A stretch of 64,000 nucleotides of DNA from Mycolicibacterium sp. YH-1 (GTDB taxonomy: Bacteria > Actinomycetota > Actinomycetes > Mycobacteriales > Mycobacteriaceae), in contig NZ_CP092915.1 in assembly GCF_022557175.1 (NCBI RefSeq), positions 2,108,001-2,172,000 of the forward strand. The letters run 5' to 3'. The notes beneath the pieces are model-generated. The model searched no databases, was not told where the DNA came from, and saw only the letters and a program-made list of their open reading frames with translations. How positions within the stretch are numbered: position 1 is the stretch's first letter; each line of letters begins with the position of its first letter. The position numbers and the translations under genes are program-made. Positions 1 through 64,000 of the stretch are shown in pieces.

Positions 1-2
1 AC

Positions 3-737
3 GCGCTCGTCAACGCCCCCGCCGTGCTCACCAACGCCTTCCTCAACGGCTATGCACCGACGGGATCCTGGGGAATTCTGACCCCGCTCACTATGGGATT
101 GGGCTTGTTCCCCGCGTTGGTCACCTTGCGCGACGCCATCGCACAGGCGCTGGGCGCACCGGTGCCAGCCGCGGCGGCCGCACCGGACGCCACTCTGACC
201 TCCGTGAGTGCATTGCCCACGGAGACGGGCGACACCATCACGGTCTCGCTGAGCACCGAGCCGAAGGCGGAGGCTCCGGTGGCCGAGACGCCCGCCACAT
301 CGGTGACACCGCCGGCTGATCCCGCGCCGGCAGTCGATGAATCCGCACCGACTGCCGACCCGGAGACCACGGGTGCGGCCGGGCCTGCCACTGAGACGCC
401 TGCCACCGAGACGCCGACCACCGAGACGCCTGCCACCGAGACGCCGACCACGGATGACGCCACGGACGAGACGGGCTCGGAGGCATCGACTGGGTCCGAT
501 TCCGGAGTGATTGTCCGTGACAGCGTGAAGGCGATCCCCGGCGAGACCGGCACCAAGAGCAGCAATCCCGGGGAAGGTCTGAGGAAGGCGATCGACTCCG
601 CGGGGGAGAACCTGAAGTCCTCGTTGAACAAGATCGGCGACGGCCTCAAGAACGGTTTCGGCAAGCCAGCCGAGTCCAGCAAGAGTGATAGCGACAACGC
701 AAGCAGCGGTGCAGGCGCAAGCAGCAGCAGCGAGTAG
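3..737 (+). CDS. GjpA-like mycobacterial wall/porin protein, 3' part
   Basis: The reading frame is open from the left edge (ALVNAPAVLTNAFLNGY...), so the true start lies outside the window. The NAPAVLTNAFLNGY stretch is typical of the mycobacterial proteins annotated as outer membrane porin GjpA (recalled from family knowledge). A hydrophobic region (about residues 20-50 of the visible part) is followed by a long Ala/Pro/Thr/Glu-rich linker with ATETP/TTETP pentapeptide repeats. The protein ends in a Ser/Lys/Gly-rich tail containing an amphipathic stretch (KAIDSAGENLKSSLNKIG). It is probably exported to the cell envelope. A perfect 10-bp hairpin follows the stop. The porin label is family-based and not proven by anything seen here. 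Confidence 0.6.
   Translation, partial: ALVNAPAVLTNAFLNGYAPTGSWGILTPLTMGLGLFPALVTLRDAIAQALGAPVPAAAAAPDATLTSVSALPTETGDTITVSLSTEPKAEAPVAETPATSVTPPADPAPAVDESAPTADPETTGAAGPATETPATETPTTETPATETPTTDDATDETGSEASTGSDSGVIVRDSVKAIPGETGTKSSNPGEGLRKAIDSAGENLKSSLNKIGDGLKNGFGKPAESSKSDSDNASSGAGASSSSE
383..452 (+). repeat. Coding tandem repeat (TETPA/TETPT)
   Basis: A 30-bp unit encoding PATETPTTET recurs in tandem inside the GjpA-like gene, with a half unit in front. It gives a Thr/Glu/Pro-rich, probably extended and wall-spanning linker. Such repeats can vary in copy number between strains. Confidence 0.75.
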
Positions 738-752
738 CCGCATCGATTGACC

Positions 753-790
753 AATCGGCCCCTTCTTCACCGACGAGGGAGGGGCCGATT
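753..790 (+). terminator. Hairpin after the GjpA-like gene
   Basis: The arms AATCGGCCCC and GGGGCCGATT are perfectly complementary (10 bp) with an 18-nt loop, 16 nt after the stop codon. There is no strong T-tract, as is usual for mycobacterial terminators. Confidence 0.65.
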
Positions 791-1052
791 GCTGCCGCCT
801 CGACAGGTCCTCGACTGTTCGCGCAGTAGCCCAGCGTGCACGGCCACGATAATTCTGCATTATGTCTTTGCGGCAATAACTTTCTATTGTTGATTCTCAA
901 TACCGAATAGCGAATAGAGAATAGGCAATATTGCCATCGAAACGTGTTCAAAATGTGCACGGAATTTCAGTGAAGGCGCGTTATCTTTTCCTCGCATTAC
1001 CGCGGCGCGGCACTCCCCGCCACGTCGTTACCTTCACCCCTTGGAGATAACT
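791..1052. other. AT-rich intergenic region
   Basis: No gene is seen. Between about 845 and 960 the sequence is much richer in A+T than its surroundings and has three close GAATA words (CCGAATAGCGAATAGAGAATAGG). It presumably holds the promoter of the secreted protein downstream, but no unambiguous -10/-35 pair stands out. Confidence 0.4.
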
Positions 1053-1676
1053 ATGCGATCGAATACATCCACGCTGCTTCGTGCCGGCGCCATCACGCCG
1101 ATGGCCCTCGCCGCCGCACTGTGTTTCGCCGGGACGGCGAATGCAGCCGTCGTCCCTGTGAATTGGAGTTGTCAGGCAGCCTCGGTTGGGACGTCGAGCA
1201 TGACAGCCTCGGTTACCACCACCGCGCCGGCTTCGGTGACCGCGGGTTCTCCCGTGGCCATTACCATTGCACCAGGTTCATCGACGGTTCCGACGATGGC
1301 GGCTGGTGTTACGGTCGTCAACATCAGCAATATGAAGATGACCATCCCGGTCCCGGCGAACTCGACATATGTCTCCTCCAGCGTATCCGGGGGAACCTCC
1401 GCGGGCTCGGTGGCCCTCGTGGGCAGCAATGTCGTGCTCACCGTTCCCGGCCCAATCGCGGGTGGCGCTTCGTACACCCCGCCTGCGGTGACCATCAACG
1501 TGACAGCCACCGCGCCCGGCTCGGTGACCAGCAAGTATGCCGGCACCGGCTTCGGCACCCCCGGCATGACCTTCACCACTAGGGTGGATCCGCCGGGGAT
1601 TCTTCCTCCATTCGACGTCTCAACCAATTGCTACCCGGATCCCTCTCCGACGCTCACCACCACGACTGTCACCTAG
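1053..1676 (+). CDS. Secreted Thr/Ser/Val-rich protein of unknown function
   Basis: The 207-aa protein starts at the ATG placed 5 nt after a GGAG box (TTGGAGATAACTATG). A clear Sec signal peptide (RSNTSTLLRAGAITP, then a hydrophobic core ending FAGTANA/AV) predicts cleavage near residue 29. The mature part has two widely spaced Cys (VNWSCQ and STNCYP) that could form a disulphide, and long alternating Thr/Val/Ser stretches typical of an Ig-like beta-sandwich. It resembles the unnamed actinobacterial wall-associated domains with an N-terminal SCQ/YTC motif (DUF6801-like), but I do not recognise it securely. It is monocistronic, with hairpins on both sides. Confidence 0.65.
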   Translation: MRSNTSTLLRAGAITPMALAAALCFAGTANAAVVPVNWSCQAASVGTSSMTASVTTTAPASVTAGSPVAITIAPGSSTVPTMAAGVTVVNISNMKMTIPVPANSTYVSSSVSGGTSAGSVALVGSNVVLTVPGPIAGGASYTPPAVTINVTATAPGSVTSKYAGTGFGTPGMTFTTRVDPPGILPPFDVSTNCYPDPSPTLTTTTVT

Positions 1677-1710
1677 CTCTGTAGGTCGGACAGCCAGCTG
1701 ATCGGTTAGA

Positions 1711-1742
1711 CGGTGTGGGGAGGCTGGGGCCTCCCCACACCG
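1711..1742 (+). terminator. 14-bp perfect hairpin terminator
   Basis: The arms CGGTGTGGGGAGGC and GCCTCCCCACACCG pair perfectly around a TGGG loop, 34 nt after the stop of the secreted protein gene. This is a strong intrinsic terminator candidate. Confidence 0.8.
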
Positions 1743-2790
1743 CCCGGGCCTAGCATCGATGCATCGATGAATCGGCTGGTGAATTGGTGTCGTAACGAGG
1801 AAAGTGCCTTGTGGACGGTGATGATGAGCGTTGCCGTGCCCTGGTTTAACGGGCCCGAGCATGCCTGGGGCTTCGACATGAACCTCCAGCAACTCTGCTC
1901 CGGACAGCAACCGACACCGCACGCCATCTCAGAAGGAATGGGTGGCTTCTGGGCCAAAGCCGCTCTGGGGACGAAGGATTAGGCGGTGTCTCGTTCCTAG
2001 AGAAGCGAGCCAACTCACCGACGGCCGCGTGCTCGCCGCGTAGTCCGAGGTCGTGGTGTCTCACTACTCGTCACACACAACGTGTCTCACCTCCGCAGTG
2101 TCGGGGCGATGAGACTACCCAAGCTCGAACTCGGCCCAGTTGCGCTGGTCGATCCGGTGAGTGGTACTGCTGTTGGAGCAGCCGGCCACCCCGACGGTGA
2201 GGGCATTCTGAACCAACGCTGGTGGACATCGGCAGCTCTGGATGCCGCCCACGGCGGTCGAGTCTTGTTCTCGCCGAGGGACTTTCCGCGAATGCTGCGA
2301 TTCCTCCTAGGTGGTGGTCCGACCCATACTCCGACCGAGCTCGGCCGATACTTCGGCTAAAGGGCGGTGCCCCTACGGGCCGTCATGCCGCCTGAACTCG
2401 TCCGCACGTCCGAGTCTGTATCGACTCACCGATGGTGGTCCGTCTCCACGAAATATGCGGCTTTTGAGATGAACTCGGGGTCGCAGCTGAGTTTGGCCTC
2501 ATATGACAGAACGGCCTGCCATGCGACTCAGGGGCCGATCCGGTTGCGGGTGGGTGTCATGGTCGCCATTCGGCGAATGGACACGAAAGGGGGTGGACAT
2601 CGAGTAAGAACCTCGCCATTGGCGGAGTGCAGGGCAACGCTCAAGCACGCCCAGGCTTCGCCTGACCGGCCGGCTCGGGTTTGACGGTGAGGGCGAGTTG
2701 TCGGCCATCCGCCCAGCCACCCGGTTGGTTACCGAATCTTCAAGCCGCGCAAGCAGAAGCAGCGGTTGATGGGTGACACCAGTTGACCAG
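1743..2790. other. About 1 kb without a convincing gene
   Basis: Only short open frames are present. One + strand frame (2082-2360, 92 codons from GTG, with LELGPVALVDPVSGTAVG) has plausible codon use but no recognisable family and no good ribosome binding site. Another at 1713-1982 overlaps the terminator and is not credible. The stretch is best read as decayed accessory DNA continuous with the uridine-kinase relic to its right. Confidence 0.4.
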
Positions 2791-3119
2791 TCCCACCCGG
2801 TGGTGAGTGTTTCCGTCGATGGCTTGCACCACCCCACATCGGTTCGCCATCGACAGGGCCGTCACCCCCCCGGAGGGGTTTTGGGCTGACTCCTACGACT
2901 ACGAGCGTTTGCGCACTGATGTACTCGAACCGCTCGAGCCCGATGGATCACGTCGTTACCGCACCAAGTCCCATGGCCACGGCCGCAGACGCCATCGTTA
3001 ACCCGCCGTATCAGGTAGCTCCACTGGACACCGTCCTCATCGTCGAGGGCATCTGCTTGCATCGCGACGAGCTAATGGATGAGTGGGATCTCACCGTCAA
3101 CTCGGAGGCTAGAAACTGA
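2791..3119 (+). pseudogene. Uridine kinase-like relic, multiply frameshifted
   Basis: Three reading frames in succession give pieces of the actinobacterial uridine kinase/P-loop kinase family. First comes VSVSVDGLHHPTSVRHRQGR (normally VSVDGFHHPR...YRQGR), then EGFWADSYDYERLRTDVLEP and SRRYRTKSH, then, after another shift near 2960, NPPYQVAPLDTVLIVEG and CLHRDELMDEWDL. The order and spacing match the middle of the family protein. The N-terminal Walker A part and the C-terminal third are missing. It is therefore a non-functional remnant. Confidence 0.65.
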
Positions 3120-3614
3120 TTCGCAGATCAGCCAGGCGGAGGAAAGGGTGGTCGCGAGGTCTGCCGCGCGTCGAGACCTCCGCAGAATCACCGCAATGGA
3201 ACGGTCAAATGCGACATCCGGTAGAGGGTGCGTGGATCGATGCTTCAAATGTAGCTGCACGCTGTAAGCGCGACTCTTCATCGTCCGCAAACATGAAAGA
3301 GCGTAACGCCTGTAACGCAGGGTGTTCGGAACTTCGCGGTGTGGCAGCTGGCCTGTCGGTCGACGGTACGTTCGTAGAAGTTTGGGTATGGAGTTGACGC
3401 GTCCCGATCCTTCAGGCACGCGCCGCTGGGGTGATCGGTTTTGACAGCGCATACTTCGCAACCCATCCACACAATGTGACCTGGCTCACATTGTGTCTTC
3501 CTGCAAATACTGATTGTGTGATCAGGACGGTGAAGCGACGTCCTCGATCGAGAGGAAGGTGGCACTGCACAACTCAGAATCAGATCAGCTCCGGACCCAA
3601 TGTGAGACGGACTG
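3120..3614. other. About 500 bp with no gene seen
   Basis: No protein family, RNA gene or mobile element is recognisable here. It holds the left boundary and probably the promoter of the biosynthetic operon. An imperfect inverted repeat around 3471-3497 (ACAATGTGACCTGGCTCACATTGT, arms ACAATGTGA/TCACATTGT) is perfect over 9 bp with a 6-nt spacer and could be a regulator-binding site. Confidence 0.4.
3471..3494. promoter_or_regulatory. 9-6-9 inverted repeat, candidate operator upstream of the operon
   Basis: ACAATGTGA-CCTGGC-TCACATTGT is a perfect palindrome of two 9-bp arms. It lies about 120 bp before the small split ORF and about 370 bp before the MppP-like gene. A site of this architecture fits a GntR, TetR or CRP-type dimer (TGTGA...TCACA is the CRP-family core). 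Which protein binds is not visible. Confidence 0.5.
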
Positions 3615-3831
3615 ATGACAGCGGAGCGACAGTCTCCGCAATCGTCGCTTTACGACCTGGAAGCGCGCAGGCGTCGGATCCCCTTCCGGGTCGGAGCCAA
3701 GATCGTGCTCATCCACGCCGCACTTACTTAGCCAGTACGAGTCGGTGCTTACGTACCCGAAATTCGTACGGCGTCAATCATTTACCGGCCCGGACACAAA
3801 GATTCCCCTGACGTCGCCTGACGTTGAGTGA
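3615..3831 (+). pseudogene. Small ORF split by a CTTA duplication
   Basis: A 38-codon ORF (ATG 3615 to TAG 3729-3731; includes LYDLEARRRRIPFRVG and KIVLIHAALT) is continued in the next frame by an open stretch from 3727 to a TGA at 3829-3831 (SQYESVLTYPKFVRR, SFTGPDTKIPLTSPDVE). The switch falls on a direct duplication CTTACTTA (3723-3730). Removing one CTTA copy would fuse both parts into about 70 residues (HAALSQYE at the joint). I do not recognise the protein. It lies 33 nt before the MppP-like gene and may be a degraded first gene, a frameshift-regulated leader, or a sequencing error. Confidence 0.45.
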
Positions 3832-3864
3832 TATCCGTTGCCGCGATAGAAGTTGGAAGGGAAC

Positions 3865-5076
3865 ATGACAGTGAGCGTTAGCGGACTTGAACGCATCGCC
3901 AGCGGCCAGGACGAAGAGAAGATCTTCGAGGACCTCACACAGCACGAAATCGTGGCACTGAGGACCCAGCACAACCTGGCCGACGCCCACACCCATCAGA
4001 AACAGTCGAGTTCGCAACGCGACATCGTTGAGTCGTTACCCACGTTGTGGTTCGAAGCCGAGCAGAAATCCCAACACCACTTCGAGCAGAAGTTCATCGA
4101 AGCATTCTTTGAGCTTCACGGCCAGAAGGATGTGCCGGCCATGAACCGGACGCTGCTGGCATATGCCGCGTCGGTCAGCATGGTGATCATCGGCATGTAC
4201 CTCAAGCGGCGGAACCTGACCGTGTCGTTGATCGAGCCTTGCTTCGACAACCTGGCGGATCTCTTGAAGGAACTCCAGGTGGGCCTGTCGCCACTTCCCG
4301 AAGATGTCCTCGCGGATCCCTCAACTATCTACGAGAAGCTTGTCGCCACAGTGCAAACGGACGCCGTGTGCGTTGTCGACCCCAACAATCCCTCGGGGTT
4401 CACAATGCTGGCCAACGGCGAGGAGTCCTTCGCCGAGCTCATTCGGTACTGCGTCGATTACCAGAAGACGCTGATCATGGACTTCTGCTTCGCGTCCTTC
4501 GCGCTCTGTGATCCAAAGATCGGCAGGATTCCCATCTATGGAATGCTCGAGTCATCCGGTGTGTCGTACATCGCCATCGAAGATAGTGGCAAGACATGGC
4601 CAGTTCAAGATGCCAAGTGTGCTTTGGTGACGACGAGCAGGGACCTCTTCGACGACGTCTACAACACGCAGACGACAGTGATACTCAATGTTTCGCCCTT
4701 CACGTTGAACGTCCTTGAGAAGTATGTGCGCGATTCCATCTCCGATGGCTTTGCGTCCGTTAGGGAAACGATCACAACGAACCGGCAGGCCGCGATTGAG
4801 GCACTCTCGGGGACAATCCTCGAGCACGTACCACCGGTGGTGGAGACGAGCGTGGCATGGTTCGCGATACGGGACCCTGACTTGAACGCGACGCGACTGC
4901 AACAGATGCTGGTCGAACACGACGTCTATGTCCTTCCCGGAACGTATTTCTTCTGGAATTCACCGGAACTGGGCGACCGGCATGTGAGAGTGGCGCTGGC
5001 GCGGGAACCCGAGATGTTTCGAGAGGCTGTGGCCGCACTCGCCGATGCGCTGAACAAGATTGCCCGTGACCGCTGA
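3865..5076 (+). CDS. MppP/RohP-like PLP-dependent L-arginine oxidase family enzyme
   Basis: This 403-aa fold-type I PLP enzyme resembles MppP (enduracididine pathway) and RohP (azomycin pathway), which use O2 to turn L-arginine into 4-hydroxy-2-oxo- and 2-oxo-arginine. Matching motifs are the N-terminal lid LTQHE (T25, E28), NLADAH (D40, H42; MppP has NIADGH), AASVSM, EPCFDNLADLL with the PLP-stacking Phe, DPNNPSG, the Schiff-base motif IEDSGKTWP (K243), NVSPFTLNVLEK and the carboxylate-binding Arg in HVRVAL. Offsets to the MppP N-terminal residues (T12, E15, D27, H29, as recalled) are constant, so the oxidase-specific lid looks intact. The ATG follows GGAAGGGAA; the longer TTG start is rejected. 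It is the first enzyme gene of the operon. A plain aminotransferase activity remains possible. Confidence 0.82.
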   Translation: MTVSVSGLERIASGQDEEKIFEDLTQHEIVALRTQHNLADAHTHQKQSSSQRDIVESLPTLWFEAEQKSQHHFEQKFIEAFFELHGQKDVPAMNRTLLAYAASVSMVIIGMYLKRRNLTVSLIEPCFDNLADLLKELQVGLSPLPEDVLADPSTIYEKLVATVQTDAVCVVDPNNPSGFTMLANGEESFAELIRYCVDYQKTLIMDFCFASFALCDPKIGRIPIYGMLESSGVSYIAIEDSGKTWPVQDAKCALVTTSRDLFDDVYNTQTTVILNVSPFTLNVLEKYVRDSISDGFASVRETITTNRQAAIEALSGTILEHVPPVVETSVAWFAIRDPDLNATRLQQMLVEHDVYVLPGTYFFWNSPELGDRHVRVALAREPEMFREAVAALADALNKIARDR

Positions 5077-5878
5077 CGCGACCAGTGTCGTCGTGCCGCT
5101 CGTCACGCCCGTCAATTCAGCGGGTGAGGTGTCGACGGCATGTCTGAGTGCGCTGATCAGCACTCTGGCCGGCAGGGTTGACGGCTACATCACCGGCTTG
5201 AGCACCGGCGAAGGCTGGAAGCTCACGGAATCACAGTGGGTGGCGCTGACCGAGTCAGCTGTCGCGCATGCGGGCAGAGTTCCCGTCTACGCCGGAATCT
5301 TGAGACCGACAACAGATGAAGTATGCCGCCTTGCGCGCCTAGCGCCGGGTCTCGGTGTCAACGGGGTTGTCGTCACCCAGCCATTCGGAATTGATGTCGA
5401 CGCCCACGACGCCATCCGGCACTTCGCCAGCATCTACGAGGACTGCGAGCTTCCGATCATTCTCTACCACGAAGATGCTCTCGCAAAGACCTTGCTGGAC
5501 AGCGATGTACTCGCGGAGATCATTCAGCGAGCCGATATAGCCGCTATCAAGGACTCCAGCGGATGTGGTGGTGCGGACCCCTGGAGACGATTGCCGCCCA
5601 TTCGACGACTGCAGGGTAATGAAACTCTGCTCCACACTGACCCAGCAGATGGGGCAATCGTTGGCTTGGCGAACCTCGAACCCGCACTGATTAGGCAGAC
5701 TATCGCGTCTAAACCGCAAGCGGCAGAACGCATTGCAACCGCAGTTGCGCGATATCAACTACAAGCTCCGAATTGGTATCAGCATCTCAAGGAAGAACTG
5801 CACCGGCGAGGAGTCATCACTTCGGCTGACTCGCTGGCTACCTCCCCATCGCCGGATCCGCGCGTTTCCAACATCTAG
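5066..5878 (+). CDS. DapA/DHDPS-family pyruvate aldolase
   Basis: This is a 270-aa TIM-barrel class I aldolase of the dihydrodipicolinate synthase/N-acetylneuraminate lyase family. The Schiff-base lysine is in AAIKDSSG (K162), the catalytic Tyr in IILYHED (Y134, where many relatives have YN.P), and the carboxylate-binding loop is GLSTGEGWKL (usually G.TGE...LT). The GTG start overlaps the preceding gene by 11 nt, implying translational coupling. In azomycin biosynthesis a DHDPS homologue (RohR, as recalled) performs retro-aldol cleavage of 4-hydroxy-2-oxoarginine to pyruvate and guanidinoacetaldehyde. The pairing with an MppP-like gene here points to the same chemistry. It is not a lysine-pathway DapA by context. 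The last ~20 residues are Ser/Pro-rich. Confidence 0.8.
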   Translation: MTADATSVVVPLVTPVNSAGEVSTACLSALISTLAGRVDGYITGLSTGEGWKLTESQWVALTESAVAHAGRVPVYAGILRPTTDEVCRLARLAPGLGVNGVVVTQPFGIDVDAHDAIRHFASIYEDCELPIILYHEDALAKTLLDSDVLAEIIQRADIAAIKDSSGCGGADPWRRLPPIRRLQGNETLLHTDPADGAIVGLANLEPALIRQTIASKPQAAERIATAVARYQLQAPNWYQHLKEELHRRGVITSADSLATSPSPDPRVSNI

Positions 5879-5894
5879 AGTCAGGAGAACTCTC

Positions 5895-7292
5895 ATGCAG
5901 CAGATGAGCCAGGCAGCCCCCGTTCGAATTGATCGAGAGCGAATTGCGGATCTCACCGCCCGCGAAGAACGCGCGTTTCGCGAAGCCACGCCGAAGTCTG
6001 CAGCGATGCTCGACCGTGCGAAGCGCTCGCTATCTGGTGGAGTGACTTCCTCCTACCAGTTTCACGACCCTTGGCCGGTGTACCTCAGCACGGGGTATGG
6101 CGCCCGCGTCTGGGACGTTGACGGCAACGCAATGTGGGACTTCCACAATGGATACGGGTCCATGGTTCAAGGACATGGCCATCCTGCGATCGCCGCGGCG
6201 ATCGCGGAGCGATCGAAGATCGGAACACATTTTTGCGCGACCACCGAGGACGCCGTGATCGTCGCTGAGGAGCTACAGAGGCGATGGAGCCTACCTCAGT
6301 GGCGATTCACCAACTCGGGCACCGAATCGACCATGGACGCCATCCGGATCGCCCGCGCCTACACCGGCCGAGACACGATATTGAAGATATTTGGCTCGTA
6401 CCATGGCCACCACGACGCAGTGATGGTGTCGATCGCGGTTGGCTATGACCAGCCGATCGGTGCCCCCGACAACCTGGCGTCTCTGCCCTACGGGGCGGGT
6501 ATTCCGGCTCAGACGGTGGAACTGACGGTCGCGGTGCCCTTCAACGACGCTGCGGCACTCGAAGCGCGGATCGTGAGACTCGAACGGGAAGGGCGAAAGC
6601 CGGCGTGCCTGATCATGGAGGCAGCGCTGATGAATATGCGGATCATCCTGCCTGAGGACGGCTACCTCCAGCAGGTACGTGATATCACCCGCCGCCATGA
6701 CATCGTCTTGATCTTCGACGAAGTGAAGACAGGGCTATGCCTGGCAGCCGGCGGAGCCACCGAGGTATTTGGTGTGATGCCCGATATGGTGACCCTGGCC
6801 AAGGCCCTAGGCGGCGGACTACCCAGTGGCGCAATCGGTGGAACCGCGGACATCATGTCCGTTGTCGAGGACGGCCGCGTCTACCAAGTCGGCACCTTCA
6901 ACGGGAATCCGTTGGTCGCCGCCGCTGCGCGAGCGAGCCTGACGCAAGTACTTACGCCCGAGGCCTACGAACGCATGTCCCTACTGAATCAGTCGCTCGT
7001 CGACGGCTGCAACAAGGTGCTGCAACGCTATTCGATCGGGGGATACGCCACGGGCCTGGGCGCGAAAGGGTGCGTCGTCTTCTCTGACTCGAAGATCACG
7101 GACTACGCCAGCTTTCACGCTAATGAAGATCACGAACTCAGCGACCTCGCCTGGCTATTCAACTTCAACCGAGGCATCTTCACGACGCCGGACCGGGATC
7201 AGGAATGGACGCTGTCGGTCGTTCATCCACCAGAGGCCATAGAACGCTACATATCGAACCTGGACTCGATGGCGGCCGAACTCGTCAAATGA
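5895..7292 (+). CDS. Glutamate-1-semialdehyde aminomutase-like class III aminotransferase
   Basis: This 465-aa protein belongs to the HemL-like branch of class III PLP aminotransferases. Motifs in order are SGGVTSSYQF, NSGTESTMDAIR, SYHGHHDAVM, FDEVKTG, the PLP-lysine motif LAKALGGGLPSGAIGG (K303) and GTFNGNPLVAAA. The ATG follows AGGAGAACTCTC 16 nt after the aldolase stop; a longer frame running back into the aldolase gene is rejected. In this operon it probably does not make tetrapyrroles. Most likely it aminates the aldehyde or 2-oxo acid made by the preceding enzymes, for example guanidinoacetaldehyde to 2-guanidinoethylamine (inference). Confidence 0.8.
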   Translation: MQQMSQAAPVRIDRERIADLTAREERAFREATPKSAAMLDRAKRSLSGGVTSSYQFHDPWPVYLSTGYGARVWDVDGNAMWDFHNGYGSMVQGHGHPAIAAAIAERSKIGTHFCATTEDAVIVAEELQRRWSLPQWRFTNSGTESTMDAIRIARAYTGRDTILKIFGSYHGHHDAVMVSIAVGYDQPIGAPDNLASLPYGAGIPAQTVELTVAVPFNDAAALEARIVRLEREGRKPACLIMEAALMNMRIILPEDGYLQQVRDITRRHDIVLIFDEVKTGLCLAAGGATEVFGVMPDMVTLAKALGGGLPSGAIGGTADIMSVVEDGRVYQVGTFNGNPLVAAAARASLTQVLTPEAYERMSLLNQSLVDGCNKVLQRYSIGGYATGLGAKGCVVFSDSKITDYASFHANEDHELSDLAWLFNFNRGIFTTPDRDQEWTLSVVHPPEAIERYISNLDSMAAELVK

Positions 7293-7338
7293 TGAGGACC
7301 ACGCTGCCCGCGTCACTCATTCGTGGGGCGGGGTCCGC

Positions 7339-8193
7339 ATGACCGTAGTCTTGTTCGCCGCGCTAAGTTCAATCGCCTTTGGCGGTTCGGACTTCTGCGG
7401 GGGGCTTGCCAGCCGACGATTCGCAACACTCAAGGTGCTGGTGGTGGCGGCGCCCGCCACCTTGATCATCGATCTCGCGGCGTGGCACGCCTTCGGTGGC
7501 ACATGGTCGGTCAGTGCCGCCGCATGGGGAGGGATCTCAGGTGCGGCCTATGCCGTGGGTTTCGGTCTGCTCTACTGGTGCCTGGCAAACGGGCCGATCA
7601 TCGTGCTGTCTCCCGTCAGTGCGACTGTCTCTGCACTCATTCCAGTGGCGGCGGGATTGTCCTTCGGCGAGACACTGACCAGCGTGGGACTCGCTGGCAC
7701 CGTGATCGCGATCGTGGCGGTATTCCTATTGGGGTTATCTGGCGACGAATCGCGAGAGGTATCCACTCGCCCCACAATGCTGACCCTTGGAGCGGCGATC
7801 GGAGCCGGAGCGGCAGTTGCATTGCAGCTCATATGTCTCGATCGGGCACCGCATCAGAGTGGTATGGCGCCTGTAGTCGCTGGCAGTGCCGTCGCGACCC
7901 TGCTGGTGTGGACTGCCGTTCCCTTGGTCCGCGCCCGCATCGGCAGCGATGGACGACTGCGCGACTGGAGCGCAGCCGTCGCGGCTGGAGTCCTGGACTC
8001 ACTCGCCACGATCGCGTTCTTACTCGCTGTCCGCGCAGGCGACCTCGCTGTCGTCGCTGTGATCACGGCGCTCTACCCGGCGGGCACCATCGTGCTCGCT
8101 CGCCTCGTGCTGCGAGAGACGGTCTCGCGAGTCCAGTTCGGTGGGCTGTTGACTGCTGGGCTCGCCGTGACGCTACTGGCGCTCAGTTCTTAA
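7339..8193 (+). CDS. EamA/DMT-family transporter
   Basis: The 284-aa integral membrane protein has about ten hydrophobic segments arranged as two five-helix halves, the layout of the drug/metabolite (EamA) transporter superfamily. It begins VVLFAALSSIAFGGSDF and its second half includes VIAIVAVFLLGL and VVAVITALYPAGTIVLARLVL. The ATG is preceded by a GGGGCGGGG purine-rich box, 46 nt after the aminotransferase stop. Relatives commonly export amino acids or small metabolites. As the only transporter of the operon it is a good candidate for product efflux or self-protection. Confidence 0.8.
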   Translation: MTVVLFAALSSIAFGGSDFCGGLASRRFATLKVLVVAAPATLIIDLAAWHAFGGTWSVSAAAWGGISGAAYAVGFGLLYWCLANGPIIVLSPVSATVSALIPVAAGLSFGETLTSVGLAGTVIAIVAVFLLGLSGDESREVSTRPTMLTLGAAIGAGAAVALQLICLDRAPHQSGMAPVVAGSAVATLLVWTAVPLVRARIGSDGRLRDWSAAVAAGVLDSLATIAFLLAVRAGDLAVVAVITALYPAGTIVLARLVLRETVSRVQFGGLLTAGLAVTLLALSS

Positions 8194-8247
8194 GCCACAG
8201 GTGCGACCTTCCAACCATCAAATGAAGAACAGATTCTGGGGGTGGAC

Positions 8248-8847
8248 ATGTCTGATCTCCTGCACGGACGTCTCGACACGAAATCGGAAGTCCGCGAGCG
8301 CTATACGGAAGTGCAACGAAGACCGCTCTCTGCCCACGAAGCCCGCGTCTTCATGGCCGAGATTCGTGGCTCCTCGTGCATCACGGGATACAGCTATCGC
8401 GAATGGACGGGCCGTCGGGATGTGTTCGTCACGGTGGACCGCGCCAGCCAGCGCGCAGTTGCCGCCATGTTGATCCACCGACTGCCCGGGGGCGTGAGCG
8501 AACTTGCCGTCGTGTTTGTCCTCGAGGAGTTCCGCGGTTTCGGCCTCGCCAAGCAATTGATCCGCTTCGGTCTCCGGACAATGCGCGGCGATGGTCGCAC
8601 GAAGATCATCTTCTACTCCGATGATCAGATGCACGCGATCGTCGCCGCCGCTGGGTTCACGACATACCCAGATTTGGCTGATTACTGTGCCCATCAGTGG
8701 TCCCGGCGCCTCTATTACACGGCCATGTACAAACCGGTCTGGCTGCTGAACACATACAGGATCCGCGAGATTGCCCGTAAACGCCGAGAGTTGGGCAGCG
8801 GCTTCGACTTCAGGATTGGCGTCATCGAACGAGGGGAACCGCAGTGA
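8248..8847 (+). CDS. GNAT-family N-acetyltransferase
   Basis: The 199-aa protein carries a GNAT core. Beta-strand 4 and the acetyl-CoA loop are seen in ELAVVFVLEEFRGFGLAKQLI (R-G-F-G-L variant of Q/R-x-x-G-x-G/A), followed by TKIIFYSDD and the late AAAGFTTYPDL element. An aromatic, basic C-terminal extension (WSRRLYYTAMYKP...) is not typical of small GNATs. The ATG follows GGGGGTGG. It overlaps the argH-like start by 4 nt (GTGA). Possible roles are acetylating an amine intermediate or the finished product (tailoring or self-resistance), or an N-acetylglutamate synthase-like step. I cannot separate these. Confidence 0.72.
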   Translation: MSDLLHGRLDTKSEVRERYTEVQRRPLSAHEARVFMAEIRGSSCITGYSYREWTGRRDVFVTVDRASQRAVAAMLIHRLPGGVSELAVVFVLEEFRGFGLAKQLIRFGLRTMRGDGRTKIIFYSDDQMHAIVAAAGFTTYPDLADYCAHQWSRRLYYTAMYKPVWLLNTYRIREIARKRRELGSGFDFRIGVIERGEPQ

Positions 8848-10367
8848 GCGACCACGAGAAGCTGCGTGAGGGGCAATCGCTCTCGCACAGTAGCGAACGG
8901 CATTCGACGCCGATGACTGACGATCAGCGTGGTCCGAATCCGATGTGGGGTGGACGATTTGAGGGCGGCGGAAGCGACCTGCTGACGAGAATCAACTCCA
9001 CAGTTCATTTCGACTGGCGACTACTGCTTCAAGACATCCAAGGATCGATCGCCCATGCACGAATGCTTGGCCAGCAGAACATCATTGAGCCGGTCGATGC
9101 CGACATCATAATTGGCGGACTGAAGGCGATCCGCGCCGAGGCCGAGGCAGGCACACTTCGACTCGATCCTGAACTCGAAGATGTACACATGAACGTCGAA
9201 GCAAGATTGAGTGAGCTGATCGGCCCCGTGGCCGGCAATCTTCACATCGGCCGTTCGCGAAACGACCAGGTGGTGCTGGACACACGGATGTGGACCTTGG
9301 AGGCGATCGGCCGAATCGACGTCGCCCTCGACGGTCTCATCGAGCAGCTCGCCATACGCGCTCTGGAGCATGCCGACGACGCGATGCCCGGATTCACTCA
9401 TCTTCAAGTGGCGCAACCCGTTACCATAGGCCATCATCTGCTGGCTTATGCCCAGATGTTCCTACGGGACCGTCACCGATTTGTCTGCGTCCGCAATCGC
9501 ACCGACGTCTCGCCGTTGGGGGCCGCAGCCCTGGCTGGGACCAGTCACTCGATCGATCCGTCTGCTGTTGCAGCCGACCTAGGGTTCTCTGGTCTCTTCG
9601 CGAACTCCATCGACGCCGTCTCCGACCGCGACTTCATCATCGACTACTTAGCAGCCGGTGCACAGCTCGCAGTTCACCTGTCGCGCCTGGGTGAGGAAAT
9701 CGTGATCTGGGCATCGCGGCAGTTCGGCTTCGTAACCGTCTCCGAAGGGCTGTCCGCCGGCTCGTCGATCATGCCGCAAAAGTGCAATCCTGATGTCGCC
9801 GAGCTGATCCGCGGGAAGGCTGGCCGCGTTATCGGAAGCTTGATCGGATTGCTCACCGTGCTCAAAGGGCTTCCTCTCGCCTACAGTCGCGATCTCCAGG
9901 AGGACAAGGAAGCGCTCTTCGACGCGGCCGACACGCTGGAACTGTGCACGGAGGCCGCCATGCGTCTGACCGAGGGCATGCGCTTTGACGTCGTACGGAT
10001 GAGAGCCGAAGCTGCCGAGGGAAACTCGCTGGCCACCGACCTTGCGGACTGGCTGGTGACGGAACGATCGCTGACGTTTCGCTCGGCTCACCACACAGTG
10101 GGCCTCGTCGTCAAGACGTTGGCGCAACGCGGACTGGAACTGTCTGACGTCGACACCGACGAGCTGGCATCCATTGAGCCGCTGTTCGGTGGCGCCACGG
10201 CCGAACTCCTCTCTGTTGAAAATGCCATCCGCCGCCGCCGTTCACCGGGAGGCACGTCGCCAGAGAACGTGAGGGTCGCGGCCGAACGCCTTCGTGAGGC
10301 CAGTGCGAGATACCGACAATGCCCTACGGCGTTATTCGACGAGTGTGAAGGAGGTCCAACCCGATGA
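8844..10367 (+). CDS. argH: Argininosuccinate lyase (operon-specific paralogue)
   Basis: The 507-aa protein belongs to the fumarase/aspartase superfamily, ArgH branch. Visible are PMWGGRFEGG near the start, HIGRSRNDQV, GFTHLQVAQP, the catalytic-loop signature AGSSIMPQKCNPD (around residue 306) and SRDLQEDKE. The signature has Cys where most ArgH have Lys (PQKKNP). Known lyases are about 460 aa; the extra ~30 residues come from the GTG start that overlaps the GNAT gene. An internal ATG at 8913 would give a standard N-terminus. The reaction is argininosuccinate to arginine plus fumarate. Placement next to argG but outside the usual arg gene run suggests a dedicated copy. Confidence 0.85.
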   Translation: MSDHEKLREGQSLSHSSERHSTPMTDDQRGPNPMWGGRFEGGGSDLLTRINSTVHFDWRLLLQDIQGSIAHARMLGQQNIIEPVDADIIIGGLKAIRAEAEAGTLRLDPELEDVHMNVEARLSELIGPVAGNLHIGRSRNDQVVLDTRMWTLEAIGRIDVALDGLIEQLAIRALEHADDAMPGFTHLQVAQPVTIGHHLLAYAQMFLRDRHRFVCVRNRTDVSPLGAAALAGTSHSIDPSAVAADLGFSGLFANSIDAVSDRDFIIDYLAAGAQLAVHLSRLGEEIVIWASRQFGFVTVSEGLSAGSSIMPQKCNPDVAELIRGKAGRVIGSLIGLLTVLKGLPLAYSRDLQEDKEALFDAADTLELCTEAAMRLTEGMRFDVVRMRAEAAEGNSLATDLADWLVTERSLTFRSAHHTVGLVVKTLAQRGLELSDVDTDELASIEPLFGGATAELLSVENAIRRRRSPGGTSPENVRVAAERLREASARYRQCPTALFDECEGGPTR

Positions 10368-11605
10368 CGAACGGCCAATCTGCGAAAGACCGCACCGATA
10401 GAGTGGCGCTAGCGTACTCCGGGGGTGTTGACACGACTGCCTGCATCCCATATCTGAGACACGAAATGCGGTGCAGCTACATCGTCGCAGTGCTCGTCGA
10501 TCTGGGACAGCCCGAAGATCTCGACGGGCTAAGGCAGAAGGCGCTCGATGCGGGTGCAGACCAGGCGCTCATCGTCGATTGCAAGGATTCTCTTGTGTCC
10601 GATTTTGCGCTGCGTGCAATTGCGGCGAACGCCGTTTACGACCGCCATTATCCTTTGTGCTCCGCCCTGGGTCGACCCTTGATCGCATCCGAGCTGGTGA
10701 AAATCGCCCACGACCACGGCTGCGGTGCCGTCGCGCACGGCTCAACGGGCAAGGGGAACGACCAAGTGCGGTTTGACCTCGCGATCCGGCTGCTCGACCC
10801 TCGGCTAACTGTGATCGCCCCGGCCCGACTGTGGGACTTCTCGCGTGCCGACACCATCAAATACTCGTTGAAGCACGGGATAGCGCCACATGTCACGACC
10901 GAGAGTCCGTGGGCGATAGACATGAACATTCTGGGTCGAAACGTGGAGGCAGGCTCAATAGAAGACCTCGAATGGGAGCCGACCGAAGAAGTGTGGCACC
11001 TAGTCACCAATCCTGAGAGCTGCCCCGACGTCGCCGAGTATGTCAGCGTGGCCTTCGATAGAGGACGGCCCACGATGGTCAACGGTGTACCGCACAGCGG
11101 CTTCGAGTTGATCCGAACACTGAACGACATCGGCGGCCGCAACGGCGTCGGGCGCGTCGACATGATTGAGAACCGCGTCGTAGGTATCAAGTCGCGCGAA
11201 CTGTACGAGGTGCCGGGACTGCACCTGCTGCTATTGGCGCATCGTGAGATCGAAAACCTCGCTTTGCCGGCCGATGTGCTCGCCCAGAAAGCTGCACTTG
11301 AGCCGGCGTACGCCAGGCTGATCTATGACGGGATGTGGTTCTCGCTCCTGCGTTCGGCACTCGACGGCTTCATCGACAGGACAGACTGTTACGTCACTGG
11401 TGAAGTCACAATCAAGTTGTTCAAGGGAAGCTCCTCCGTCGTGCGGCGGACCGCACCAAAGAGCCTGTATCGACCCAACCTCGTCACCTATGGCTCAGGG
11501 TCGCAGTTCGACCAGAGCAGCGCCGAAGGGTTCATCGACATCTTCGGTCTCTCTAACCGCGTCTGGAGCGAGGTTCACTCGTCACCTCTCAGCGCAATGG
11601 CCTAA
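10364..11605 (+). CDS. argG: Argininosuccinate synthase (operon-specific paralogue)
   Basis: The 413-aa protein shows the ATP-pyrophosphatase loop LAYSGGVDTTACIPYL and the second signature HGSTGKGNDQVRFDLAIR, followed by SPWAIDMNILGR, VGRVDMIENRVVGIKSRE and GLWFS-like DGMWFSLL. It ligates citrulline and aspartate with ATP. SGGVDT with CIPYL is the cyanobacterial/plant-type form, whereas the mycobacterial housekeeping enzyme (as recalled) reads SGGLDTSVAI, so this is probably an acquired paralogue. It starts at an ATGA overlap with argH and is the last gene of the operon. The substrate could be citrulline or a modified ureido compound. Confidence 0.87.
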   Translation: MTNGQSAKDRTDRVALAYSGGVDTTACIPYLRHEMRCSYIVAVLVDLGQPEDLDGLRQKALDAGADQALIVDCKDSLVSDFALRAIAANAVYDRHYPLCSALGRPLIASELVKIAHDHGCGAVAHGSTGKGNDQVRFDLAIRLLDPRLTVIAPARLWDFSRADTIKYSLKHGIAPHVTTESPWAIDMNILGRNVEAGSIEDLEWEPTEEVWHLVTNPESCPDVAEYVSVAFDRGRPTMVNGVPHSGFELIRTLNDIGGRNGVGRVDMIENRVVGIKSRELYEVPGLHLLLLAHREIENLALPADVLAQKAALEPAYARLIYDGMWFSLLRSALDGFIDRTDCYVTGEVTIKLFKGSSSVVRRTAPKSLYRPNLVTYGSGSQFDQSSAEGFIDIFGLSNRVWSEVHSSPLSAMA

Positions 11606-11647
11606 GTGCAAGTCGCTCGCCGAATGGTAGGCCTCCGTAGAGGTCCG

Positions 11648-12265
11648 TCACCCGAGACCGAGAAGCTCAAAGCCGGCCTTCTGCGCAAGCTCCCGTGCGC
11701 GACTCTCGGTGACTTCCGAGTCGTTAAGGGCTACTTGCGCTGTCATGCCGTCGAGCATTGCGGCCATTACCACCGCGAACTCACGCTCGTCGACGGAGGC
11801 ATCGACGTCTCCGTTGATCTGGCCCTCGCGAACGACATGGGTGATGAGGTCTCGCCACGCCCGTGCATGGAACGCGCGCGCCTCTGCTATCTCGACGTGG
11901 CGCTGAGCCTGGGCCAACAACTCGAAGTACAACCCCCACTGCATACGAGTATCGTCGTCGTCCGCTGCGCACGCCATCTCGATGAGTATGGCCAATCGGT
12001 CTTTGACAGATTTCGCGCGGCCAAGCCTCACCAGGGCCGCCTCACGGAAGTCGGACTCCGAGCGCTTGAGTGTCTCCAGCAGGAGATTCTCCCGCGTTTC
12101 GAAGTGGTAGAACACCAGGGCGGTGCTGACGTTTGCCCGCTGGGCAACGTCGGCAATGCGGGTGTCGCTGTATCCTCGCTCGATGAGCGTCAAGGCTGCA
12201 GCGTGGATGATCGCATTTCTGCGACTCTGATTCTTAGCCGTCATGACCGGCGGGTTGCGGGTCAT
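11648..12265 (-). CDS. TetR-family regulator (BetI-like)
   Basis: The 205-aa protein has an N-terminal TetR helix-turn-helix: RRNAIIHAAALTLIERGYSDTRI, then VAQRANVSTALVFYHFETRENLL. The all-helical C-terminal half (AALDGMTAQVALNDSEVT-like region) resembles BetI-type ligand domains. It is convergent with the arginine-type operon (43 nt apart) and lies downstream of the amidohydrolase gene on the same strand. It could control either the operon or the amidohydrolase/permease pair. An internal ATG 21 nt in (TAKNQSRR...) is an alternative start. Confidence 0.8.
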   Translation of the reverse strand: MTRNPPVMTAKNQSRRNAIIHAAALTLIERGYSDTRIADVAQRANVSTALVFYHFETRENLLLETLKRSESDFREAALVRLGRAKSVKDRLAILIEMACAADDDDTRMQWGLYFELLAQAQRHVEIAEARAFHARAWRDLITHVVREGQINGDVDASVDEREFAVVMAAMLDGMTAQVALNDSEVTESRARELAQKAGFELLGLG

Positions 12266-12661
12266 CGCTGACCTCTCCTTCCTCCGGGTTGGTTGACCGG
12301 TGAATCAGGTTGCAATTGTATCGCCTCCACGACCGGGCGCCGCGCGGCCTGAGTTTGCCCGCCATCGCATTGGCCACCGGCAGTGTCCCGGGCAGCGGTT
12401 GCTCAACCGATGGCACGATTGCGGCCAATGCTTGGCTCGGTCGTGTTCAGCGATCGCGGGGCCTCACCGCTCGGTCGTCGCGTCCCATCAACCAAACCGC
12501 CGCTGTCAGATTCGAGTTGGTCTCACACCTCGTTAGCCGCAGCCAACCATCAGATTGGTCTTATGTGAAAGCAATTGGAAGATGACTCCTCACCTCGCGA
12601 CCGTGGCGCACGAAGCGTCGCGCCATCGGTTGATGGGCCGAGGCGGCTAAGTCGAGCCTGC
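12266..12661. other. About 400 bp without a supported gene
   Basis: Short frames here (for example 12310-12585) have no family resemblance or ribosome binding site. The region contains the upstream region of the TetR gene (minus strand) and the 3' side of the amidohydrolase gene. Confidence 0.4.
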
Positions 12662-14290
12662 CTACTGCTCGTAGACGACGGCGCCGGCCAGGACCGTGTA
12701 GATGACTTCGGCCTCGCCTACCGGCCCAGTCGTCGGGTCGAAGACGTTACGGTCAATGATGGCGAAGTCAGCGCGCTTTCCCACCTCGATGGAACCGCCG
12801 CCACGGTCGTGGTTCACGTAGGCACTACCGGCAGTGAAAGCCCTCAACGCGGCAGGCAGTGTGAGGGCTTGGTCGGGACAAAATGGACGTGCACCGCGAT
12901 CGGCTGGGTCGGTACGAGTGACCGCGACCTCGATCTGCTCCAGGGGATTGGCCGTTGTGACCGCCCAATCACTACCCATTGCTAGCGTGGCGCCCGCGCG
13001 CGCGAGATCGCCGAAGGGATACATCGCCCGGATGCGACTCTTTCCGATCTGGGGCGCAGTCATGTCAGTGATCGTCGCATCTGCTTTTGCCCAGAACGTC
13101 TGACAGTTGGCAACGACCCCGAGGGCGCGGAATCGGTGGATGTCATCTGGGTGGACCAGCTGAACGTGGGCGATGTGGTGACGGTTGTCTCCAGCGCCGT
13201 TACGGACTTGGGCAACCTCAACGGCGTCCAGCGAGGCCCGTACCGCACGATCGCCGATGGCGTGCATGTGGACCTGGAAGCCACTCGCGTCCAATGCGGT
13301 AACTGCAGCTTTGAGCATCCTCTCGTCCACGTGCATCATGCCGCTGTCAGGCTGAATGCCGCCGCAACCACGGCAGTATGGCTCAAGTAGCGCTCCCGTG
13401 TAGTTCTCCAGGATGCCATCGACCATGATCTTGACGGTGCCAGCCCGAAAGGTGGGCCGCGTGCTTTGGTTACGTTCCTCGATAAAGCGGTCGATCTGTT
13501 CCAGCCCCTGGTCCCACTCCCACCACTGAGCGCCGACTACCCGGGTGGGTAAACGCCCCTGGTCGGCTAACGAGCGGTAGGCATCCGCAGTTGCGGGGGT
13601 GACCCACGCATCTTGCCACCCGGTGATTCCTAGGCTCCAAAGATGGTTCTGCGCTTCGAGTATGGCGTGTTCCCAGGTCTGCCGGGATGGTATTGGAACG
13701 TGAATCTTGTTGAAGTCGAACGCCGCTGCCTCTTGAAGCGTCCCGATCGCCTCTCCGGTGTCTGGGTCGCGTTCGATTCGCCCATTGGGCGGGTCCGGTG
13801 TGTCGTCATCGATTCCGGCCCGGCGAAGGGCCTCTGAGTTCACCCAGGCTGCGTGGACATCACGGCTGAACAGGAATACCGGCCTGTCTGGACACACCTT
13901 GTCTAGAAGTCGCTTTGAGGCAACGCCGCGCGGAAAGTGTTCGAGAGACCATCCTCCGCCGATGATCCACTCGATGTGTGGGTGGGCTCGTTCGAATGCG
14001 GTGATGCAGCTGAGATAGTCCTCGATCCCGCCGAGAGCTTCGAGATCGACGTGGAGACGGTTCAGCCCGGCGAAGGGTGCGTGTACGTGTGCGTCCTGAA
14101 ATCCCGGGACGACCAAACCGCAAGGGATGTCGATCACCATGGTGTCGATCGTTGTCGCCGCAGCAACATGGCGGCTGCCCAATGCCACGATTTGTCCGTC
14201 CCTCACCGCGATTGCGTCGGACCAGCTCCCTGCAGCATCAGCTGTATAGACAGATCCGTTGCGGATCACCAAGTCTGCAGTGATGGTCAT
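12662..14290 (-). CDS. YtcJ/NfdA-like metal-dependent amidohydrolase
   Basis: The 542-aa amidohydrolase-superfamily enzyme is of the long YtcJ/N-substituted formamide deformylase type. It has the N-terminal small beta-domain (ADLVIRNGSVYTAD, DGQIVALG), the metal motif GFQDAHVH, FLFSRDVHAAWVNSEAL, GTVKIMVDG (position of the bridging Lys), the His-rich VHMHAIGDRAVR, HHIAHVQLV, and the terminal metal Asp in AMGSDWAV. The start is the ATG 4 nt after GGAGGC; the upstream GTG is rejected. It diverges from the NCS1 permease, and the pair suggests uptake and hydrolysis of a nitrogenous compound (N-formyl, cyclic amide or similar). The substrate cannot be read from the sequence. Confidence 0.82.
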   Translation of the reverse strand: MTITADLVIRNGSVYTADAAGSWSDAIAVRDGQIVALGSRHVAAATTIDTMVIDIPCGLVVPGFQDAHVHAPFAGLNRLHVDLEALGGIEDYLSCITAFERAHPHIEWIIGGGWSLEHFPRGVASKRLLDKVCPDRPVFLFSRDVHAAWVNSEALRRAGIDDDTPDPPNGRIERDPDTGEAIGTLQEAAAFDFNKIHVPIPSRQTWEHAILEAQNHLWSLGITGWQDAWVTPATADAYRSLADQGRLPTRVVGAQWWEWDQGLEQIDRFIEERNQSTRPTFRAGTVKIMVDGILENYTGALLEPYCRGCGGIQPDSGMMHVDERMLKAAVTALDASGFQVHMHAIGDRAVRASLDAVEVAQVRNGAGDNRHHIAHVQLVHPDDIHRFRALGVVANCQTFWAKADATITDMTAPQIGKSRIRAMYPFGDLARAGATLAMGSDWAVTTANPLEQIEVAVTRTDPADRGARPFCPDQALTLPAALRAFTAGSAYVNHDRGGGSIEVGKRADFAIIDRNVFDPTTGPVGEAEVIYTVLAGAVVYEQ

Positions 14291-14459
14291 CTTGCCTCCG
14301 GTGGTCAAGTCAGCCAGTCGGTCCGTAGCGAGGATGACTCTGCAGCGCCACTTTGCGGCGCGACCCCAGCGGCCCGGCTGCGATGTTCGTCGACTTTCGT
14401 GGCGTCGTGATCAATAGTCGAGGCACGTTCCATTCCTGACTGTTCGATCAGGCACGATC

Positions 14460-14493
14460 TTGACTCTTCAAGCCCTTCGAGTCAAGGGGCTTG
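14460..14493. other. Interleaved inverted repeats, possible H-type pseudoknot
   Basis: TTGACTC (14460-14466) pairs with GAGTCAA (14479-14485), and CAAGCCC (14469-14475) pairs with GGGCTTG (14487-14493). The four arms alternate, so in RNA both 7-bp stems can form together only as an H-type pseudoknot, or they are mutually exclusive. The site lies between the divergent amidohydrolase (start 14290) and permease (start 14806) genes. Confidence 0.55.
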
Positions 14494-14570
14494 GGAATCT
14501 TGCATTGGATCGTCAGGATCATCCATCGGCCGCTCGCTGGACCGCTGCTTGTTGCGATGCCTGCGCAAAA

Positions 14571-14605
14571 GCGACAAACAATAAGGTTATCTCTTGGCTT
14601 GTCGC
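14571..14605. promoter_or_regulatory. Inverted repeat in the amidohydrolase/permease divergent region
   Basis: GCGACAA (14571-14577) and TTGTCGC (14599-14605) are perfect complements separated by 21 bp of AT-rich sequence containing GGTTATCT. It could be an operator pair for the flanking TetR or MarR protein. The rest of the 14309-14805 region shows no gene. Confidence 0.35.
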
Positions 14606-14805
14606 CACGAAGATATAGAAGTACAAAGTCCACCTCTGCGGGCCGAGGAGTTGCGCTTGAAGTTTGAGTGGCAAAACTGATCGCGCAGTCAGTTGTTCGG
14701 TTATGCTGCGCTTCGGGGCAACGTGCTGGGGCGGCCTTCAAGCACCTATGGCCGAGGGTGGCGCACTCTGCGGTTGATCAGTCGAGTTTCGAGGGGGAAG
14801 CCGCG

Positions 14806-16641
14806 ATGTCACCAATACCGCAGACGCCCGGAAGCGAACATGCGACGAGGATCGAATCTCACTCCGTCGATGTCGTACCACTGGCCGAGCGGCACGGGCG
14901 GCTCGCGAGCTTGGGGGCGGTGTGGTTCGTCTCTAACCTTAATCCTACGGCGATGGCGATCGGCATAGTGGTCCTTACTCTTGGGGGAACGCTGTTTTGG
15001 AGCCTCGCCGCCATGATCCTCGGCTCAGCTGTCGGCACCATCTTCATGGCCTTGCACTCGACTCAAGGCGCTCACCTTGGACTGCCTCAGATGATCCAAT
15101 CGCGTGCACAGTTCGGGTATGTGGGGGCGGCGGTCACAGTGTTCTTGCTGGCATTCGTCAACTACCTCGCGTACAACACGATGGACGCGATGCTCGTCAG
15201 CGATGCAGTTAACACGCTTACGGGTCTTCCCGTGAGCCTGGGCTATGTGTTAGCGGTGGTGATAGCTGCCTCCATCGCCTTGTTCGGGTACGACATGATC
15301 CACAAGGTGAGCCGCCTGCTCGTCTTTCCCACGCTGTGCGTAATGGGGGTGATGACCGTTGGCGTACTCACCCTCGACGGTATATCCCCGGCGCTCCTTA
15401 CCCCTGGCTCATTCGATGTCGCCGCGTTCATGACAGCGTTCGTAGTCACCGCGGGGTTCCAGCTTGGCTGGGCGCCGTACGTATCGGACTACTCGCGCTA
15501 CCTGCCCGCTTCCACGTCACCACGGAAACTGTTCTGGTGGACCTACATTCCCAGCGCGAGTTCGGCGATCTGGGTGTTCGTCATCGGGGCCCTCGCCCAA
15601 ATCGGAACTAACTCCAAGACACCCGTCGCGGCGTTCATTGGCGCCGGCGACGCCGTATACCCGGGCGCCGGAAGGGTCGTCGTCTGCGGACTCCTCGTCA
15701 CGCTTCTCGTCGTGATGGCAATCAACCAGTACGGCGGTAGCCTGACGTTGTTGTCTATCGCAGATTCAATCAAACCCATCGCGTCCACGCGCATGAAGCG
15801 AGCGGCCGCCATCGTGATCATGGCAATGATGGTGTGGACGATCGCCCACACGGTCGGCGAAGCCCGATTCAACGAGTTCTACAGCAACGCACTGATATAC
15901 CTCGCCTACGCGTTCACCCCTTGGACCGCCATCAACCTGACCGACTACTTCGTCGTTCGTCGAGGAAATTACGCGGTGAGCGACCTGATCGATCCGAGTG
16001 GGGGCATCTACGGCCGGTGGAACTGGCGGGGCAACGTCGTCTACGCGGCGACGTTGACGATCATGGTTCCCTTTATGGTCACGTCGCAGTTCGTCGGTGT
16101 ATTGGCCCAACGGATCGACAACGTCGACCTCTCACTCCCGGTAGGCCTTGCGGCAGGCACGATGCTCTACCTGGCGGTATCGAAGGTCCGCGACCGCGGT
16201 GCACAACCGGCGTCGGACGTACCGCGGCGCCAACGAGACTCGAAGTTCTGGCCCAGCCCATGCATTGGTGACTCGGCCATCCCCGCACTATCCACGCCCA
16301 CTGACTACCAACACCACCTCGCCGTTGCGGTCGTGAACAGCTCGTCGAATGAGATTGAGAACACCCAACCCGGCCGCCAAGCCGTCGGCTCAGTGCAGGC
16401 AGTCGAGATGGGGTGCTGTTCGAGTCGCCAACTGAACCTAGCGCTGGGACTACAGGGTAGGGATCGGGGGTCGGATTGGGTTGCCCACCAGTCGGTCCCG
16501 TACGCCGATCCCGTTGCCGTCGACAGTTCGGGCGAAAGCGTCGACAATCGCCGCGGAGTCCACTCGGCCGTCGGTATGATCAGGGCCCGTCGCAATGGAG
16601 AGCCAACTCGGTCAGTCGGCATAGGCCGCCTGACCCCGTAA
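14806..16641 (+). CDS. NCS1-family nucleobase/hydantoin-type permease with abnormal C-terminal tail
   Basis: Residues 1-465 form a normal NCS1 transporter with about 12 membrane segments. Typical stretches are LGAVWFVSNLNPTAMAIG, MIQSRAQFGYVGA, TAGFQLGWAPYVSDYSRYLP and WTAINLTDYFVVRRG. Relatives carry cytosine, purines, allantoin, hydantoin or thiamine precursors across the cytoplasmic membrane. Residues about 466-611 are hydrophilic, low in recognisable structure and read like translated non-coding DNA, so the native stop was probably lost or shifted near 16220. The ATG follows GAGGGGGAAG; the frame upstream of it is rejected. It is divergent from the amidohydrolase and followed by a MarR gene. 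Confidence 0.82.
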   Translation: MSPIPQTPGSEHATRIESHSVDVVPLAERHGRLASLGAVWFVSNLNPTAMAIGIVVLTLGGTLFWSLAAMILGSAVGTIFMALHSTQGAHLGLPQMIQSRAQFGYVGAAVTVFLLAFVNYLAYNTMDAMLVSDAVNTLTGLPVSLGYVLAVVIAASIALFGYDMIHKVSRLLVFPTLCVMGVMTVGVLTLDGISPALLTPGSFDVAAFMTAFVVTAGFQLGWAPYVSDYSRYLPASTSPRKLFWWTYIPSASSAIWVFVIGALAQIGTNSKTPVAAFIGAGDAVYPGAGRVVVCGLLVTLLVVMAINQYGGSLTLLSIADSIKPIASTRMKRAAAIVIMAMMVWTIAHTVGEARFNEFYSNALIYLAYAFTPWTAINLTDYFVVRRGNYAVSDLIDPSGGIYGRWNWRGNVVYAATLTIMVPFMVTSQFVGVLAQRIDNVDLSLPVGLAAGTMLYLAVSKVRDRGAQPASDVPRRQRDSKFWPSPCIGDSAIPALSTPTDYQHHLAVAVVNSSSNEIENTQPGRQAVGSVQAVEMGCCSSRQLNLALGLQGRDRGSDWVAHQSVPYADPVAVDSSGESVDNRRGVHSAVGMIRARRNGEPTRSVGIGRLTP

Positions 16642-16680
16642 CCACCAAACGGAGCCCAGGCGCGGGAGGTATTTCGTCCG

Positions 16681-17226
16681 ATGGCAACCGAACTCGCTCG
16701 GATCGCCGTAGTCCTGAAGAGAACACTCGAATCTCTTCATGGATCCGTCGACGACTTGGCGCGCGAATTGGTGAGGGTGCTCGGCGTCAATCAGACAGAT
16801 CGACGTGCCCTGGAACTCATACTCCTTGCGGGCGAGAAGGACACGACGCCGGGACTTCTAGCCGACCGGCTCGGCCTCACTGCCGCTGGCACCACAATCG
16901 TACTCAACCGCCTGGAGAAGCTGGGCTACGTCAGCCGATCGCTACATCCGACCGATCGGCGCCGAGTAATCGTGTTGGCCACAGATCTCGCCGCTCGCCG
17001 CACCTCGGAACTCGTCTCCCCGCTGCTGGATCAGGGCGGCAAGATGTTGTCGAGCCATTACAACGCGGCGGAGATTGCCCTAATCGTCGAGTTCCTCACC
17101 CGCACAGACGAACTACAACAAGCTCATCTGAACCGGATGCGCGAATTGGATCCTTACCCTCATCAGGCGTCATCGTCGATCTCCAGAACCGCGCACGCAC
17201 TGCATACGCCCTTGACGTTCGACTAA
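16681..17226 (+). CDS. MarR-family transcriptional regulator
   Basis: The 181-aa protein contains the winged helix of the MarR family: DRRALELILLAGEKD, TPGLLADRLGLTAAGTTIVLNRLEKLGYVSRS and the wing HPTDRRRVIVLAT. A coiled C-terminal dimerisation helix follows. The start ATG has GGGAGG 12 nt upstream. It is co-directional with and 39 nt downstream of the NCS1 permease, so it may regulate that uptake system. Its 3' end overlaps the convergent murC fragment by 57 nt. Confidence 0.8.
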   Translation: MATELARIAVVLKRTLESLHGSVDDLARELVRVLGVNQTDRRALELILLAGEKDTTPGLLADRLGLTAAGTTIVLNRLEKLGYVSRSLHPTDRRRVIVLATDLAARRTSELVSPLLDQGGKMLSSHYNAAEIALIVEFLTRTDELQQAHLNRMRELDPYPHQASSSISRTAHALHTPLTFD

Positions 17227-17982
17227 ACCACTAGATGTGGCTACGACGTTTACCGTTTCGGAGCTACCGAGTTGCAGGACGAGGCCAACGCCACCACTGA
17301 GTTGACGGGTATTCATCACGCTCTTAACCGCCAACTTCGCCGCCGCCGCGAACTCGTCGAAGGCCGCCGCGTACGCCTCTTTCGTCCCGTAGAAGTCGAG
17401 GTGATCAGCCCCCGCATTGGTCACCACGGCGATCTCGGGGGAGAACGCAACGAACGTCCGGTCACTTTCGTCGGCTTCGGTGACGAAGACGTCTCCCGTC
17501 CCGAGATGGGCACTAGTCCGTGATCCGATCAGCTCGGCGCCGATGGCATAGCTTGGGTCCAAGCCAGTGTGTTGAAGAGCCACGGTGAGCATCGAGGTGG
17601 TGGATGTTTTCCCCGCCGAGCCCGCGATGCATATGGCGCGATGATTGGCCATCAACGCGGCAAGCGCCTCCGCTCGGACCATGACCGGTAGCTGGCGCTG
17701 CCGCGCCGCCACAAGTTCTGGGTTTTCCTGCCGAATGGCCGTGGAGATGACGACCGTAACCTCGACGTCGGGAAGATTGGCGGAATGGTGCCCTACGAAC
17801 ACCTGTGCACCAAGTTCGCGCAACAGATGGACGTTCGCCGACTCGATCGTGTCAGAGCCGGACACCGCAACACCGCTGCTCAGCAACAGGCGCGCGACGC
17901 CAGTCATCCCCGCACCACCGATACCGACCAGGTGCGCGCGTCCGCCACATACCCACGAAGTCATGTCCAGGAAGTTTCCCAC
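17170..17982 (-). pseudogene. Truncated MurC-like ligase (N-terminal and partial central domain)
   Basis: The first ~220 of 270 residues match UDP-N-acetylmuramate-L-alanine ligase: the N-terminal nucleotide motif AHLVGIGGAGMTGVA, GSDTIES, a P-loop AGSAGKTSTTSML (normally GTHGKTTTT), EADESDRTF and NAGADHLDFYG. Homology stops inside the central ATP domain and is replaced by about 50 unrelated residues that run under the 3' end of the MarR gene. The C-terminal ligase domain is missing, and the P-loop differs at the His. A housekeeping murC must lie elsewhere. It is most likely a pseudogene. Confidence 0.75.
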
Positions 17983-18100
17983 GCGGCGTCGCCCACAAAT
18001 CCGGTGGCCGTTCCGTTTGGTTCGAGGTGGACCGTTTCGCGTGGTGCGCGGTGACCGCGACGGAAACCTCGACCGCGTCCGTCTGGCGTGCTGGGTCCGG

Positions 18101-18520
18101 TCAGTGTGCCGCGTCGTAGGCCTGGAGGACTGCCGCCGACATCCGTCCGCGGGTAGAAACGGTGTGCCCGTTGTCTGCTGCCCACTGGCGAATCGCGCGA
18201 GTGCGCTCCGGGCCAGAGATGACTGCCTCGGCGCGCTTTCTCGGAGAGGTCTTGCGCCGTGTGGACGGTATCGGAGTGCGTGCTTTTCGCGGTGCGGGTT
18301 TGGCTGTTTTGCGGGCCGTCCGCGCGTCGCGGGATTGGGCTTTCTTGGCGGCGGTGATGTAGCGAGAAACGTCCTTATCGAACTGGGCGCCGTTCTTCTT
18401 GGTCAAGACGAGTGTGTAGTCCTGCCCTCGATATGAAAAGTCAACGGTGTCAACCGATTCTGCGTCAATCGATGTCCCTTCAAGGTCGTCGACGTACTCG
18501 ATTGTCACTATTTTGCCCAC
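18101..18520 (-). CDS. Lsr2-family nucleoid-associated protein (paralogue)
   Basis: The 139-aa protein has the N-terminal Lsr2 dimerisation domain (KIVTIEYVDDLEGTSID, VDFSYRGQDYTLVL, KNGAQFDKDVSRYI) and the C-terminal AT-hook-like domain (RAIRQWAADNGHTVSTRGRM, with the DNA-binding RGR). Lsr2 proper is about 112 aa; here a long Lys/Arg/Pro/Ala linker separates the domains. Lsr2 coats and silences AT-rich acquired DNA. A second copy inside an accessory region may silence that region. GGACCTCC precedes the ATG. Confidence 0.88.
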   Translation of the reverse strand: MGKIVTIEYVDDLEGTSIDAESVDTVDFSYRGQDYTLVLTKKNGAQFDKDVSRYITAAKKAQSRDARTARKTAKPAPRKARTPIPSTRRKTSPRKRAEAVISGPERTRAIRQWAADNGHTVSTRGRMSAAVLQAYDAAH

Positions 18521-19368
18521 GGAGGTCCTTTCTCAGTTCGCGCAATTGTCTTGTGAAGCCTAGCGCGCTGCGCACCGGGCGAACGGTTCAGCTACGTCTT
18601 GCGTCTATCGGTTGTGATGTCTTTGGCGGTTCGAGCGGATCCGCAAATGGCGGGCTCGTCGGCGAAGACGCACGGTTGGCGATCAGACGCACACTGGCAG
18701 AACGTGGAATCGAACTCAAGGTCGGTGACGGACGATGACTTCATCCTGGCGGGTGCATGCGGGTCACCTCCAACCTCAATTGCGGCAGTCGCAGTGCCAA
18801 AGGCTTCAAGGAGGCGGCGTTTGTGGTGCGGCGCAGCTGTGATCGGATCCGTTCGGCCGACGCAGTCAAGGCGCGGTATTGCGAATCACGGTGCTGGAAG
18901 CCCATTCTCCCACTGCACCGTGAACAGGTTCCCCGAGCGCATAGATAACAGCCGCCTGCGCGAGTGGACACGAAAGTGAGAGTTCGAGGCGTGGACACCG
19001 ACAGAGAACGTCGTCATTAACGCAGTTCAGCGCATCGCGTGTGGACATAAAACTTGAGAAGTCATACCAGGCGACGGCGTAGGTTCTCAAACCGGCGTCG
19101 TATTCTCATCGGCCGTGTCATGTCGATTTCATATGTGACATGAAAGTGAGGCACCGCGTAGATCGACTAAGGAACTGTTCTCAGTGCGACTAGAGCTTGC
19201 GGTGGTGGACCACGGTTGGTTCTAAGCTCGTCTGTTCATCTCCCGCGACGAGTTGGCCGGACTTTGTGCTGACCCGGAAACCGTGGGTTCGTTGCGCGCC
19301 CATCCCTCAGTACTTGTTTACGACCGGCGATGACCTCAGGCGGGTGGCCGGCCGGATAGTTTGTCGGG
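18521..19368. other. About 850 bp without a supported gene
   Basis: Several short frames exist; one ends SIGCDVFGGSSGSANGG...IELKVGDGR at 18738 but has no start or family support. The sequence 19103-19146 is partly repeated at 20697-20740. The region includes the promoter of the Lsr2 paralogue (minus strand) at its left side. Confidence 0.4.
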
Positions 19369-19866
19369 GTGGCCGCGCGTGCGCTGTTGTTTCTGGACGT
19401 GGATGGCACCCTGCTGCCCAGCGATGGGGAGGTGCTCGATGCGACGCTTGTTGATTGGCAGGAATGGCAGAGCCACCGCAACCCGCGACTGACCCGTGTG
19501 GACCGCGCGCACGGTGGCCGTCTGTTGAGACTTGACTGCGATCTGGTCTGGGCTACGGCGTGGATGCACGACGCCAATGCGGTGATCGCCCCGCTGCTCG
19601 GGCTTGCGCCGTTACCAGTGGCTGATCTGCCCGAGGCGCCTCTGGAAGATCCCGTCGATGCCCTGCATTGGAAAACGGCGGCGCTGGTTGCGGCTGCCGG
19701 TGGGCGTCGCTTCGTCTGGCTCGACGACGAGATCTCCGACATCGATCGCGCGTGGGTCGGCGCACATCACGACGGGGCGGCGTTGCTTCATCGGGTCGAT
19801 CCGACGTTGGGGTTGACTGAAGCTGACCTCACCGTGGTCGGTGACTGGCTGGGGTCCGCTGAATGA
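19369..19866 (+). CDS. HAD-superfamily hydrolase-like protein
   Basis: The 165-aa protein begins with a haloacid dehalogenase motif I, ALLFLDVDGTLLP (nucleophile and acid Asp), and has a motif IV-like RRFVWLDDEISD (around residue 120). In between are DLVWATAWMHDAN and LHWKTAALV, a pattern shared with short actinobacterial HAD proteins (HAD_SAK-like). Predicted phosphatase or phosphotransferase, substrate unknown. The GTG start lacks a strong ribosome binding site. It is followed 76 nt later by a phosphatase-superfamily gene, suggesting a two-gene unit. Confidence 0.72.
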   Translation: MAARALLFLDVDGTLLPSDGEVLDATLVDWQEWQSHRNPRLTRVDRAHGGRLLRLDCDLVWATAWMHDANAVIAPLLGLAPLPVADLPEAPLEDPVDALHWKTAALVAAAGGRRFVWLDDEISDIDRAWVGAHHDGAALLHRVDPTLGLTEADLTVVGDWLGSAE

Positions 19867-19942
19867 GGGATCTGCATATCCGGCGATTCCGCGGGGGCTC
19901 CTGGGTAATGCCGGCTTCAGAGTGCGCGGCAGGATGGTGTCG

Positions 19943-20572
19943 ATGCGCACAGTGCACGTGGTTGTCCACCCCGAGGCCACTCATCACGTCACCGGTGTGG
20001 TGGGTGGGTGGCACGACTCGAGTCTCACCGACCGCGGTGTGCGGGATGCACTTGCGATCGCCGCTGCAGTATCGGCCGATGTTCCGGCGGGGGAGCAGGT
20101 CGTGGTGGCCACCTCCGATCTTCGGCGTGCGATCCAGACCGCGGACCCGGTCTGCGCCGAGCTGGGTGTGACCGCGATCGTCGATCCCCGACTGCGGGAG
20201 AAGTCTTACGGCACAGCTGATGGACGTCCACAGTCGTGGCTGAACGACCGGTTCGTGCCGCCCCCAGCCGATGGCGATCGGATGCGCCATGACGAAGGCA
20301 TTCCCGGAGCGGAGTCAAAGGCCGCGTTTGCCGGCCGGATCTACGCAGCTGTTGATGATCTACTTGGCCACGATGCGTCACATTTGGTGGTGGTGACCCA
20401 CGGTTTCGCGTTGACGTTCGTGGTGAGTGCCTTCATGCGGCTGCCGATCGATGTGCTCGGCTATGTGAATTTCCGCAGCCGTCCTGGGGGAATCACCGTG
20501 CTGCGCGACGACGAGCATTTTCACAACCGCCAGCTCGTCCAGTTGAGCGACCTCGCCCATCTGCAGCGCTGA
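19943..20572 (+). CDS. Histidine phosphatase-superfamily protein (VHPEATHH variant)
   Basis: The 209-aa protein has the phosphoglycerate-mutase-like fold: WHDSSLTDRGVRDALAIAAAV, SDLRRAIQTADPV and the C-terminal catalytic VVTHGFALT. At the start the usual RHG motif is VVHPEATHH, keeping the phospho-accepting His but replacing the neighbouring Arg and Gly. A group of actinobacterial relatives shares this HPEATHH form. The start is the ATG 10 nt after GGCAGG. Its last ~45 nt lie within the left copy of the direct repeat that recurs at 26163. Confidence 0.72.
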   Translation: MRTVHVVVHPEATHHVTGVVGGWHDSSLTDRGVRDALAIAAAVSADVPAGEQVVVATSDLRRAIQTADPVCAELGVTAIVDPRLREKSYGTADGRPQSWLNDRFVPPPADGDRMRHDEGIPGAESKAAFAGRIYAAVDDLLGHDASHLVVVTHGFALTFVVSAFMRLPIDVLGYVNFRSRPGGITVLRDDEHFHNRQLVQLSDLAHLQR

Positions 20573-20667
20573 GGCCGACCGAGATCCCCCCGCCGGCCGG
20601 CCTCAGCTGGAAGGCCTCCACCGCCACAGTCAGTCGCGGCGAGGCGTTGTCATCAGTGATGGTGCGC
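20527..20667 (+). repeat. Direct repeat, left copy (DR-L)
   Basis: This 141-bp sequence recurs at 26163-26293 in the same orientation. From CTGCAGCGCTGAGGCCGACC onward the copies are nearly identical, with one visible substitution (CCCCCCG/CCCCCCA); nearer the left end the second copy lacks 10 bp. The left copy begins inside the 3' end of the histidine phosphatase gene. The pair brackets a 5.5-kb TetR/MMPL/GGDEF segment. Confidence 0.9.
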
Positions 20668-20910
20668 ACCGACGGGGCGCGAGCTTCGATGTTATTTTCT
20701 CATCCGCGATGTCATGCGGATGTCATAGAAGACAGGGCAATAGGATTCGCGCCCGCTCGCTCCAACGCTTCGGGTGGGTGTGGGGTGCTTCCTCAACTTG
20801 GCGGGATCTCACGGCTAATCGCGGAGTTGCGATGGCGGATTCGCCCGATTGAAGAGACACGCGGTGGTGCGAACCTTCCCGATTCGGCGAAGGACGGCAC
20901 GTGGCGGTGT
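20668..20910. other. Intergenic, partial copy of 19103-19146 sequence
   Basis: No gene is seen. The stretch 20697-20740 shares TTCTCATC, TGTCATG, GAT, TCATA and GACA, in the same order and spacing, with 19103-19146 (about 31 of 44 positions by eye). It is possibly a worn end of a mobile element. Confidence 0.4.
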
Positions 20911-21483
20911 TCAGGGGAGTTGTTGGGCGCCGGTGGGGTTGAGTCCGTCTAGTAGGAGGCTGAGGTAGCGGCGGCGGGTGTGGCGGTCGAGGTTGGTGCC
21001 TTGTAGTCCGCTGATCACCATGGCCAGGAGGTTGGGGATGTCGGTGGCGTGCAGGTCGGGTCGGAGGTTGCCGACGTGTTGGGCGCGGATGACTGCTGGG
21101 GCGATGGTGTCGAGGTTGCGGGTGAATAGTTCGGCGGTCACATCCGCCATGTTGCCCAGTGACAGCACCAGACCGCGTTGCCGGCCGAGCGCCGTGAGGA
21201 GGTTTTCGGCCATGTCCAACAGGACTTCTCGGGGCGCGTCACTGCGTTCGAACTCGCTGATGAGAGGAGCCACTTCGGTGGTGAAGAGGTCGTCGTAGAC
21301 GGCCTTAGCGAGTGCCTCACGGGTGGGGAAGTGCCGGTAGACGGTGGCGATGCCGACACCAGCCTCGGCGGCGATGCGGTTGAGGGTGCCTGAGCCGTCA
21401 TCGGCGGCGAACACGGTGCGGGCCGCGGTGAGGATTCGTGTGATGCTCGCGAAAGCGTCGGCTCGAAGTGTGCGCTTCGCCAT
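20911..21483 (-). CDS. TetR-family repressor, divergent from MMPL transporter
   Basis: The 190-aa protein has the TetR helix-turn-helix (ITRILTAARTVFAADDG, LNRIAAEAGVGIATVYRHFPTREAL) and a C-terminal domain of the SmeT/PfmR-like kind seen in many actinobacterial repressors. The ATG follows GGGAGGTTCT; the longer GTG start is rejected. It is transcribed away from the MMPL gene, with two matching palindromes in the shared promoter region. The natural reading is auto-repression plus control of the transporter. Confidence 0.87.
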   Translation of the reverse strand: MAKRTLRADAFASITRILTAARTVFAADDGSGTLNRIAAEAGVGIATVYRHFPTREALAKAVYDDLFTTEVAPLISEFERSDAPREVLLDMAENLLTALGRQRGLVLSLGNMADVTAELFTRNLDTIAPAVIRAQHVGNLRPDLHATDIPNLLAMVISGLQGTNLDRHTRRRYLSLLLDGLNPTGAQQLP

Positions 21484-21518
21484 AGAACCTCCCAATAAGT
21501 GGACCCCACCACCTTAAT

Positions 21519-21534
21519 TGATATCTGCATATCA
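21519..21534. promoter_or_regulatory. TetR operator 1
   Basis: TGATAT-CTGC-ATATCA is a perfect 6-4-6 palindrome between the divergent TetR and MMPL genes. Its centre is 31 bp (about three helical turns) from that of operator 2, so both sites face the same side of the DNA. Confidence 0.75.
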
Positions 21535-21549
21535 CTTATTCAGACTAGC

Positions 21550-21565
21550 TGATAGATAACTATCA
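21550..21565. promoter_or_regulatory. TetR operator 2
   Basis: TGATAG-ATAA-CTATCA is a second perfect 6-4-6 palindrome sharing the TGATA...TATCA core with operator 1. It sits about 45 bp before the MMPL start, where binding would block its transcription. Confidence 0.75.
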
Positions 21566-21610
21566 ATTAGTTCGCAGGCTGCTGGCCCGCAGATCCATGA
21601 GGGAGTGCTG

Positions 21611-23998
21611 GTGTCGTTTCTTCTGTATCGAGTGGGCGGTTGGTGTTACCGGCATCGGTGGGTCGTGCTGGCCGGGTGGCTGGTGCTGATCTGCGGTGTG
21701 GCCGCGGTTTTGGTGACCAGTCCACCCACCCTGAGTAACGAGATTCGGATCGACGGAACACCGGCGCAGGAGGTACTTGATGACCTCGCGGTGAAGGTGC
21801 CGGAGTCGGTGGGCGGCCAGGGCATCATCGCGCTGCAGTCCGACGGGGGCCGCATCGATGAAGGCGCCCGGTTGACGGCGCTGTTGTCGGCCGTCGATGG
21901 CGTGTACACCAGCCCGCATGTGCTGGATGCGCGGTCGGCGCTGGCAGGCGAGATCGCCAAGGGTCCGCAGAGTCATCTGTTGCAGGCCACCGCAGCAGTG
22001 TCGAATCACGGTGACACGCAACAGCAGCCAGGATCGAGTGCGCAGCCGTTGGTCGTGGATGGCCAACCGGTACCCGGAGTGAGCATCTCCGCCGACGGGC
22101 GGACCGCGCTACTGCAGTTCGCATTCGATCAGCAGACCTTCGAGCTACCGGAGGGAACCGTCGACCACGTCATCGCCGCCACCGAGAATGCGGTGGCTGG
22201 CCACGGTATCGCGGCGCTGCCCTCGGCAGCGATGTTCCAGATTCCCGACATTATCGGCGTCGCCGAGGTCATTGGGGTGGGCGTCGCTGCGGTGGTCCTG
22301 ACCCTGACCCTCGGTTCGCTGGTGGCCGCCGGGCTGCCCCTGGCCAGCGCGCTGGCTGGAGTGGTCGTCGGTGTCGGCGGCACACTCGCATTGTCGAATC
22401 TGGTCGCGATGCATTCGCTGACAGTGGTCCTGGGACTGATGATCGGTCTGGCCGTCGGTATCGACTACGCCCTTTTCGTCGTGAACCGGCAGCGCCGCTT
22501 CATCCTCGATCATCAGCTCGACGCACACCACGCGGCCTCACGCGCGATCGGAACCACAGGCAGCGCAGTCGTTTTCGCCGGCGCGACGGTCATCATCGCG
22601 CTTTTGGCACTGACCGTCGTCGGCATCCCGTTGTTGACGACGATGGCACTAGCAGCCGCGGCCACCGTCGCGATCGCCGTCCTGGCCTCGCTGACACTGC
22701 TGCCCGCACTGCTCGGATGCGTCGGGGAACGGACCTGCACACCGACGGCACGCCAGCGAGCAGCGGCGACATCGGCTGCCCGCGGATCGGCGCATCGGTT
22801 CGCCGACACCTGGTCGCGCATCATCGTCAAGCACCGACTGCTGGCCATCGCCGCATCCGTGGGTATAGCGGGCCTACTCGCAATCCCGGCACTGAACATG
22901 AATCTGGGCCTGCCCTCGGGTGCGAGCTATCACCCCGACACTGCCCAACGGCAGAGCTTCGACGTGGTGGCCGAGGCGTTCGGCCCCGGATTTAACGGCC
23001 CACTGGTCGTAGTGGCCACCCATCGCGACGACGCACCGCTGCCCCCTGCCGCGACCGCGGCGATCGCCAAGGATCTGCACCGTATCGACGGGGTTGCCGC
23101 GGTGACCGTCGCCGGGGCCGCCGCGGACGGAAGAACGGTGCTGTACTCCGTCATTCCCGAGACCGGGCCCACCTCGCCCGAGACCGCCGATATCGTCACC
23201 GCGCTGCGCGACGATGCCGCGACGATCGCCGCGCATACCAGCGCCGACATCGGTGTCACCGGCTTCACCGCACTCGGAATCGATGTGTCCGACAAACTTG
23301 CCGACGTGCTGCCGGTGTATCTGGCCGTCGTGGTGGGACTGTCCCTGGTGATCCTGCTGGTGGTGTTCCGCTCGATCCTGATACCGCTGAAAGCCACCCT
23401 GGGATTCCTGCTCAGCATCGGTGCGGCCTTCGGCGCGACCACTGCACTGTTTCAATGGGGCTGGCTGCAGCCGCTGTTCGGGATGCATGCCACTACCCCG
23501 GTGCTATGCCTGCTGCCAATCATCGCCACCGGCGTGCTCTACGGCCTGGCCATGGACTACGAGGTGTTCCTCGTCTCGTCGATGAAAGAAGCCCACACCC
23601 ACGGTGAGCACGGACAGCGCGCCGTGATACGCGGATTCGGCATGGCCGGCAAAGTGGTCGCCGCGGCCGCGATCATCATGACCAGCGTGTTTGCCGGGTT
23701 CATCTTCAATCCCGAACCCATGATCGCTCAGGTCGGCTTCACTCTGGCCTTTGGCATCCTGGTTGACGCCTTCTTGGTCCGCATGACACTCGTGCCCGCC
23801 GTCATGGCGGCCCTGGGTGATAAGGCCTGGTGGCTGCCTGCCTGGCTCGATCGTCTGCTACCCGACCTCGACATCGACGGCAACAACCTGCAACGCCGCC
23901 TCACCGACGCGACCACCGAATACCGACACCGCCGATCCGATACCGACATCGCCGATCTCGGTACGAGCGCGCCGCTGGGGGGAGGGCACGCTTCATGA
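21611..23998 (+). CDS. MMPL/RND-type transporter
   Basis: The 795-aa membrane protein of the MMPL family has two homologous halves. Each has one membrane helix, a periplasmic domain of about 150 residues, then five helices (first cluster around residues 215-375, second around 560-745). Signature stretches are GLMIGLAVGIDYALFVVNRQRR in half one and LYGLAMDYEVFLVSSMKEAH in half two, holding the proton-relay Asp-Tyr pairs. Relatives export lipids, siderophores or drugs using the proton gradient. The GTG start has GGGAG 5 nt upstream. It is controlled by the divergent TetR and translationally coupled (ATGA) to the next gene. Confidence 0.88.
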   Translation: MSFLLYRVGGWCYRHRWVVLAGWLVLICGVAAVLVTSPPTLSNEIRIDGTPAQEVLDDLAVKVPESVGGQGIIALQSDGGRIDEGARLTALLSAVDGVYTSPHVLDARSALAGEIAKGPQSHLLQATAAVSNHGDTQQQPGSSAQPLVVDGQPVPGVSISADGRTALLQFAFDQQTFELPEGTVDHVIAATENAVAGHGIAALPSAAMFQIPDIIGVAEVIGVGVAAVVLTLTLGSLVAAGLPLASALAGVVVGVGGTLALSNLVAMHSLTVVLGLMIGLAVGIDYALFVVNRQRRFILDHQLDAHHAASRAIGTTGSAVVFAGATVIIALLALTVVGIPLLTTMALAAAATVAIAVLASLTLLPALLGCVGERTCTPTARQRAAATSAARGSAHRFADTWSRIIVKHRLLAIAASVGIAGLLAIPALNMNLGLPSGASYHPDTAQRQSFDVVAEAFGPGFNGPLVVVATHRDDAPLPPAATAAIAKDLHRIDGVAAVTVAGAAADGRTVLYSVIPETGPTSPETADIVTALRDDAATIAAHTSADIGVTGFTALGIDVSDKLADVLPVYLAVVVGLSLVILLVVFRSILIPLKATLGFLLSIGAAFGATTALFQWGWLQPLFGMHATTPVLCLLPIIATGVLYGLAMDYEVFLVSSMKEAHTHGEHGQRAVIRGFGMAGKVVAAAAIIMTSVFAGFIFNPEPMIAQVGFTLAFGILVDAFLVRMTLVPAVMAALGDKAWWLPAWLDRLLPDLDIDGNNLQRRLTDATTEYRHRRSDTDIADLGTSAPLGGGHAS

Positions 23999-24480
23999 GC
24001 CCCCATCGGCAAGGACCGTCCGCCGCCGGCCTCACCGGCATGGGCCCCGGTGAGCAACGCAAGCTCGTCGCCTGGATATCCACCGTAGCTATCGGCGCCG
24101 GCTACGCGAGCGCCACCCGACTCGCCTCAGCGCTAAGCGACCTGGAGGGCTGGAATTTCAGGGATTTTCGGGACGACGAGGCACTCGCCGACTTTTACGC
24201 CCGTTACGCCTACTCGCGGGCGCGCGATGAGATCAACGCAGTCCTGCGCCGGCACGGCTGTCGCCGCATCACGCCGATCGTGGAACACTGCGCCCGCGTG
24301 CACCTCTCCGACGCAGTCGTCCCTGCGGTGTGGAACAGCGCGTTCACCAACCCTTCTGAAAAGGACCTCGACCAGAACATCTGCGCAGGCCTTGACGCAG
24401 CAACATTGAATCTGGCCGCCCAGCTCACCCAACTCCTCAACACCGACGATCACAAGCCGACACTCATGTGTGATCTATAA
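23995..24480 (+). CDS. Unknown 161-aa protein coupled to MMPL
   Basis: The ATG overlaps the MMPL stop (ATGA), so translation is coupled. The soluble protein is predicted mostly helical and contains LVAWISTVAIGAGYASATRLASALSDLEGW, FRDDEALADFYARYAYSRARDEIN, RHGCRRITPIVEHCARVHLSD and PSEKDLDQNICAGLDAATLN. Four Cys and several His are present, but no metal site is obvious. I do not recognise the family. Its fixed position suggests an accessory or modulator of the transporter. Confidence 0.65.
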   Translation: MSPHRQGPSAAGLTGMGPGEQRKLVAWISTVAIGAGYASATRLASALSDLEGWNFRDFRDDEALADFYARYAYSRARDEINAVLRRHGCRRITPIVEHCARVHLSDAVVPAVWNSAFTNPSEKDLDQNICAGLDAATLNLAAQLTQLLNTDDHKPTLMCDL

Positions 24481-24651
24481 CGGTGAAGTCCTGGGACAAG
24501 GCCACCACGCGATCTGAAACACCCGCGATCCGACAGCTGACAAATCTTGAGCCTGGTGTGACGTGCCTCCCTAAATTGCCAATGTGTGTCATTAGCGGTT
24601 CGCTGGAGCCTTTACTTTCGGGGCAGTTATCAGATCATGGAGTGGCGAGCG

Positions 24652-25713
24652 ATGTGCCGGCAGCAAAGGCTTCAGCACTACGAGTGGGTCAGTGCCTTCC
24701 TCCGAGCGCGTGGTGCGCTGCGCGCGGTGCGCTTTTCCGTCGCGGCGATGGCGATGGCGATGGCGATGGCGGTGATCATTCTGATCATCGAGGCCGGCGG
24801 CCCGCGGACCCAGCCAGCGCAAACGATGATGTGGCTCGCCGCCGGTGGAGGTGTCGCGAGCGCGGTGCTATGGCTGTGGCGCTGGCCGTCGCGTACCCAA
24901 TCGATCGTGTTCGTTGCAGTGACCACCGGATCGATCTCACTGGCGTGCTTGGCCTACCCAGATCCATTGGCTGCGCTGCTGGGATGTGTTGCCTTCACCG
25001 CCATCGCCGGCTACGCGGCGTTCTTTCATTCCACCAGAGTGGTCCTCGGCGTTTTTCTTGTTATCACCGCAGTGGCGCTTACCCCGACTGTGCAACTGGC
25101 CAGCCAAGGCCGCATTGCGCTGTCAACGGTCGATCTATTCTTGGTACTGCAAGCAAACATCGCCGTAGCGGTCGCTATTCATACCTTGCTGCGGACGGTG
25201 AAAAGAGACCTGGCTGTCGCCGATCTCGACCCGCTGACCGGACTGCTGAATCGTCGCGCATTCCGCAGACAACTATCAGCTCAAGTCTCACAGGCCAGCC
25301 CGGGGACATACCTATGCATAGCCCTCCTCGACATCGACAACTTCAAGCTGCTCAACGACACGCACGGACATGCCGCCGGCGACCACGCGCTCGTCACCGT
25401 CGCTGACGCACTACGAGCCACCGTTTCCCCGACAGCGATCGTCGCGCGCAGCGGCGGCGAAGAATTCCTCGTCGCTGATCTCTTGTCATCATCGGGCGAC
25501 ATCATCCATTACGAGCACCTCTGCACCACGATTGAGAAACTGCCGGTACCCGCGACCGTCAGCGTAGGTACCTCGTGGATGAAGCTGGACCGGCTAACTC
25601 ACCAGGACCTCGGCGAAGCCACGAATAGCCTGATCGCCGCCGCCGACATGGCCATGTACCGCGCGAAAAGAAACGGCGGAAACCAATGCCACCATCATGA
25701 CACCTTGCCCTGA
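24652..25713 (+). CDS. Membrane-bound diguanylate cyclase (GGDEF)
   Basis: The 353-aa protein has a short N-terminal helix ending HYEWVSAFLRARGALRAVRF and five or six membrane segments (about residues 28-180). A C-terminal GGDEF domain follows: DLDPLTGLLNRRAFRRQL, LLDIDNFKLLNDTHGHAAGDHAL and the active-site motif RSGGEEFLV. GGEEF is a catalytically competent variant, so it should make cyclic di-GMP. No RxxD inhibitory site is evident five residues before the motif. The ATG at 24652 has GGAG 9 nt upstream; ATG 24637 is an alternative. It is co-directional with the MMPL unit. Confidence 0.85.
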   Translation: MCRQQRLQHYEWVSAFLRARGALRAVRFSVAAMAMAMAMAVIILIIEAGGPRTQPAQTMMWLAAGGGVASAVLWLWRWPSRTQSIVFVAVTTGSISLACLAYPDPLAALLGCVAFTAIAGYAAFFHSTRVVLGVFLVITAVALTPTVQLASQGRIALSTVDLFLVLQANIAVAVAIHTLLRTVKRDLAVADLDPLTGLLNRRAFRRQLSAQVSQASPGTYLCIALLDIDNFKLLNDTHGHAAGDHALVTVADALRATVSPTAIVARSGGEEFLVADLLSSSGDIIHYEHLCTTIEKLPVPATVSVGTSWMKLDRLTHQDLGEATNSLIAAADMAMYRAKRNGGNQCHHHDTLP

Positions 25714-25927
25714 CGCTGAATCACGCCGCGACCATCTGAGACAGGATCTGATCAACCTCGTCTCTTTGTAAACGAGACAACACCGGTCGAGGTTGCACAC
25801 GGGGTCTAGGAATTGAACGGGTTCGTTAGACAGCGGCGGCGGAGTCGTCGTGAAACAGTTCGCAATCGCGCAGGCCCCCCGGGTATGCCATATGTCGTCG
25901 GAGCTGAGAACCTGCAGCCAATGCGGG
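25714..25927. other. Intergenic
   Basis: No gene or structure is recognised between the GGDEF gene and the SDR relic. Confidence 0.35.
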
Positions 25928-26182
25928 TACCGAGCAGTCGAGCAGTTCGCCAACGCGCTGCGGATCGAATTGGCTCACCGCGGCGTCGCTGTCGGCTCGG
26001 CGCACATGTCACTTGTCGAGACCCCGATGCTGCGTGAAACCGAAGCGGCGGCAGCCGAATTTCGCGCGCTGCTGGCGACGCGGCCGGCTGCGTTCCCGCT
26101 CACCCGGCAGTTCCGGCGCATCGAATCAGTCACAGCCGCCACCGAGTACTCGGCGGCTGATGCCGCCAGCTCGTCCAGTTGA
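25928..26182 (+). pseudogene. Short-chain dehydrogenase relic (C-terminal part)
   Basis: The stretch AVEQFANALRIELAHRG, VAVGSAHMSLVETPML and RETEAAAAEFRALL matches the segment after the catalytic Tyr/Lys of mycobacterial SDR oxidoreductases. Everything before it, including the Rossmann fold and the Tyr-x-x-x-Lys pair, is absent, and the frame runs into the right copy of the direct repeat. It is a truncated remnant, probably cut by the event that placed the repeat. Confidence 0.65.
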
Positions 26183-26293
26183 GGGACTGCAGCGCTGAGG
26201 CCGACCGAGATCCCCCCACCGGCCGGCCTCAGCTGGAAGGCCTCCACCGCCACAGTCAGTCGCGGCGAGGCGTTGTCATCAGTGATGGTGCGC
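26163..26293 (+). repeat. Direct repeat, right copy (DR-R)
   Basis: This 131-bp copy of the sequence at 20527-20667 lacks 10 bp (CGACCTCGCCCAT is replaced by GGA). It is joined to the SDR relic rather than to a phosphatase gene, so it represents the far boundary of the duplicated or inserted segment. Confidence 0.9.
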
Positions 26294-26610
26294 GCCGCCC
26301 GGGATGGGCGCTGCGGCTTCGCGAGATTCGCGAACCTCGGCGCGATAAACAATCGCGTGAGGCGTGCCAATTCTGAGCCGGCAAGTCAGTTGCCGCAATG
26401 ATCGTGACCTGCATCCTGGGGTAGGGCTGGATGGCGTCACGTGAGGATTGGAAGTGGGTTGGTTCCGCTGCGGTTCGCAGCGGGTGAGAGCCGCTTCTCG
26501 GTGCGGCCGCGGAGATGACACGAATCTGAGACAGATTCCGTATGACATCCGGAGACACCGCCGATCGCTGCAGCTCAAGCCCTGTCGCATACGACACTGA
26601 ATTTGAGAAC
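26294..26610. other. Intergenic, nothing recognised
   Basis: About 315 bp right of DR-R. Short frames on both strands have no family support. Confidence 0.35.
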
Positions 26611-27216
26611 CTACGTTTGCCGTGGTTTCGGAAGGCTCCACCCGCGCCACAGTGCGAGAAGCCGCAGTCCGGTCGCGGCCACGGTTCCGACGATGAGCGC
26701 CACGCCTCCGCTCATCGACGCCGCATGCGCGGTGGCGACCATGGCCGATCCCACCAGGGCCGGCACGGCATACAGATCGGCGTGGAGCAGCAGTGGGATC
26801 TCATTGACGAGAATGTCGCGCAACACCCCTCCGCCGATGGCGGTGGTAGCTCCAACCAGGCACGCCGCCAGGGGAAGTGCTCCGTGTGCGAGGGCGACGG
26901 CGGTCCCGGTGCTCGCGAACAGACCCATCCCCAGTGCATCGAGGATGAGGACCTCGCGGCGTAAGCGGCCGAACAGCGGCGGGAGTGCGAAGACGGCGAG
27001 AGCTGTGCCGAGGACGGCGCCGAAGACCGGCCAGCTGCTCAGCGAGGTCGGTGGGGTGATGCCAAGCAGGACATCGCGCAGCACACCGCCGCCGACGCCC
27101 GTGAAGGCTGCGACGGCGCAGACCCCGAAGAGGTCGAGTCGCTTGGACACACCCACCAGCGCGCCCGAGGCCGCAAAGGCGACCAGGCCCACCCACTGCA
27201 GGATCTCGAGGACCAC
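26611..27216 (-). CDS. TRIC (UPF0126/YadS)-family cation channel protein
   Basis: The 201-aa membrane protein has seven hydrophobic segments. The internal duplication typical of the trimeric intracellular cation channel family is seen: AFTGVGGGVLRDVLLG in the first half and ATTAIGGGVLRDILVNEIP in the second. The GGGVLRD motifs mark the kinked pore helices. Bacterial members conduct monovalent cations. The gene lies head-to-tail after the LacI gene with 44 nt between. Confidence 0.87.
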   Translation of the reverse strand: MVLEILQWVGLVAFAASGALVGVSKRLDLFGVCAVAAFTGVGGGVLRDVLLGITPPTSLSSWPVFGAVLGTALAVFALPPLFGRLRREVLILDALGMGLFASTGTAVALAHGALPLAACLVGATTAIGGGVLRDILVNEIPLLLHADLYAVPALVGSAMVATAHAASMSGGVALIVGTVAATGLRLLALWRGWSLPKPRQT

Positions 27217-27228
27217 GGACTACGTGGA

Positions 27229-27254
27229 CTGTTTCGGGACGCCGCTGACGCTTT
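27229..27254. mobile_element. Solitary relic of an IS481-type end
   Basis: CTGTTTCGGGACGCCGCTGACGC closely resembles the outer end of the IS481-family element at 56.4 kb (CTGTTTCGGGACATCGCTGACAC), with differences only at a few positions. It sits in the 44-bp gap between the TRIC and LacI genes with no transposase nearby. It is a possible footprint of an earlier insertion. Confidence 0.45.
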
Positions 27255-27260
27255 GCTCCC

Positions 27261-28289
27261 TCATCGACGCGGAGTGCTGGTGGAATCGCGGACGATCAGC
27301 TTGGGCTTGATGATGAGGGAGGTCGCGGTGCGCTTCTCGATGAGTTCGATGAGTTGTTCTGCCGCGGCGTGGCCCATGCGGGTGATGTCGGTCCGGACGC
27401 TTGTCAGCGGTGTCTCGAGGTAGGCCGACTGGGGCAGGTCGTTGTAGCCGGCGACGGCGGTGTCACGGCCGATCTTGAGTCCGGCGTTGACGAGTGCCCG
27501 TGAGGCGCCGATCGCCGTGTGGTCGTTCGTGCAGAAGATGGCGGTCGGCGGTGCGGCGCGGTCGGCGAGTAGTGCTGTGACGGCGTCGAATCCGTCCTCC
27601 ACCTGGAAGCCGCCGTGTGGTGCGATCCCCAGCCGGGCGCCCGATTCGGCCCTGACCGTGGTGGTGAATCCCTGGACGCGGTCGACGGCGGTGCGGGCTT
27701 GCGGAGGTCCGGGGATGACGGCGATGTCGCGGTGGCCGTTCTCCAGGAAGTGCGCAGCGACCAGATGGCCGCCGTACACGTCATCGGCGGCGAAGGACAG
27801 CTCATCGTCGCAGCCGCGCATGGCGAACACGAACGGCATCGCGTGGTTGGCGAGTTGGTGCGGGATCTCGTTGCCGATCTGGGAATCGCAGAGGATGAGC
27901 CCATCGACTCGACGCCCGAGCAGGGTCGATATCGCCGTCGTGCGGGTGTCGGTGTTGTCGTGGGTGGCGACGACGGTGGAGAGGTAGCCGCGGCTGCGGG
28001 CGGCCTCGTCGATCGCCGTGACGACCATGCCCATCACGATGTCGGTGAGCCGGGAGACCACGACACCGAGCAGGTGGGTGCGGCCGCTGCGCAGGTTCGC
28101 ACCGTTGGGGTCGGCGACGAAGCCGGTCTGCTCGGCGAGCTGCTGAACGCGGGCGATGGTGGCCGCGGCGACTCGTTTGTTGTCACCCCGAAGCGCCCGC
28201 GACACGGTGGAGACGTCGAGGCCGGCGAGTTCGGCGAGCTGTTTCATGCTCAGTTGAGGCAGGGTGCGTCCTCGGGGTGGTGTCGTCAT
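27261..28289 (-). CDS. LacI-family transcriptional regulator
   Basis: The 342-aa protein has the N-terminal LacI helix-turn-helix and hinge (SMKQLAELAGLDVSTVSRALRGD, ATIARVQQLAEQTGFVADPNGANLR). The periplasmic-binding-protein-like core includes LLGVVVSRLTDIVMG, RRVDGLILCDS, DDVYGGHLVAAHFLENGHRDIAVIPG, PTAIFCTNDHTAIGASRAL and VAGYNDLP. It neighbours the hydrolase/dehydrogenase operon on the same strand (30 nt from the hydrolase stop). CG-centred palindromes of LacI type at 31103 and 32957 are its probable operators, making it the local regulator of amine catabolism. The effector is unknown. Confidence 0.88.
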   Translation of the reverse strand: MTTPPRGRTLPQLSMKQLAELAGLDVSTVSRALRGDNKRVAAATIARVQQLAEQTGFVADPNGANLRSGRTHLLGVVVSRLTDIVMGMVVTAIDEAARSRGYLSTVVATHDNTDTRTTAISTLLGRRVDGLILCDSQIGNEIPHQLANHAMPFVFAMRGCDDELSFAADDVYGGHLVAAHFLENGHRDIAVIPGPPQARTAVDRVQGFTTTVRAESGARLGIAPHGGFQVEDGFDAVTALLADRAAPPTAIFCTNDHTAIGASRALVNAGLKIGRDTAVAGYNDLPQSAYLETPLTSVRTDITRMGHAAAEQLIELIEKRTATSLIIKPKLIVRDSTSTPRR

Positions 28290-28319
28290 GTGCGTTCGAG
28301 TCGTTGTTGCTGGTGGATC

Positions 28320-29591
28320 CTAACGTGCCCGTCCCGCGGTGGCGGCCTTGTCGATGCGTATCAGAGCGTTGAGGAGCACGGTGGCTCCGTCGACGATCTC
28401 CGCTGCGTGGGTGAACTCCTCGGGGCAATGGCTGCGACCGTCTTGGGAGGGGATGAAGATCATGGCGGTGGGGATGTGTTTGGCGATGATGGCCGCATCG
28501 TGTTCGGCTCCGCTGTAGAGGCGGGACTGATGCAGGCCGAGGTCGTCGGTGGCGCCCGCGCAGATGTCCAACAGCGAGGTGTCCATGAGCGCCGGGCTCT
28601 CGCTGGGGACCCAGTCGAGCTGTAGTTCCACACCGCGTTGGCTCGCCTGGGCCTGCGCGGCGACGTCGAGCTGGGAGGCGGCGTCGGCGAGCCAGTCCAG
28701 GTCTGGGCTGCGGAATTCGCCCGTGAGGGTGGCGGTCTCGGTGATGACGTTGACGGCGGTGGGTGAGAAGGTGACCGCGCCTGTGGTGCCCCGTCCGTCG
28801 GGGTGCGACGACGCGATCGCCTCAATGGCCAGCACGGTTCCGGCTGCGGCGCAGCCCGCGTCACGGCGATGGCTCATTGGTGTCGTGCCTGCGTGATCGC
28901 GCCGTCCACTGAACAGACCGCGAAATCGGGTGATGCCGGTGATGGAGGTGACGAGACCGATCTGGCTGCCGTGGGCCTCCAGATAGGGGCCCTGCTCGAT
29001 GTGCAGTTCGAGGAAGGCCCGGATGGTGCCGGTTTCCACAGCGGCACTGAGCATGTCGGCGGCGTTGAGGCCGGCGCCTGGCAGTGCGTCGCCCAGTCGG
29101 GTGCCGTGCTCGTCGCGGCGGTTCAGGTCTGCCGCGCTCAGGTGCCCCATGAGTGCGCGAGAACCCAGACAGCTGAGTCCGAACCGGTTGGGCTCCTCAG
29201 CGAAGAAGTCGACCACCATCAGGTCGTGCGTGAGCGTCGTGCCTGTCTCGCGCAGCGTGCGCACGGCTTCGAGTGCGGCCACGACGCCGACGTTGCCGTC
29301 GAAGCGTCCACCGCCCTCGACGGTGTCGGTGTGAGAACCGGTCATCAGCGTGCCGGCGGCCGGGTTGGTGCCGGGCAGCATGCCGATGACGTTGCCCGCG
29401 GCATCGATCGTCGAATCGAGACCGGCGTCCCGGAAGCGGCGCAGTACCCATTGACGGCCGGCGATGTCGATGTCGGTCAGCGCCTGGCGGGTGTAGCCGG
29501 GCGTCGTGTCATCGATCAACGAGGCCAGTTGAGCCAAGTCCTCGTCGATCCGGGTCGGCTCGACGAGGGTGGCTGGAGCGTGAACGGTCAC
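28320..29591 (-). CDS. M20-family amidase (allantoate/N-carbamoyl-L-amino acid amidohydrolase type)
   Basis: The 423-aa di-zinc hydrolase is of the HyuC/AllC branch. Visible are metal-binding GSHTDTVEGGGRFDGNVGV, the FFAEEPNRFGLSCLGSRAL motif (catalytic Glu and metal Glu), LELHIEQGPYLE, GRRDHAGTTPM and SGAEHDAAIIAK. These enzymes split N-carbamoyl or ureido amides to the amino acid, CO2 and ammonia. The start overlaps the aldehyde dehydrogenase stop by 4 nt (ATGA), so both are made from one message starting in the 31.04-31.24 kb divergent promoter. Confidence 0.85.
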   Translation of the reverse strand: MTVHAPATLVEPTRIDEDLAQLASLIDDTTPGYTRQALTDIDIAGRQWVLRRFRDAGLDSTIDAAGNVIGMLPGTNPAAGTLMTGSHTDTVEGGGRFDGNVGVVAALEAVRTLRETGTTLTHDLMVVDFFAEEPNRFGLSCLGSRALMGHLSAADLNRRDEHGTRLGDALPGAGLNAADMLSAAVETGTIRAFLELHIEQGPYLEAHGSQIGLVTSITGITRFRGLFSGRRDHAGTTPMSHRRDAGCAAAGTVLAIEAIASSHPDGRGTTGAVTFSPTAVNVITETATLTGEFRSPDLDWLADAASQLDVAAQAQASQRGVELQLDWVPSESPALMDTSLLDICAGATDDLGLHQSRLYSGAEHDAAIIAKHIPTAMIFIPSQDGRSHCPEEFTHAAEIVDGATVLLNALIRIDKAATAGRAR

Positions 29592-31042
29592 CGGATATCC
29601 ACCGCGATGGCCTTCACCTGGGTGAACTCGTCGAGGGCGTATCGGCTGCCGAGACGGCCGCGGCCCGACAGCCGACCTGCCGCGCCACCGAACGGGACGC
29701 TGTACTCCCAGTAGTTGGTGGTGTCGTTGACGACGACCAGACCGCAGTCGATCTGCTCGGCCATCGCGAACGCCTTGGAGACGTTGGTGGTGAACACGGC
29801 CCCGACCAGGCCGAAGTCCCCGGAGTTCGCGGCGGCGAGAAGCTGATCCTCGTCGCCGAGGACGGAGATCGAGGCGACGGGCCCGAACGTCTCCTCGGTG
29901 AAGATCCGGGAGTCTTTGGTGACATTGGTCAGGACCGTGGCGGGGTAGTAGTAACCGTCACCGGTGATCGCCGCCCCGCCGGTGAGCACCGTGGCTCCGT
30001 TGGTGACGGCGTTCTCGATGAGGGTGTCGAATCGGTCGATGCTGGCTGCCAGATGGACCGGTCCCAGGGTGGTCGAGTCGTCGAGCGGTGATCCGCTGAC
30101 CCTGCGGTTGGCCTGTTCAGTCAGTGCCGCGGCGAGATCGTCTGCGAATCCGGCGGTGGTCAGAATCTTGCCTGCGGCGCTGCAGACCTGCCCGGCGTTG
30201 AAGAACGCGGACGCGCCGATTGCCTCGGCGGTGCGCTCCAGGTCGGCGTCGGGTAGCACGACGATGGGGGAGTTACCGCCCAACTCGAGCAGCAGGCGCT
30301 TGTCCCATGCGGCCTTGGCGATCGCATGTCCGGTGGTGCTTCCGCCGGTGAAACCGACGGCGACGACTCCTGGGTGCGTGACCAGGTGGTTGGCGGTCGC
30401 CACCTCATCGGTCAGAATCAACTGCAACAGTTCCTGCGGAAAGTCCGCCTCCAGCAGCACTTTACGCAGTTCGGCGGCAACCGCGGCGGTGGTGGGCGCC
30501 GGCTTCCACACGACCGCGTTGCCGCTGACCAAACCGGGGCCGATGTACTCGACCGGGATGTTGACCGGGAAGTTCCACGGAGTGATGACGGCCCAGACAC
30601 CGATCCCGGTGCGGCGCACGAACACCCGCTTGTGTGGATCCTGAACATGAGGCACGTCACCGGAGGCGGACAGCACCGCGTCGGCGGCGCTGTCGAAACC
30701 GGCGGCGGCGAAGGCGATCTCGCCGCGTGCCTCGGTGATCGGCTTACCGTGTTCACTGGACAGGACCGTGGCCAGACGCTCGGCGTTCGACCGGATGGCC
30801 GCGGCCGCTGAGCGGGCCCATCCCGCCCGGGTGTGGGCAGTCTCGCGGGCGTACCTGCCGTATGCCCGCTGCGCGGCGCTGACGGCGATGTCGACGTCGC
30901 CGATGCTCGCCGCGCTCACTGCGGCAAGCGGATGGGCCGTCGAGGGGTTGATCGTGTCGAAGACTCGGTCACCCGATCTCCACTCGCGGTCGATCCACGA
31001 GTCGGTCACCAGGTCGGTCGGGGCGGCGGTACTGGCGGTCAT
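29588..31042 (-). CDS. NAD(P)-dependent aldehyde dehydrogenase
   Basis: The 484-aa aldehyde dehydrogenase superfamily member shows VITPWNFPVNIPVEYIGPGL, VGFTGGSTTGHAIAKAAWDKRLLLELGGNSP (catalytic Glu), the nucleophile in FNAGQVCSAAGKI, and EETFGPVASISVL. Its sequence style (AERSGDRVFDTINPSTAHPLA, C-terminal GGAAGRLSGRG) is that of benzaldehyde/salicylaldehyde or semialdehyde dehydrogenases. The ATG follows GAGGAGAAACG; a longer frame is rejected. It likely oxidises the aldehyde released by the copper amine oxidase encoded 2 kb away. Confidence 0.87.
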   Translation of the reverse strand: MTASTAAPTDLVTDSWIDREWRSGDRVFDTINPSTAHPLAAVSAASIGDVDIAVSAAQRAYGRYARETAHTRAGWARSAAAAIRSNAERLATVLSSEHGKPITEARGEIAFAAAGFDSAADAVLSASGDVPHVQDPHKRVFVRRTGIGVWAVITPWNFPVNIPVEYIGPGLVSGNAVVWKPAPTTAAVAAELRKVLLEADFPQELLQLILTDEVATANHLVTHPGVVAVGFTGGSTTGHAIAKAAWDKRLLLELGGNSPIVVLPDADLERTAEAIGASAFFNAGQVCSAAGKILTTAGFADDLAAALTEQANRRVSGSPLDDSTTLGPVHLAASIDRFDTLIENAVTNGATVLTGGAAITGDGYYYPATVLTNVTKDSRIFTEETFGPVASISVLGDEDQLLAAANSGDFGLVGAVFTTNVSKAFAMAEQIDCGLVVVNDTTNYWEYSVPFGGAAGRLSGRGRLGSRYALDEFTQVKAIAVDIR

Positions 31043-31102
31043 CGTTTCTCCTCGAATCCGGCGCGGTGTGACACGGACAAACGTAGCAAGCATTCGGCCA
31101 CT

Positions 31103-31118
31103 TGCCAATCGTTTGGCA
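31103..31118. promoter_or_regulatory. LacI-type operator in divergent promoter
   Basis: TGCCAATCGTTTGGCA is a CG-centred 16-bp palindrome with one mismatched pair, in the intergenic region between the aldehyde dehydrogenase (minus) and M20 peptidase (plus). It matches the arms of the perfect site at 32957-32968. Confidence 0.7.
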
Positions 31119-31235
31119 TCAATCTACCGTGTGTTCGACGTCGAGTCGAGCCCGTACTTCGACGACGGGTGCGTCGTGCGCGCTCGAGCGTGCGAGCGGC
31201 GGCATCCGGTCCGTCGAAGATTGGAGGTGGGCAGG

Positions 31236-32555
31236 ATGGTCAGTGCCGTCGACGAGGTCGTCGATCTGGTGAGCACCCTGATCCAGTTCGACACGTCCAA
31301 CACCGGCGATCCCGAGACCACGAACGGCGAACGGGACTGCGCACACTGGGTGGCGGAGAAGCTCGAAGAGGTGGGGTACCGCACCGAGTACGTCGAGGGT
31401 GGTGCGCCCGGGCGAGGCAATCTCGTGACCCGCCTGGCCGGCTCGGACCCAACCCGCGGCGCGTTGCTGATTCACGGTCACCTCGACGTTGTGCCCGCCG
31501 AGGCGGCTGATTGGAGCGTGCATCCGTTCTCGGGCGCGGTGGAGGACGGTTACGTGTGGGGCCGCGGCGCGGTCGACATGAAGAACATGGTGGGTATGGT
31601 GATCGCGGTTGCGCGGTATCTGAAGCGCGAGAACATCGTGCCGCCAAGGGATTTGGTCTTTGCCTTCGTCGCCGACGAGGAGGCGGGCAGCAAGCACGGT
31701 GCGCAGTGGCTTGTCGATCATCGCCCAGACCTCTTCGACGGGGTGACGGAGGCGATCGGTGAGGTGGGCGGCTTCTCGTTGACGATCCCACGGCGCGACG
31801 GTGGCGACCGCAGGTTGTACTTGATTGAGACCGCGGAGAAGAGCATGTCGTGGATGCGCCTGACCTCGCGTGGTCAACCGGGCCACGGCTCGTTCACCCA
31901 CGACCACAATGCGGTGACCACGGTGGCCAAGGCGGTGGCGCGGCTGGGCGAGCACGAGTTCCCCGTCGTACTGACCGAGCCCGTGACGCAGCTGCTCGCC
32001 GCGATCAGTGAGGAGACCGGGTACGGATTCGAGGGCGAGGATCTCGAAGGTGCCATCGCCAAGCTGGGGTCGATATCGCGGATCATCGGAGCGACGCTGC
32101 GCGACACCGCGAACCCGACGATGCTGCAGGCGGGTTACAAGGCGAATGTGGTTCCCGCCAGCGCCCAGGCGATCATCGACTGTCGCATCCTGCCCGGTCG
32201 TCGGGCAGCCTTCGAGGCGACGGTGGACGAGCTTCTTGGTCCACACGTCACTCGGGAGTGGATCACCGACTTGCCGACGTATGAGACCACGTTCGACGGT
32301 GAGCTGGTCGAGGCGATGACCGCGGCCCTGTCGCGCGCAGACCCCGACGCGAGGCCGGTGCCGTACATGTTGTCCGGGGGTACGGATGCGAAGGCGTTCG
32401 CGCGGTTGGGGATTCGCTGCTTCGGATTCGCTCCGCTTCGGCTGCCTGCGGATTTGGACTTCGCTGCCCTGTTTCACGGAATCGATGAACGGGTGCCGAT
32501 CTCGGCGCTGGAGTTCGGCGTCGAGGTGCTCCTCGACTTCGTGATGCACTGCTGA
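31236..32555 (+). CDS. M20-family peptidase/deacylase (ArgE/DapE-like)
   Basis: The 439-aa di-zinc hydrolase carries LLIHGHLDVVPAEAADWSVHPFSG, WGRGAVDMKNM (bridging Asp), FVADEEAGSKHGAQWLV (catalytic Glu and metal Glu), a lid domain around GQPGHGSFTHDHNAV, and the metal His in ALFHGIDERVPI. It is related to the actinobacterial M20 dipeptidases such as Rv2141c. The ATG at 31236 (MVSAVDEV) has GGAGG 9 nt upstream; the 500-nt upward extension of the frame into the dehydrogenase promoter is rejected. It shares a LacI-type operator with the divergent dehydrogenase. Confidence 0.85.
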   Translation: MVSAVDEVVDLVSTLIQFDTSNTGDPETTNGERDCAHWVAEKLEEVGYRTEYVEGGAPGRGNLVTRLAGSDPTRGALLIHGHLDVVPAEAADWSVHPFSGAVEDGYVWGRGAVDMKNMVGMVIAVARYLKRENIVPPRDLVFAFVADEEAGSKHGAQWLVDHRPDLFDGVTEAIGEVGGFSLTIPRRDGGDRRLYLIETAEKSMSWMRLTSRGQPGHGSFTHDHNAVTTVAKAVARLGEHEFPVVLTEPVTQLLAAISEETGYGFEGEDLEGAIAKLGSISRIIGATLRDTANPTMLQAGYKANVVPASAQAIIDCRILPGRRAAFEATVDELLGPHVTREWITDLPTYETTFDGELVEAMTAALSRADPDARPVPYMLSGGTDAKAFARLGIRCFGFAPLRLPADLDFAALFHGIDERVPISALEFGVEVLLDFVMHC

Positions 32556-32956
32556 GCCCCGCGCGGGTGCTGGCACGGAGGCGATATCGCCTGTGCCACT
32601 TGAGTGCTTGAGTGCTTGAACTCGGCATCCCACGACGTTGACGGCCACAACGCCGCCCGCCGCGGCGTTGCCGTCGACGGGTTGGCCAGCTATAAAGACG
32701 GGATCGTCGTCACTTGCCTGCAAACCGGTGGTCAGCGCCGACGTGGGCAGCGGGCCTTGCGCCACACGGTCGCCGTCAGCGAGGGCGCGTTCATGACACC
32801 TGCCCTGCCCGCCGCCGGAAGTCGACCGGTGTGCGCCGACGTCGCGCGGGCGATCGAACTGCCAAGTCGTGACTCCACATGCGCATGCGGAGAGCTCGAT
32901 CGCAAAGCATTTGCAACGGCGGGGTTGTGTGATCGAACTTTCCGACTTATCGTTTA
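32556..32956. other. 400 bp without a supported gene
   Basis: Frames run open on both strands here because the DNA is GC-rich, but none has a family match or ribosome binding site. It carries the upstream region of the amine oxidase gene, with the operator at the right end. Confidence 0.4.
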
Positions 32957-32968
32957 CCAAACGTTTGG
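32957..32968. promoter_or_regulatory. LacI-type operator before the amine oxidase gene
   Basis: CCAAACGTTTGG is a perfect 12-bp CG-centred palindrome, 53 bp before the amine oxidase start, flanked by further partial symmetry. It has the classic LacI/GalR-family operator form and matches the site at 31103. Confidence 0.75.
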
Positions 32969-33021
32969 CATGACCTGCCTCACACTCCCAAATCCATCTC
33001 GACCCCTGGAGGAACACGCCA

Positions 33022-34980
33022 GTGACTGCACTCGATGAACGACGGGCAACGGCCCCCACGGCTGATGTACTGGCCAGTCTGACCGCTGAGGAGATCGACG
33101 CGGTGCGCACCATCGTGTCGACGCCTGAGCGCATGGGCGCGTACACGCGCTTCGTCTACGTGGGGTTGATCGAGCCACCGAAGCGCGACGTTCTGGCCTA
33201 CGAGGCCGGCACCGCACCATGCCCGCCGCGGATCGCGCGCGTCATGCTCCTGGACCTGCGGTCGGGGCTGGCGCAGGATCTACGGGTCGACCTCACCGCG
33301 CAGGCGGTGGTGGCGGAGGCGATTGTCGACGGCGCCGACGGCCACGTGCCGATGCTGATCGAAGAGAACGACATGATCGTGCCGATCCTGCAGGCCGATG
33401 AGACCTGGCGCGCGGCGATGAGTGCGCGCGGACTCGATCCCGACAAGGTGATGCCGTGCGGGCTCTCGGCGGGACACTACGGGCACGCCAATGAGCACGG
33501 ACGCCGCGTCATCCGCTGCCTCGGCTTCTATCGGGAGAGCCCGGACGACATGATCTGGGCACGTCCCGTCGACGGTGTCTGCGCCTACGTCGACACGGTC
33601 GCCCAGGAGGTCATCGAGGTCGTCGATGATCGCCATCTGCCGGTTCCCGAGGAGACCACCAACTTCCACCAGGCCGAGTACTGCGGCCCGACGCTGGACA
33701 CCCTGAAGCCGATCGAGATCACCCAGCCCGAGGGACCGTCGTTCACCGTGGACGGCGCCAGCGTGGAATGGGCGAACTGGAAGTTCCGGGTGTCGTTCGA
33801 CGCGCGCGAGGGTCTGATCCTGCGTCAGCTGACCTTCACCGACGGTGGGGTGGACAGGCCGGTTCTCTACCGCGCGTCGATCGCCGAGATGGTGGTTCCC
33901 TACGCGGATCCCTCCCCAACGCGATACTGGCAGAACTACTTCGACACCGGCGAGTACCTGTTCGGCCGATTCACCAACTCGTTGAAGCTGGGCTGCGACT
34001 GTCTCGGGGAGATCCACTACTTCGATGCCGCCCTCGCCGATGAGTCCGGCAACCCGCAGACCATCACGAATGCGATCTGCATGCACGAAGAGGACTTCGG
34101 CACGCTGTGGAAGCACACCGACCACTACACCAAGACGTCCGACGTGCGGCGCTCTCGACGGTTGGTGATCAGCTCCTTCACGACCGTGGGCAACTACGAC
34201 TACGGGTTCTACTGGTACCTGTACCTCGATGGCACCATCGAATGCGAGGCGAAGCTCACCGGGGTGCTGTTCCCGTCGTCCTATCCCGGAACTGACTACC
34301 CGTATGCCAGTGAAGTCGGCCCCGGTGTCGGGGCGCCCTATCACCAGCACATGTTCTGCGCACGCTTGGACATGATGGTCGACGGCGTGAACAACAGCGT
34401 GGTCGAGATCGATGCCAAGCGCGTCCCGATGGGCCCAGACAACCCGTGGGGCAACGCATTCACCAACACCGTCACCCCGATCGCATCGGAGTCTGAGGGC
34501 GGTCGGTTGGCCGATTCGACACGAAGCCGGACATGGCACGTCATCAACAAGGACAAGACCAATCGCCTCGACCAGCATCCGGCCTATGCGCTCTACCCGC
34601 ATGACAGCCCCACCATGCTCGCCGACGAGAACTCCAGCATCAGTGCCCGCGCGAACTACGCCACGAAGCACCTGTGGGTCACGGCCTATGACCCCGAGGA
34701 GCGTTATCCCGCAGGCGATCTCGTCAATCAGCATCCTGGCGGCGCAGGCCTCCCGCAGTGGATGGCCAACGACCGCAATCTCGAGCAGGCCGACGTCGTG
34801 CTGTGGCACGCGTTCGCCATCACACACTTCCCGCGGCCCGAGGACTGGCCTGTCATGCCCGTCGACTACGTGAAGTTCGCGCTCAAGCCGCACGGCTTCT
34901 TCGACCGCAGTCCCGTCCTCAACATCCCCAAACAGGATAGCGGCCACTGCAATTCCGGAGGTGCCGACAGCTGCCACTAG
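33022..34980 (+). CDS. Copper-containing amine oxidase (TPQ enzyme)
   Basis: The 652-aa protein oxidises primary amines to aldehydes with release of ammonia and hydrogen peroxide. The TPQ precursor motif is VGNYDYGF (Y392) and the catalytic base is in NYFDTGEYL (D308). The 84-residue spacing equals that of Arthrobacter phenylethylamine oxidase (recalled numbering D298/Y382). Copper ligands come from PYHQHMFCARLDM (His pair) and a late His in the VVLWHAFAITHFPRPEDWPVMP tail. No signal peptide is seen, so it is cytoplasmic like relatives. The GTG follows GGAGGA. It is preceded by a LacI-type operator and followed by an amino acid/amine permease. Confidence 0.93.
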   Translation: MTALDERRATAPTADVLASLTAEEIDAVRTIVSTPERMGAYTRFVYVGLIEPPKRDVLAYEAGTAPCPPRIARVMLLDLRSGLAQDLRVDLTAQAVVAEAIVDGADGHVPMLIEENDMIVPILQADETWRAAMSARGLDPDKVMPCGLSAGHYGHANEHGRRVIRCLGFYRESPDDMIWARPVDGVCAYVDTVAQEVIEVVDDRHLPVPEETTNFHQAEYCGPTLDTLKPIEITQPEGPSFTVDGASVEWANWKFRVSFDAREGLILRQLTFTDGGVDRPVLYRASIAEMVVPYADPSPTRYWQNYFDTGEYLFGRFTNSLKLGCDCLGEIHYFDAALADESGNPQTITNAICMHEEDFGTLWKHTDHYTKTSDVRRSRRLVISSFTTVGNYDYGFYWYLYLDGTIECEAKLTGVLFPSSYPGTDYPYASEVGPGVGAPYHQHMFCARLDMMVDGVNNSVVEIDAKRVPMGPDNPWGNAFTNTVTPIASESEGGRLADSTRSRTWHVINKDKTNRLDQHPAYALYPHDSPTMLADENSSISARANYATKHLWVTAYDPEERYPAGDLVNQHPGGAGLPQWMANDRNLEQADVVLWHAFAITHFPRPEDWPVMPVDYVKFALKPHGFFDRSPVLNIPKQDSGHCNSGGADSCH

Positions 34981-34992
34981 CCTGCTCGGCCC

Positions 34993-35024
34993 GTCCGGCC
35001 GGTCGCACCGTCGATCGGCCGGAC
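34993..35024 (+). terminator. Hairpin after amine oxidase
   Basis: GTCCGGCCG and CGGCCGGAC form a perfect 9-bp stem with a 14-nt loop, 13 nt after the stop codon. It may terminate or attenuate before the permease gene. Confidence 0.6.
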
Positions 35025-35124
35025 ACCACGCGCACCTCACTCCAACGCCGCGGCAGACTCGCTGCGCCGCCGACTACGCCGACGTCTCGGCGCCCCATTC
35101 TCTTCGCTGCGATCAGGAGCAGTA

Positions 35125-36513
35125 ATGAATCAACCGGCATCCACGCCGCATATGGAGCCCACCCTCGGGCTGCGATCGGTGGTCTTCTTCGGCCTGGCCT
35201 ACATGGGCCCTCTCATCGGCATCGGCATCTTCGGGGTCATCGCGACCAAGAGCCAGGGCGCCGCCGCGGGCGCCATGGTTCTGGCCACCGTCGCGATCCT
35301 GTTCACCGCCATCAGTTATGGCACCATGGCGCGCCGCCACCCCGCGTCCGGCAGCGCATACACCTACGCACGCAAGACAATCGGACCGCGCGTCGGATTC
35401 ATGGTCGGATGGTCGATCCTGCTGGACTACCTGTTCATCCCGCTGGTCATCTGGCTGGTCGGTGCGGAATACCTGTCAGCGCAGTTCCCCGGCGTTCCCA
35501 AGGCGGTATGGGTCATCGCGTTCGTCGCGTTGACCACCCTCATCAACTACTTCGGGATCAAGGTGGCTGACCGGGCCAACTTCCTGTTCGTGCTGTTCGA
35601 AGTCCTGGTCCTGGGCTTCTACCTGGTGTTCTCGATGGCCCACATCTGGGGCGGAGGCGGCGCGGGGGCGATGTTCACCCTGCAACCGTTCATCGGCGTG
35701 GTCGAGCAACTGGGCCCCATCGCCGCGGGCGCCGCGGTGGCGGCGTACTTGTTCCTGGGATTCGACGCGGTGAGCACCCTGAGCGAGGAGACGAAGAACG
35801 CCGAGCGGAACATTCCCCGAGGCATCGTGCTCATCGCGCTGATCGGCGGCGCAATCTTCATCTTCACTCTCTATCTGTTGTCGATCATCGAGCCGGGCAG
35901 TGAACTCTCCGATTCCATCGGGTCGGATATCGCCAAGACCATCGGCGGAAACCTCTTCGCTGCCATCTTCCTGGCGGCCCTGGTGTGCCAGCAGTTCACG
36001 GCGGGCATTGCCGCTCAAGCAAGTTCGGCACGACTGATGTACGCCATGGGGCGCGACGGGGTCTTCCCGCGACGGTTCTTCGCCAAGCTGTCGGAGCGCT
36101 ACCTCACACCGATCAACGGCATCCTCGTCTGTGGTGTCATCGGCCTCGGCGCGATCTGGTTGACACTGACGGTGTCAACCTCATTCATCAACTTCGGGGC
36201 GTTCCTCGGCTTCACCATGGTCAATGTGTCGGTCCTGGCGTACTTCCTACGAAACCGCGCTCACGAGAAGCTCAATCCGTTGATCTATGTCGTGTGTCCC
36301 ATGATCGGCGCAGCCGTGGACATCTTCCTGTTGTTGTCACTGGACAGCACCGCCAAGGTGCTGGGCGGCATCTGGGTGGGACTGGGATTGGTCTACCTCC
36401 TGGTTCTCACCCGCGGGTTCCGCAGGCCGCCACCGGAACTCCACACCGATGCGGTGGTCAGCAGCGACCCTGAACCGGCGTCTGACGCCGCCGCGATTCC
36501 ACGGACCCGCTGA
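35125..36513 (+). CDS. APC-family amino acid/polyamine permease
   Basis: The 462-aa membrane protein has 12 helices and the APC N-terminal signature LGLRSVVFFGLAYMGPLIGIGIFGVIA. Others visible are SYGTMARRHPASGSAYTYARK, FLGFDAVSTLSEETKNAERNIPRGIV and ARLMYAMGRDGVFPRRF. The unwound GxG motif in helix 1 is MGPLIGIGIFG. The ATG follows AGGAGCAGTA. By position it should import the amine consumed by the copper amine oxidase. A perfect 18-bp terminator hairpin follows. Confidence 0.88.
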   Translation: MNQPASTPHMEPTLGLRSVVFFGLAYMGPLIGIGIFGVIATKSQGAAAGAMVLATVAILFTAISYGTMARRHPASGSAYTYARKTIGPRVGFMVGWSILLDYLFIPLVIWLVGAEYLSAQFPGVPKAVWVIAFVALTTLINYFGIKVADRANFLFVLFEVLVLGFYLVFSMAHIWGGGGAGAMFTLQPFIGVVEQLGPIAAGAAVAAYLFLGFDAVSTLSEETKNAERNIPRGIVLIALIGGAIFIFTLYLLSIIEPGSELSDSIGSDIAKTIGGNLFAAIFLAALVCQQFTAGIAAQASSARLMYAMGRDGVFPRRFFAKLSERYLTPINGILVCGVIGLGAIWLTLTVSTSFINFGAFLGFTMVNVSVLAYFLRNRAHEKLNPLIYVVCPMIGAAVDIFLLLSLDSTAKVLGGIWVGLGLVYLLVLTRGFRRPPPELHTDAVVSSDPEPASDAAAIPRTR

Positions 36514-36519
36514 CACGTT

Positions 36520-36565
36520 CACACCGTGATTCCCAGGCGATCCAAACCCTGGGAATCACGGTGTG
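36520..36565 (+). terminator. 18-bp perfect hairpin terminator
   Basis: The arms CACACCGTGATTCCCAGG (36520-36537) and CCTGGGAATCACGGTGTG (36548-36565) pair perfectly around a 10-nt loop, directly after the permease stop. It closes the amine-catabolism block. Confidence 0.85.
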
Positions 36566-36599
36566 CGCCGTCCCGGTTGCCGACAGGGAGGCCGGCTCG

Positions 36600-37100
36600 A
36601 TGACTCTGCAACACCCCTCGGCACGGTTCGCGACAGCGGGCCGCAGGACGTGCGCCATCATGGCCGCTGGCTCGGCGGGCGTGCATCTGATGATGCTCAG
36701 CCAGTCGGCCTTCGCCCTTGCCGCACTGCCCGTGGCGCTGATGGCTGCCGTCTGCCTGATGTGCGCGCGGGACCTCTGGCGTGAGGCCTCGCTGCGGACG
36801 TGGTGTGCGGTCGCCGTGATGAACCTCGGCATGATCGCAGCCCATTGGTCGATACCCGGGTGCGGACACAATTCCGTTGCCGCAGCGACACAGGTAACTC
36901 CGTCGACGTTGATGGTCGTCGCCACCGTCGTGTCCGTCGTGGAGGCGACGATCGCCACGGTGGTGATGATCGTCCAGACGCATCGACGGGCTCAGCACCT
37001 CTTCCCGCGGCCCAACGGACCCGTGCTGGCGGTGGTGCATCAGCTCGACGCCGCGGATCAGCAGCGCACGGCGGGCGAGACGGACATGATCGCTACATGA
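36600..37100 (+). CDS. Small membrane protein of unknown function
   Basis: The 166-aa protein has three or four hydrophobic segments (CAIMAAGSAGVHLMML; FALAALPVALMAAVCLMC; WCAVAVMNLGMIAAHW; LMVVATVVSVVEATIATVVMI) and a hydrophilic C-terminus. The ATG follows GGGAGGCCGGCTCG. The two His (VHLMM, AAHWSIPGCGH) within or near membrane segments could bind a metal or haem, but no family is recognised. It overlaps the next gene by 4 nt (ATGA). Confidence 0.65.
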   Translation: MTLQHPSARFATAGRRTCAIMAAGSAGVHLMMLSQSAFALAALPVALMAAVCLMCARDLWREASLRTWCAVAVMNLGMIAAHWSIPGCGHNSVAAATQVTPSTLMVVATVVSVVEATIATVVMIVQTHRRAQHLFPRPNGPVLAVVHQLDAADQQRTAGETDMIAT

Positions 37101-37849
37101 GTCTGCTCACGCTGCCCACCGCGACGCTCGACGATGCCGAGGTGGCCAGCGCCCTCGGGCGCTCGGTAGGGCTGATCAACCCGATACTCGACGCGCTGGC
37201 GGGTATCGACCTTCTGGGCTTGAAGAAGCGGACGCACCGCCTCGGCGCCTCCGATGACGCGGTCGACAAAGCACTGGACGTTTTGGCCTGGGCGCTCAAC
37301 ACGGCCGACGTGCCTGGCACGAAGTCCTGGGCCGAGATGGATCTCGACGCGCGTGTCGACTGGTGGGTACGGCGGGTCGGAGCACTCGACACGCTGCTGG
37401 TCGCCTTCCCTGGCGTGTTCGGCGTGATCGCCGACCGGTTGCCCATTCAGGATCTGCTGGGCTTCTCCAACCAGTCGATCGTGTTGTGTGCGGTGGCCCG
37501 TGAGCATGGCATGAAGGACCGTGATGAGCAGGTTCGACTGCTCGCCTCGGTGATGTGCGATCGGGACCTGACCGCACTGAAGGCCGGGGCCGCTGCGGGG
37601 GAGTCCGACGAGTCGAGGCCGAGGGACACCACCGTGGTCGGCAGGCTGTGGCACCTCGTCGGGGTCGCCCGCGCAGCCAGCGATGAACTGGTCAAGCGGA
37701 ATCGTCCGCGGGCCGTCTTCCGTTATCTCGGCATGCTGCCCGGGGTGGGTGCGGTCGCGGACTACCTCGGTGAGTACGGCGCGCTCCTGCGGGCCGCCAA
37801 GGAGGGACAGACGTGGATCACTCAGCACACCGCGCCTGCGACCGCGTGA
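37097..37849 (+). CDS. Unknown protein, 250 aa
   Basis: Starts at an ATGA overlap with the preceding membrane protein gene, so the two are translationally coupled. It is mostly helical and soluble, with LDDAEVASALGRSVGLINPILDAL, RVDWWVRRVGALDTLLVAFPGVFGVIADRLPIQDLLGF and a glycine-containing hydrophobic end (YLGMLPGVGAVADYLGEYG). The hydrophobic ends loosely recall EcsC-type membrane-associated proteins, but this is not convincing. Confidence 0.65.
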   Translation: MSLLTLPTATLDDAEVASALGRSVGLINPILDALAGIDLLGLKKRTHRLGASDDAVDKALDVLAWALNTADVPGTKSWAEMDLDARVDWWVRRVGALDTLLVAFPGVFGVIADRLPIQDLLGFSNQSIVLCAVAREHGMKDRDEQVRLLASVMCDRDLTALKAGAAAGESDESRPRDTTVVGRLWHLVGVARAASDELVKRNRPRAVFRYLGMLPGVGAVADYLGEYGALLRAAKEGQTWITQHTAPATA

Positions 37850-37937
37850 CGTAGCTGGATCGAGCACGCTTTGCCGACCGCGCTGGTATAACGAGAAATC
37901 GGATATTAGCTACGTCACAGTAAGGTGCGTCTGCGCT

Positions 37938-40122
37938 ATGTCAGAGACTCTCTCGACGACCAACGTATCGCGCGGTGCCGCCCGATTCGTGGGCCGGGTC
38001 GGCGCGCTGGCAGTGGCCCTCGGAATCGGTGTGGCCATCGCCAACAACCCCGCCGTCGCGCTCGCCGACGAGGGTGGTTCCGATTCGTCGTCATCGTCCT
38101 CGTCCTCGGCGGGGCAGTCCTCATCGAGTGGGTCGAATGACAACGCCGCGTCCACCGGGACAACCAGGACCACCAAAACCACCGGGACCACCGGGACCAC
38201 CAAGACCAAGGACACCAAGCCAGACCAGAAGGCCGATGAGACCAAGACCGCCGGCGACCGCGCCTCCGAGGCGGCGGCTGATGCGGACGCAGAGGAGATC
38301 GGGCCCAATAGGCCCAACAAGCGGACCAAGCCGACACTTCGGACGTCAGCGGCCACGGCCACCGCCGACCGCGTGGCACAGACCGCGGCGGACCCATCAT
38401 CCGAGCCCGCGGAGCGCGACGACGCGCCTGACGCGCACGACCCTGACTCACAAGACACAGTCGTCGACACCCTGGCCGCCGCCGAGGAGGACGACACCAC
38501 AGGGACCGCGGGCGCCGCCGAGGCCGTCGCTGCGAAAGCCGCACCCGCTGCGCCAGCGCCAGAGCCGGCGCCGGCGCTCTGGGCGACGCTGGCCTGGGCG
38601 CGCCGCGAGATCGGGCACATGGCCAATCCGGCATCCAGTCCGGCAGAGACGGGCACCGTCGCGGCAACGACAGGCACCCCGACCTCGACGACCTCGACGG
38701 CGCCCGTCGAGCCCGCCGTGTCGATCACCGCCACGAGCCCGCTGGGCACCCAACAGCAACTCGACGCTGAACGGATCGCGTGGCGGACCGTCAACACGCT
38801 GCCGGTCGCACTGATGAAGGTGGTGCTGCTGGCCGGATTCCAGGCGGCGGCCAATCAGCAGCTCTCCGAAGTCGGCGGACCCGACCGAGCCAACCTCGGT
38901 CAATTGGGGGCCGCGATCGACGAGTACGCCATGGCCGCGGCGTTTCAGCAGCAGCTCCTCAACTCGAATGCGCCGACGGTCGTCATGCAGGTGGCGCCCG
39001 GGCACACCTGGTACGGCCAGCGGGTGCCCGGTTCGCGCATCCTCTACGACAACCCGGACACGGTGTACCGCTTCATGGGTGTCAACGGGGCGTCGTCGTA
39101 CGTCATCCGGGGCCGCTTCGAGGGGGAGGTCCCCGCCGACACGACGTTCAGCGTGCTGACCGGATTGACCGGAAACACCGCCTCGGTCCTGACCAAGGAC
39201 GAGTTGGTGATCAACCCCGACGGCACGTTCACCATCACCGCCGACAGGAATCCCGCCAACGGCAGGGTGAATCACCTCCAACTCACATCCGACTCGACGA
39301 TCATCGCGACGCGGAACACGTTGGCCGACTGGGGCACTGAAGTGCCCATGAGTCTGGAGATCAAGCGGGTCGGCGGTCCGCCCAACAGCCTGTTCAGTCA
39401 GCTCGGCGGGTTCGCGATCCCCGGGGCTGGGGAAGTTCGTGGTGGAGAATCCGCTGCTGACCACGCTGGTGTCGTTGATCCCGCCGCTGCCCTTTGAGCC
39501 GCCGCTGCTGCGGGGCATCTTCACCGCGGTGATCATGGCGCTGGGAATTCAGCGGGAGGCCACCTACATGGCGGTGGCCACGACCGACCCGGTGACCGGT
39601 GAGCGCATCCCACCGAATGTGTTGAAGAACCCCACTCGCAATGCGGAATTCCTTGCCACACAGTTGCAGAGCGCGGGCTACTTCCAGCTGGCCGACGACG
39701 AGGCGCTCGTCGTCACGATCGATCCGGGCAACGCCGGCTACTTCGTCGTTCCGGTGACCAACGACTGGACGATCTCGAAGGACTACTGGAATCAACAGAC
39801 CAGCCTCAACAACGCGCAGGCACTCGTCAACGACGACCTGACCACCTACACCGTCGTGATCTCGAAATCCGATCCCGGCGTCGCGAACTGGGTGTCCACC
39901 GGTGGCCTCAACCAGGGCACGATCTCCATGAGATTCCAGGATCTCGATCCCAACGCGCCTGACGATCTGCCGACCGTGACGAGTCGCGTCGTCAAGCTCA
40001 GCGAGCTCGACGGCGCCCTGCCCGACGGCACCGTCTACTACACACCGGCACAGCGTGCGGCGCAGCTGGCGGAGCGCAAGGCGGGCTTCGACAACCGCTT
40101 CGCACCGTATCCGCAGCCCTGA
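37938..40122 (+). CDS. Secreted DUF1214-type protein, one frameshift
   Basis: Frame one (ATG 37938) encodes an export signal (VGRVGALAVALGIGVAIA...VALA), a ~200-residue Ser/Thr/Ala/Lys/Pro-rich linker and a folded region (PGHTWYGQRVPGSRILYDNPDTVYRFMG, YVIRGRFEGEVPADTTFSVLTG). It goes astray after GGFAIPG near 39425. The next frame continues as LGKFVVENPLLTTLVSLIPPLP and carries the DUF1214-like end (YFVVPVTNDWTISKDYWNQQTSLNNAQAL, VSTGGLNQGTISMRFQ, DGTVYYTPAQRAAQLAERK). Total length 2185 nt is one base over a multiple of three, and the break lies at CCCCGGGGCTGGGG. Without it the protein would be about 728 aa. It is either a real frameshift or a homopolymer error. Confidence 0.75.
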
Positions 40123-40138
40123 ACCTAGACTCGGGCTC

Positions 40139-41416
40139 GTGGCCCAACTGGTGCAGCAGTACCTGGACCGTATCCGTGCCGAGCACGCCGACGTGACCGA
40201 CGGCGCGCTGGCCGATTACATTCCGGAACTGGCCCGCGTGGATCCAAACCGGTTCGCGCTGTCGCTGTCCTCGGGTGATGGCTTCGTCTACGAATCCGGC
40301 GACGCCGAATTGGAATTCACCATTCAGTCCATCTCGAAGCCCTTCACCTACGCGCTGGCGCTCGACCGTATCGGCACCGCCGCGGTGGATGCGAAGATCG
40401 GTGTCGAGCCCTCGGGCGAGGCCTTCAACGAGATCAGTGTCGACCAGACCACCAAGACGCCGAAGAACCCGATGATCAATGCCGGTGCGATCGCCGCGGT
40501 CTCGCTGGTGCCCGCCGCCACGCCCGATGAGCGCTTCGAGGCGATCCGTGACTTCTACTCCGGGTTCGCGGGCAGGCGCCTGGAACTCGATGCCGAGGTC
40601 TACGCGTCGGAGAAGGCAACCGGCAATCGAAACCGCGCGATCGCCTACATGCTGGCGAGTTTCGGTGTTCTCGACGATGATCCCGACGACGTACTCGACG
40701 TCTACTTCCGGCAGTGCTCACTGCGCGTCACGTCGACCGATTTGGCACGGATGGCCGCCACACTCGCCCGCGGTGGCGTCAACCCCATGACAGGGCGCCG
40801 TGTCACCAACGCATCGGTGGTGAAGCGGACGCTGTCGGTGATGGTCACGTGTGGCATGTACGACGCCACGGGGGACTGGGTCAGCGCCGTCGGCATGCCC
40901 GCCAAGAGCGGCGTCGGCGGCGGGATCGTCGCGGTCCTGCCCGGGCAACTGGGCATCGGTGTCTACTCACCGCTGCTGGATGCCAGGGGAAACAGTGTTC
41001 GCGGAGTCCGGCTGTGCCGCAGCCTGTCCGAGCAACTCGGTCTGCACTTCCTCACCGTGTCCCGCGACTCGCGGTCAACGCTGCGCGCGGTGTACCAGCC
41101 GCGCGCAGGCATCCGCGTCTACGAGACGCACGGCGATCTACTGTTCTGCGGCGCGGAACAGGTGATTCGCACGGTCGAGCGGGAGAAGGGCGAGTTCGAC
41201 GTCGCGATCCTCGACGTCTCCCGGGTCGACGACATCGACGACGCCGCACGCGGATTGCTGTCGGGCATGAGCGCCGCGCTTCGGGCCTACGGCAGGGTCG
41301 GCTACATCGTCGATCCGGACCGCATTGTGATCCGGGCCGATTCGGAGTTCGAGGCGATGCGCTATCTCAGCGTCGACGACGCGGTTGCCGCAGCCGAAGC
41401 CAGGCCGCAGCGCTGA
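40139..41416 (+). CDS. glsA: Glutaminase with C-terminal STAS-like domain
   Basis: The 425-aa protein starts at GTG 40139, 17 nt after the previous stop. Residues 1-305 are a serine-dependent beta-lactamase-like glutaminase with the catalytic FTIQSISKPF (S-x-x-K), TPKNPMINAGAI, NRNRAIAYML and SGVGGGIVAVLPGQLGIGVYSP. It hydrolyses glutamine to glutamate and ammonia. Residues about 330-415 look like a STAS/anti-sigma-antagonist domain (GDLLFCGAEQVIRTVE, DVAILDVSRVDDIDDAARGLL, GYIVDPDRIVI). This domain pairing occurs in some actinobacterial glutaminases and may give regulation or oligomerisation. Confidence 0.88.
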   Translation: MAQLVQQYLDRIRAEHADVTDGALADYIPELARVDPNRFALSLSSGDGFVYESGDAELEFTIQSISKPFTYALALDRIGTAAVDAKIGVEPSGEAFNEISVDQTTKTPKNPMINAGAIAAVSLVPAATPDERFEAIRDFYSGFAGRRLELDAEVYASEKATGNRNRAIAYMLASFGVLDDDPDDVLDVYFRQCSLRVTSTDLARMAATLARGGVNPMTGRRVTNASVVKRTLSVMVTCGMYDATGDWVSAVGMPAKSGVGGGIVAVLPGQLGIGVYSPLLDARGNSVRGVRLCRSLSEQLGLHFLTVSRDSRSTLRAVYQPRAGIRVYETHGDLLFCGAEQVIRTVEREKGEFDVAILDVSRVDDIDDAARGLLSGMSAALRAYGRVGYIVDPDRIVIRADSEFEAMRYLSVDDAVAAAEARPQR

Positions 41417-41422
41417 GCGCGG

Positions 41423-41713
41423 TCAGCGCTGGATCGGGCAGGCGACGTCCACGGAGACCGTCGTCGTCCCAGTCTGATTCGAAGTGGCAGTACCGGGGTT
41501 CTGAATCGAGGTCACGGTGCACGTGGTGAGCAGCGCCGTGTTACCGCTGGGCACGCCATTCACATCCACGACGTAACCCTGCTCCTGCAGTTCCTCGATA
41601 ACGGCGGAGGCCGACTCGGTGTCGATGTCGGGGTCCGCCGTGGCGGTGTGCGTGACGGTCATCGCGAAGGCAAGGACGGCAAATGCCGGTGCAAGGTGTC
41701 GTATTGCGGACAT
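41423..41713 (-). CDS. Small secreted protein (DUF4333-like tail)
   Basis: The 96-aa protein has a signal peptide (HLAPAFAVLAFAMTVTHTATA/DP) and a mature domain of about 70 residues. That domain has two Cys (LLTTCTVTS, VDVACPIQR) and the pattern VIEELQEQGYVVDVNGV, common among small mycobacterial exported proteins. The ATG follows GAGGGCTCCGAC. It is convergent with the glutaminase gene (7 nt apart). Function unknown. Confidence 0.7.
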   Translation of the reverse strand: MSAIRHLAPAFAVLAFAMTVTHTATADPDIDTESASAVIEELQEQGYVVDVNGVPSGNTALLTTCTVTSIQNPGTATSNQTGTTTVSVDVACPIQR

Positions 41714-41804
41714 GTCGGAGCCCTCTCGGTGAGACTCAGAACCCCTGAGTCTTGGCTGTGAGAATGTCCCGACGGTAATGCCCGCGCAAATGCGGTGAGG
41801 GCTT

Positions 41805-43409
41805 CTAGATCGGCGTGGCGAGTCTTGTGGCCTCATCGTGACCTCGCAGTGTCACTGTGTCGCCCAATCGCCAACGGGCGCTTTCGGCGTCACCCGCGTT
41901 GCCGACCATCTCCGCCGCGGCGACCAGGTGGCCCGGCACGTTCTTCGACAGCTCGCACAGCCGAGCCGCCTCGTGGACGGGCTCGCCGATCACGGTGTAC
42001 TCGAACCGTTCCTTGGCTCCGACGTTGCCTGCCACCACCTGGCCGGCGGCCACACCGATGCCCGCCTGGCACTCGGGCACCTCGGCGCGTAACCGCTCCG
42101 CCATCGCCCTGGCGGCCGAAAGTGCCTCGGCCTCGGCGTTGTCGAGCGACACCGGCACACCGAACACGGCAAGTACCGCGTCACCCTCGAACTTGTTGAC
42201 CAGGCCGTGGTGACGGTCGACCTCGTCGACGACGACGGCGAAGAACCGGTTGAGAAGTTCGACCACCTCGACGGCGGGCCTGCTGGTGACCAGCTTCGTC
42301 GAGTCGGTGATGTCGACGAATATCACCGCGGCGTGCCGTTCCTCGCCGCCCAGCTGCGGCCGTTCCCTCTCGGCCAGCGCGGCCACCTCACGGCCGACGT
42401 GCCTGCCGAACAGGTCGCGCACTCGTTCGCGCTCGCGCAGACCGCCCACCATCGAGTTGAAACCCCGCTGTAGCTGGCCGAGTTCGGTGCCGTCGAAGAC
42501 CACCAGGTTGGTGTCCAGGTCGCCCTGCTCGACGCGGTTCAGGGCCGCGGCCACGACGCGGACCGGTGTCACGGTGAGCCACGCCAGGATCCACATCAGG
42601 ATGAAGCCGAAGACCAGTGCGAACAACGCCAGGATCATCACCGCGACCGTGAACTGTGTCGGCGACACGTTGTGCAGTGACAGCGTGATGATGGCGGCCA
42701 GCAGGATGCCCAGCACGGGCACGCCGGAGCCGAACGCCCACACGGTCAGCGTCCGACCCATGATGCCGGGTGCGAAACGGCGAGGCGGGGGGCCCACCTC
42801 GAGGGCCTGCGCGGCGACGGGGCGGAGCGCGAACTCGGTGAACAGGTAACAGCTGGCTGACACGACGATGCCGGGAAAGCTGATGCCCAGTAGGACCTTC
42901 GGGATGTAGTTGGTGTCCTGCAGCCCGTAGAGAACGGTGAGCACGACGGTGCCGCCACCCCACAGCGCCAGCAGGACGCGGGTGAGGCGCCACGGTGCGA
43001 AGAAGGTATTGCGTTGGTCCTCGGGTGTCGGTTCGCGTTCCTCGAGCGCCCACCGGACGTTATTGATGACTCGGTTGGTCGCCCAGACGACCCCGCCCAC
43101 GAACGCCAGCGCGATGTAGGCAGGCGCGGCCGCGAACGTGATCCACAGGACCCGTGAGTCGAAGACGCTCGGCACCGGAAAGGTGACCGTGACGACGAGG
43201 AGGGCGACACCGATCCCGACGAGGTTGGCGCCGAGGACGAACGTCGTGAGGATGATCTGGATGCGGACGCGGCGACGGCTCTGACTCTCCGAGACCCGAC
43301 CCAGGATCCACGACCCGTACTCGGGAGTCGCCGGCCCGCGACCGCTCTGGTTGGTGACCTTCTCGAGCACCCGGCCAAGACGCTGCGCGCTGCTCTTTCT
43401 GTCCGTCAT
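41805..43409 (-). CDS. Membrane adenylate cyclase with HAMP domain (Rv1318c-Rv1320c type)
   Basis: The 534-aa protein has six membrane helices (about residues 50-285). A HAMP linker ([20 protein letters not shown]...[21 protein letters not shown]) leads to a class III nucleotide cyclase domain: [16 protein letters not shown] (metal Asp), [18 protein letters not shown] (second metal Asp) and [30 protein letters not shown]. It makes cAMP at the cytoplasmic face. Position next to nucS is the same as Rv1320c in M. tuberculosis. Only one of the Rv1318c-1320c array is present here. Confidence 0.92.
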
Positions 43410-43456
43410 CGTGGCGCCAGCCTAGTGATGGTCGCGGCACAAACTATGGTGGTTCG

Positions 43457-44125
43457 GTGCGCCTCGTCATTGCTTCGTGCACCGTCGACTACGTCGGTCG
43501 CCTCACAGCCCATCTTCCATCGGCTCGGAGGCTCCTTCTGTTCAAGGCCGACGGTTCGGTCAGCGTGCACGCCGACGACCGTGCCTACAAGCCGCTCAAC
43601 TGGATGAGCCCGCCGTGCTGGGTCACCGAGCAGAACGACGGTGCGCTGGTGTGGGTGGTGGAGAACAAGGCGGGTGAGCAGCTGCGCATCACGGTCGAGG
43701 ACGTCGAGCACGACTCGAGCCACGAGTTGGGCGTCGACCCCGGTCTGGTCAAGGACGGTGTCGAGGCCCATCTGCAGGAGCTGCTCGCCGAGCATGTCGA
43801 GCTTCTCGGTGTGGGCTACACGCTGGTGCGTCGCGAGTACATGACGGCCATCGGGCCGGTGGACCTGCTGTGTCGTGACGAGCTGGGTAAGTCGGTGGCC
43901 GTGGAGATCAAGCGACGGGGCGAGATCGACGGTGTGGAACAACTCACCCGGTACCTCGACCTGCTCAACAGGGACAGCGTGATCGCGCCCGTCGCTGGCG
44001 TGTTCGCCGCCCAGCAGATCAAGCCGCAGGCGCGAACGCTCGCCACTGACCGCGGAATCCGTTGCGTGACATTGGATTACGATCAGATGCGGGGTTTGGA
44101 CAGTAACGAGTTCCGGCTGTTCTGA
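43457..44125 (+). CDS. nucS: Mismatch-specific endonuclease NucS/EndoMS
   Basis: The 222-aa protein cuts both strands at base mismatches and replaces MutS/MutL in actinobacteria. The N-terminal DNA-binding half ([32 protein letters not shown]) precedes the RecB-like nuclease core [36 protein letters not shown] (Asp and Glu-x-Lys catalytic set). The C-terminal end [10 protein letters not shown] is a likely sliding-clamp contact. Start GTG, divergent from the cyclase gene with 47 nt between. Confidence 0.95.
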
Positions 44126-44142
44126 GCGCCTAGACTCCAGGC

Positions 44143-44439
44143 ATGCCCAAGCGTCGACCCCCGCCTCGCAAACCGCGGACGCTACCGCCGTCGCTGGCCG
44201 GGCGTCGCGTCGAGCAGGGGCCCGACGGCTACGACTATGAGGTGAAGCCCGTCGCGAGTTCGCGGGCCACCAAGATCTACCGATGCCCGGGTTGTGACCA
44301 CGAGATCAGGCCGGGTACCGCGCATGTGGTGGCGTGGCCCGCCGATGCGGGGGAGTCGGCCGTCGACGATCGCCGGCACTGGCACACCGCGTGCTGGGCC
44401 AACCGGATGACCCGGAATCCCACCCGAAGGTGGTCCTAG
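44143..44439 (+). CDS. Conserved actinobacterial small protein (Rv1322-like)
   Basis: The 98-aa basic protein has a proline/arginine-rich N-terminus and a Cys/His cluster (YRCPGCDHEI, VVAWP, RRHWHTACWANRM) that should bind one zinc ion. Length and position match Rv1322. It lies 18 nt downstream of nucS. It is widely conserved in actinobacteria, with function unknown. Confidence 0.8.
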   Translation: MPKRRPPPRKPRTLPPSLAGRRVEQGPDGYDYEVKPVASSRATKIYRCPGCDHEIRPGTAHVVAWPADAGESAVDDRRHWHTACWANRMTRNPTRRWS

Positions 44440-44443
44440 CGGA

Positions 44444-44920
44444 TCAGTGCTCTGCGTTGGCCGCGGGCTCGACGAGTTCCACCAGCACGCCGCCGGCGTC
44501 CTTGGGGTGGATGAAGTTGATCCGCGAGTTCGATGTGCCCTTGCGCGGGACGTCGTAGAGAAGGCGGATGCCCTGCTCGCGCAGGCGGTCGCTGAGGGCT
44601 TCGATGTCACTGACGCGATAGGCGAACTGCTGCAGGCCGGGGCCGCGCTTGTCGAGGAACTTGGCGATGGTCGACGTCTCGTCAAGGGGTGCCATCAACT
44701 GCACCTGTGCGCTGCCCTTGGCCGCGCCGCGAACCGACAGCATCGCCTCGCGAATGCCCTGCTCCTCGTTGACCTCTTCGTGCAGCACGATCATGCCCAG
44801 ATGGTCGTGGTACCACTTGATGGCGGCATCGAGATCGGGGACTGCAATCCCGACGTGATCGATCGCCGTCACCAGCGCACTTGCGAGCGCCGGACGGGCA
44901 TCTAGATGCTCGGTGGTCAT
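44444..44920 (-). CDS. mce: Methylmalonyl-CoA epimerase
   Basis: The 158-aa vicinal-oxygen-chelate protein interconverts (2R)- and (2S)-methylmalonyl-CoA in propionate metabolism. The first metal His is in AIDHVGIAVPDLDAAIKWY, followed by LLYDVPRKGTSNSRINFIHPKDAGGVLVELVEP with the second metal His and a metal/base Glu. The start chosen is the ATG (MTTEHLDA) of normal family length; the 62-codon longer frame would run under fadA4 and is rejected. It corresponds to Rv1322A and is divergent from fadA4. Confidence 0.88.
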   Translation of the reverse strand: MTTEHLDARPALASALVTAIDHVGIAVPDLDAAIKWYHDHLGMIVLHEEVNEEQGIREAMLSVRGAAKGSAQVQLMAPLDETSTIAKFLDKRGPGLQQFAYRVSDIEALSDRLREQGIRLLYDVPRKGTSNSRINFIHPKDAGGVLVELVEPAANAEH

Positions 44921-45002
44921 CTCGTAACGGTAACCTTTACCTGAATGTTTGAGGAATGTGTGATCGGCCACACGGCGCGGATCCCAACTCTTGGAGGTAG
45001 AA

Positions 45003-46184
45003 ATGACGACGTCGGTGATCGTTGCTGGAGCCCGTACTCCCATGGGCAAGTTCATGGGTTCGCTCAAGGACTTCTCGGGCACTGATCTGGGCGCCGTCGC
45101 CATCAAGGGCGCGCTGGAGAAGGCGGGCGTCGATGCCTCGGCGGTCGATTACGTGATCATGGGGCAGGTGCTGACCGCGGGCGCGGGTCAGATGCCGGCT
45201 CGTCAGGCCGCCGTCGCCGCGGGTATCGGCTGGGACGTGCCCGCGCTGACCATCAACAAGATGTGCCTGTCGGGTATCGATGCCATTGCGCTCGCCGACC
45301 AGCTGATCCGGGCCGGGGAGTTCGAGGTGGTGATCGCCGGCGGCCAGGAGTCGATGAGCCAGGCCCCGCACCTGCTGCCCAAGAGCCGCGAGGGCCTCAA
45401 GTACGGCAACGCCACGCTGGTGGACCATCTGGCCTACGACGGCCTGCACGATGTGTTCACCGACCAGCCGATGGGCGCGCTCACTGAGCAGCGCAACGAT
45501 GTCGACCAGTTCACCCGCGAGCAGCAGGATGAGTTCGCCGCCGGGTCCCATCGGAAGGCCGCCGCAGCGTGGAAGGACGGCGTCTTCGCAGATGAGGTCG
45601 TTCCCGTGTCCATCCCGCAGCGCAAGGGCGACCCAATCGAGTTCAACGAGGATGAGGGCATCCGCGCCAACACCACCGCCGAGTCGCTGGGCGGACTCAA
45701 GCCCGCGTTCCGCAAGGGCGGCACCATCACCGCGGGCTCGGCATCGCAGATCTCTGACGGTGCATGCGCGGTGGTCGTGATGAGCAAGGCGAAGGCAGAG
45801 GCGCTCGGACTTAGCTGGTTGGCCGAGATCGGTGCGCACGGCGTCGTCGCGGGCCCCGACTCAACCCTGCAGAGCCAACCCGCCAACGCCATCAAGAAGG
45901 CGATCGCCAAGGAGGGCATCACCGTCGAGCAACTCGACGTCATCGAGATCAACGAGGCATTCGCCGCGGTCTCGTTGGCCTCGACCAAGGAGCTGGGCGT
46001 CGACGCCGAGAAGGTGAACATCAACGGTGGTGCCATCGCGGTCGGGCACCCGATCGGCATGTCGGGTGCTCGGATCACGCTGCACGCCGCGCTTGAACTG
46101 GCACGACGGGGCTCCGGCTACGCCGTGGCGGCGCTGTGCGGTGCCGGCGGACAGGGCGACGCACTGGTCCTGCGGAGGCCCTGA
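45003..46184 (+). CDS. fadA4: Acetyl-CoA acetyltransferase (thiolase) FadA4
   Basis: The 393-aa thiolase has [18 protein letters not shown] at the start, the acyl-enzyme Cys in [34 protein letters not shown], the catalytic His in [17 protein letters not shown] and the second Cys in [15 protein letters not shown]. It condenses or cleaves acetoacetyl-CoA. The ATG follows GGAGGTAGAA. Its position between the epimerase and the thioredoxin-like gene matches Rv1323. Confidence 0.93.
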
Positions 46185-46249
46185 GCGCTGAGTGTGCCCT
46201 CAGCGTGATCAACGACGCTACGTAGTAGTCTGCCTCGGTTTCGGGCACA

Positions 46250-46648
46250 ATGGCGGCCATGACGAGCATTTTGAGTGGCCCACGCGCTGGCGCAAAGGTC
46301 GCAGGTTGGTTCCGGTTGGTGGCCTTGGCCGAGGCCTTCAGCTGGGTAGGCCTGCTGGTCGGGATGTACTTCAAGTACGTGGGTTCGCCCCAGACCGAGA
46401 TCGGCGTGAAGATCTTCGGCCCGCTGCATGGCGGGATCTTCATGGCGTTCGTCGTGGTCGCCGTGCTGGCTGGGATCGCATTCAAGTGGGGCGCGCTCAC
46501 CTGGATCCTCGCTGCGCTGGGCAGCGTCGTGCCGTTGGCCAGTGTGATCTTCGTCATCTGGGCAGATCGCACCGGCCGCCTGGGAGACAAAGGCCTGGCA
46601 GCGAAGGATTCTGTGGCCTCCGCTCAGACGGCCACCGAAGCGGCGTGA
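46250..46648 (+). CDS. DUF3817 membrane protein
   Basis: The 132-aa protein has three membrane segments (WFRLVALAEAFSWVGLLVGMYFKY; GPLHGGIFMAFVVVAVLAGIAF; LTWILAALGSVVPLASVIFVI) and the DUF3817 hallmark VKIFGPLHGG. ATG 46250 is used; ATG 46259 is an alternative. It is followed 12 nt later by the thioredoxin-like gene. Function unknown. Confidence 0.83.
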   Translation: MAAMTSILSGPRAGAKVAGWFRLVALAEAFSWVGLLVGMYFKYVGSPQTEIGVKIFGPLHGGIFMAFVVVAVLAGIAFKWGALTWILAALGSVVPLASVIFVIWADRTGRLGDKGLAAKDSVASAQTATEAA

Positions 46649-46660
46649 CAAACTGAGGGT

Positions 46661-47557
46661 GTGACACGTCCCCGTCCTTCCATCGGCCCCGCATTGGCCG
46701 GAGCGGTTGATCTCTCGGCGCTGAAGAACCCACCCACGGCCCCGCCGACGGGCGCGGGCGGAGCGGATCCGACCGTTCCCGGCGTAGAGGTCACCGAGGC
46801 GAACTTCGAAACCGAGGTTCTCGCCAGGTCCAACCAGGTGCCCGTCGTGGTGCTGCTGTGGACTCCGCGCAGTGCGTCCAGCGTGCAACTCGCTGAGATG
46901 CTGGGGGCGCTGGCCGATGCCGACGGCGGTAAGTGGGCATTGGCCACCGTCAACGTCGACGTCGCGCCACAGGTCGCGCAGGCCTTCGGCGCTCAGGGCG
47001 TCCCCACCGTCGTCGCGCTGGCGGCAGGGCAGCCGCTGTCCAGCTTCCAGGGCGCACAGCCGCCAGAGCAGCTACGCCGCTGGGTTGACTCGCTGTTGGA
47101 CGCCACCGCGGGCAAGCTGGCGGGCGGGCCCGGGGAGGCCGAGGCGGTCGACCCCGAGCTGGAGGCGGCACGTGCGCACCTCGACGAGGGCGACTTCGAC
47201 GCCGCACTCGCCGCGTATCAGGCGATCCTCGACGCCAAGCCCAATCACGATGAGGCCACCGGTGCCATCCGCCAGATTGTCTTTCTGCAGCGGGCGACGG
47301 CGCAGCCGCCGGAGGCCGTCGCGCTCGCCGATGCCAGCCCCGACGATATCGATGCCGCGTTCGCCGCGGCTGACGTCGAGACCGTGACGCAGAATCCCGC
47401 GGCCGCGTTCGATCGCCTCATCGGGTTGGTCAAGCGCACCGCGGGCGACGACCGCACCAGGGTGCGCACACGGCTCATCGAGCTGTTCGAACTGTTCGAT
47501 CCCGCCGACCCCGACGTCATCGCCGGTCGGCGCAATCTCGCCAACGCGCTCTACTAG
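46661..47557 (+). CDS. YbbN/CnoX-like thioredoxin-fold protein with TPR tail (Rv1324)
   Basis: The 298-aa protein has an N-terminal thioredoxin domain (VTEANFETEVLARSNQVPVVVLLWTPRSASSVQLAEML, VNVDVAPQVAQAFGAQGVPTVVAL with the cis-Pro). TPR-like helices follow (PELEAARAHLDEGDFDAALAAYQAIL, PAAAFDRLIGLVKR). The WCxxC redox motif is replaced by WTPRSAS, so it cannot do dithiol exchange and is more likely a co-chaperone or holdase. The GTG follows GAGGGTGT-like sequence, 12 nt after the DUF3817 gene. Confidence 0.86.
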   Translation: MTRPRPSIGPALAGAVDLSALKNPPTAPPTGAGGADPTVPGVEVTEANFETEVLARSNQVPVVVLLWTPRSASSVQLAEMLGALADADGGKWALATVNVDVAPQVAQAFGAQGVPTVVALAAGQPLSSFQGAQPPEQLRRWVDSLLDATAGKLAGGPGEAEAVDPELEAARAHLDEGDFDAALAAYQAILDAKPNHDEATGAIRQIVFLQRATAQPPEAVALADASPDDIDAAFAAADVETVTQNPAAAFDRLIGLVKRTAGDDRTRVRTRLIELFELFDPADPDVIAGRRNLANALY

Positions 47558-47568
47558 TCCCGCAGTCC

Positions 47569-47630
47569 CGCGAGCAGACGCAAAACTGTCCCTTTTCCGG
47601 CGAAAAGGGGCAGTTTTGCGTCTGCTCGCG
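47569..47630. terminator. Long bidirectional hairpin terminator
   Basis: Outer arms CGCGAGCAGACGCAAAACTG (47569-47588) and CAGTTTTGCGTCTGCTCGCG (47611-47630) are a perfect 20-bp stem, extended by an inner CCCTTTT/AAAAGGG stem. It lies between the convergent Rv1324-like and glgB genes and serves both. Hairpins with the GCAGACGCAAAA word recur in mycobacterial intergenic regions. Confidence 0.9.
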
Positions 47631-47646
47631 AGGGAAACTGGAGGCG

Positions 47647-49860
47647 TCAGGCCGGCTCGAACCACAGCGCCGCCAGCGGTGGCAGCACCATCACGGCGGA
47701 CGCCGGCCTGCCGTGCCACGGCTCGTCGGTGGCCTCGACCGCACCGAGATTGCCGATGCCGGCGCCGTTATACGTCGTCGCGTCGGTGTTGAGCACCTCG
47801 CGCCACGACCCCGAGTGCGGCAGGCCCAAGCGATAGGACGCGTGCTCTGTTCCCGAGAAGTTGAACACGCACGCCATGACGGAGCCGTCATCACCGAAGC
47901 GCAGGAAGCTCAGCACGTTGTTCGCGGAGTCGTTGGCGTCGATCCACGAGTAGCCTTCCTGGCTGGTGTCGCGCGACCACAGGGCGCGGCGGTCCCGGTA
48001 GATACCGTTCATATCGCGGACGAAGCGGGCCAGACCGTTGGAGAAGCTGTTCTCGCTCAACTGATGCCAGTCGACGCCCCGCTCATCGGACCACTCGGCG
48101 CGCTGGCCGAACTCCTGGCCCATGAACAGGAGCTGCTTGCCCGGGTGCGCCCACTGGTAGGCCAGCAGTCCGCGCAGCCCGGCTGCCTTGGCGTGGTCGT
48201 TGCCCGGCATCCGGGTCCACAGTGTGCCCTTGCCGTGCACCACCTCGTCGTGACTGATCGGCAGGACGAAGTTCTCGCTGAACGCGTAGAGCATCGAGAA
48301 CGTGATCTCGTGATGGTGAAAGCTGCGGTGAATCGGGTCACGCTTGATGAACTCGAGCGTGTCGTTCATCCAGCCCATATTCCACTTCATCGAGAAGCCA
48401 AGTCCGCCAAGGTTTGTCGGACGGGTCACGCCCGGCCACGACGTCGACTCCTCGGCGATTGTCACGATGCCCGGCGTGGCCTTGTGGACCGTCGCGTTCA
48501 TCTCCTGCAGGAACTGGACGGCCTCCAGGTTCTCGCGCCCACCGTGAACGTTGGGTGTCCAACCGTCCGCAGGCCGTGAGTAGTCCAGATAGAGCATCGA
48601 GGCGACGGCGTCCACGCGCAGGCCGTCGATGTGGTACTCCTGCAGCCAGTACAGGGCGTTGGCGACCAGGAAGTTTCGCACCTCGGCCCGGCCGAAGTCG
48701 AAGACGTATGTGCCCCAGTCGAGTTGCTCGCCACGATGCGGGTCCGAGTGCTCGTACAGCGGTGTGCCGTCGAACCGGCCGAGCGCCCAGGCGTCCTTCG
48801 GGAAGTGAGCGGGAACCCAGTCGACGATCACGCCGATCCCCGCGCGGTGCAGTTGGTCGACCAGGTACCGGAAGTCGTCAGGGGTTCCCAGCCGTGATGT
48901 CGGCGCGTAGTACGACGTCACCTGATAACCCCACGAACCGCCGAACGGATGCTCGGCAACCGGCAGCATCTCGACGTGTGTGAAGCCCTGCTCGACCAGA
49001 TACTCGGTGAGCTCAGTGGCGAGTTCGCGGTAGCTCAGGCCGGGTCGCCACGACAGCAGGTGCACCTCGTAGGTGCTCATCGGTTCGAAGACCGGATTGC
49101 GCAACGCGCGCTGCGACATCCATTCGGCGTCACCCCACGTGTACTCGCTCTCGGTGACACGTGATGCCCGCGCGGGTGGGACCTCGGCGGCGAACGCCAT
49201 CGGATCGGCACGCTCGGTGATCACACCGTCGGCGCCGTGCACGCGGAACTTGTACAGACCGTCGGTGGGGAAGCCCGGCCAGAACAGCTCCCACACGCCG
49301 GTCGACCCCAGGACGCGCAGCGGCGCCTCATTACCGTCCCAGTGATTGAACTCGCCGATCAGGCTGACGCCCTTGGCGTTCGGCGCCCACACGGCGAACG
49401 AGACACCGTCGACGACGCCATCGGCCGTGGTGAAGCTTCGGGGGTGTGCGCCGAGGACCTCCCACAACCGCTCGTGCCGACCCTCGGCGAACAGGTGCAG
49501 ATCGACCTCGCCGAGTGTGGGCAGGAACCGGTAGGCGTCCGCGGTTCTGTACACCACGGGCGCGTCGTCCTCCGTGGCGCCGGGGTAGCTGATCTCGAGT
49601 CGATAGTCGATCAGGTTCGTGAACGGCACCGCGACTGCGAAGAGGCCGCCCTCGACGTGGTTGAGCGGGTAGCGCTGCTCGCCGATCACGGCGACGACGT
49701 CGCGGGCCCATGGGCGTAGCGCCCGGATCACCGTGTGGTGGCCGTACTCGTGCGCACCCAGAATCGAGTGCGGATCGTGGTGCTCGCCGGCGAGCAGTCT
49801 GCGCAGGTCCGCGGAATCGGGTCGGAGGTGCACGCCGTTGAGCGAGTTGGTGCGGGTCAT
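47647..49860 (-). CDS. glgB: 1,4-alpha-glucan branching enzyme GlgB
   Basis: The 737-aa GH13 enzyme forms alpha-1,6 branches in alpha-glucan. The N-terminal CBM48 domains ([26 protein letters not shown]) precede the barrel: [42 protein letters not shown] (nucleophile Asp), [13 protein letters not shown] (acid/base Glu) and [12 protein letters not shown]. The C-terminal beta domain ends [17 protein letters not shown] 49860. It lies 4 nt after the glgE stop, so the two form one operon, as in Rv1327c-Rv1326c. Confidence 0.97.
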
Positions 49861-49863
49861 ATG

Positions 49864-51957
49864 TCACTCCCTCCGCAAGAGATTGAGCCGTTTCTCGTAT
49901 GGGATCGACGGCATGTTCAGCACGTGCGCGACCGCCTGGTTCGGGTCGAGGCGAACGTAGTTGGACTGTCCCCACTGGTACTCAGCCCCGGTGATCTCAT
50001 CCCGCACCCAGAATCGGTCGTGATCCTGCATACCCAGGGCTGCCATGTCCAACCACAGCGTCGACTCCTCGGCGCCGAACGCGTTGAGCGTCACGACCAC
50101 CAGCACGCAGTCCCCGGTGGCGGGGTCGAACTTGCTATAGGCCAGGAGGGCGTCGTTGTCCAGGTGATGGAACTTGATGGTGCGCACCTCGCTGAGTGCC
50201 GGGTGCAGCTTGCGAATCTCATTGAGCCGAGTGAGGAACGGCTCCAGCGACTCGCCCCTGGCCAGAGCACCCTCGAAGTCGCGGGGACGCAACTGGTACT
50301 TCTCGGAGTCCAGGTACTCCTCGCTGCCCTCGCGGACCGCCGCGTGCTCGAACAGTTCGTAGCCGGAGTACACGCCCCACGTCGAACTCATCGTGGCGGC
50401 CATCGTCGCGCGAATGGCGAACATGCCCGGGCCGCCGTACTGCAGGCTCTCGTGCAGGATGTCGGGCGTGTTGGTCCACAGGCTCTGCCGGGCGTAGTCG
50501 GCGTGTGTGGCGAGCTGCTCGCCGAACTCGGTCAGCTCCCACTTCGCGGTACGCCACGTGAAGTAGGTGTAGGACTGTGTGAAGCCGAGCTTGGCCAGGC
50601 CGAAAAGCCGTGCCGGCCTGGTGAACGCCTCGGCCAGAAACAGCACGTCGGGATCGGTGTTCTTCACCTCGCCGATCAGCCACGCCCAGAAGTTGGGTGG
50701 CTTGGTGTGCGGATTGTCGACGCGGAACACCTTGACGCCGTGACTGATCCAGTACCGAACCACCCGCAGCACCTCGGCGTAGATTCCGGCCGGGTCGTTG
50801 TCGAAGTTGATCGGGTAGATGTCCTGGTACTTCTTCGGAGGGTTCTCGGCGTAGGCGATGGTGCCGTCGGGCAACACGGTGAACCACTCGGGGTGGGACG
50901 TGGCCCAGGGGTGGTCCGGAGCGCACTGCAGCGCCAGATCCAGCGCGACCTCGAGGCCCTCGGCGTGGGCGGCGGCGACGAAGTCGTCGAAGTCGTCGAT
51001 CGTGCCCAGTTCCGGATGCACCGCGTCATGGCCGCCCTCGTCGCTGCCGATGGCCCACGGGGATCCGACGTCGTTCGGTGCCGCTGTGACGCTGTTGTTG
51101 CGTCCCTTGCGGTGCACCTTGCCGATCGGATGGATCGGCGGTAGGTAGACGATGTCGTAGCCCATGTTCGCCACTCGAGGCAGCGCCTTGGCCGCCGTCG
51201 CGAACGTGCCGTGTACCGCGTTGCCTGCGGCGTCCCAGCCGCCTGTCGAGCGCGGAAACATCTCGTACCACGCGCTGAATCGCGCCAGCGGTCGATCCAC
51301 CCAGACACCGAATTGGTCTCCGCGCGTGACCAGTTCGCGCAGCGGATAGCGCTTGAGCAGATCGGTGACCTCGACGGCGAGCGCGGCACCCGCTCTGGTG
51401 AACGGATCGCCGGGTGCGCGCAGCCGGTCCGCGGCATCGATCAGCGGGAAGCGGTCCTGACGTGGCACGCCCATAGCGGCCCGCTCGAGGAGCTGCGCAC
51501 CCACCAGCAGGTCGTTGTCCAGCTCTGATTCGCCCTGCCCCGCCTCGAGCTTGGCGGTGACGTTGTGCCGCCATGTACTCAGCGGGTCACCCCAGCCGTC
51601 CACCCGGAACGTCCACAGCCCGACGGCGTCGGGCGTGAACTGGCCATGGAACACATCGGGGACGGACCCGGGCAGCATCGGCAGCCGTTGCGGTTTGACC
51701 CGCTGGGAAGCGCCCACCACCGTCTCGATCGGGACGGGTTCGAGTTCGGCAGGGCGCAGGCCCGTGGGCGTCTCGGCCAGCCGCGGGTAGGCGGTGCCGT
51801 GGTATCGGACGACCAGCGTTGCCGCTACGGCATCGTGGCCCTCGCGCCACACCGTCGCCCGCACGGGCAGGATCTCGCCGACCACCGCCTTTGCCGGAAA
51901 ACGGCCACCCGAGACCACAGGCGCGACGTCATCGATACCGATACGACCGACCACCAC
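49864..51957 (-). CDS. glgE: Alpha-1,4-glucan:maltose-1-phosphate maltosyltransferase GlgE
   Basis: The enzyme (about 697 aa) extends alpha-glucan using maltose-1-phosphate, the central step of the mycobacterial GlgE pathway. Motifs are [21 protein letters not shown] at the N-terminus, [38 protein letters not shown] (nucleophile Asp), [11 protein letters not shown] (acid/base Glu) and [11 protein letters not shown]. The start is uncertain among three consecutive GTG codons (51960, 51957, 51954) just after GAGGAG; 51957 is used. A GTG at 51972 lies inside the ribosome-binding site region and is less likely. Confidence 0.96.
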
Positions 51958-52125
51958 CACCCAACTCCTCACGTTGTACGCGGCCTGCTCGGCCGCGCGG
52001 TGTCGTCTGTTCCGTTACAGCCCCGTCGCTCTATACCCACCGTAGTGTCCGGCCGAACCAAAGGTGCTCCGATGCTGTCATCGACACCGGTGCCACGCAT
52101 GAATTCGTCGGTAAGGTGAGATCGC

Positions 52126-54747
52126 GTGAAAGCCCTTCGCAGATTCACGGTCCGCGCCCACCTTCCGCAGCGTCTCGCCGCACTGGAGCGGCTTTCGGTG
52201 AACTTGCGATGGTCGTGGCACATACCGACGCAGGATCTGTTTGCCACCATCGAGCCCGACTTGTGGAAGCAGGTGGGCAGGGACCCGGTGGCGCTGCTCG
52301 GCGCGGTGAGCCCCAAGCGGCTCGATGAGTTGGCGGTGGATGACTCGTTCCTGACGCGCCTGGATGATCTCGCGGTCGATCTCGACGACTATCTGAGCCG
52401 CCCGATGTGGTACCAGGAGCGCGCCGCGGAGGCAGAGGCGGAGGACGGCGGATCGCCCTGGCCGACGGGGATCGCGTACTTCTCGATGGAGTTCGGCGTG
52501 GCCGAGGTGCTGCCGAACTACTCGGGAGGTCTGGGCATCCTGGCCGGCGATCACCTGAAGTCCGCGTCTGACCTGGGGCTTCCGCTCATCGCGGTTGGCC
52601 TCTACTACCGATCTGGCTACTTCCGGCAGTCGCTGACCGCCGACGGCTGGCAGCACGAGACCTATCCGCCCCTGGATCCGCAGGGTCTGCCGCTGCGCCT
52701 GTTGACCGACGAGTCGGGAGCGCCGGTCCTGGTGCGGCTGGCCATGCCGGACGCCGGCGAGCTGAACGCCCGGGTGTGGATCGCACAGGTGGGCCGAATC
52801 CCGTTGCTGCTCTTGGATTCCGACATTCCAGAGACCGAGCACGATCTGCGCAGTGTGACCGACCGCCTGTACGGAGGTGACCAGGAGCACCGAATCAAGC
52901 AGGAGATCCTGGCCGGGATCGGCGGCGTGCGTGCCATCCGCGCGTTCACCGCGGTCGAGGGCCTGCCCGAACCGCAGGTCTTCCACATGAACGAGGGACA
53001 CGCCGGGTTCCTGGGAGCCGAACGTATCCGGGAACTCGTCACCGATGGCGGCCTGGACTTCGACACCGCGCTCGCGGTGGTCCGTTCGAGCACCGTGTTC
53101 ACCACGCACACCCCCGTGCCCGCGGGTATCGACAGGTTTCCGGTCGAGATGGTGCGGCATTACTTCGGCAGCCCCGCCGGTAGCCCGTCGGGTGCGAATT
53201 CACTTCTGCTGCCCGGTGTTCCGATCGACCGCATCCTGGCGTTCGGTGCCGAGGACGACGCGTCGAAGTTCAACATGGCCCACATGGGCCTGCGTCTGGC
53301 GCAGCGAGCCAACGGTGTGTCCCTGCTGCACGGCCAAGTCAGCCGCGGCATGTTCAACGAGCTGTGGCCCGGATTCGACGAGGGCGAGGTGCCGATCGGG
53401 TCGATCACCAATGGTGTGCACGCCCCCACCTGGGCGGCTCCGCAGTGGCTGGAACTCGGGGGTGAACTCGCCGCCGGTGACTCGTTGTCGGAGCCCGCGA
53501 CCTGGGAGCGGTTGCAGCAGGTCGACCCCGCTCGCCTGTGGTCGATTCGCTCTCAGCTGCGCGAGCGGCTGATCGCCGACGTGCGGGCGCGGGTGCGCAG
53601 GTCATGGCAGGAGCGGGGCGCATCGGAAGCCGAGTTGGGTTGGATTGCAAGTGCGTTCGATCCGAACGTGCTGACCGTTGGGTTCGCCCGCCGGGTGCCG
53701 ACGTACAAGCGGTTGACGCTGATGCTGCGCGATCCCGAGCGGCTCGAGCAACTGCTCCTCGACGAGGAGCGGCCGGTGCAGTTGATCGTCGCAGGCAAGT
53801 CACACCCCGCCGACGAGGGCGGCAAGGCGCTGATCCAGCAGGTGGTGCGTTTCGCCGACCGGCCCGAGGTGCGTCACCGCATCGCCTTCCTGCCCGACTA
53901 CGACATGTCGATGGCACGGTTGCTGTACTGGGGCTGTGACGTGTGGCTGAACAATCCGCTGCGGCCGTTGGAGGCCTGCGGCACGTCGGGCATGAAGAGT
54001 GCGCTCAACGGGGGTTTGAACCTGTCCATCCGCGACGGCTGGTGGGATGAGTGGTACGACGGCGAGAACGGTTGGGAGATCCCGACCGCCGATGGCCTCG
54101 CCGACGAGACCCGCCGCGACGATCTCGAGGCCGCCGCGCTGTATGACCTGCTGGCCGATTCGGTGACGACCAAGTTCTACGACCGCGACGAGCGGGGTAT
54201 CCCGAACCGCTGGGTCGAGATGGTGCGGCACACGCTTCAGACGCTCGGGCCCAAGGTCCTCGCGTCGCGGATGGTGCGCGACTACACCGAGAAGTACTAC
54301 GTACCCGCCGCGCAGTCGCTGCATCGCACGATCGAGCCCTTCGACGGCGTGCCGTTCGGTGCGGCCCGTGGTCTGGCGGCCTATCGGCAGCGCGCCGAGG
54401 ACGCCTGGCCCAAGATCCAGATCACCGACGTGGACAGCTACGGCCTGCCCGACACACCGCTGCTCGGCTCGGAGCTGACGTTGACCGCGACCGTGCACCT
54501 CGCCGGGCTGCAACCGGACGAGGTGGTGGTGCAGGCCGTGGTCGGTCGGGTGGACGCGACCGACGCGTTGGTGCACCCGGAGACTGTACGGATGGCGCAC
54601 ACCGGGACGGCCAACGACGGCAACGAGGTGTTCTCGACGAGAACCCCTCTGCCCGTTGCGGGTCCGGTCGGCTACACGGTGCGCGTGCTCCCGCACCACC
54701 GTTTGTTGGCCGCACCCACCGAGCTGGGTCTGGTCACGCTGGCGTGA
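52126..54747 (+). CDS. glgP: Alpha-glucan (glycogen/maltodextrin) phosphorylase GlgP
   Basis: The 873-aa GT35 enzyme releases glucose-1-phosphate from alpha-glucan. It begins with the DUF3417 cap domain (RLSVNLRWSWHIPTQDLF). The catalytic part includes AYFSMEFGVAEVLPNYSGGLGILAGDHLKSASDLGLPL, FHMNEGHAGFLGAERIREL, VGFARRVPTYKRLTLML and the PLP-lysine region EACGTSGMKSALNGGLNLSIRDGWWDE. GTG start (KALRRFTVRAHLP). It is divergent from glgE, giving a synthesis/degradation pair around one promoter region. Confidence 0.96.
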   Translation: MKALRRFTVRAHLPQRLAALERLSVNLRWSWHIPTQDLFATIEPDLWKQVGRDPVALLGAVSPKRLDELAVDDSFLTRLDDLAVDLDDYLSRPMWYQERAAEAEAEDGGSPWPTGIAYFSMEFGVAEVLPNYSGGLGILAGDHLKSASDLGLPLIAVGLYYRSGYFRQSLTADGWQHETYPPLDPQGLPLRLLTDESGAPVLVRLAMPDAGELNARVWIAQVGRIPLLLLDSDIPETEHDLRSVTDRLYGGDQEHRIKQEILAGIGGVRAIRAFTAVEGLPEPQVFHMNEGHAGFLGAERIRELVTDGGLDFDTALAVVRSSTVFTTHTPVPAGIDRFPVEMVRHYFGSPAGSPSGANSLLLPGVPIDRILAFGAEDDASKFNMAHMGLRLAQRANGVSLLHGQVSRGMFNELWPGFDEGEVPIGSITNGVHAPTWAAPQWLELGGELAAGDSLSEPATWERLQQVDPARLWSIRSQLRERLIADVRARVRRSWQERGASEAELGWIASAFDPNVLTVGFARRVPTYKRLTLMLRDPERLEQLLLDEERPVQLIVAGKSHPADEGGKALIQQVVRFADRPEVRHRIAFLPDYDMSMARLLYWGCDVWLNNPLRPLEACGTSGMKSALNGGLNLSIRDGWWDEWYDGENGWEIPTADGLADETRRDDLEAAALYDLLADSVTTKFYDRDERGIPNRWVEMVRHTLQTLGPKVLASRMVRDYTEKYYVPAAQSLHRTIEPFDGVPFGAARGLAAYRQRAEDAWPKIQITDVDSYGLPDTPLLGSELTLTATVHLAGLQPDEVVVQAVVGRVDATDALVHPETVRMAHTGTANDGNEVFSTRTPLPVAGPVGYTVRVLPHHRLLAAPTELGLVTLA

Positions 54748-55592
54748 GAGGAATTCTCGAGGTTGCGATCGACGGCGGGCCCTATGCCCTGGCGCTGGGG
54801 CCCGACGGCGCGATGTGGGTCACGCTGGCGCGCCGCGGCGCGATCGCCCGTGTGACGGCAGACGGGGACCTGCGTGAGTTTCCCGTCGCGGGTGACGCCA
54901 AGCCGACGATCATCACGGCCGGGGGAGACGGCGCGCTGTGGTTCGCCCGCTCCGGTGATGACCGCATCGGCCGGATCACCACCGACGGCGAGCTCAGTGC
55001 TGTCGAATTGTCCAACGGGAGTTCGCCGTTCGGGCTGACGGTCGGACCCGACGGTGCGCTGTGGTTCACCGCGATGGAGACCGGGACGGTCGGTCGAGTC
55101 TCCGCCGACGGTGTCGTCGAGGAATGGCCGGTCGGGGGCAGACCGTCGATGATCACGAGTGGGCCCGACGGCGCCCTGTGGTTCACCATGAACCAGGCCA
55201 ACGCGATCGGCAGGCTGGACCTCGCAGGTGAGTTGACGGTGCGCGCGCTGCCGACGCGCGGTGCGGGGCCCGTGGGCATCACCGCGACTCACGACGACAC
55301 TGTCTGGTTCACCGCGATCCTGGCCGACAAGATCGGCCGGATCCCGATGGACGATGCGATTCAGGAGATGGATCTGCCGGGCAAGCCGCACGCGGTGGTT
55401 GCCGATCCCACCGGCGGGGTGTGGGTGAGTCTCTGGGGTGCCGACCAGATCGCCCGGGTCAGTGCCGACGGCGAGGTTTACACCATCGACCTGCCCGGCG
55501 GGAGCGAACCGCACGGGATGGCGGTGGGCCGCGACGGCGCCCTCTGGGTGGCGCTGGAAGCGGGTTACGTTCTGCGGCTGCCGACCAACTGA
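54744..55592 (+). CDS. Virginiamycin B lyase (Vgb)-like beta-propeller
   Basis: The 282-aa protein consists of about seven blade repeats with GPDGA(L/M)WFT-type strands (ALGPDGAMWVTL; GGDGALWFAR; GPDGALWFTA; GPDGALWFTM; HDDTVWFTA; PTGGVWVSL; GRDGALWVAL), each followed by IGRI or similar. Vgb opens the ring of streptogramin B by elimination and uses His and Glu residues; here GKPHAVV and GSEPHGM supply candidate active-site His/Glu. The GTG overlaps the glgP stop (GTGA), so it is translationally coupled to glycogen phosphorylase. Many Vgb relatives are not resistance enzymes, so the substrate is open. Confidence 0.82.
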   Translation: MRGILEVAIDGGPYALALGPDGAMWVTLARRGAIARVTADGDLREFPVAGDAKPTIITAGGDGALWFARSGDDRIGRITTDGELSAVELSNGSSPFGLTVGPDGALWFTAMETGTVGRVSADGVVEEWPVGGRPSMITSGPDGALWFTMNQANAIGRLDLAGELTVRALPTRGAGPVGITATHDDTVWFTAILADKIGRIPMDDAIQEMDLPGKPHAVVADPTGGVWVSLWGADQIARVSADGEVYTIDLPGGSEPHGMAVGRDGALWVALEAGYVLRLPTN

Positions 55593-55670
55593 GTTCAGTT
55601 CTCCAACCCCGCGGTCGACGGACCCTCTGGCGCGGTAGGTTCCGAAGAACGCCAACAAGGGGGTCCAACT

Positions 55671-56399
55671 GTGCCGAGGGAACGTCTCACCGTGCTGGTC
55701 GGATGCGTGCTGGTCGCGATGGCGACCGCACCATCGGCGGTAGCCGATCCCGAAGTGGTTGCCATCGAACCCGTCGTCGCCGAGGCCCCACTTGAGGGCG
55801 TCCCACCCCCGCCGGACGGTGCGGTGGTCTCGCCGCCACCACGGACCTTGACGACACCCGACGGGTGGACGCTGACCCTGGCGGCCAAGGACGAGACCCA
55901 GGTCGCCAGCGCCCCACTGACGACCGCGCTGTCATCGCGGGAGTACGTCGTCGGCGGCACGTTCAACGGCTCACTGGACGGGCCCAGTTCCGACGGCGAC
56001 CCCGGGGGAACCATCGAGGTCGGCTACCAGATCGGCTGCGGTATCGATATGAGCACGTCGAACGGCGTCACCCTCGCCGGGACCGCGGGGCTCAACTCGT
56101 CGATCGGCATCCTCGGGACCGACGTCGCCTCGCCCCTGCCGGAGGGCATTCTGCCCGGGGTGGGTGCCAACATCGGCGGCGGTGTGACCGTCGGTCTGAA
56201 GCCCGGCATCATCAATACCGTCCCCGTCACGAAGAAGGAGTTCGAGGGCTCCGAACCGTGGGTGATGATCAGCAACTTCCACGTCAAGATCGACGGCTGC
56301 GTCGGTGAGTCATTCATCCGCTCGTACGCGTTCCTGACCCGCTCCACGAGGATGTCCGACGCGATTCTGGCCTACTACGGCGAGACGAAGGTCGTCTAG
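55671..56399 (+). CDS. MspA-family mycobacterial porin
   Basis: The 242-aa exported protein has a signal peptide (TVLVGCVLVAMATAPSAVA/DP) and a Pro-rich segment. The MspA core follows: TLTTPDGWTLTLAAKDETQVASAPLTTALSSREYVVGGTFNG, GTIEVGYQIGCGIDMSTSNGV, GVTVGLKPGIINTVPVTKKEFEG and ISNFHVKIDGCVGESFIRSYA. It forms octameric channels in the outer membrane for hydrophilic solutes. It is longer than MspA (about 184 mature residues) because of the N-terminal Pro/Val linker. The IS481 element lies 33 nt after its stop. Confidence 0.92.
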   Translation: MPRERLTVLVGCVLVAMATAPSAVADPEVVAIEPVVAEAPLEGVPPPPDGAVVSPPPRTLTTPDGWTLTLAAKDETQVASAPLTTALSSREYVVGGTFNGSLDGPSSDGDPGGTIEVGYQIGCGIDMSTSNGVTLAGTAGLNSSIGILGTDVASPLPEGILPGVGANIGGGVTVGLKPGIINTVPVTKKEFEGSEPWVMISNFHVKIDGCVGESFIRSYAFLTRSTRMSDAILAYYGETKVV

Positions 56400-56403
56400 C
56401 GAC

Positions 56404-56432
56404 TTCGGCGCGATAAGGAGCGCCCACCGCTC
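56404..56432. terminator. Left half of a terminator split by IS insertion
   Basis: TTCGGCGCG (56404-56412) here pairs with CGCGCCGAA at 57784-57792 on the other side of the IS element. Joined without the element, the two flanks give one symmetrical hairpin between the mspA-type gene and the convergent metallopeptidase gene, with GAGCG-CCCAC-CGCTC at its tip. Confidence 0.6.
56418..56432. repeat. 15-bp target-site duplication, left
   Basis: GAGCGCCCACCGCTC occurs immediately on both sides of the element (also 57764-57778) in direct orientation. The sequence is itself a small palindrome, the tip of the interrupted terminator. Confidence 0.8.
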
Positions 56433-57763
56433 TGTTCTGTTTCGGGACATCGCTGACACTTGTATGTCTCGGGACATCGCTGACACCTGAGTAGGGCCGC
56501 GACCAGGATGGTTCATGGCCCAGAAGGTGACGGCGATGGACATCCGTACCGCGACGGCGTTGGCCGGGCAAGTGGAGAACGTGGCGGAGTTCTGCCGCCG
56601 CCAGCAGATCAGTCGGCAGACGTTCTACAAGTGGCGGGCTCGGTTCCGCGACGATGGCGTCCCAGGGCTGCAGGATCGCTCACGACGACCGTTGTCCTCG
56701 CCAGGTCAGACCGGTGCGGCAGTCGAGGAGATGGTGCTGCTCAAGCGCAAGCAGCTTTTCGAGCAGGGAGGTGATCACGGCCCGCAGTCGATCGTGTGGT
56801 CGCTTCGTCGCGAGGGCCGCGGCGTCGTGCCCTCGCGGGCCACGGTGTGGCGGATCCTGACCCGTCATGGCGTGATCACACCGGCGCCGCAGAAGCGCCC
56901 GCGCTCGGCGACCAAACGGTTCACCTTCGATCGGCCCAACGAGTGCTGGCAGTCCGACTGGACCCAGTGGGCGTTGGCCGACGGCTCCCCGGTGGCCATC
57001 GCGGGCAGTATCGATGACCACTCGCGCTACCTGACCGCGCTTCAGGCGGCGGCGGGTGCGGGTTCCACCGAACTGGTGTGGGCGGTGATGCTGGCCGGTA
57101 TCAGCGAGTGCGCAGTACCGGCAATGTCGTTGACCGACAACGGGTTCATGTACACCGGGCGACTGCGCGGCTATGAGTCGACATTCGAGGCCAACCTGCG
57201 CGCCCTGGGCACCCGCACCATCAACTCCACCCCCTATCACCCTCAGACCTGCGGCAAGATCGAGAGGTTCTGGCAGACCCTGAAGAAGTGGCTTCGGGCC
57301 CGCCGGGCACCGGCCACCGTCGAAGCGCTCAACGACCTGCTCGACCGGTTCCGAGCCTTCTACAACCACCACCGTCCGCACCGAGCCCACCGCGGCGCCA
57401 CCCCGGCCGAGGCCTTCGCCGCCACCGAAGCCGCCCGACCCGCAGCACGTCCGCTGCCGGCACCAATCTTCGTGAGCAGCCACATCGTCGGGGAACGCTC
57501 GGGCAACCTGTTCGTCCCGCCCTACAAAGTCAACGTCGGCCTGCGCTGGGCTGGACACACCTGCGACAGCATCCGCGACGGCGACCACATCGCCATCTTC
57601 AGCGGCACGACGCTGATCAGGGAACTCACCGCCGACCCCACCCGCCAGTACCAACCCGGTGACAAAAACACGCGAACCTACCGCGCCCGCGAACCCAAAC
57701 CATCACCATGACTGTCAGCGATGTCCCGAGACATATGTGTCAACGATGTCCCGAGACACCACA
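56433..57763 (+). mobile_element. IS481-family insertion sequence, apparently complete
   Basis: The 1331-bp element has terminal inverted repeats (TGTTCTGTTTCGGGACATCG at the left; the right end read inverted is TGTGGTGTCTCGGGACATCG, about 23 of 27 matches including the TGACAC that follows). Each end contains the motif TCGGGACATCGCTGAC a second time, about 30 bp inward, as tandem transposase-binding sites. It carries one intact transposase gene and is flanked by 15-bp direct repeats. Confidence 0.88.
56515..57711 (+). CDS. IS481-family transposase (DDE/rve integrase core)
   Basis: The 398-aa protein has an N-terminal helix-turn-helix (VENVAEFCRRQQISRQTFYKWRARF, GVPGLQDRSRRP) and a second HTH/linker (GPQSIVWSLRREGRGVVPSRATVWRIL). 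The catalytic core DDE residues are in NECWQSDWTQW, SLTDNGFMY and CGKIERFWQTLKKWL, followed by RAFYNHHRPHRAHRGATPAEAF. No frameshift or stop interrupts it, so the element may be mobile. ATG 56515. Confidence 0.93.
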   Translation: MAQKVTAMDIRTATALAGQVENVAEFCRRQQISRQTFYKWRARFRDDGVPGLQDRSRRPLSSPGQTGAAVEEMVLLKRKQLFEQGGDHGPQSIVWSLRREGRGVVPSRATVWRILTRHGVITPAPQKRPRSATKRFTFDRPNECWQSDWTQWALADGSPVAIAGSIDDHSRYLTALQAAAGAGSTELVWAVMLAGISECAVPAMSLTDNGFMYTGRLRGYESTFEANLRALGTRTINSTPYHPQTCGKIERFWQTLKKWLRARRAPATVEALNDLLDRFRAFYNHHRPHRAHRGATPAEAFAATEAARPAARPLPAPIFVSSHIVGERSGNLFVPPYKVNVGLRWAGHTCDSIRDGDHIAIFSGTTLIRELTADPTRQYQPGDKNTRTYRAREPKPSP

Positions 57764-57778
57764 GAGCGCCCACCGCTC
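57764..57778. repeat. 15-bp target-site duplication, right
   Basis: Second copy of GAGCGCCCACCGCTC, directly after the right end of the insertion sequence. Confidence 0.8.
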
Positions 57779-57804
57779 CGAAACGCGCCGAAATCACGGT
57801 GGGG

Positions 57805-59241
57805 CTAGTCGAAGCGCTTGAAGCAGCGGTCGGTGTCACCGAGGACACCCACCCGGAACGCGTCGATGCGCGAGAAGCCCGACGGCACGGAGTCACCGTT
57901 GACGTCGCTGGCGACCATGCCGTTGAGCAGGATGCCCGACACCGCCTCGTCGACGTCGCCCGCGGTGAGGGCGATGGTGTCGCCGTCGGGGGTGGTGATC
58001 GGCTGAGTCATCTTCGCCGTCGCGACGCCCGTGAGGCAGGCGGTGCGCAGCGCGGCCTCGGCGGTGTTCAGTGCGACGTCGCCGTGCTCGTGCTGCAGCG
58101 CCTGCATATAGCGGGACACCAGGATTGAGTAGGCGGTGTTATCGCCGGTGACCAGTCCGCCGCCGTCCTCCTCGCCGGCTGCGGCTCCGACCGCCGCCAG
58201 TTTGTCGACGTCGACGATGATCGTGTTGGAGGCCGGGCAGTAGGAGACGGGTGGGCGCATCCGGGCGTCCTGGCAGTCCTGCGCCTCAAACGCCAGCTCT
58301 GGCGGATTGGCGGGTTCGAAGAGGATGCCCAGCGCGTCGATGATGGAGCGCACCGAGTCCTCGGTGACGGGCAGTTCGCCGGTCTCATCGTCGGGTAGCA
58401 ACACGGGCAGGTCGCCCCGACGCTGATCGATCTCCTGCATGTCGATGCCCTTGCAGGAACTCGCCCCGTCGGTGAAGCCGAACTGGAACGCCGACACCCT
58501 CTCGAACGCCGAACCGTGCTCGTCCGTACCGACTTCGGGGTCGCTCTCGGTGAGCAGCGGGTCGCGGAAGGCGATCATCGCGGCCAACAGGTTGTTCAGC
58601 CCCTCGCCGGTGTTCATCGTGAACCGGGGGGAGTTGTCCTCGGCAACCCAGCGCATGTAGGAGCCCGCCAGGCAGTCGGCCTGTTGCTCGCTCATCAACG
58701 TGGGTGTGTCATCGTCGACGAGCCCGGCCTGATGCTGGATCGAGTGGCCGTACTCGTGTGCCAGCACCATCGTGACCGCCATGTCGCCGTTGGCCCGGCG
58801 CAGCGATGGCAGCAGCTCGCCGCGGTCCCAGCCGATGCTCTCGTCATCGAAACAGAACCCGGCATTGACCAACCCGACGGTGTCCATACCGCAGAACACG
58901 CCGTCGAACTCCTCGGCGTCCCATGAGTGGAGTTCGGAGGCGGGCGTGAACTCGCCGTCGAACGTCTCGCCGTAGGCGGTCGCCCAGAACTCCTCGATAT
59001 CGCTGATGGACTGACGCGCGAGTTCGTCGATATCGCCGCCGTCGGTTCCCACCACGTCACGCGACGGCTCGGCGGCATCATCACGCAGACCCGTTGGCCC
59101 GTCGGTGGCGGGCATGCCCGCGACGCTGAACGGATCGTTGAACACCGACACGGCGCTGCCCGACACGGTCGAGGCGCATGAGGTGACAAGAACTGCGGCA
59201 CACGCGGCGACGGCCAGTGACCCCAGATGCCGACGACCCAT
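57805..59241 (-). CDS. Lipoprotein neutral zinc metallopeptidase
   Basis: The 478-aa protein has a lipoprotein signal (GSLAVAACAAVLVTSCAST, lipobox Cys about residue 23), so it is anchored to the membrane outside the cell. The zinc motif is VLAHEYGHSIQHQ (HExxH, around residue 160) with MSEQQADCLAGSYM downstream, as in the YpfJ/neutral zinc metallopeptidase family where ExxAD supplies the third ligand region. A long C-terminal half (after about 230) is characteristic of the mycobacterial members. Convergent with the porin gene; the IS element separates them. Confidence 0.87.
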   Translation of the reverse strand: MGRRHLGSLAVAACAAVLVTSCASTVSGSAVSVFNDPFSVAGMPATDGPTGLRDDAAEPSRDVVGTDGGDIDELARQSISDIEEFWATAYGETFDGEFTPASELHSWDAEEFDGVFCGMDTVGLVNAGFCFDDESIGWDRGELLPSLRRANGDMAVTMVLAHEYGHSIQHQAGLVDDDTPTLMSEQQADCLAGSYMRWVAEDNSPRFTMNTGEGLNNLLAAMIAFRDPLLTESDPEVGTDEHGSAFERVSAFQFGFTDGASSCKGIDMQEIDQRRGDLPVLLPDDETGELPVTEDSVRSIIDALGILFEPANPPELAFEAQDCQDARMRPPVSYCPASNTIIVDVDKLAAVGAAAGEEDGGGLVTGDNTAYSILVSRYMQALQHEHGDVALNTAEAALRTACLTGVATAKMTQPITTPDGDTIALTAGDVDEAVSGILLNGMVASDVNGDSVPSGFSRIDAFRVGVLGDTDRCFKRFD

Positions 59242-59350
59242 GGACGCCGCCTTTCAGGTTTCGCGGGGCGGCCGTGGCGGCGCGCACTACTGACAGAGCA
59301 GCTTAGTGAACGAACGTGGAGGCGGAGCAGAAACCTCGAGGCCAGGGCGG

Positions 59351-61345
59351 TCAGGCGCTCCGCAAGCGCTCCAGGGCCGCCCGGACCCGTGCCCCGTCGG
59401 TGGTCGACCAGAACGGCGGCAACGAGGCCCGCAGGTACCCGGCGTAGCGGGCGGTGGCCATCCGGGAGTCCAGTACGGCGACGACACCGCGGTCATCGAC
59501 GTGGCGCAACAGCCGGCCCGCGCCCTGGGCGAGCAGCAGCGCGGCGTGACTCGCGGCCACCGCCATGAACCCATTACCGCCGTGCGCGGCGATCGCGCGT
59601 TGGCGCGCGGTGATCAGCGGATCGTCGGGGCGGGGGAACGGAATCCGGTCGATGAGCACCAGGGACAGTGACGCGCCGGGCACATCCACGCCCTGCCACA
59701 ACGACAGCGTGCCGAACAATGACGTCTCGTCGTCCTCGGCGAAGCGGCGAATCAGCGCCGACGTGGTGTCTTCGCCCTGACACAGAACCGGCGTGTCGAG
59801 TCGGTCGCGCATCACCTCGGCGGTGGCCTTGGCGGCGCGCATCGAGGAGAACAGACCCAGCGTGCGGCCTCCCGCGGCGGTGACCAACTCGGCGATCTCA
59901 TCGAGTTGCTCCGACGATCCCGTGCCGTCACGTCCCGGCGGGGGAAGGTGCTTGGCGACGTAGAGGATGCCCGACTTCGCGTGTGCGAAGGGCGATCCGA
60001 CGTCGATACCGCGCCACTTGGCGTTATCGTCGGCACCGAACTGCAGGCCCCACGACCGCGCCATAGCGTCGAATGTCCCGCCGACGGTCAGGGTGGCCGA
60101 CGTGAGGATCACGGTCGACTGATCGAACAATCGGTTACGCAGCAGGCTGGCCACCGACAGCGGGGCCACCCTCAGGATCGCTCGTTTGTTGCCGCGGTTC
60201 TCGTCGTGGTCGAGCCACACCACATCGGTGCGGTCGGGGATCGCCGGGCCGTAGGAGTCCAGCACCCGGGTCGCGGTGTCCCGCACGTCGTTCAACGACG
60301 TCACGGCCTCGTTGCGCGCGGACGCGGCCTTGGGGTCGGCCGGAGCCATGTCGATGCCGGCGCGAACCTTGTCGGCGGAGTCGCGCAGCACCGTCAGGTA
60401 GGTCGTCAACTCCTCGCCGAGGTTGTCCTTGCGCCCCGGTTCCTCGTCGAAGATGGCGGAGGTGAATGTGGCGATGGCCGCCTCGAACCGTTGCGCCAGT
60501 TCGGATTCGACGAGCCGCGCGGAACGGCGGTGGGCGACGCCGAGCGACGTCGCAGACAGCTCGCCGGTGGCCACGCTCGTCACCCGATCCACGAGTTCGT
60601 GCGCCTCGTCGACCACGAGCAGCTCGTGCTCGGGCAGGACGTTGACGTCGGAGATGGCGTCGATGGCCAGCAGCGCGTGATTGGTGACAACCACGTCGGC
60701 CTCCCCGGCCAGCGCCTTGGACTTCTCGGCGAAGCAGTCCGAGCCGTACTCGCAGCGGGTGGCGCCGATGCACTCGCGGGCCGACACGCTGACCTGGCCC
60801 CATGACCGGTCGAGCACGCCGGGCATCAGCTCGTCGCGGTCGCCGGTCTCGGTGTCCGAGGACCACTCGGTGAGGCGTTTGACGTCACGGCCCAATTGCG
60901 TCGACGCGACGGCGTCGAACAGTTCCTCCTGCGGTCTGTCCTCGGCCGATTCGTCGGCGGCACCGCCATGAATCTTGTTGAGGCACAGATAGTTTCCACG
61001 CCCCTTCAGGAGCGCGAAGTCGGGTCGACGTGGCAGCTCGGGGGCCAGTGCATCGGCCAGTCGCGGCAGGTCGCGGTCGACGAGTTGGCGCTGCAGGGCA
61101 ATGGTCGCGGTCGAGACGACGACCGGTCGGTTGGTCTCGACGGCGTGGGCGATGGCCGGCACCAGATAGGCCAGCGACTTGCCGGTACCTGTGCCGGCCT
61201 GCACGGCGAGGTGCTCACCGGTGCTGAAGGAGCGCTCGACGGCCTGGGCCATGTCGACCTGACCGCTGCGTTCGGAGCCGCCGAGGGCGCTCACGGCGGC
61301 GGCGAGCAGGCCAGTCACGCGGGTGGTGTCGGGTTCGGTGGTCAT
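59351..61345 (-). CDS. dinG: ATP-dependent DNA helicase DinG
   Basis: The 664-aa XPD/DinG-like superfamily 2 helicase has the Walker A motif AVQAGTGTGKSLAYLVPA and STATIALQRQLVDRDLP. The iron-sulphur cluster cysteines lie around GNYLCLNK and ARECIGATRCEYGSDCF, followed by NHALLAIDAI, LLVVDEAHELVD (DEAH box), STVILTSATL and LFGTLSLWQGVDVPG. It unwinds structured DNA. The start is the ATG (MTTEPDTT) overlapping the pncB stop (ATGA); the longer frame is rejected. It corresponds to Rv1329c. Confidence 0.93.
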   Translation of the reverse strand: MTTEPDTTRVTGLLAAAVSALGGSERSGQVDMAQAVERSFSTGEHLAVQAGTGTGKSLAYLVPAIAHAVETNRPVVVSTATIALQRQLVDRDLPRLADALAPELPRRPDFALLKGRGNYLCLNKIHGGAADESAEDRPQEELFDAVASTQLGRDVKRLTEWSSDTETGDRDELMPGVLDRSWGQVSVSARECIGATRCEYGSDCFAEKSKALAGEADVVVTNHALLAIDAISDVNVLPEHELLVVDEAHELVDRVTSVATGELSATSLGVAHRRSARLVESELAQRFEAAIATFTSAIFDEEPGRKDNLGEELTTYLTVLRDSADKVRAGIDMAPADPKAASARNEAVTSLNDVRDTATRVLDSYGPAIPDRTDVVWLDHDENRGNKRAILRVAPLSVASLLRNRLFDQSTVILTSATLTVGGTFDAMARSWGLQFGADDNAKWRGIDVGSPFAHAKSGILYVAKHLPPPGRDGTGSSEQLDEIAELVTAAGGRTLGLFSSMRAAKATAEVMRDRLDTPVLCQGEDTTSALIRRFAEDDETSLFGTLSLWQGVDVPGASLSLVLIDRIPFPRPDDPLITARQRAIAAHGGNGFMAVAASHAALLLAQGAGRLLRHVDDRGVVAVLDSRMATARYAGYLRASLPPFWSTTDGARVRAALERLRSA

Positions 61346-62640
61346 GACGAGTGGGTGACCATCCGCGTCGCGATGGCCGGTTCGCCGCGGGACAGCTTGA
61401 GACCGTCCCACGGCAGGCTGTGCAATCCGGCGGCCACGCGCTCACGGGCGGCGGCGATCGAGAGGTCGGCGACCACCTCACCGTTGCGGACCAGGGGCAC
61501 CGCAACGTCGCGGGCCACCAGGCCGGCTGGTACTTCGGGCGCCCGTCCGTCCGGGTGCACGACCTCCTCGACGATGGTGCCCGACCGCTTGGACAGTCGC
61601 TGCGCCTGCTTGCGGCCACCGTGGGATTCCTTGCGGCTGCTGCGTTTCGCGACGGGCAGGCCGTCCACCTCGACGAGTTTGTAGACCATGCCCGCGGTGG
61701 GAGCGCCCGAGCCGGTGACCACCGACGTGCCGACCCCATAGGTGTCGACGGGCTCGGCACGCAGGGCCGCGATCGCGAACTCGTCGAGGTCGCCCGACAC
61801 CACGATCCGGGTGGTCGTGGCACCGAGGTCATCGAGCTGCGCGCGGACCTGGCGCGCCAGCACGCCGAGTTCGCCGGAGTCGATGCGCACCGCGCCCAGC
61901 TCCGGCCCCGCGACGGCGATCGCATTGGCCACGCCGGTGGTGATGTCATAGGTGTCGACGAGAAGTGTGGTGTTCACGCCGAGCGCGTCGACCTGCGCTG
62001 CGAATGCCGCCCTCTCGTCGGGCCCGTCGGCGGTGGAGTACAGCAGTGTGAAGGCGTGCGCGCTGGTCCCGCGAGCGGGTACGCCGTAGCGCTGTTGTGC
62101 GGCGAGGTTGGACGATGCGGCGAATCCGGCGAGGTAGGCGGCGCGCGCGCAGGCGACGGCCGCCTCCTCGTGCGTGCGCCGCGAACCCATCTCGAGCAGC
62201 GGCCTGCCATCGGCGGCGCTGACCATGCGGGCCGCGGCCGACGCGATGGCCGAGTCGTGGTTGAGGATCGACAGCGCCAGCGTCTCGAGGATCACGCACT
62301 CGCCGAAACTGCCGTGTACCGACAGGACGGGCGAGCCGGGAAAGTACAGCTCACCCTCGGGGTAGCCGTCGATGTCACCGCGAAACCGGTAGTCGGCGAG
62401 GTAGGCCAGGGTGGCAGGATCGAGGAACTCGGCGAGCAGCGTCAGCGCGGCGTCGTCGAAGGTGAACTCCGGCAATGCTTCCACCAGCCGAGCGGTGCCC
62501 GCGACGACCCCGTAGCGTCGGCCCTCGGGCAGCCGCCGACCGAATACCTCGAACGTCGTGCGACGGTGCGCGGTGCCGTTGTGGAGCGCTGCCGCGAGCA
62601 TCGTCAGTTCGTATTTGTCAGTGAGCAACGCCGAGGTCAC
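61342..62640 (-). CDS. pncB: Nicotinate phosphoribosyltransferase
   Basis: The 432-aa protein of NAD salvage (nicotinate plus PRPP to nicotinate mononucleotide) starts SALLTDKYELTMLAAALHNGTAHRRTTFEVFGRRLPEGRRYGVVAG. It contains GSRRTHEEAAVACARAAYLAGFAASSN, LVDTYDITTGVANAI, VRIDSGELGVLARQVR, IVVSGDLDEFAI and the phosphate-binding DTYGVGTSVVTGSGAPTAGMVYKL. It matches Rv1330c (pncB1), translationally coupled to dinG and divergent from clpS (44 nt). Confidence 0.95.
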   Translation of the reverse strand: MTSALLTDKYELTMLAAALHNGTAHRRTTFEVFGRRLPEGRRYGVVAGTARLVEALPEFTFDDAALTLLAEFLDPATLAYLADYRFRGDIDGYPEGELYFPGSPVLSVHGSFGECVILETLALSILNHDSAIASAAARMVSAADGRPLLEMGSRRTHEEAAVACARAAYLAGFAASSNLAAQQRYGVPARGTSAHAFTLLYSTADGPDERAAFAAQVDALGVNTTLLVDTYDITTGVANAIAVAGPELGAVRIDSGELGVLARQVRAQLDDLGATTTRIVVSGDLDEFAIAALRAEPVDTYGVGTSVVTGSGAPTAGMVYKLVEVDGLPVAKRSSRKESHGGRKQAQRLSKRSGTIVEEVVHPDGRAPEVPAGLVARDVAVPLVRNGEVVADLSIAAARERVAAGLHSLPWDGLKLSRGEPAIATRMVTHSS

Positions 62641-62684
62641 ACGCCCAACCGTAGCCGTTGCAGCGACTCGCTATCCTTGGCGAC

Positions 62685-62999
62685 ATGGTTACGCCAGCGA
62701 GGACCCGGCCGGGGACCCGCGAGGAACACGCGAGTGAGAGTGTTCCGCAAGACGAGGTGGCCACTGACAGCCCGTGGGTGACCATCGTCTGGGACGATCC
62801 GGTGAACCTGATGTCGTACGTGACCTACGTGTTCCAGAAGCTCTTCGGCTACAGCGAGCCGCACGCGACGAAGCTCATGATGCAGGTGCACGAAGACGGC
62901 AAGGCCGTGGTCTCCGCGGGCAGTCGGGAGTCCATGGAGGTCGATGTGTCCAAGCTGCACGCCGCGGGGCTGTGGGCCTCAATGCAACAGGACCGTTGA
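62685..62999 (+). CDS. clpS: ATP-dependent Clp protease adaptor ClpS
   Basis: The 104-aa protein delivers N-degron substrates to ClpC/ClpP. An unstructured N-terminal ~30 residues is followed by the ClpS core: [46 protein letters not shown], including the Asp-Asp-Pro-Val-Asn (usual DDDxxP/N) start of the substrate pocket and the His in [11 protein letters not shown] 62685. Rv1331 position. Confidence 0.95.
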
Positions 63000-63007
63000 G
63001 GCGACGG

Positions 63008-63595
63008 GTGCGTAAGTGGAAGAGGGTCGACACCGTAGACGGCGTGCGGTACCGGTCGGCGATGGCAGCGCACGAGTCGGCACTGTTGCAGAGTCTGGCC
63101 AACTCGATGCTGGAGATGCTCAACGACCGCGAATCTGACTCGCCGACAGACGAACTCGAGGAGCTGACCGGTATGCGTACCGGCAACTCGCGGCCGCCCG
63201 AGGACGAGACGATGCGCCGGTTGCTGCCGGACTTCTACCGCGCCGCCCGAGATCATCCGGCCGGTTCGGGCACCGCGGAGAGCCTGAACAGTGCGCTGCG
63301 CAGCCTGCATGAGCCGGCCATCATCGATGCCAAACGGCAAGCGTGCCAATGTCTGCTGGACACCCTGCCCGCCGCTGGCGGGAAGTTCGAACTCACCGAG
63401 GATGCCGCACACAGCTGGGCCGCGGCGGTCAACGACCTTCGGCTGGCGCTGGGCACCATGCTCGAGATCGGACCGGACGGTCCCGACCGGCTGCCGCCCG
63501 AGCATCCGATGGCCGGGCACCTGGATGTGTACCAGTGGCTGACCGTGCTGCAGGAGTATCTCGTGCTGGGTCTCATGAGCCGAGGGACCCGATGA
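63008..63595 (+). CDS. DUF2017 protein (Rv1332-like)
   Basis: The 195-aa protein is a conserved partner of clpS in actinobacteria. Visible are HESALLQSLANSMLEMLNDRE, PTDELEELTGMRTGNSRPPEDETMRRLLPDFYR and HLDVYQWLTVLQEYLVLGLMSR. Mostly helical, no signal peptide. GTG 63008 is used; a TTG at 62996 overlapping the clpS stop would add four residues. It is often described as a regulator, but no DNA-binding motif is seen. Confidence 0.85.
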   Translation: MRKWKRVDTVDGVRYRSAMAAHESALLQSLANSMLEMLNDRESDSPTDELEELTGMRTGNSRPPEDETMRRLLPDFYRAARDHPAGSGTAESLNSALRSLHEPAIIDAKRQACQCLLDTLPAAGGKFELTEDAAHSWAAAVNDLRLALGTMLEIGPDGPDRLPPEHPMAGHLDVYQWLTVLQEYLVLGLMSRGTR

Positions 63596-63623
63596 GCGCT
63601 TGCGCGAAGAGCAGAGGACAGCG

Positions 63624-64000
63624 ATGAGCGGTTCCATCACCGACGTCGCGGGCATTCTCGTCGGGCACCATCAGCGCCTGGACGACGACGCGACGCTGGG
63701 CGCGGGCTGGGCGTGCGGTACCACCGTCGTGCTCACCCCACCGGGCACGGTCGGCGCGGTTGACGTGCGCGGCGGTGCCCCGGGCACCCGCGAGACCGAC
63801 CTGCTCGATCCAGCCAACAGCGTGCGCTACGTCGACGCAGTCGTGCTGACCGGCGGAAGCGCCTACGGGCTCGCCGCGGCGGACGGCGTCATGACGTGGC
63901 TCGAACAGCACGACCGCGGGGTGGTGATGGACGGCGGGCTGGTGCCCATCGTTCCCGCCGCGGTGATCTTCGACCTGCCCGTCGGCGGGTGGCAGTGCCG
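63624..64000 (+). CDS. P1-family (DmpA/NylC-like) peptidase, 5' part (Rv1333)
   Basis: The first ~125 residues are present; the gene leaves the window. Motifs SITDVAGILVGHHQRLDDDATLGAGWACGTTVVL, VRGGAPGTRETDLLDPAN and DAVVLTGGSAYGLAAADGVMTWLE are those of the DmpA/NylC N-terminal-nucleophile hydrolases, in which a later Thr/Ser becomes the new N-terminus after self-cleavage. That residue lies outside the window. ATG follows AGAGGACAGCG. Confidence 0.88.
   Translation, partial: MSGSITDVAGILVGHHQRLDDDATLGAGWACGTTVVLTPPGTVGAVDVRGGAPGTRETDLLDPANSVRYVDAVVLTGGSAYGLAAADGVMTWLEQHDRGVVMDGGLVPIVPAAVIFDLPVGGWQC

Follow-up and report, generated by a model that had tools for sequence, protein, structure and literature searches.

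A candidate arginine-derived biosynthetic operon with RohP- and RohR-type enzymes in Mycolicibacterium sp. YH-1

Gene content and layout of the locus

The analysed window, a stretch of 64,000 nucleotides from the 7.27-Mb genome of Mycolicibacterium sp. YH-1, carries seven intact plus-strand reading frames between positions 3853 (or 3865) and 11605. Gene 1 (3853..5076), which starts at TTG 3853 or alternatively at ATG 3865, encodes a predicted RohP-type, PLP- and O2-dependent arginine oxidase. It is followed by a gene for a predicted RohR-type retro-aldolase of the DHDPS fold (gene 2, 5060..5878), whose TTG start at 5060 gives an overlap of 17 nt with gene 1. After a gap of 16 bp, and preceded by AGGAGA, ATG 5895 opens gene 3 (5895..7292), which codes for a class-III aminotransferase resembling HemL and GntE and scoring below the cut-offs of both. 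A gap of 46 bp leads to gene 4 (7339..8193), encoding an EamA-family transporter and, by family, possible exporter, and another of 48 bp to gene 5 (8242..8847), encoding an orphan GNAT-like protein. Overlaps of 4 nt then join gene 5 to gene 6 (8844..10367; alternative start ATG 8913), for the argininosuccinate lyase ArgH, and gene 6 to gene 7 (10364..11605), for the argininosuccinate synthase ArgG. Seven enzyme or transporter families in a row, joined this tightly (17-nt overlap at one extreme, 48-bp gap at the other), are no chance pattern of open reading frames. The first-pass annotation had described just such a series of plus-strand genes with overlaps or short gaps, and this part stands; its operon start at 3615 has to be moved to the beginning of the first gene.

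Scanning positions 2700-12700 gave four sigma-70-like sites, none of them upstream of gene 1, and two terminator-like sites, both within coding sequence (5.6 in shuffled sequences). Facing the operon from the minus strand is a gene for a TetR-family regulator (11648..12265; TetR_N 46 bits, TetR_C_6 52 bits), followed by genes for an amidohydrolase (12662-14308, minus strand) and an NCS1 permease (14668-16641, plus strand), none of the three being counted in the operon.

RohP- and RohR-type enzymes and their relatives elsewhere

The best structural match of gene 1 was 6c3a, carrying only the label 'Uncharacterized protein', which we take to be RohP of Streptomyces cattleya (473 bits over residues 27-402); MppP reached 192 bits, and 7n79, presumably an arginine desaturase, 163 bits. 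Family scores were 32 bits for Aminotran_1_2 and, for the best NCBIfam model, endura_MppP, 150 bits, under its cut-off of 450. The stretches shared across the RohP family are retained in gene 1. In a midpoint-rooted tree of 48 rows with long branches flagged, which left aside L063 and L064 (copies of L002 and L003) and L039 (a 3-kb contig), gene 1 fell into a group of 34 RohP-like rows (100/99) and, inside that, together with 29 RohPs (99/97); the azomycin-type RohPs of L059-L061, as well as L062, were placed outside the latter. The assignment as a RohP-type arginine oxidase inside the azomycin RohP clade is well supported by these comparisons. An MppP/RohP-type PLP enzyme had been proposed, with phylogeny named as a check; tree and bit scores alike favour the proposal and narrow it to the RohP part of the family. 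An MppP/enduracididine assignment was rejected on these scores and on the absence of an MppR-type family among the scanned proteins.

Gene 2 belongs to the DHDPS family (79 bits) and retains a lysine and a tyrosine that we take to be the DHDPS active-site residues. Its identity to RohR proteins was 33-40% by tblastn and at most 41% over the tree columns. With the two other DHDPS proteins of the same genome as outgroup, gene 2 and 32 RohRs formed one clade (99/95) apart from these two, in which gene 2 adjoined L059-L061 (100/99) on a long branch. The stretches GEGWKL and KELHRRGVI are common to gene 2 and the RohR of L002. Within the azomycin diversity the two trees give genes 1 and 2 different positions, each on a long branch, and this discordance may reflect either separate histories or misleading long branches. 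The clustering with RohR bears out the earlier proposal of an azomycin-type aldolase, and a RohR-type retro-aldolase is, on sequence grounds, well supported.

The same protein could instead cyclise the keto acid or join the modified arginine chain elsewhere, in a manner similar to enduracididine or mildiomycin biosynthesis, with the aminotransferase then working on a keto acid of five carbons and yielding an unusual amino acid derived from arginine. Such a role finds a parallel in MilM/MilN, where a DHDPS-type protein accompanies a putative arginine oxidase and no mildiomycin is made once milN is lost (PMC11784345, in the part of the paper available), but it fits poorly with the position of gene 2 among RohRs and with the two shared stretches. 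Moreover, MppR is acetoacetate-decarboxylase-like, according to the literature excerpts available, and no such family occurs among the ten proteins scanned. We consider this reading unlikely and prefer that of gene 2 as a retro-aldolase.

Relatives of gene 1 were collected from a scan of genome contigs (25 RohP loci, 57-61% identity) and from searches at the level of genus (297 genomes), order (397) and class (394), samples that overlap. The latter returned the window's own gene 1 and 25 other places: nine with 53-60% identity, two of which were the known L002 and L003, a single one with 48% and a further fifteen with 29-34%. Surroundings were read up to 9-10 kb per side, less at contig ends, and neighbours were matched by tblastn (E <= 1e-4, over 38 bits). 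RohQ, RohR, RohS-like and Rieske proteins are encoded at all 32 distinct other loci with a RohP of at least 53% identity (the RohR match of L008 being split into two frames). At every one of these 32 RohQ sits between RohP and RohR, whereas in the window the RohP- and RohR-type genes overlap. RohQ and RohR were absent from the stretches read (one just 3 kb) at L062 (48%) and the fifteen distant loci. EamA, GNAT, ArgH and ArgG were found at none of the RohP loci read, at the same threshold; two loci (L065 and L066) showed a 27% match to the aminotransferase about 6 kb from the RohP relative.

RohP converts arginine to a hydroxylated keto acid (PMC7497351), and in azomycin synthesis RohR is the retro-aldolase, RohQ the cyclodehydratase and RohS a haem-oxygenase-like diiron N-oxygenase (PMC10724926), as stated in the available parts of both sources. 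RohQ of L002 had no match at E <= 0.01 in the whole genome that holds the window, the control being indirect (tblastn detection at 32/32 loci), and a plain azomycin pathway is rejected for this reason. For the RohS, Rieske protein and reductase of L002, the window together with the preceding 10 kb gave no match over 38 bits. The expected lack of a RohQ-type cyclase agrees with the genome-wide search. The lack of a 'Rieske oxygenase' also agrees with the searched stretch, but the term was inexact: RohS is the diiron enzyme named above (PMC10724926, in part), with a gene for a small Rieske protein next to its own.

A 2-aminoimidazole or other cyclic guanidine might nevertheless be formed, were the aldehyde to cyclise alone or by an unrecognised enzyme while the aminotransferase, GNAT and EamA proteins served elsewhere or in self-protection. 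Genes 1 and 2 would then simply be an azomycin front end, and the NCS1 permease gene 3 kb downstream is of a type present in most azomycin clusters read. This permease, however, is only weakly similar to that of L002 (24% identity, 53 bits), two opposite-strand genes lie in between, and the searches for RohQ, RohS and the Rieske protein were empty over the stretches given above. We hold a cyclic product to be less likely still than a cyclised or joined keto acid.

Downstream genes and genomic setting

Gene 3 encodes a class-III aminotransferase (Aminotran_3, 199 bits) that scored 333 bits against hemL and 311 bits against GntE, under the respective cut-offs of 527.3 and 525. Matches at E <= 1e-80 were present in 57 of 246 genomes of the phylum, its own included. 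The nearest relatives elsewhere (57-65% identity) occur in five genomes of the phylum, while within its own genome 15 further matches stay at or below 41%. A housekeeping HemL role is unlikely, given the sub-cut-off score, the location of the nearest relatives in other genomes and the low identity to the matches in its own. No other operon genes were found near gene-3 relatives at the 11 loci whose surroundings were read (0/11). A family scan of neighbours at two of these revealed a glutamine-synthetase/gamma-glutamylputrescine-synthetase-like protein, a permease and an aminobutyraldehyde-dehydrogenase-like protein next to the L106 relative, and a carboxynorspermidine-synthase-like protein next to that of L110, with all of these enzymes under cut-off; the neighbours give a hint that gene 3 may act on amine or aldehyde substrates. 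Amidohydrolases encoded near the relatives at two of the 11 loci (L113 and L114) are 52% and 44% identical to that of the window (12662-14308). A link between amidohydrolase and gene 3 was not accepted, as the family is a common one.

The EamA transporter was recognised by two stretches (51 bits). For the GNAT assignment of the first-pass annotation the family match is weak: gene 5 scored 28 bits against Acetyltransf_1, above the cut-off of 20.7. It is an orphan, since a search of 351 phylum genomes at E <= 1e-6 returned its own copy and nothing else; its best PDB match had an E value of 0.0085, and its predicted structure a mean pLDDT of 38.

ArgH (526 bits, cut-off 279.5) and ArgG (455 bits, cut-off 268.2) had been proposed to make dedicated arginine or to install the guanidine. 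They form a second, divergent pair in the genome, each 43% identical to its counterpart in the housekeeping pair at 3.158 Mb, where the order is argG-argH; a third ArgH-like protein above cut-off is encoded at 7.06 Mb. Among 157 plasmid ArgH records, the best 12, mostly alphaproteobacterial, are 50-53% identical to the operon ArgH, as against 43% for the housekeeping copy, which argues that the former was not derived from the latter. Plasmid ArgGs reach 44% identity to the operon ArgG. A similar argH-argG pair with a 4-nt overlap lies beside a LysE translocator gene on plasmid pFiD188 of Rhodococcus fascians. At a position where the six aligned relatives (three PDB entries, the housekeeping enzyme and two plasmid copies) all carry Ser, the operon ArgG has Ala. 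We assume this serine to be a citrulline contact, so that the substrate of ArgG could differ.

The operon lies inside a stretch of lower GC and lower third-position GC of about 95-100 kb (approximately 2.037-2.134 Mb; values mostly 0.65-0.81, while those of the flanks read are mostly 0.80-0.87), bordered by an rRNA operon and by thiolase and glycogen-branching genes, an arrangement that points to a mycobacterium. Gene 1 is present in one of 297 genomes of the genus, namely its own, and in none of 299 genomes of the class holding the nearest gene-3 relatives. No second genome with the seven-gene operon was found among the sampled genomes of genus, order and class and the genome contigs; conservation of the gene neighbourhood had been named in advance as a check, and on this point the outcome goes against the proposal. 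In the plasmid collection gene 1 had two matches (32% and 30% identity), gene 3 reached no more than 39% among the 20 best of 144 records and gene 5 had no match. A plasmid origin was rejected, as 3853-16641 had no near match in that collection. On account of its composition, its rarity (1/297) and the foreign affinities of its genes, the operon was probably acquired horizontally. That rarity and the lower-GC surroundings would also suit a recently acquired, non-producing or catabolic relic, silent or degrading an arginine-like compound, but we regard this as the least probable of the alternatives, because the seven frames are all open and tightly joined, family motifs are retained and arginine-making enzymes are ill-suited to arginine breakdown.

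Proposed pathway and comparison with known systems

In the reading that we favour, ArgG and ArgH would turn citrulline and aspartate into a private supply of arginine, which the RohP-type enzyme would oxidise with O2 to 4-hydroxy-2-oxoarginine. C3-C4 cleavage by the RohR-type enzyme would then release pyruvate and guanidinoacetaldehyde, and the class-III aminotransferase would convert this aldehyde to 2-guanidinoethylamine, a two-carbon analogue of agmatine. Transamination would thus take the place of the aldehyde cyclisation (RohQ) and ring nitration (RohS) of azomycin producers. Acylation of the free amine might fall to the GNAT-like protein, and export of the product to EamA.

The strength of these steps is uneven. 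Oxidation of arginine and retro-aldol cleavage are well supported as predictions, because the two proteins are related to the characterised RohP and RohR. Arginine supply by ArgG/ArgH, for which pFiD188 offers a similar gene arrangement, and transamination to 2-guanidinoethylamine are what we infer from the gene set; acylation and export are guessed at from the protein families and the place of their genes. The product is probably a guanidine compound other than azomycin. That the locus is a biosynthetic operon which employs the first half of azomycin synthesis and then aminates the aldehyde to 2-guanidinoethylamine has, in our estimate, a probability of about 0.5. The fuller version, a pathway devoted to turning arginine into 2-guanidinoethylamine, or an acyl derivative of it, for export, in which an azomycin-type cluster without its ring-closing and nitrating half has gained an amine-forming half and a private arginine supply, falls somewhat short of even odds. 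Points against the favoured reading are the occurrence of the operon in a single one of the genomes sampled, the discordant trees of genes 1 and 2, the lack of other operon genes around the 11 gene-3 relatives, the orphan GNAT and the Ser-to-Ala change in ArgG.

In literature consisting mostly of papers outside subscription, guanidinoacetaldehyde and 2-guanidinoethylamine (three names) were not mentioned, and the papers listed as matches to a RohP-type cluster in Mycobacterium made no mention of RohP. All 32 other RohP relatives found at 53% identity or more sit in azomycin-type clusters, and this operon is the exception. It suggests that RohP and RohR may be a separable module delivering a reactive guanidino-aldehyde to other chemistry.

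Several known systems share parts of the proposed route; statements on published pathways follow the portions of the papers available. In mildiomycin biosynthesis the gene for the putative arginine oxidase MilM adjoins, and is co-transcribed with, the DHDPS-type gene milN (PMC11784345), a likeness by description; mildiomycin is a nucleoside antibiotic, whereas no nucleoside enzymes are found among the operon proteins. The enduracididine enzymes MppP, MppR and MppQ likewise combine an arginine oxidase, from the broad family to which gene 1 also belongs, with a subsequent transaminase, but gene 1 matches MppP with just 192 bits and the operon lacks the MppR-type family. Guanitoxin biosynthesis (GntE) proceeds by retro-aldol cleavage and then transamination (PMC10367076), as proposed here, although gene 3 is under the GntE cut-off and the hydroxylation and aldol enzymes differ. 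The guanidinoacetate route to fusaoctaxin in Fusarium (Fgm1-3) also comprises C4 hydroxylation of arginine and C3-C4 cleavage; it relies on a P450 and a PLP lyase where the operon has RohP and RohR types, releases alanine and ends in an acid (PMC10967133). Plasmid pFiD188 resembles the operon in its argH-argG order, the 4-nt overlap and the location beside exporter-type and other pathway genes, but those pathway enzymes are different and its ArgG and ArgH are 38% and 40% identical to those of the window. Azomycin clusters (rohPQRST) of Streptomyces and Pseudomonas have RohP- and RohR-type enzymes in common with the operon, which, in place of RohQ (searched in the genome), RohS and the Rieske protein (both searched in the window and the preceding 10 kb), carries the aminotransferase, EamA, GNAT, ArgH and ArgG.

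Genomic setting of the operon

The window from 1 to ~26000 forms the right end of a lower-GC region of ~95-100 kb on its contig (G000:C1, ~2037000-2134000), which adjoins an rRNA operon and in which both GC and third-position GC are reduced. Genes judged by eye as mce-like, Rieske-oxygenase-like and transposase-like are present within this region, and a tRNA scan of 94 kb, which began upstream and ran into the window, found none. At window 56361-56454, ARAGORN called a tRNA-Pyl (CTA) that overlaps the end of an ORF and adjoins a transposase-like gene (56515-57711); this is probably a false call. The Mur-ligase-like protein of 270 aa encoded at window 17170-17982 covers no more than the N-terminal domain plus some of the middle one, the usual MurC being far longer.

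ArgG and relatives of RohP

The SPWAID stretch of the window ArgG (10364-11605) has Ala, whereas all six aligned relatives (three from the PDB, the housekeeping copy and two plasmid copies) have Ser. This substitution could possibly alter citrulline binding.

A RohP relative, 48% identical, is encoded in another genome (L062:9333-10514), with neither RohQ nor RohR found near it. It adjoins a class-II DAHP-synthase-like protein (320 bits, under the cut-off) and, as judged by eye, an anthranilate-synthase-like protein; this locus may represent a further use for RohP-like enzymes. In an azomycin-type cluster of Streptomyces diastatochromogenes, the RohR match falls into two frames (L008:11766-12556), because either the gene is broken or the sequence contains an error.

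Genes downstream of the operon

Located 3' of the operon, at window 12662-16641, are an amidohydrolase gene (- strand) and then an NCS1 permease gene (+ strand). An NCS1 permease is often present in azomycin clusters, and Fgm2, which acts in the fusaoctaxin route, is an amidohydrolase (PMC10967133).
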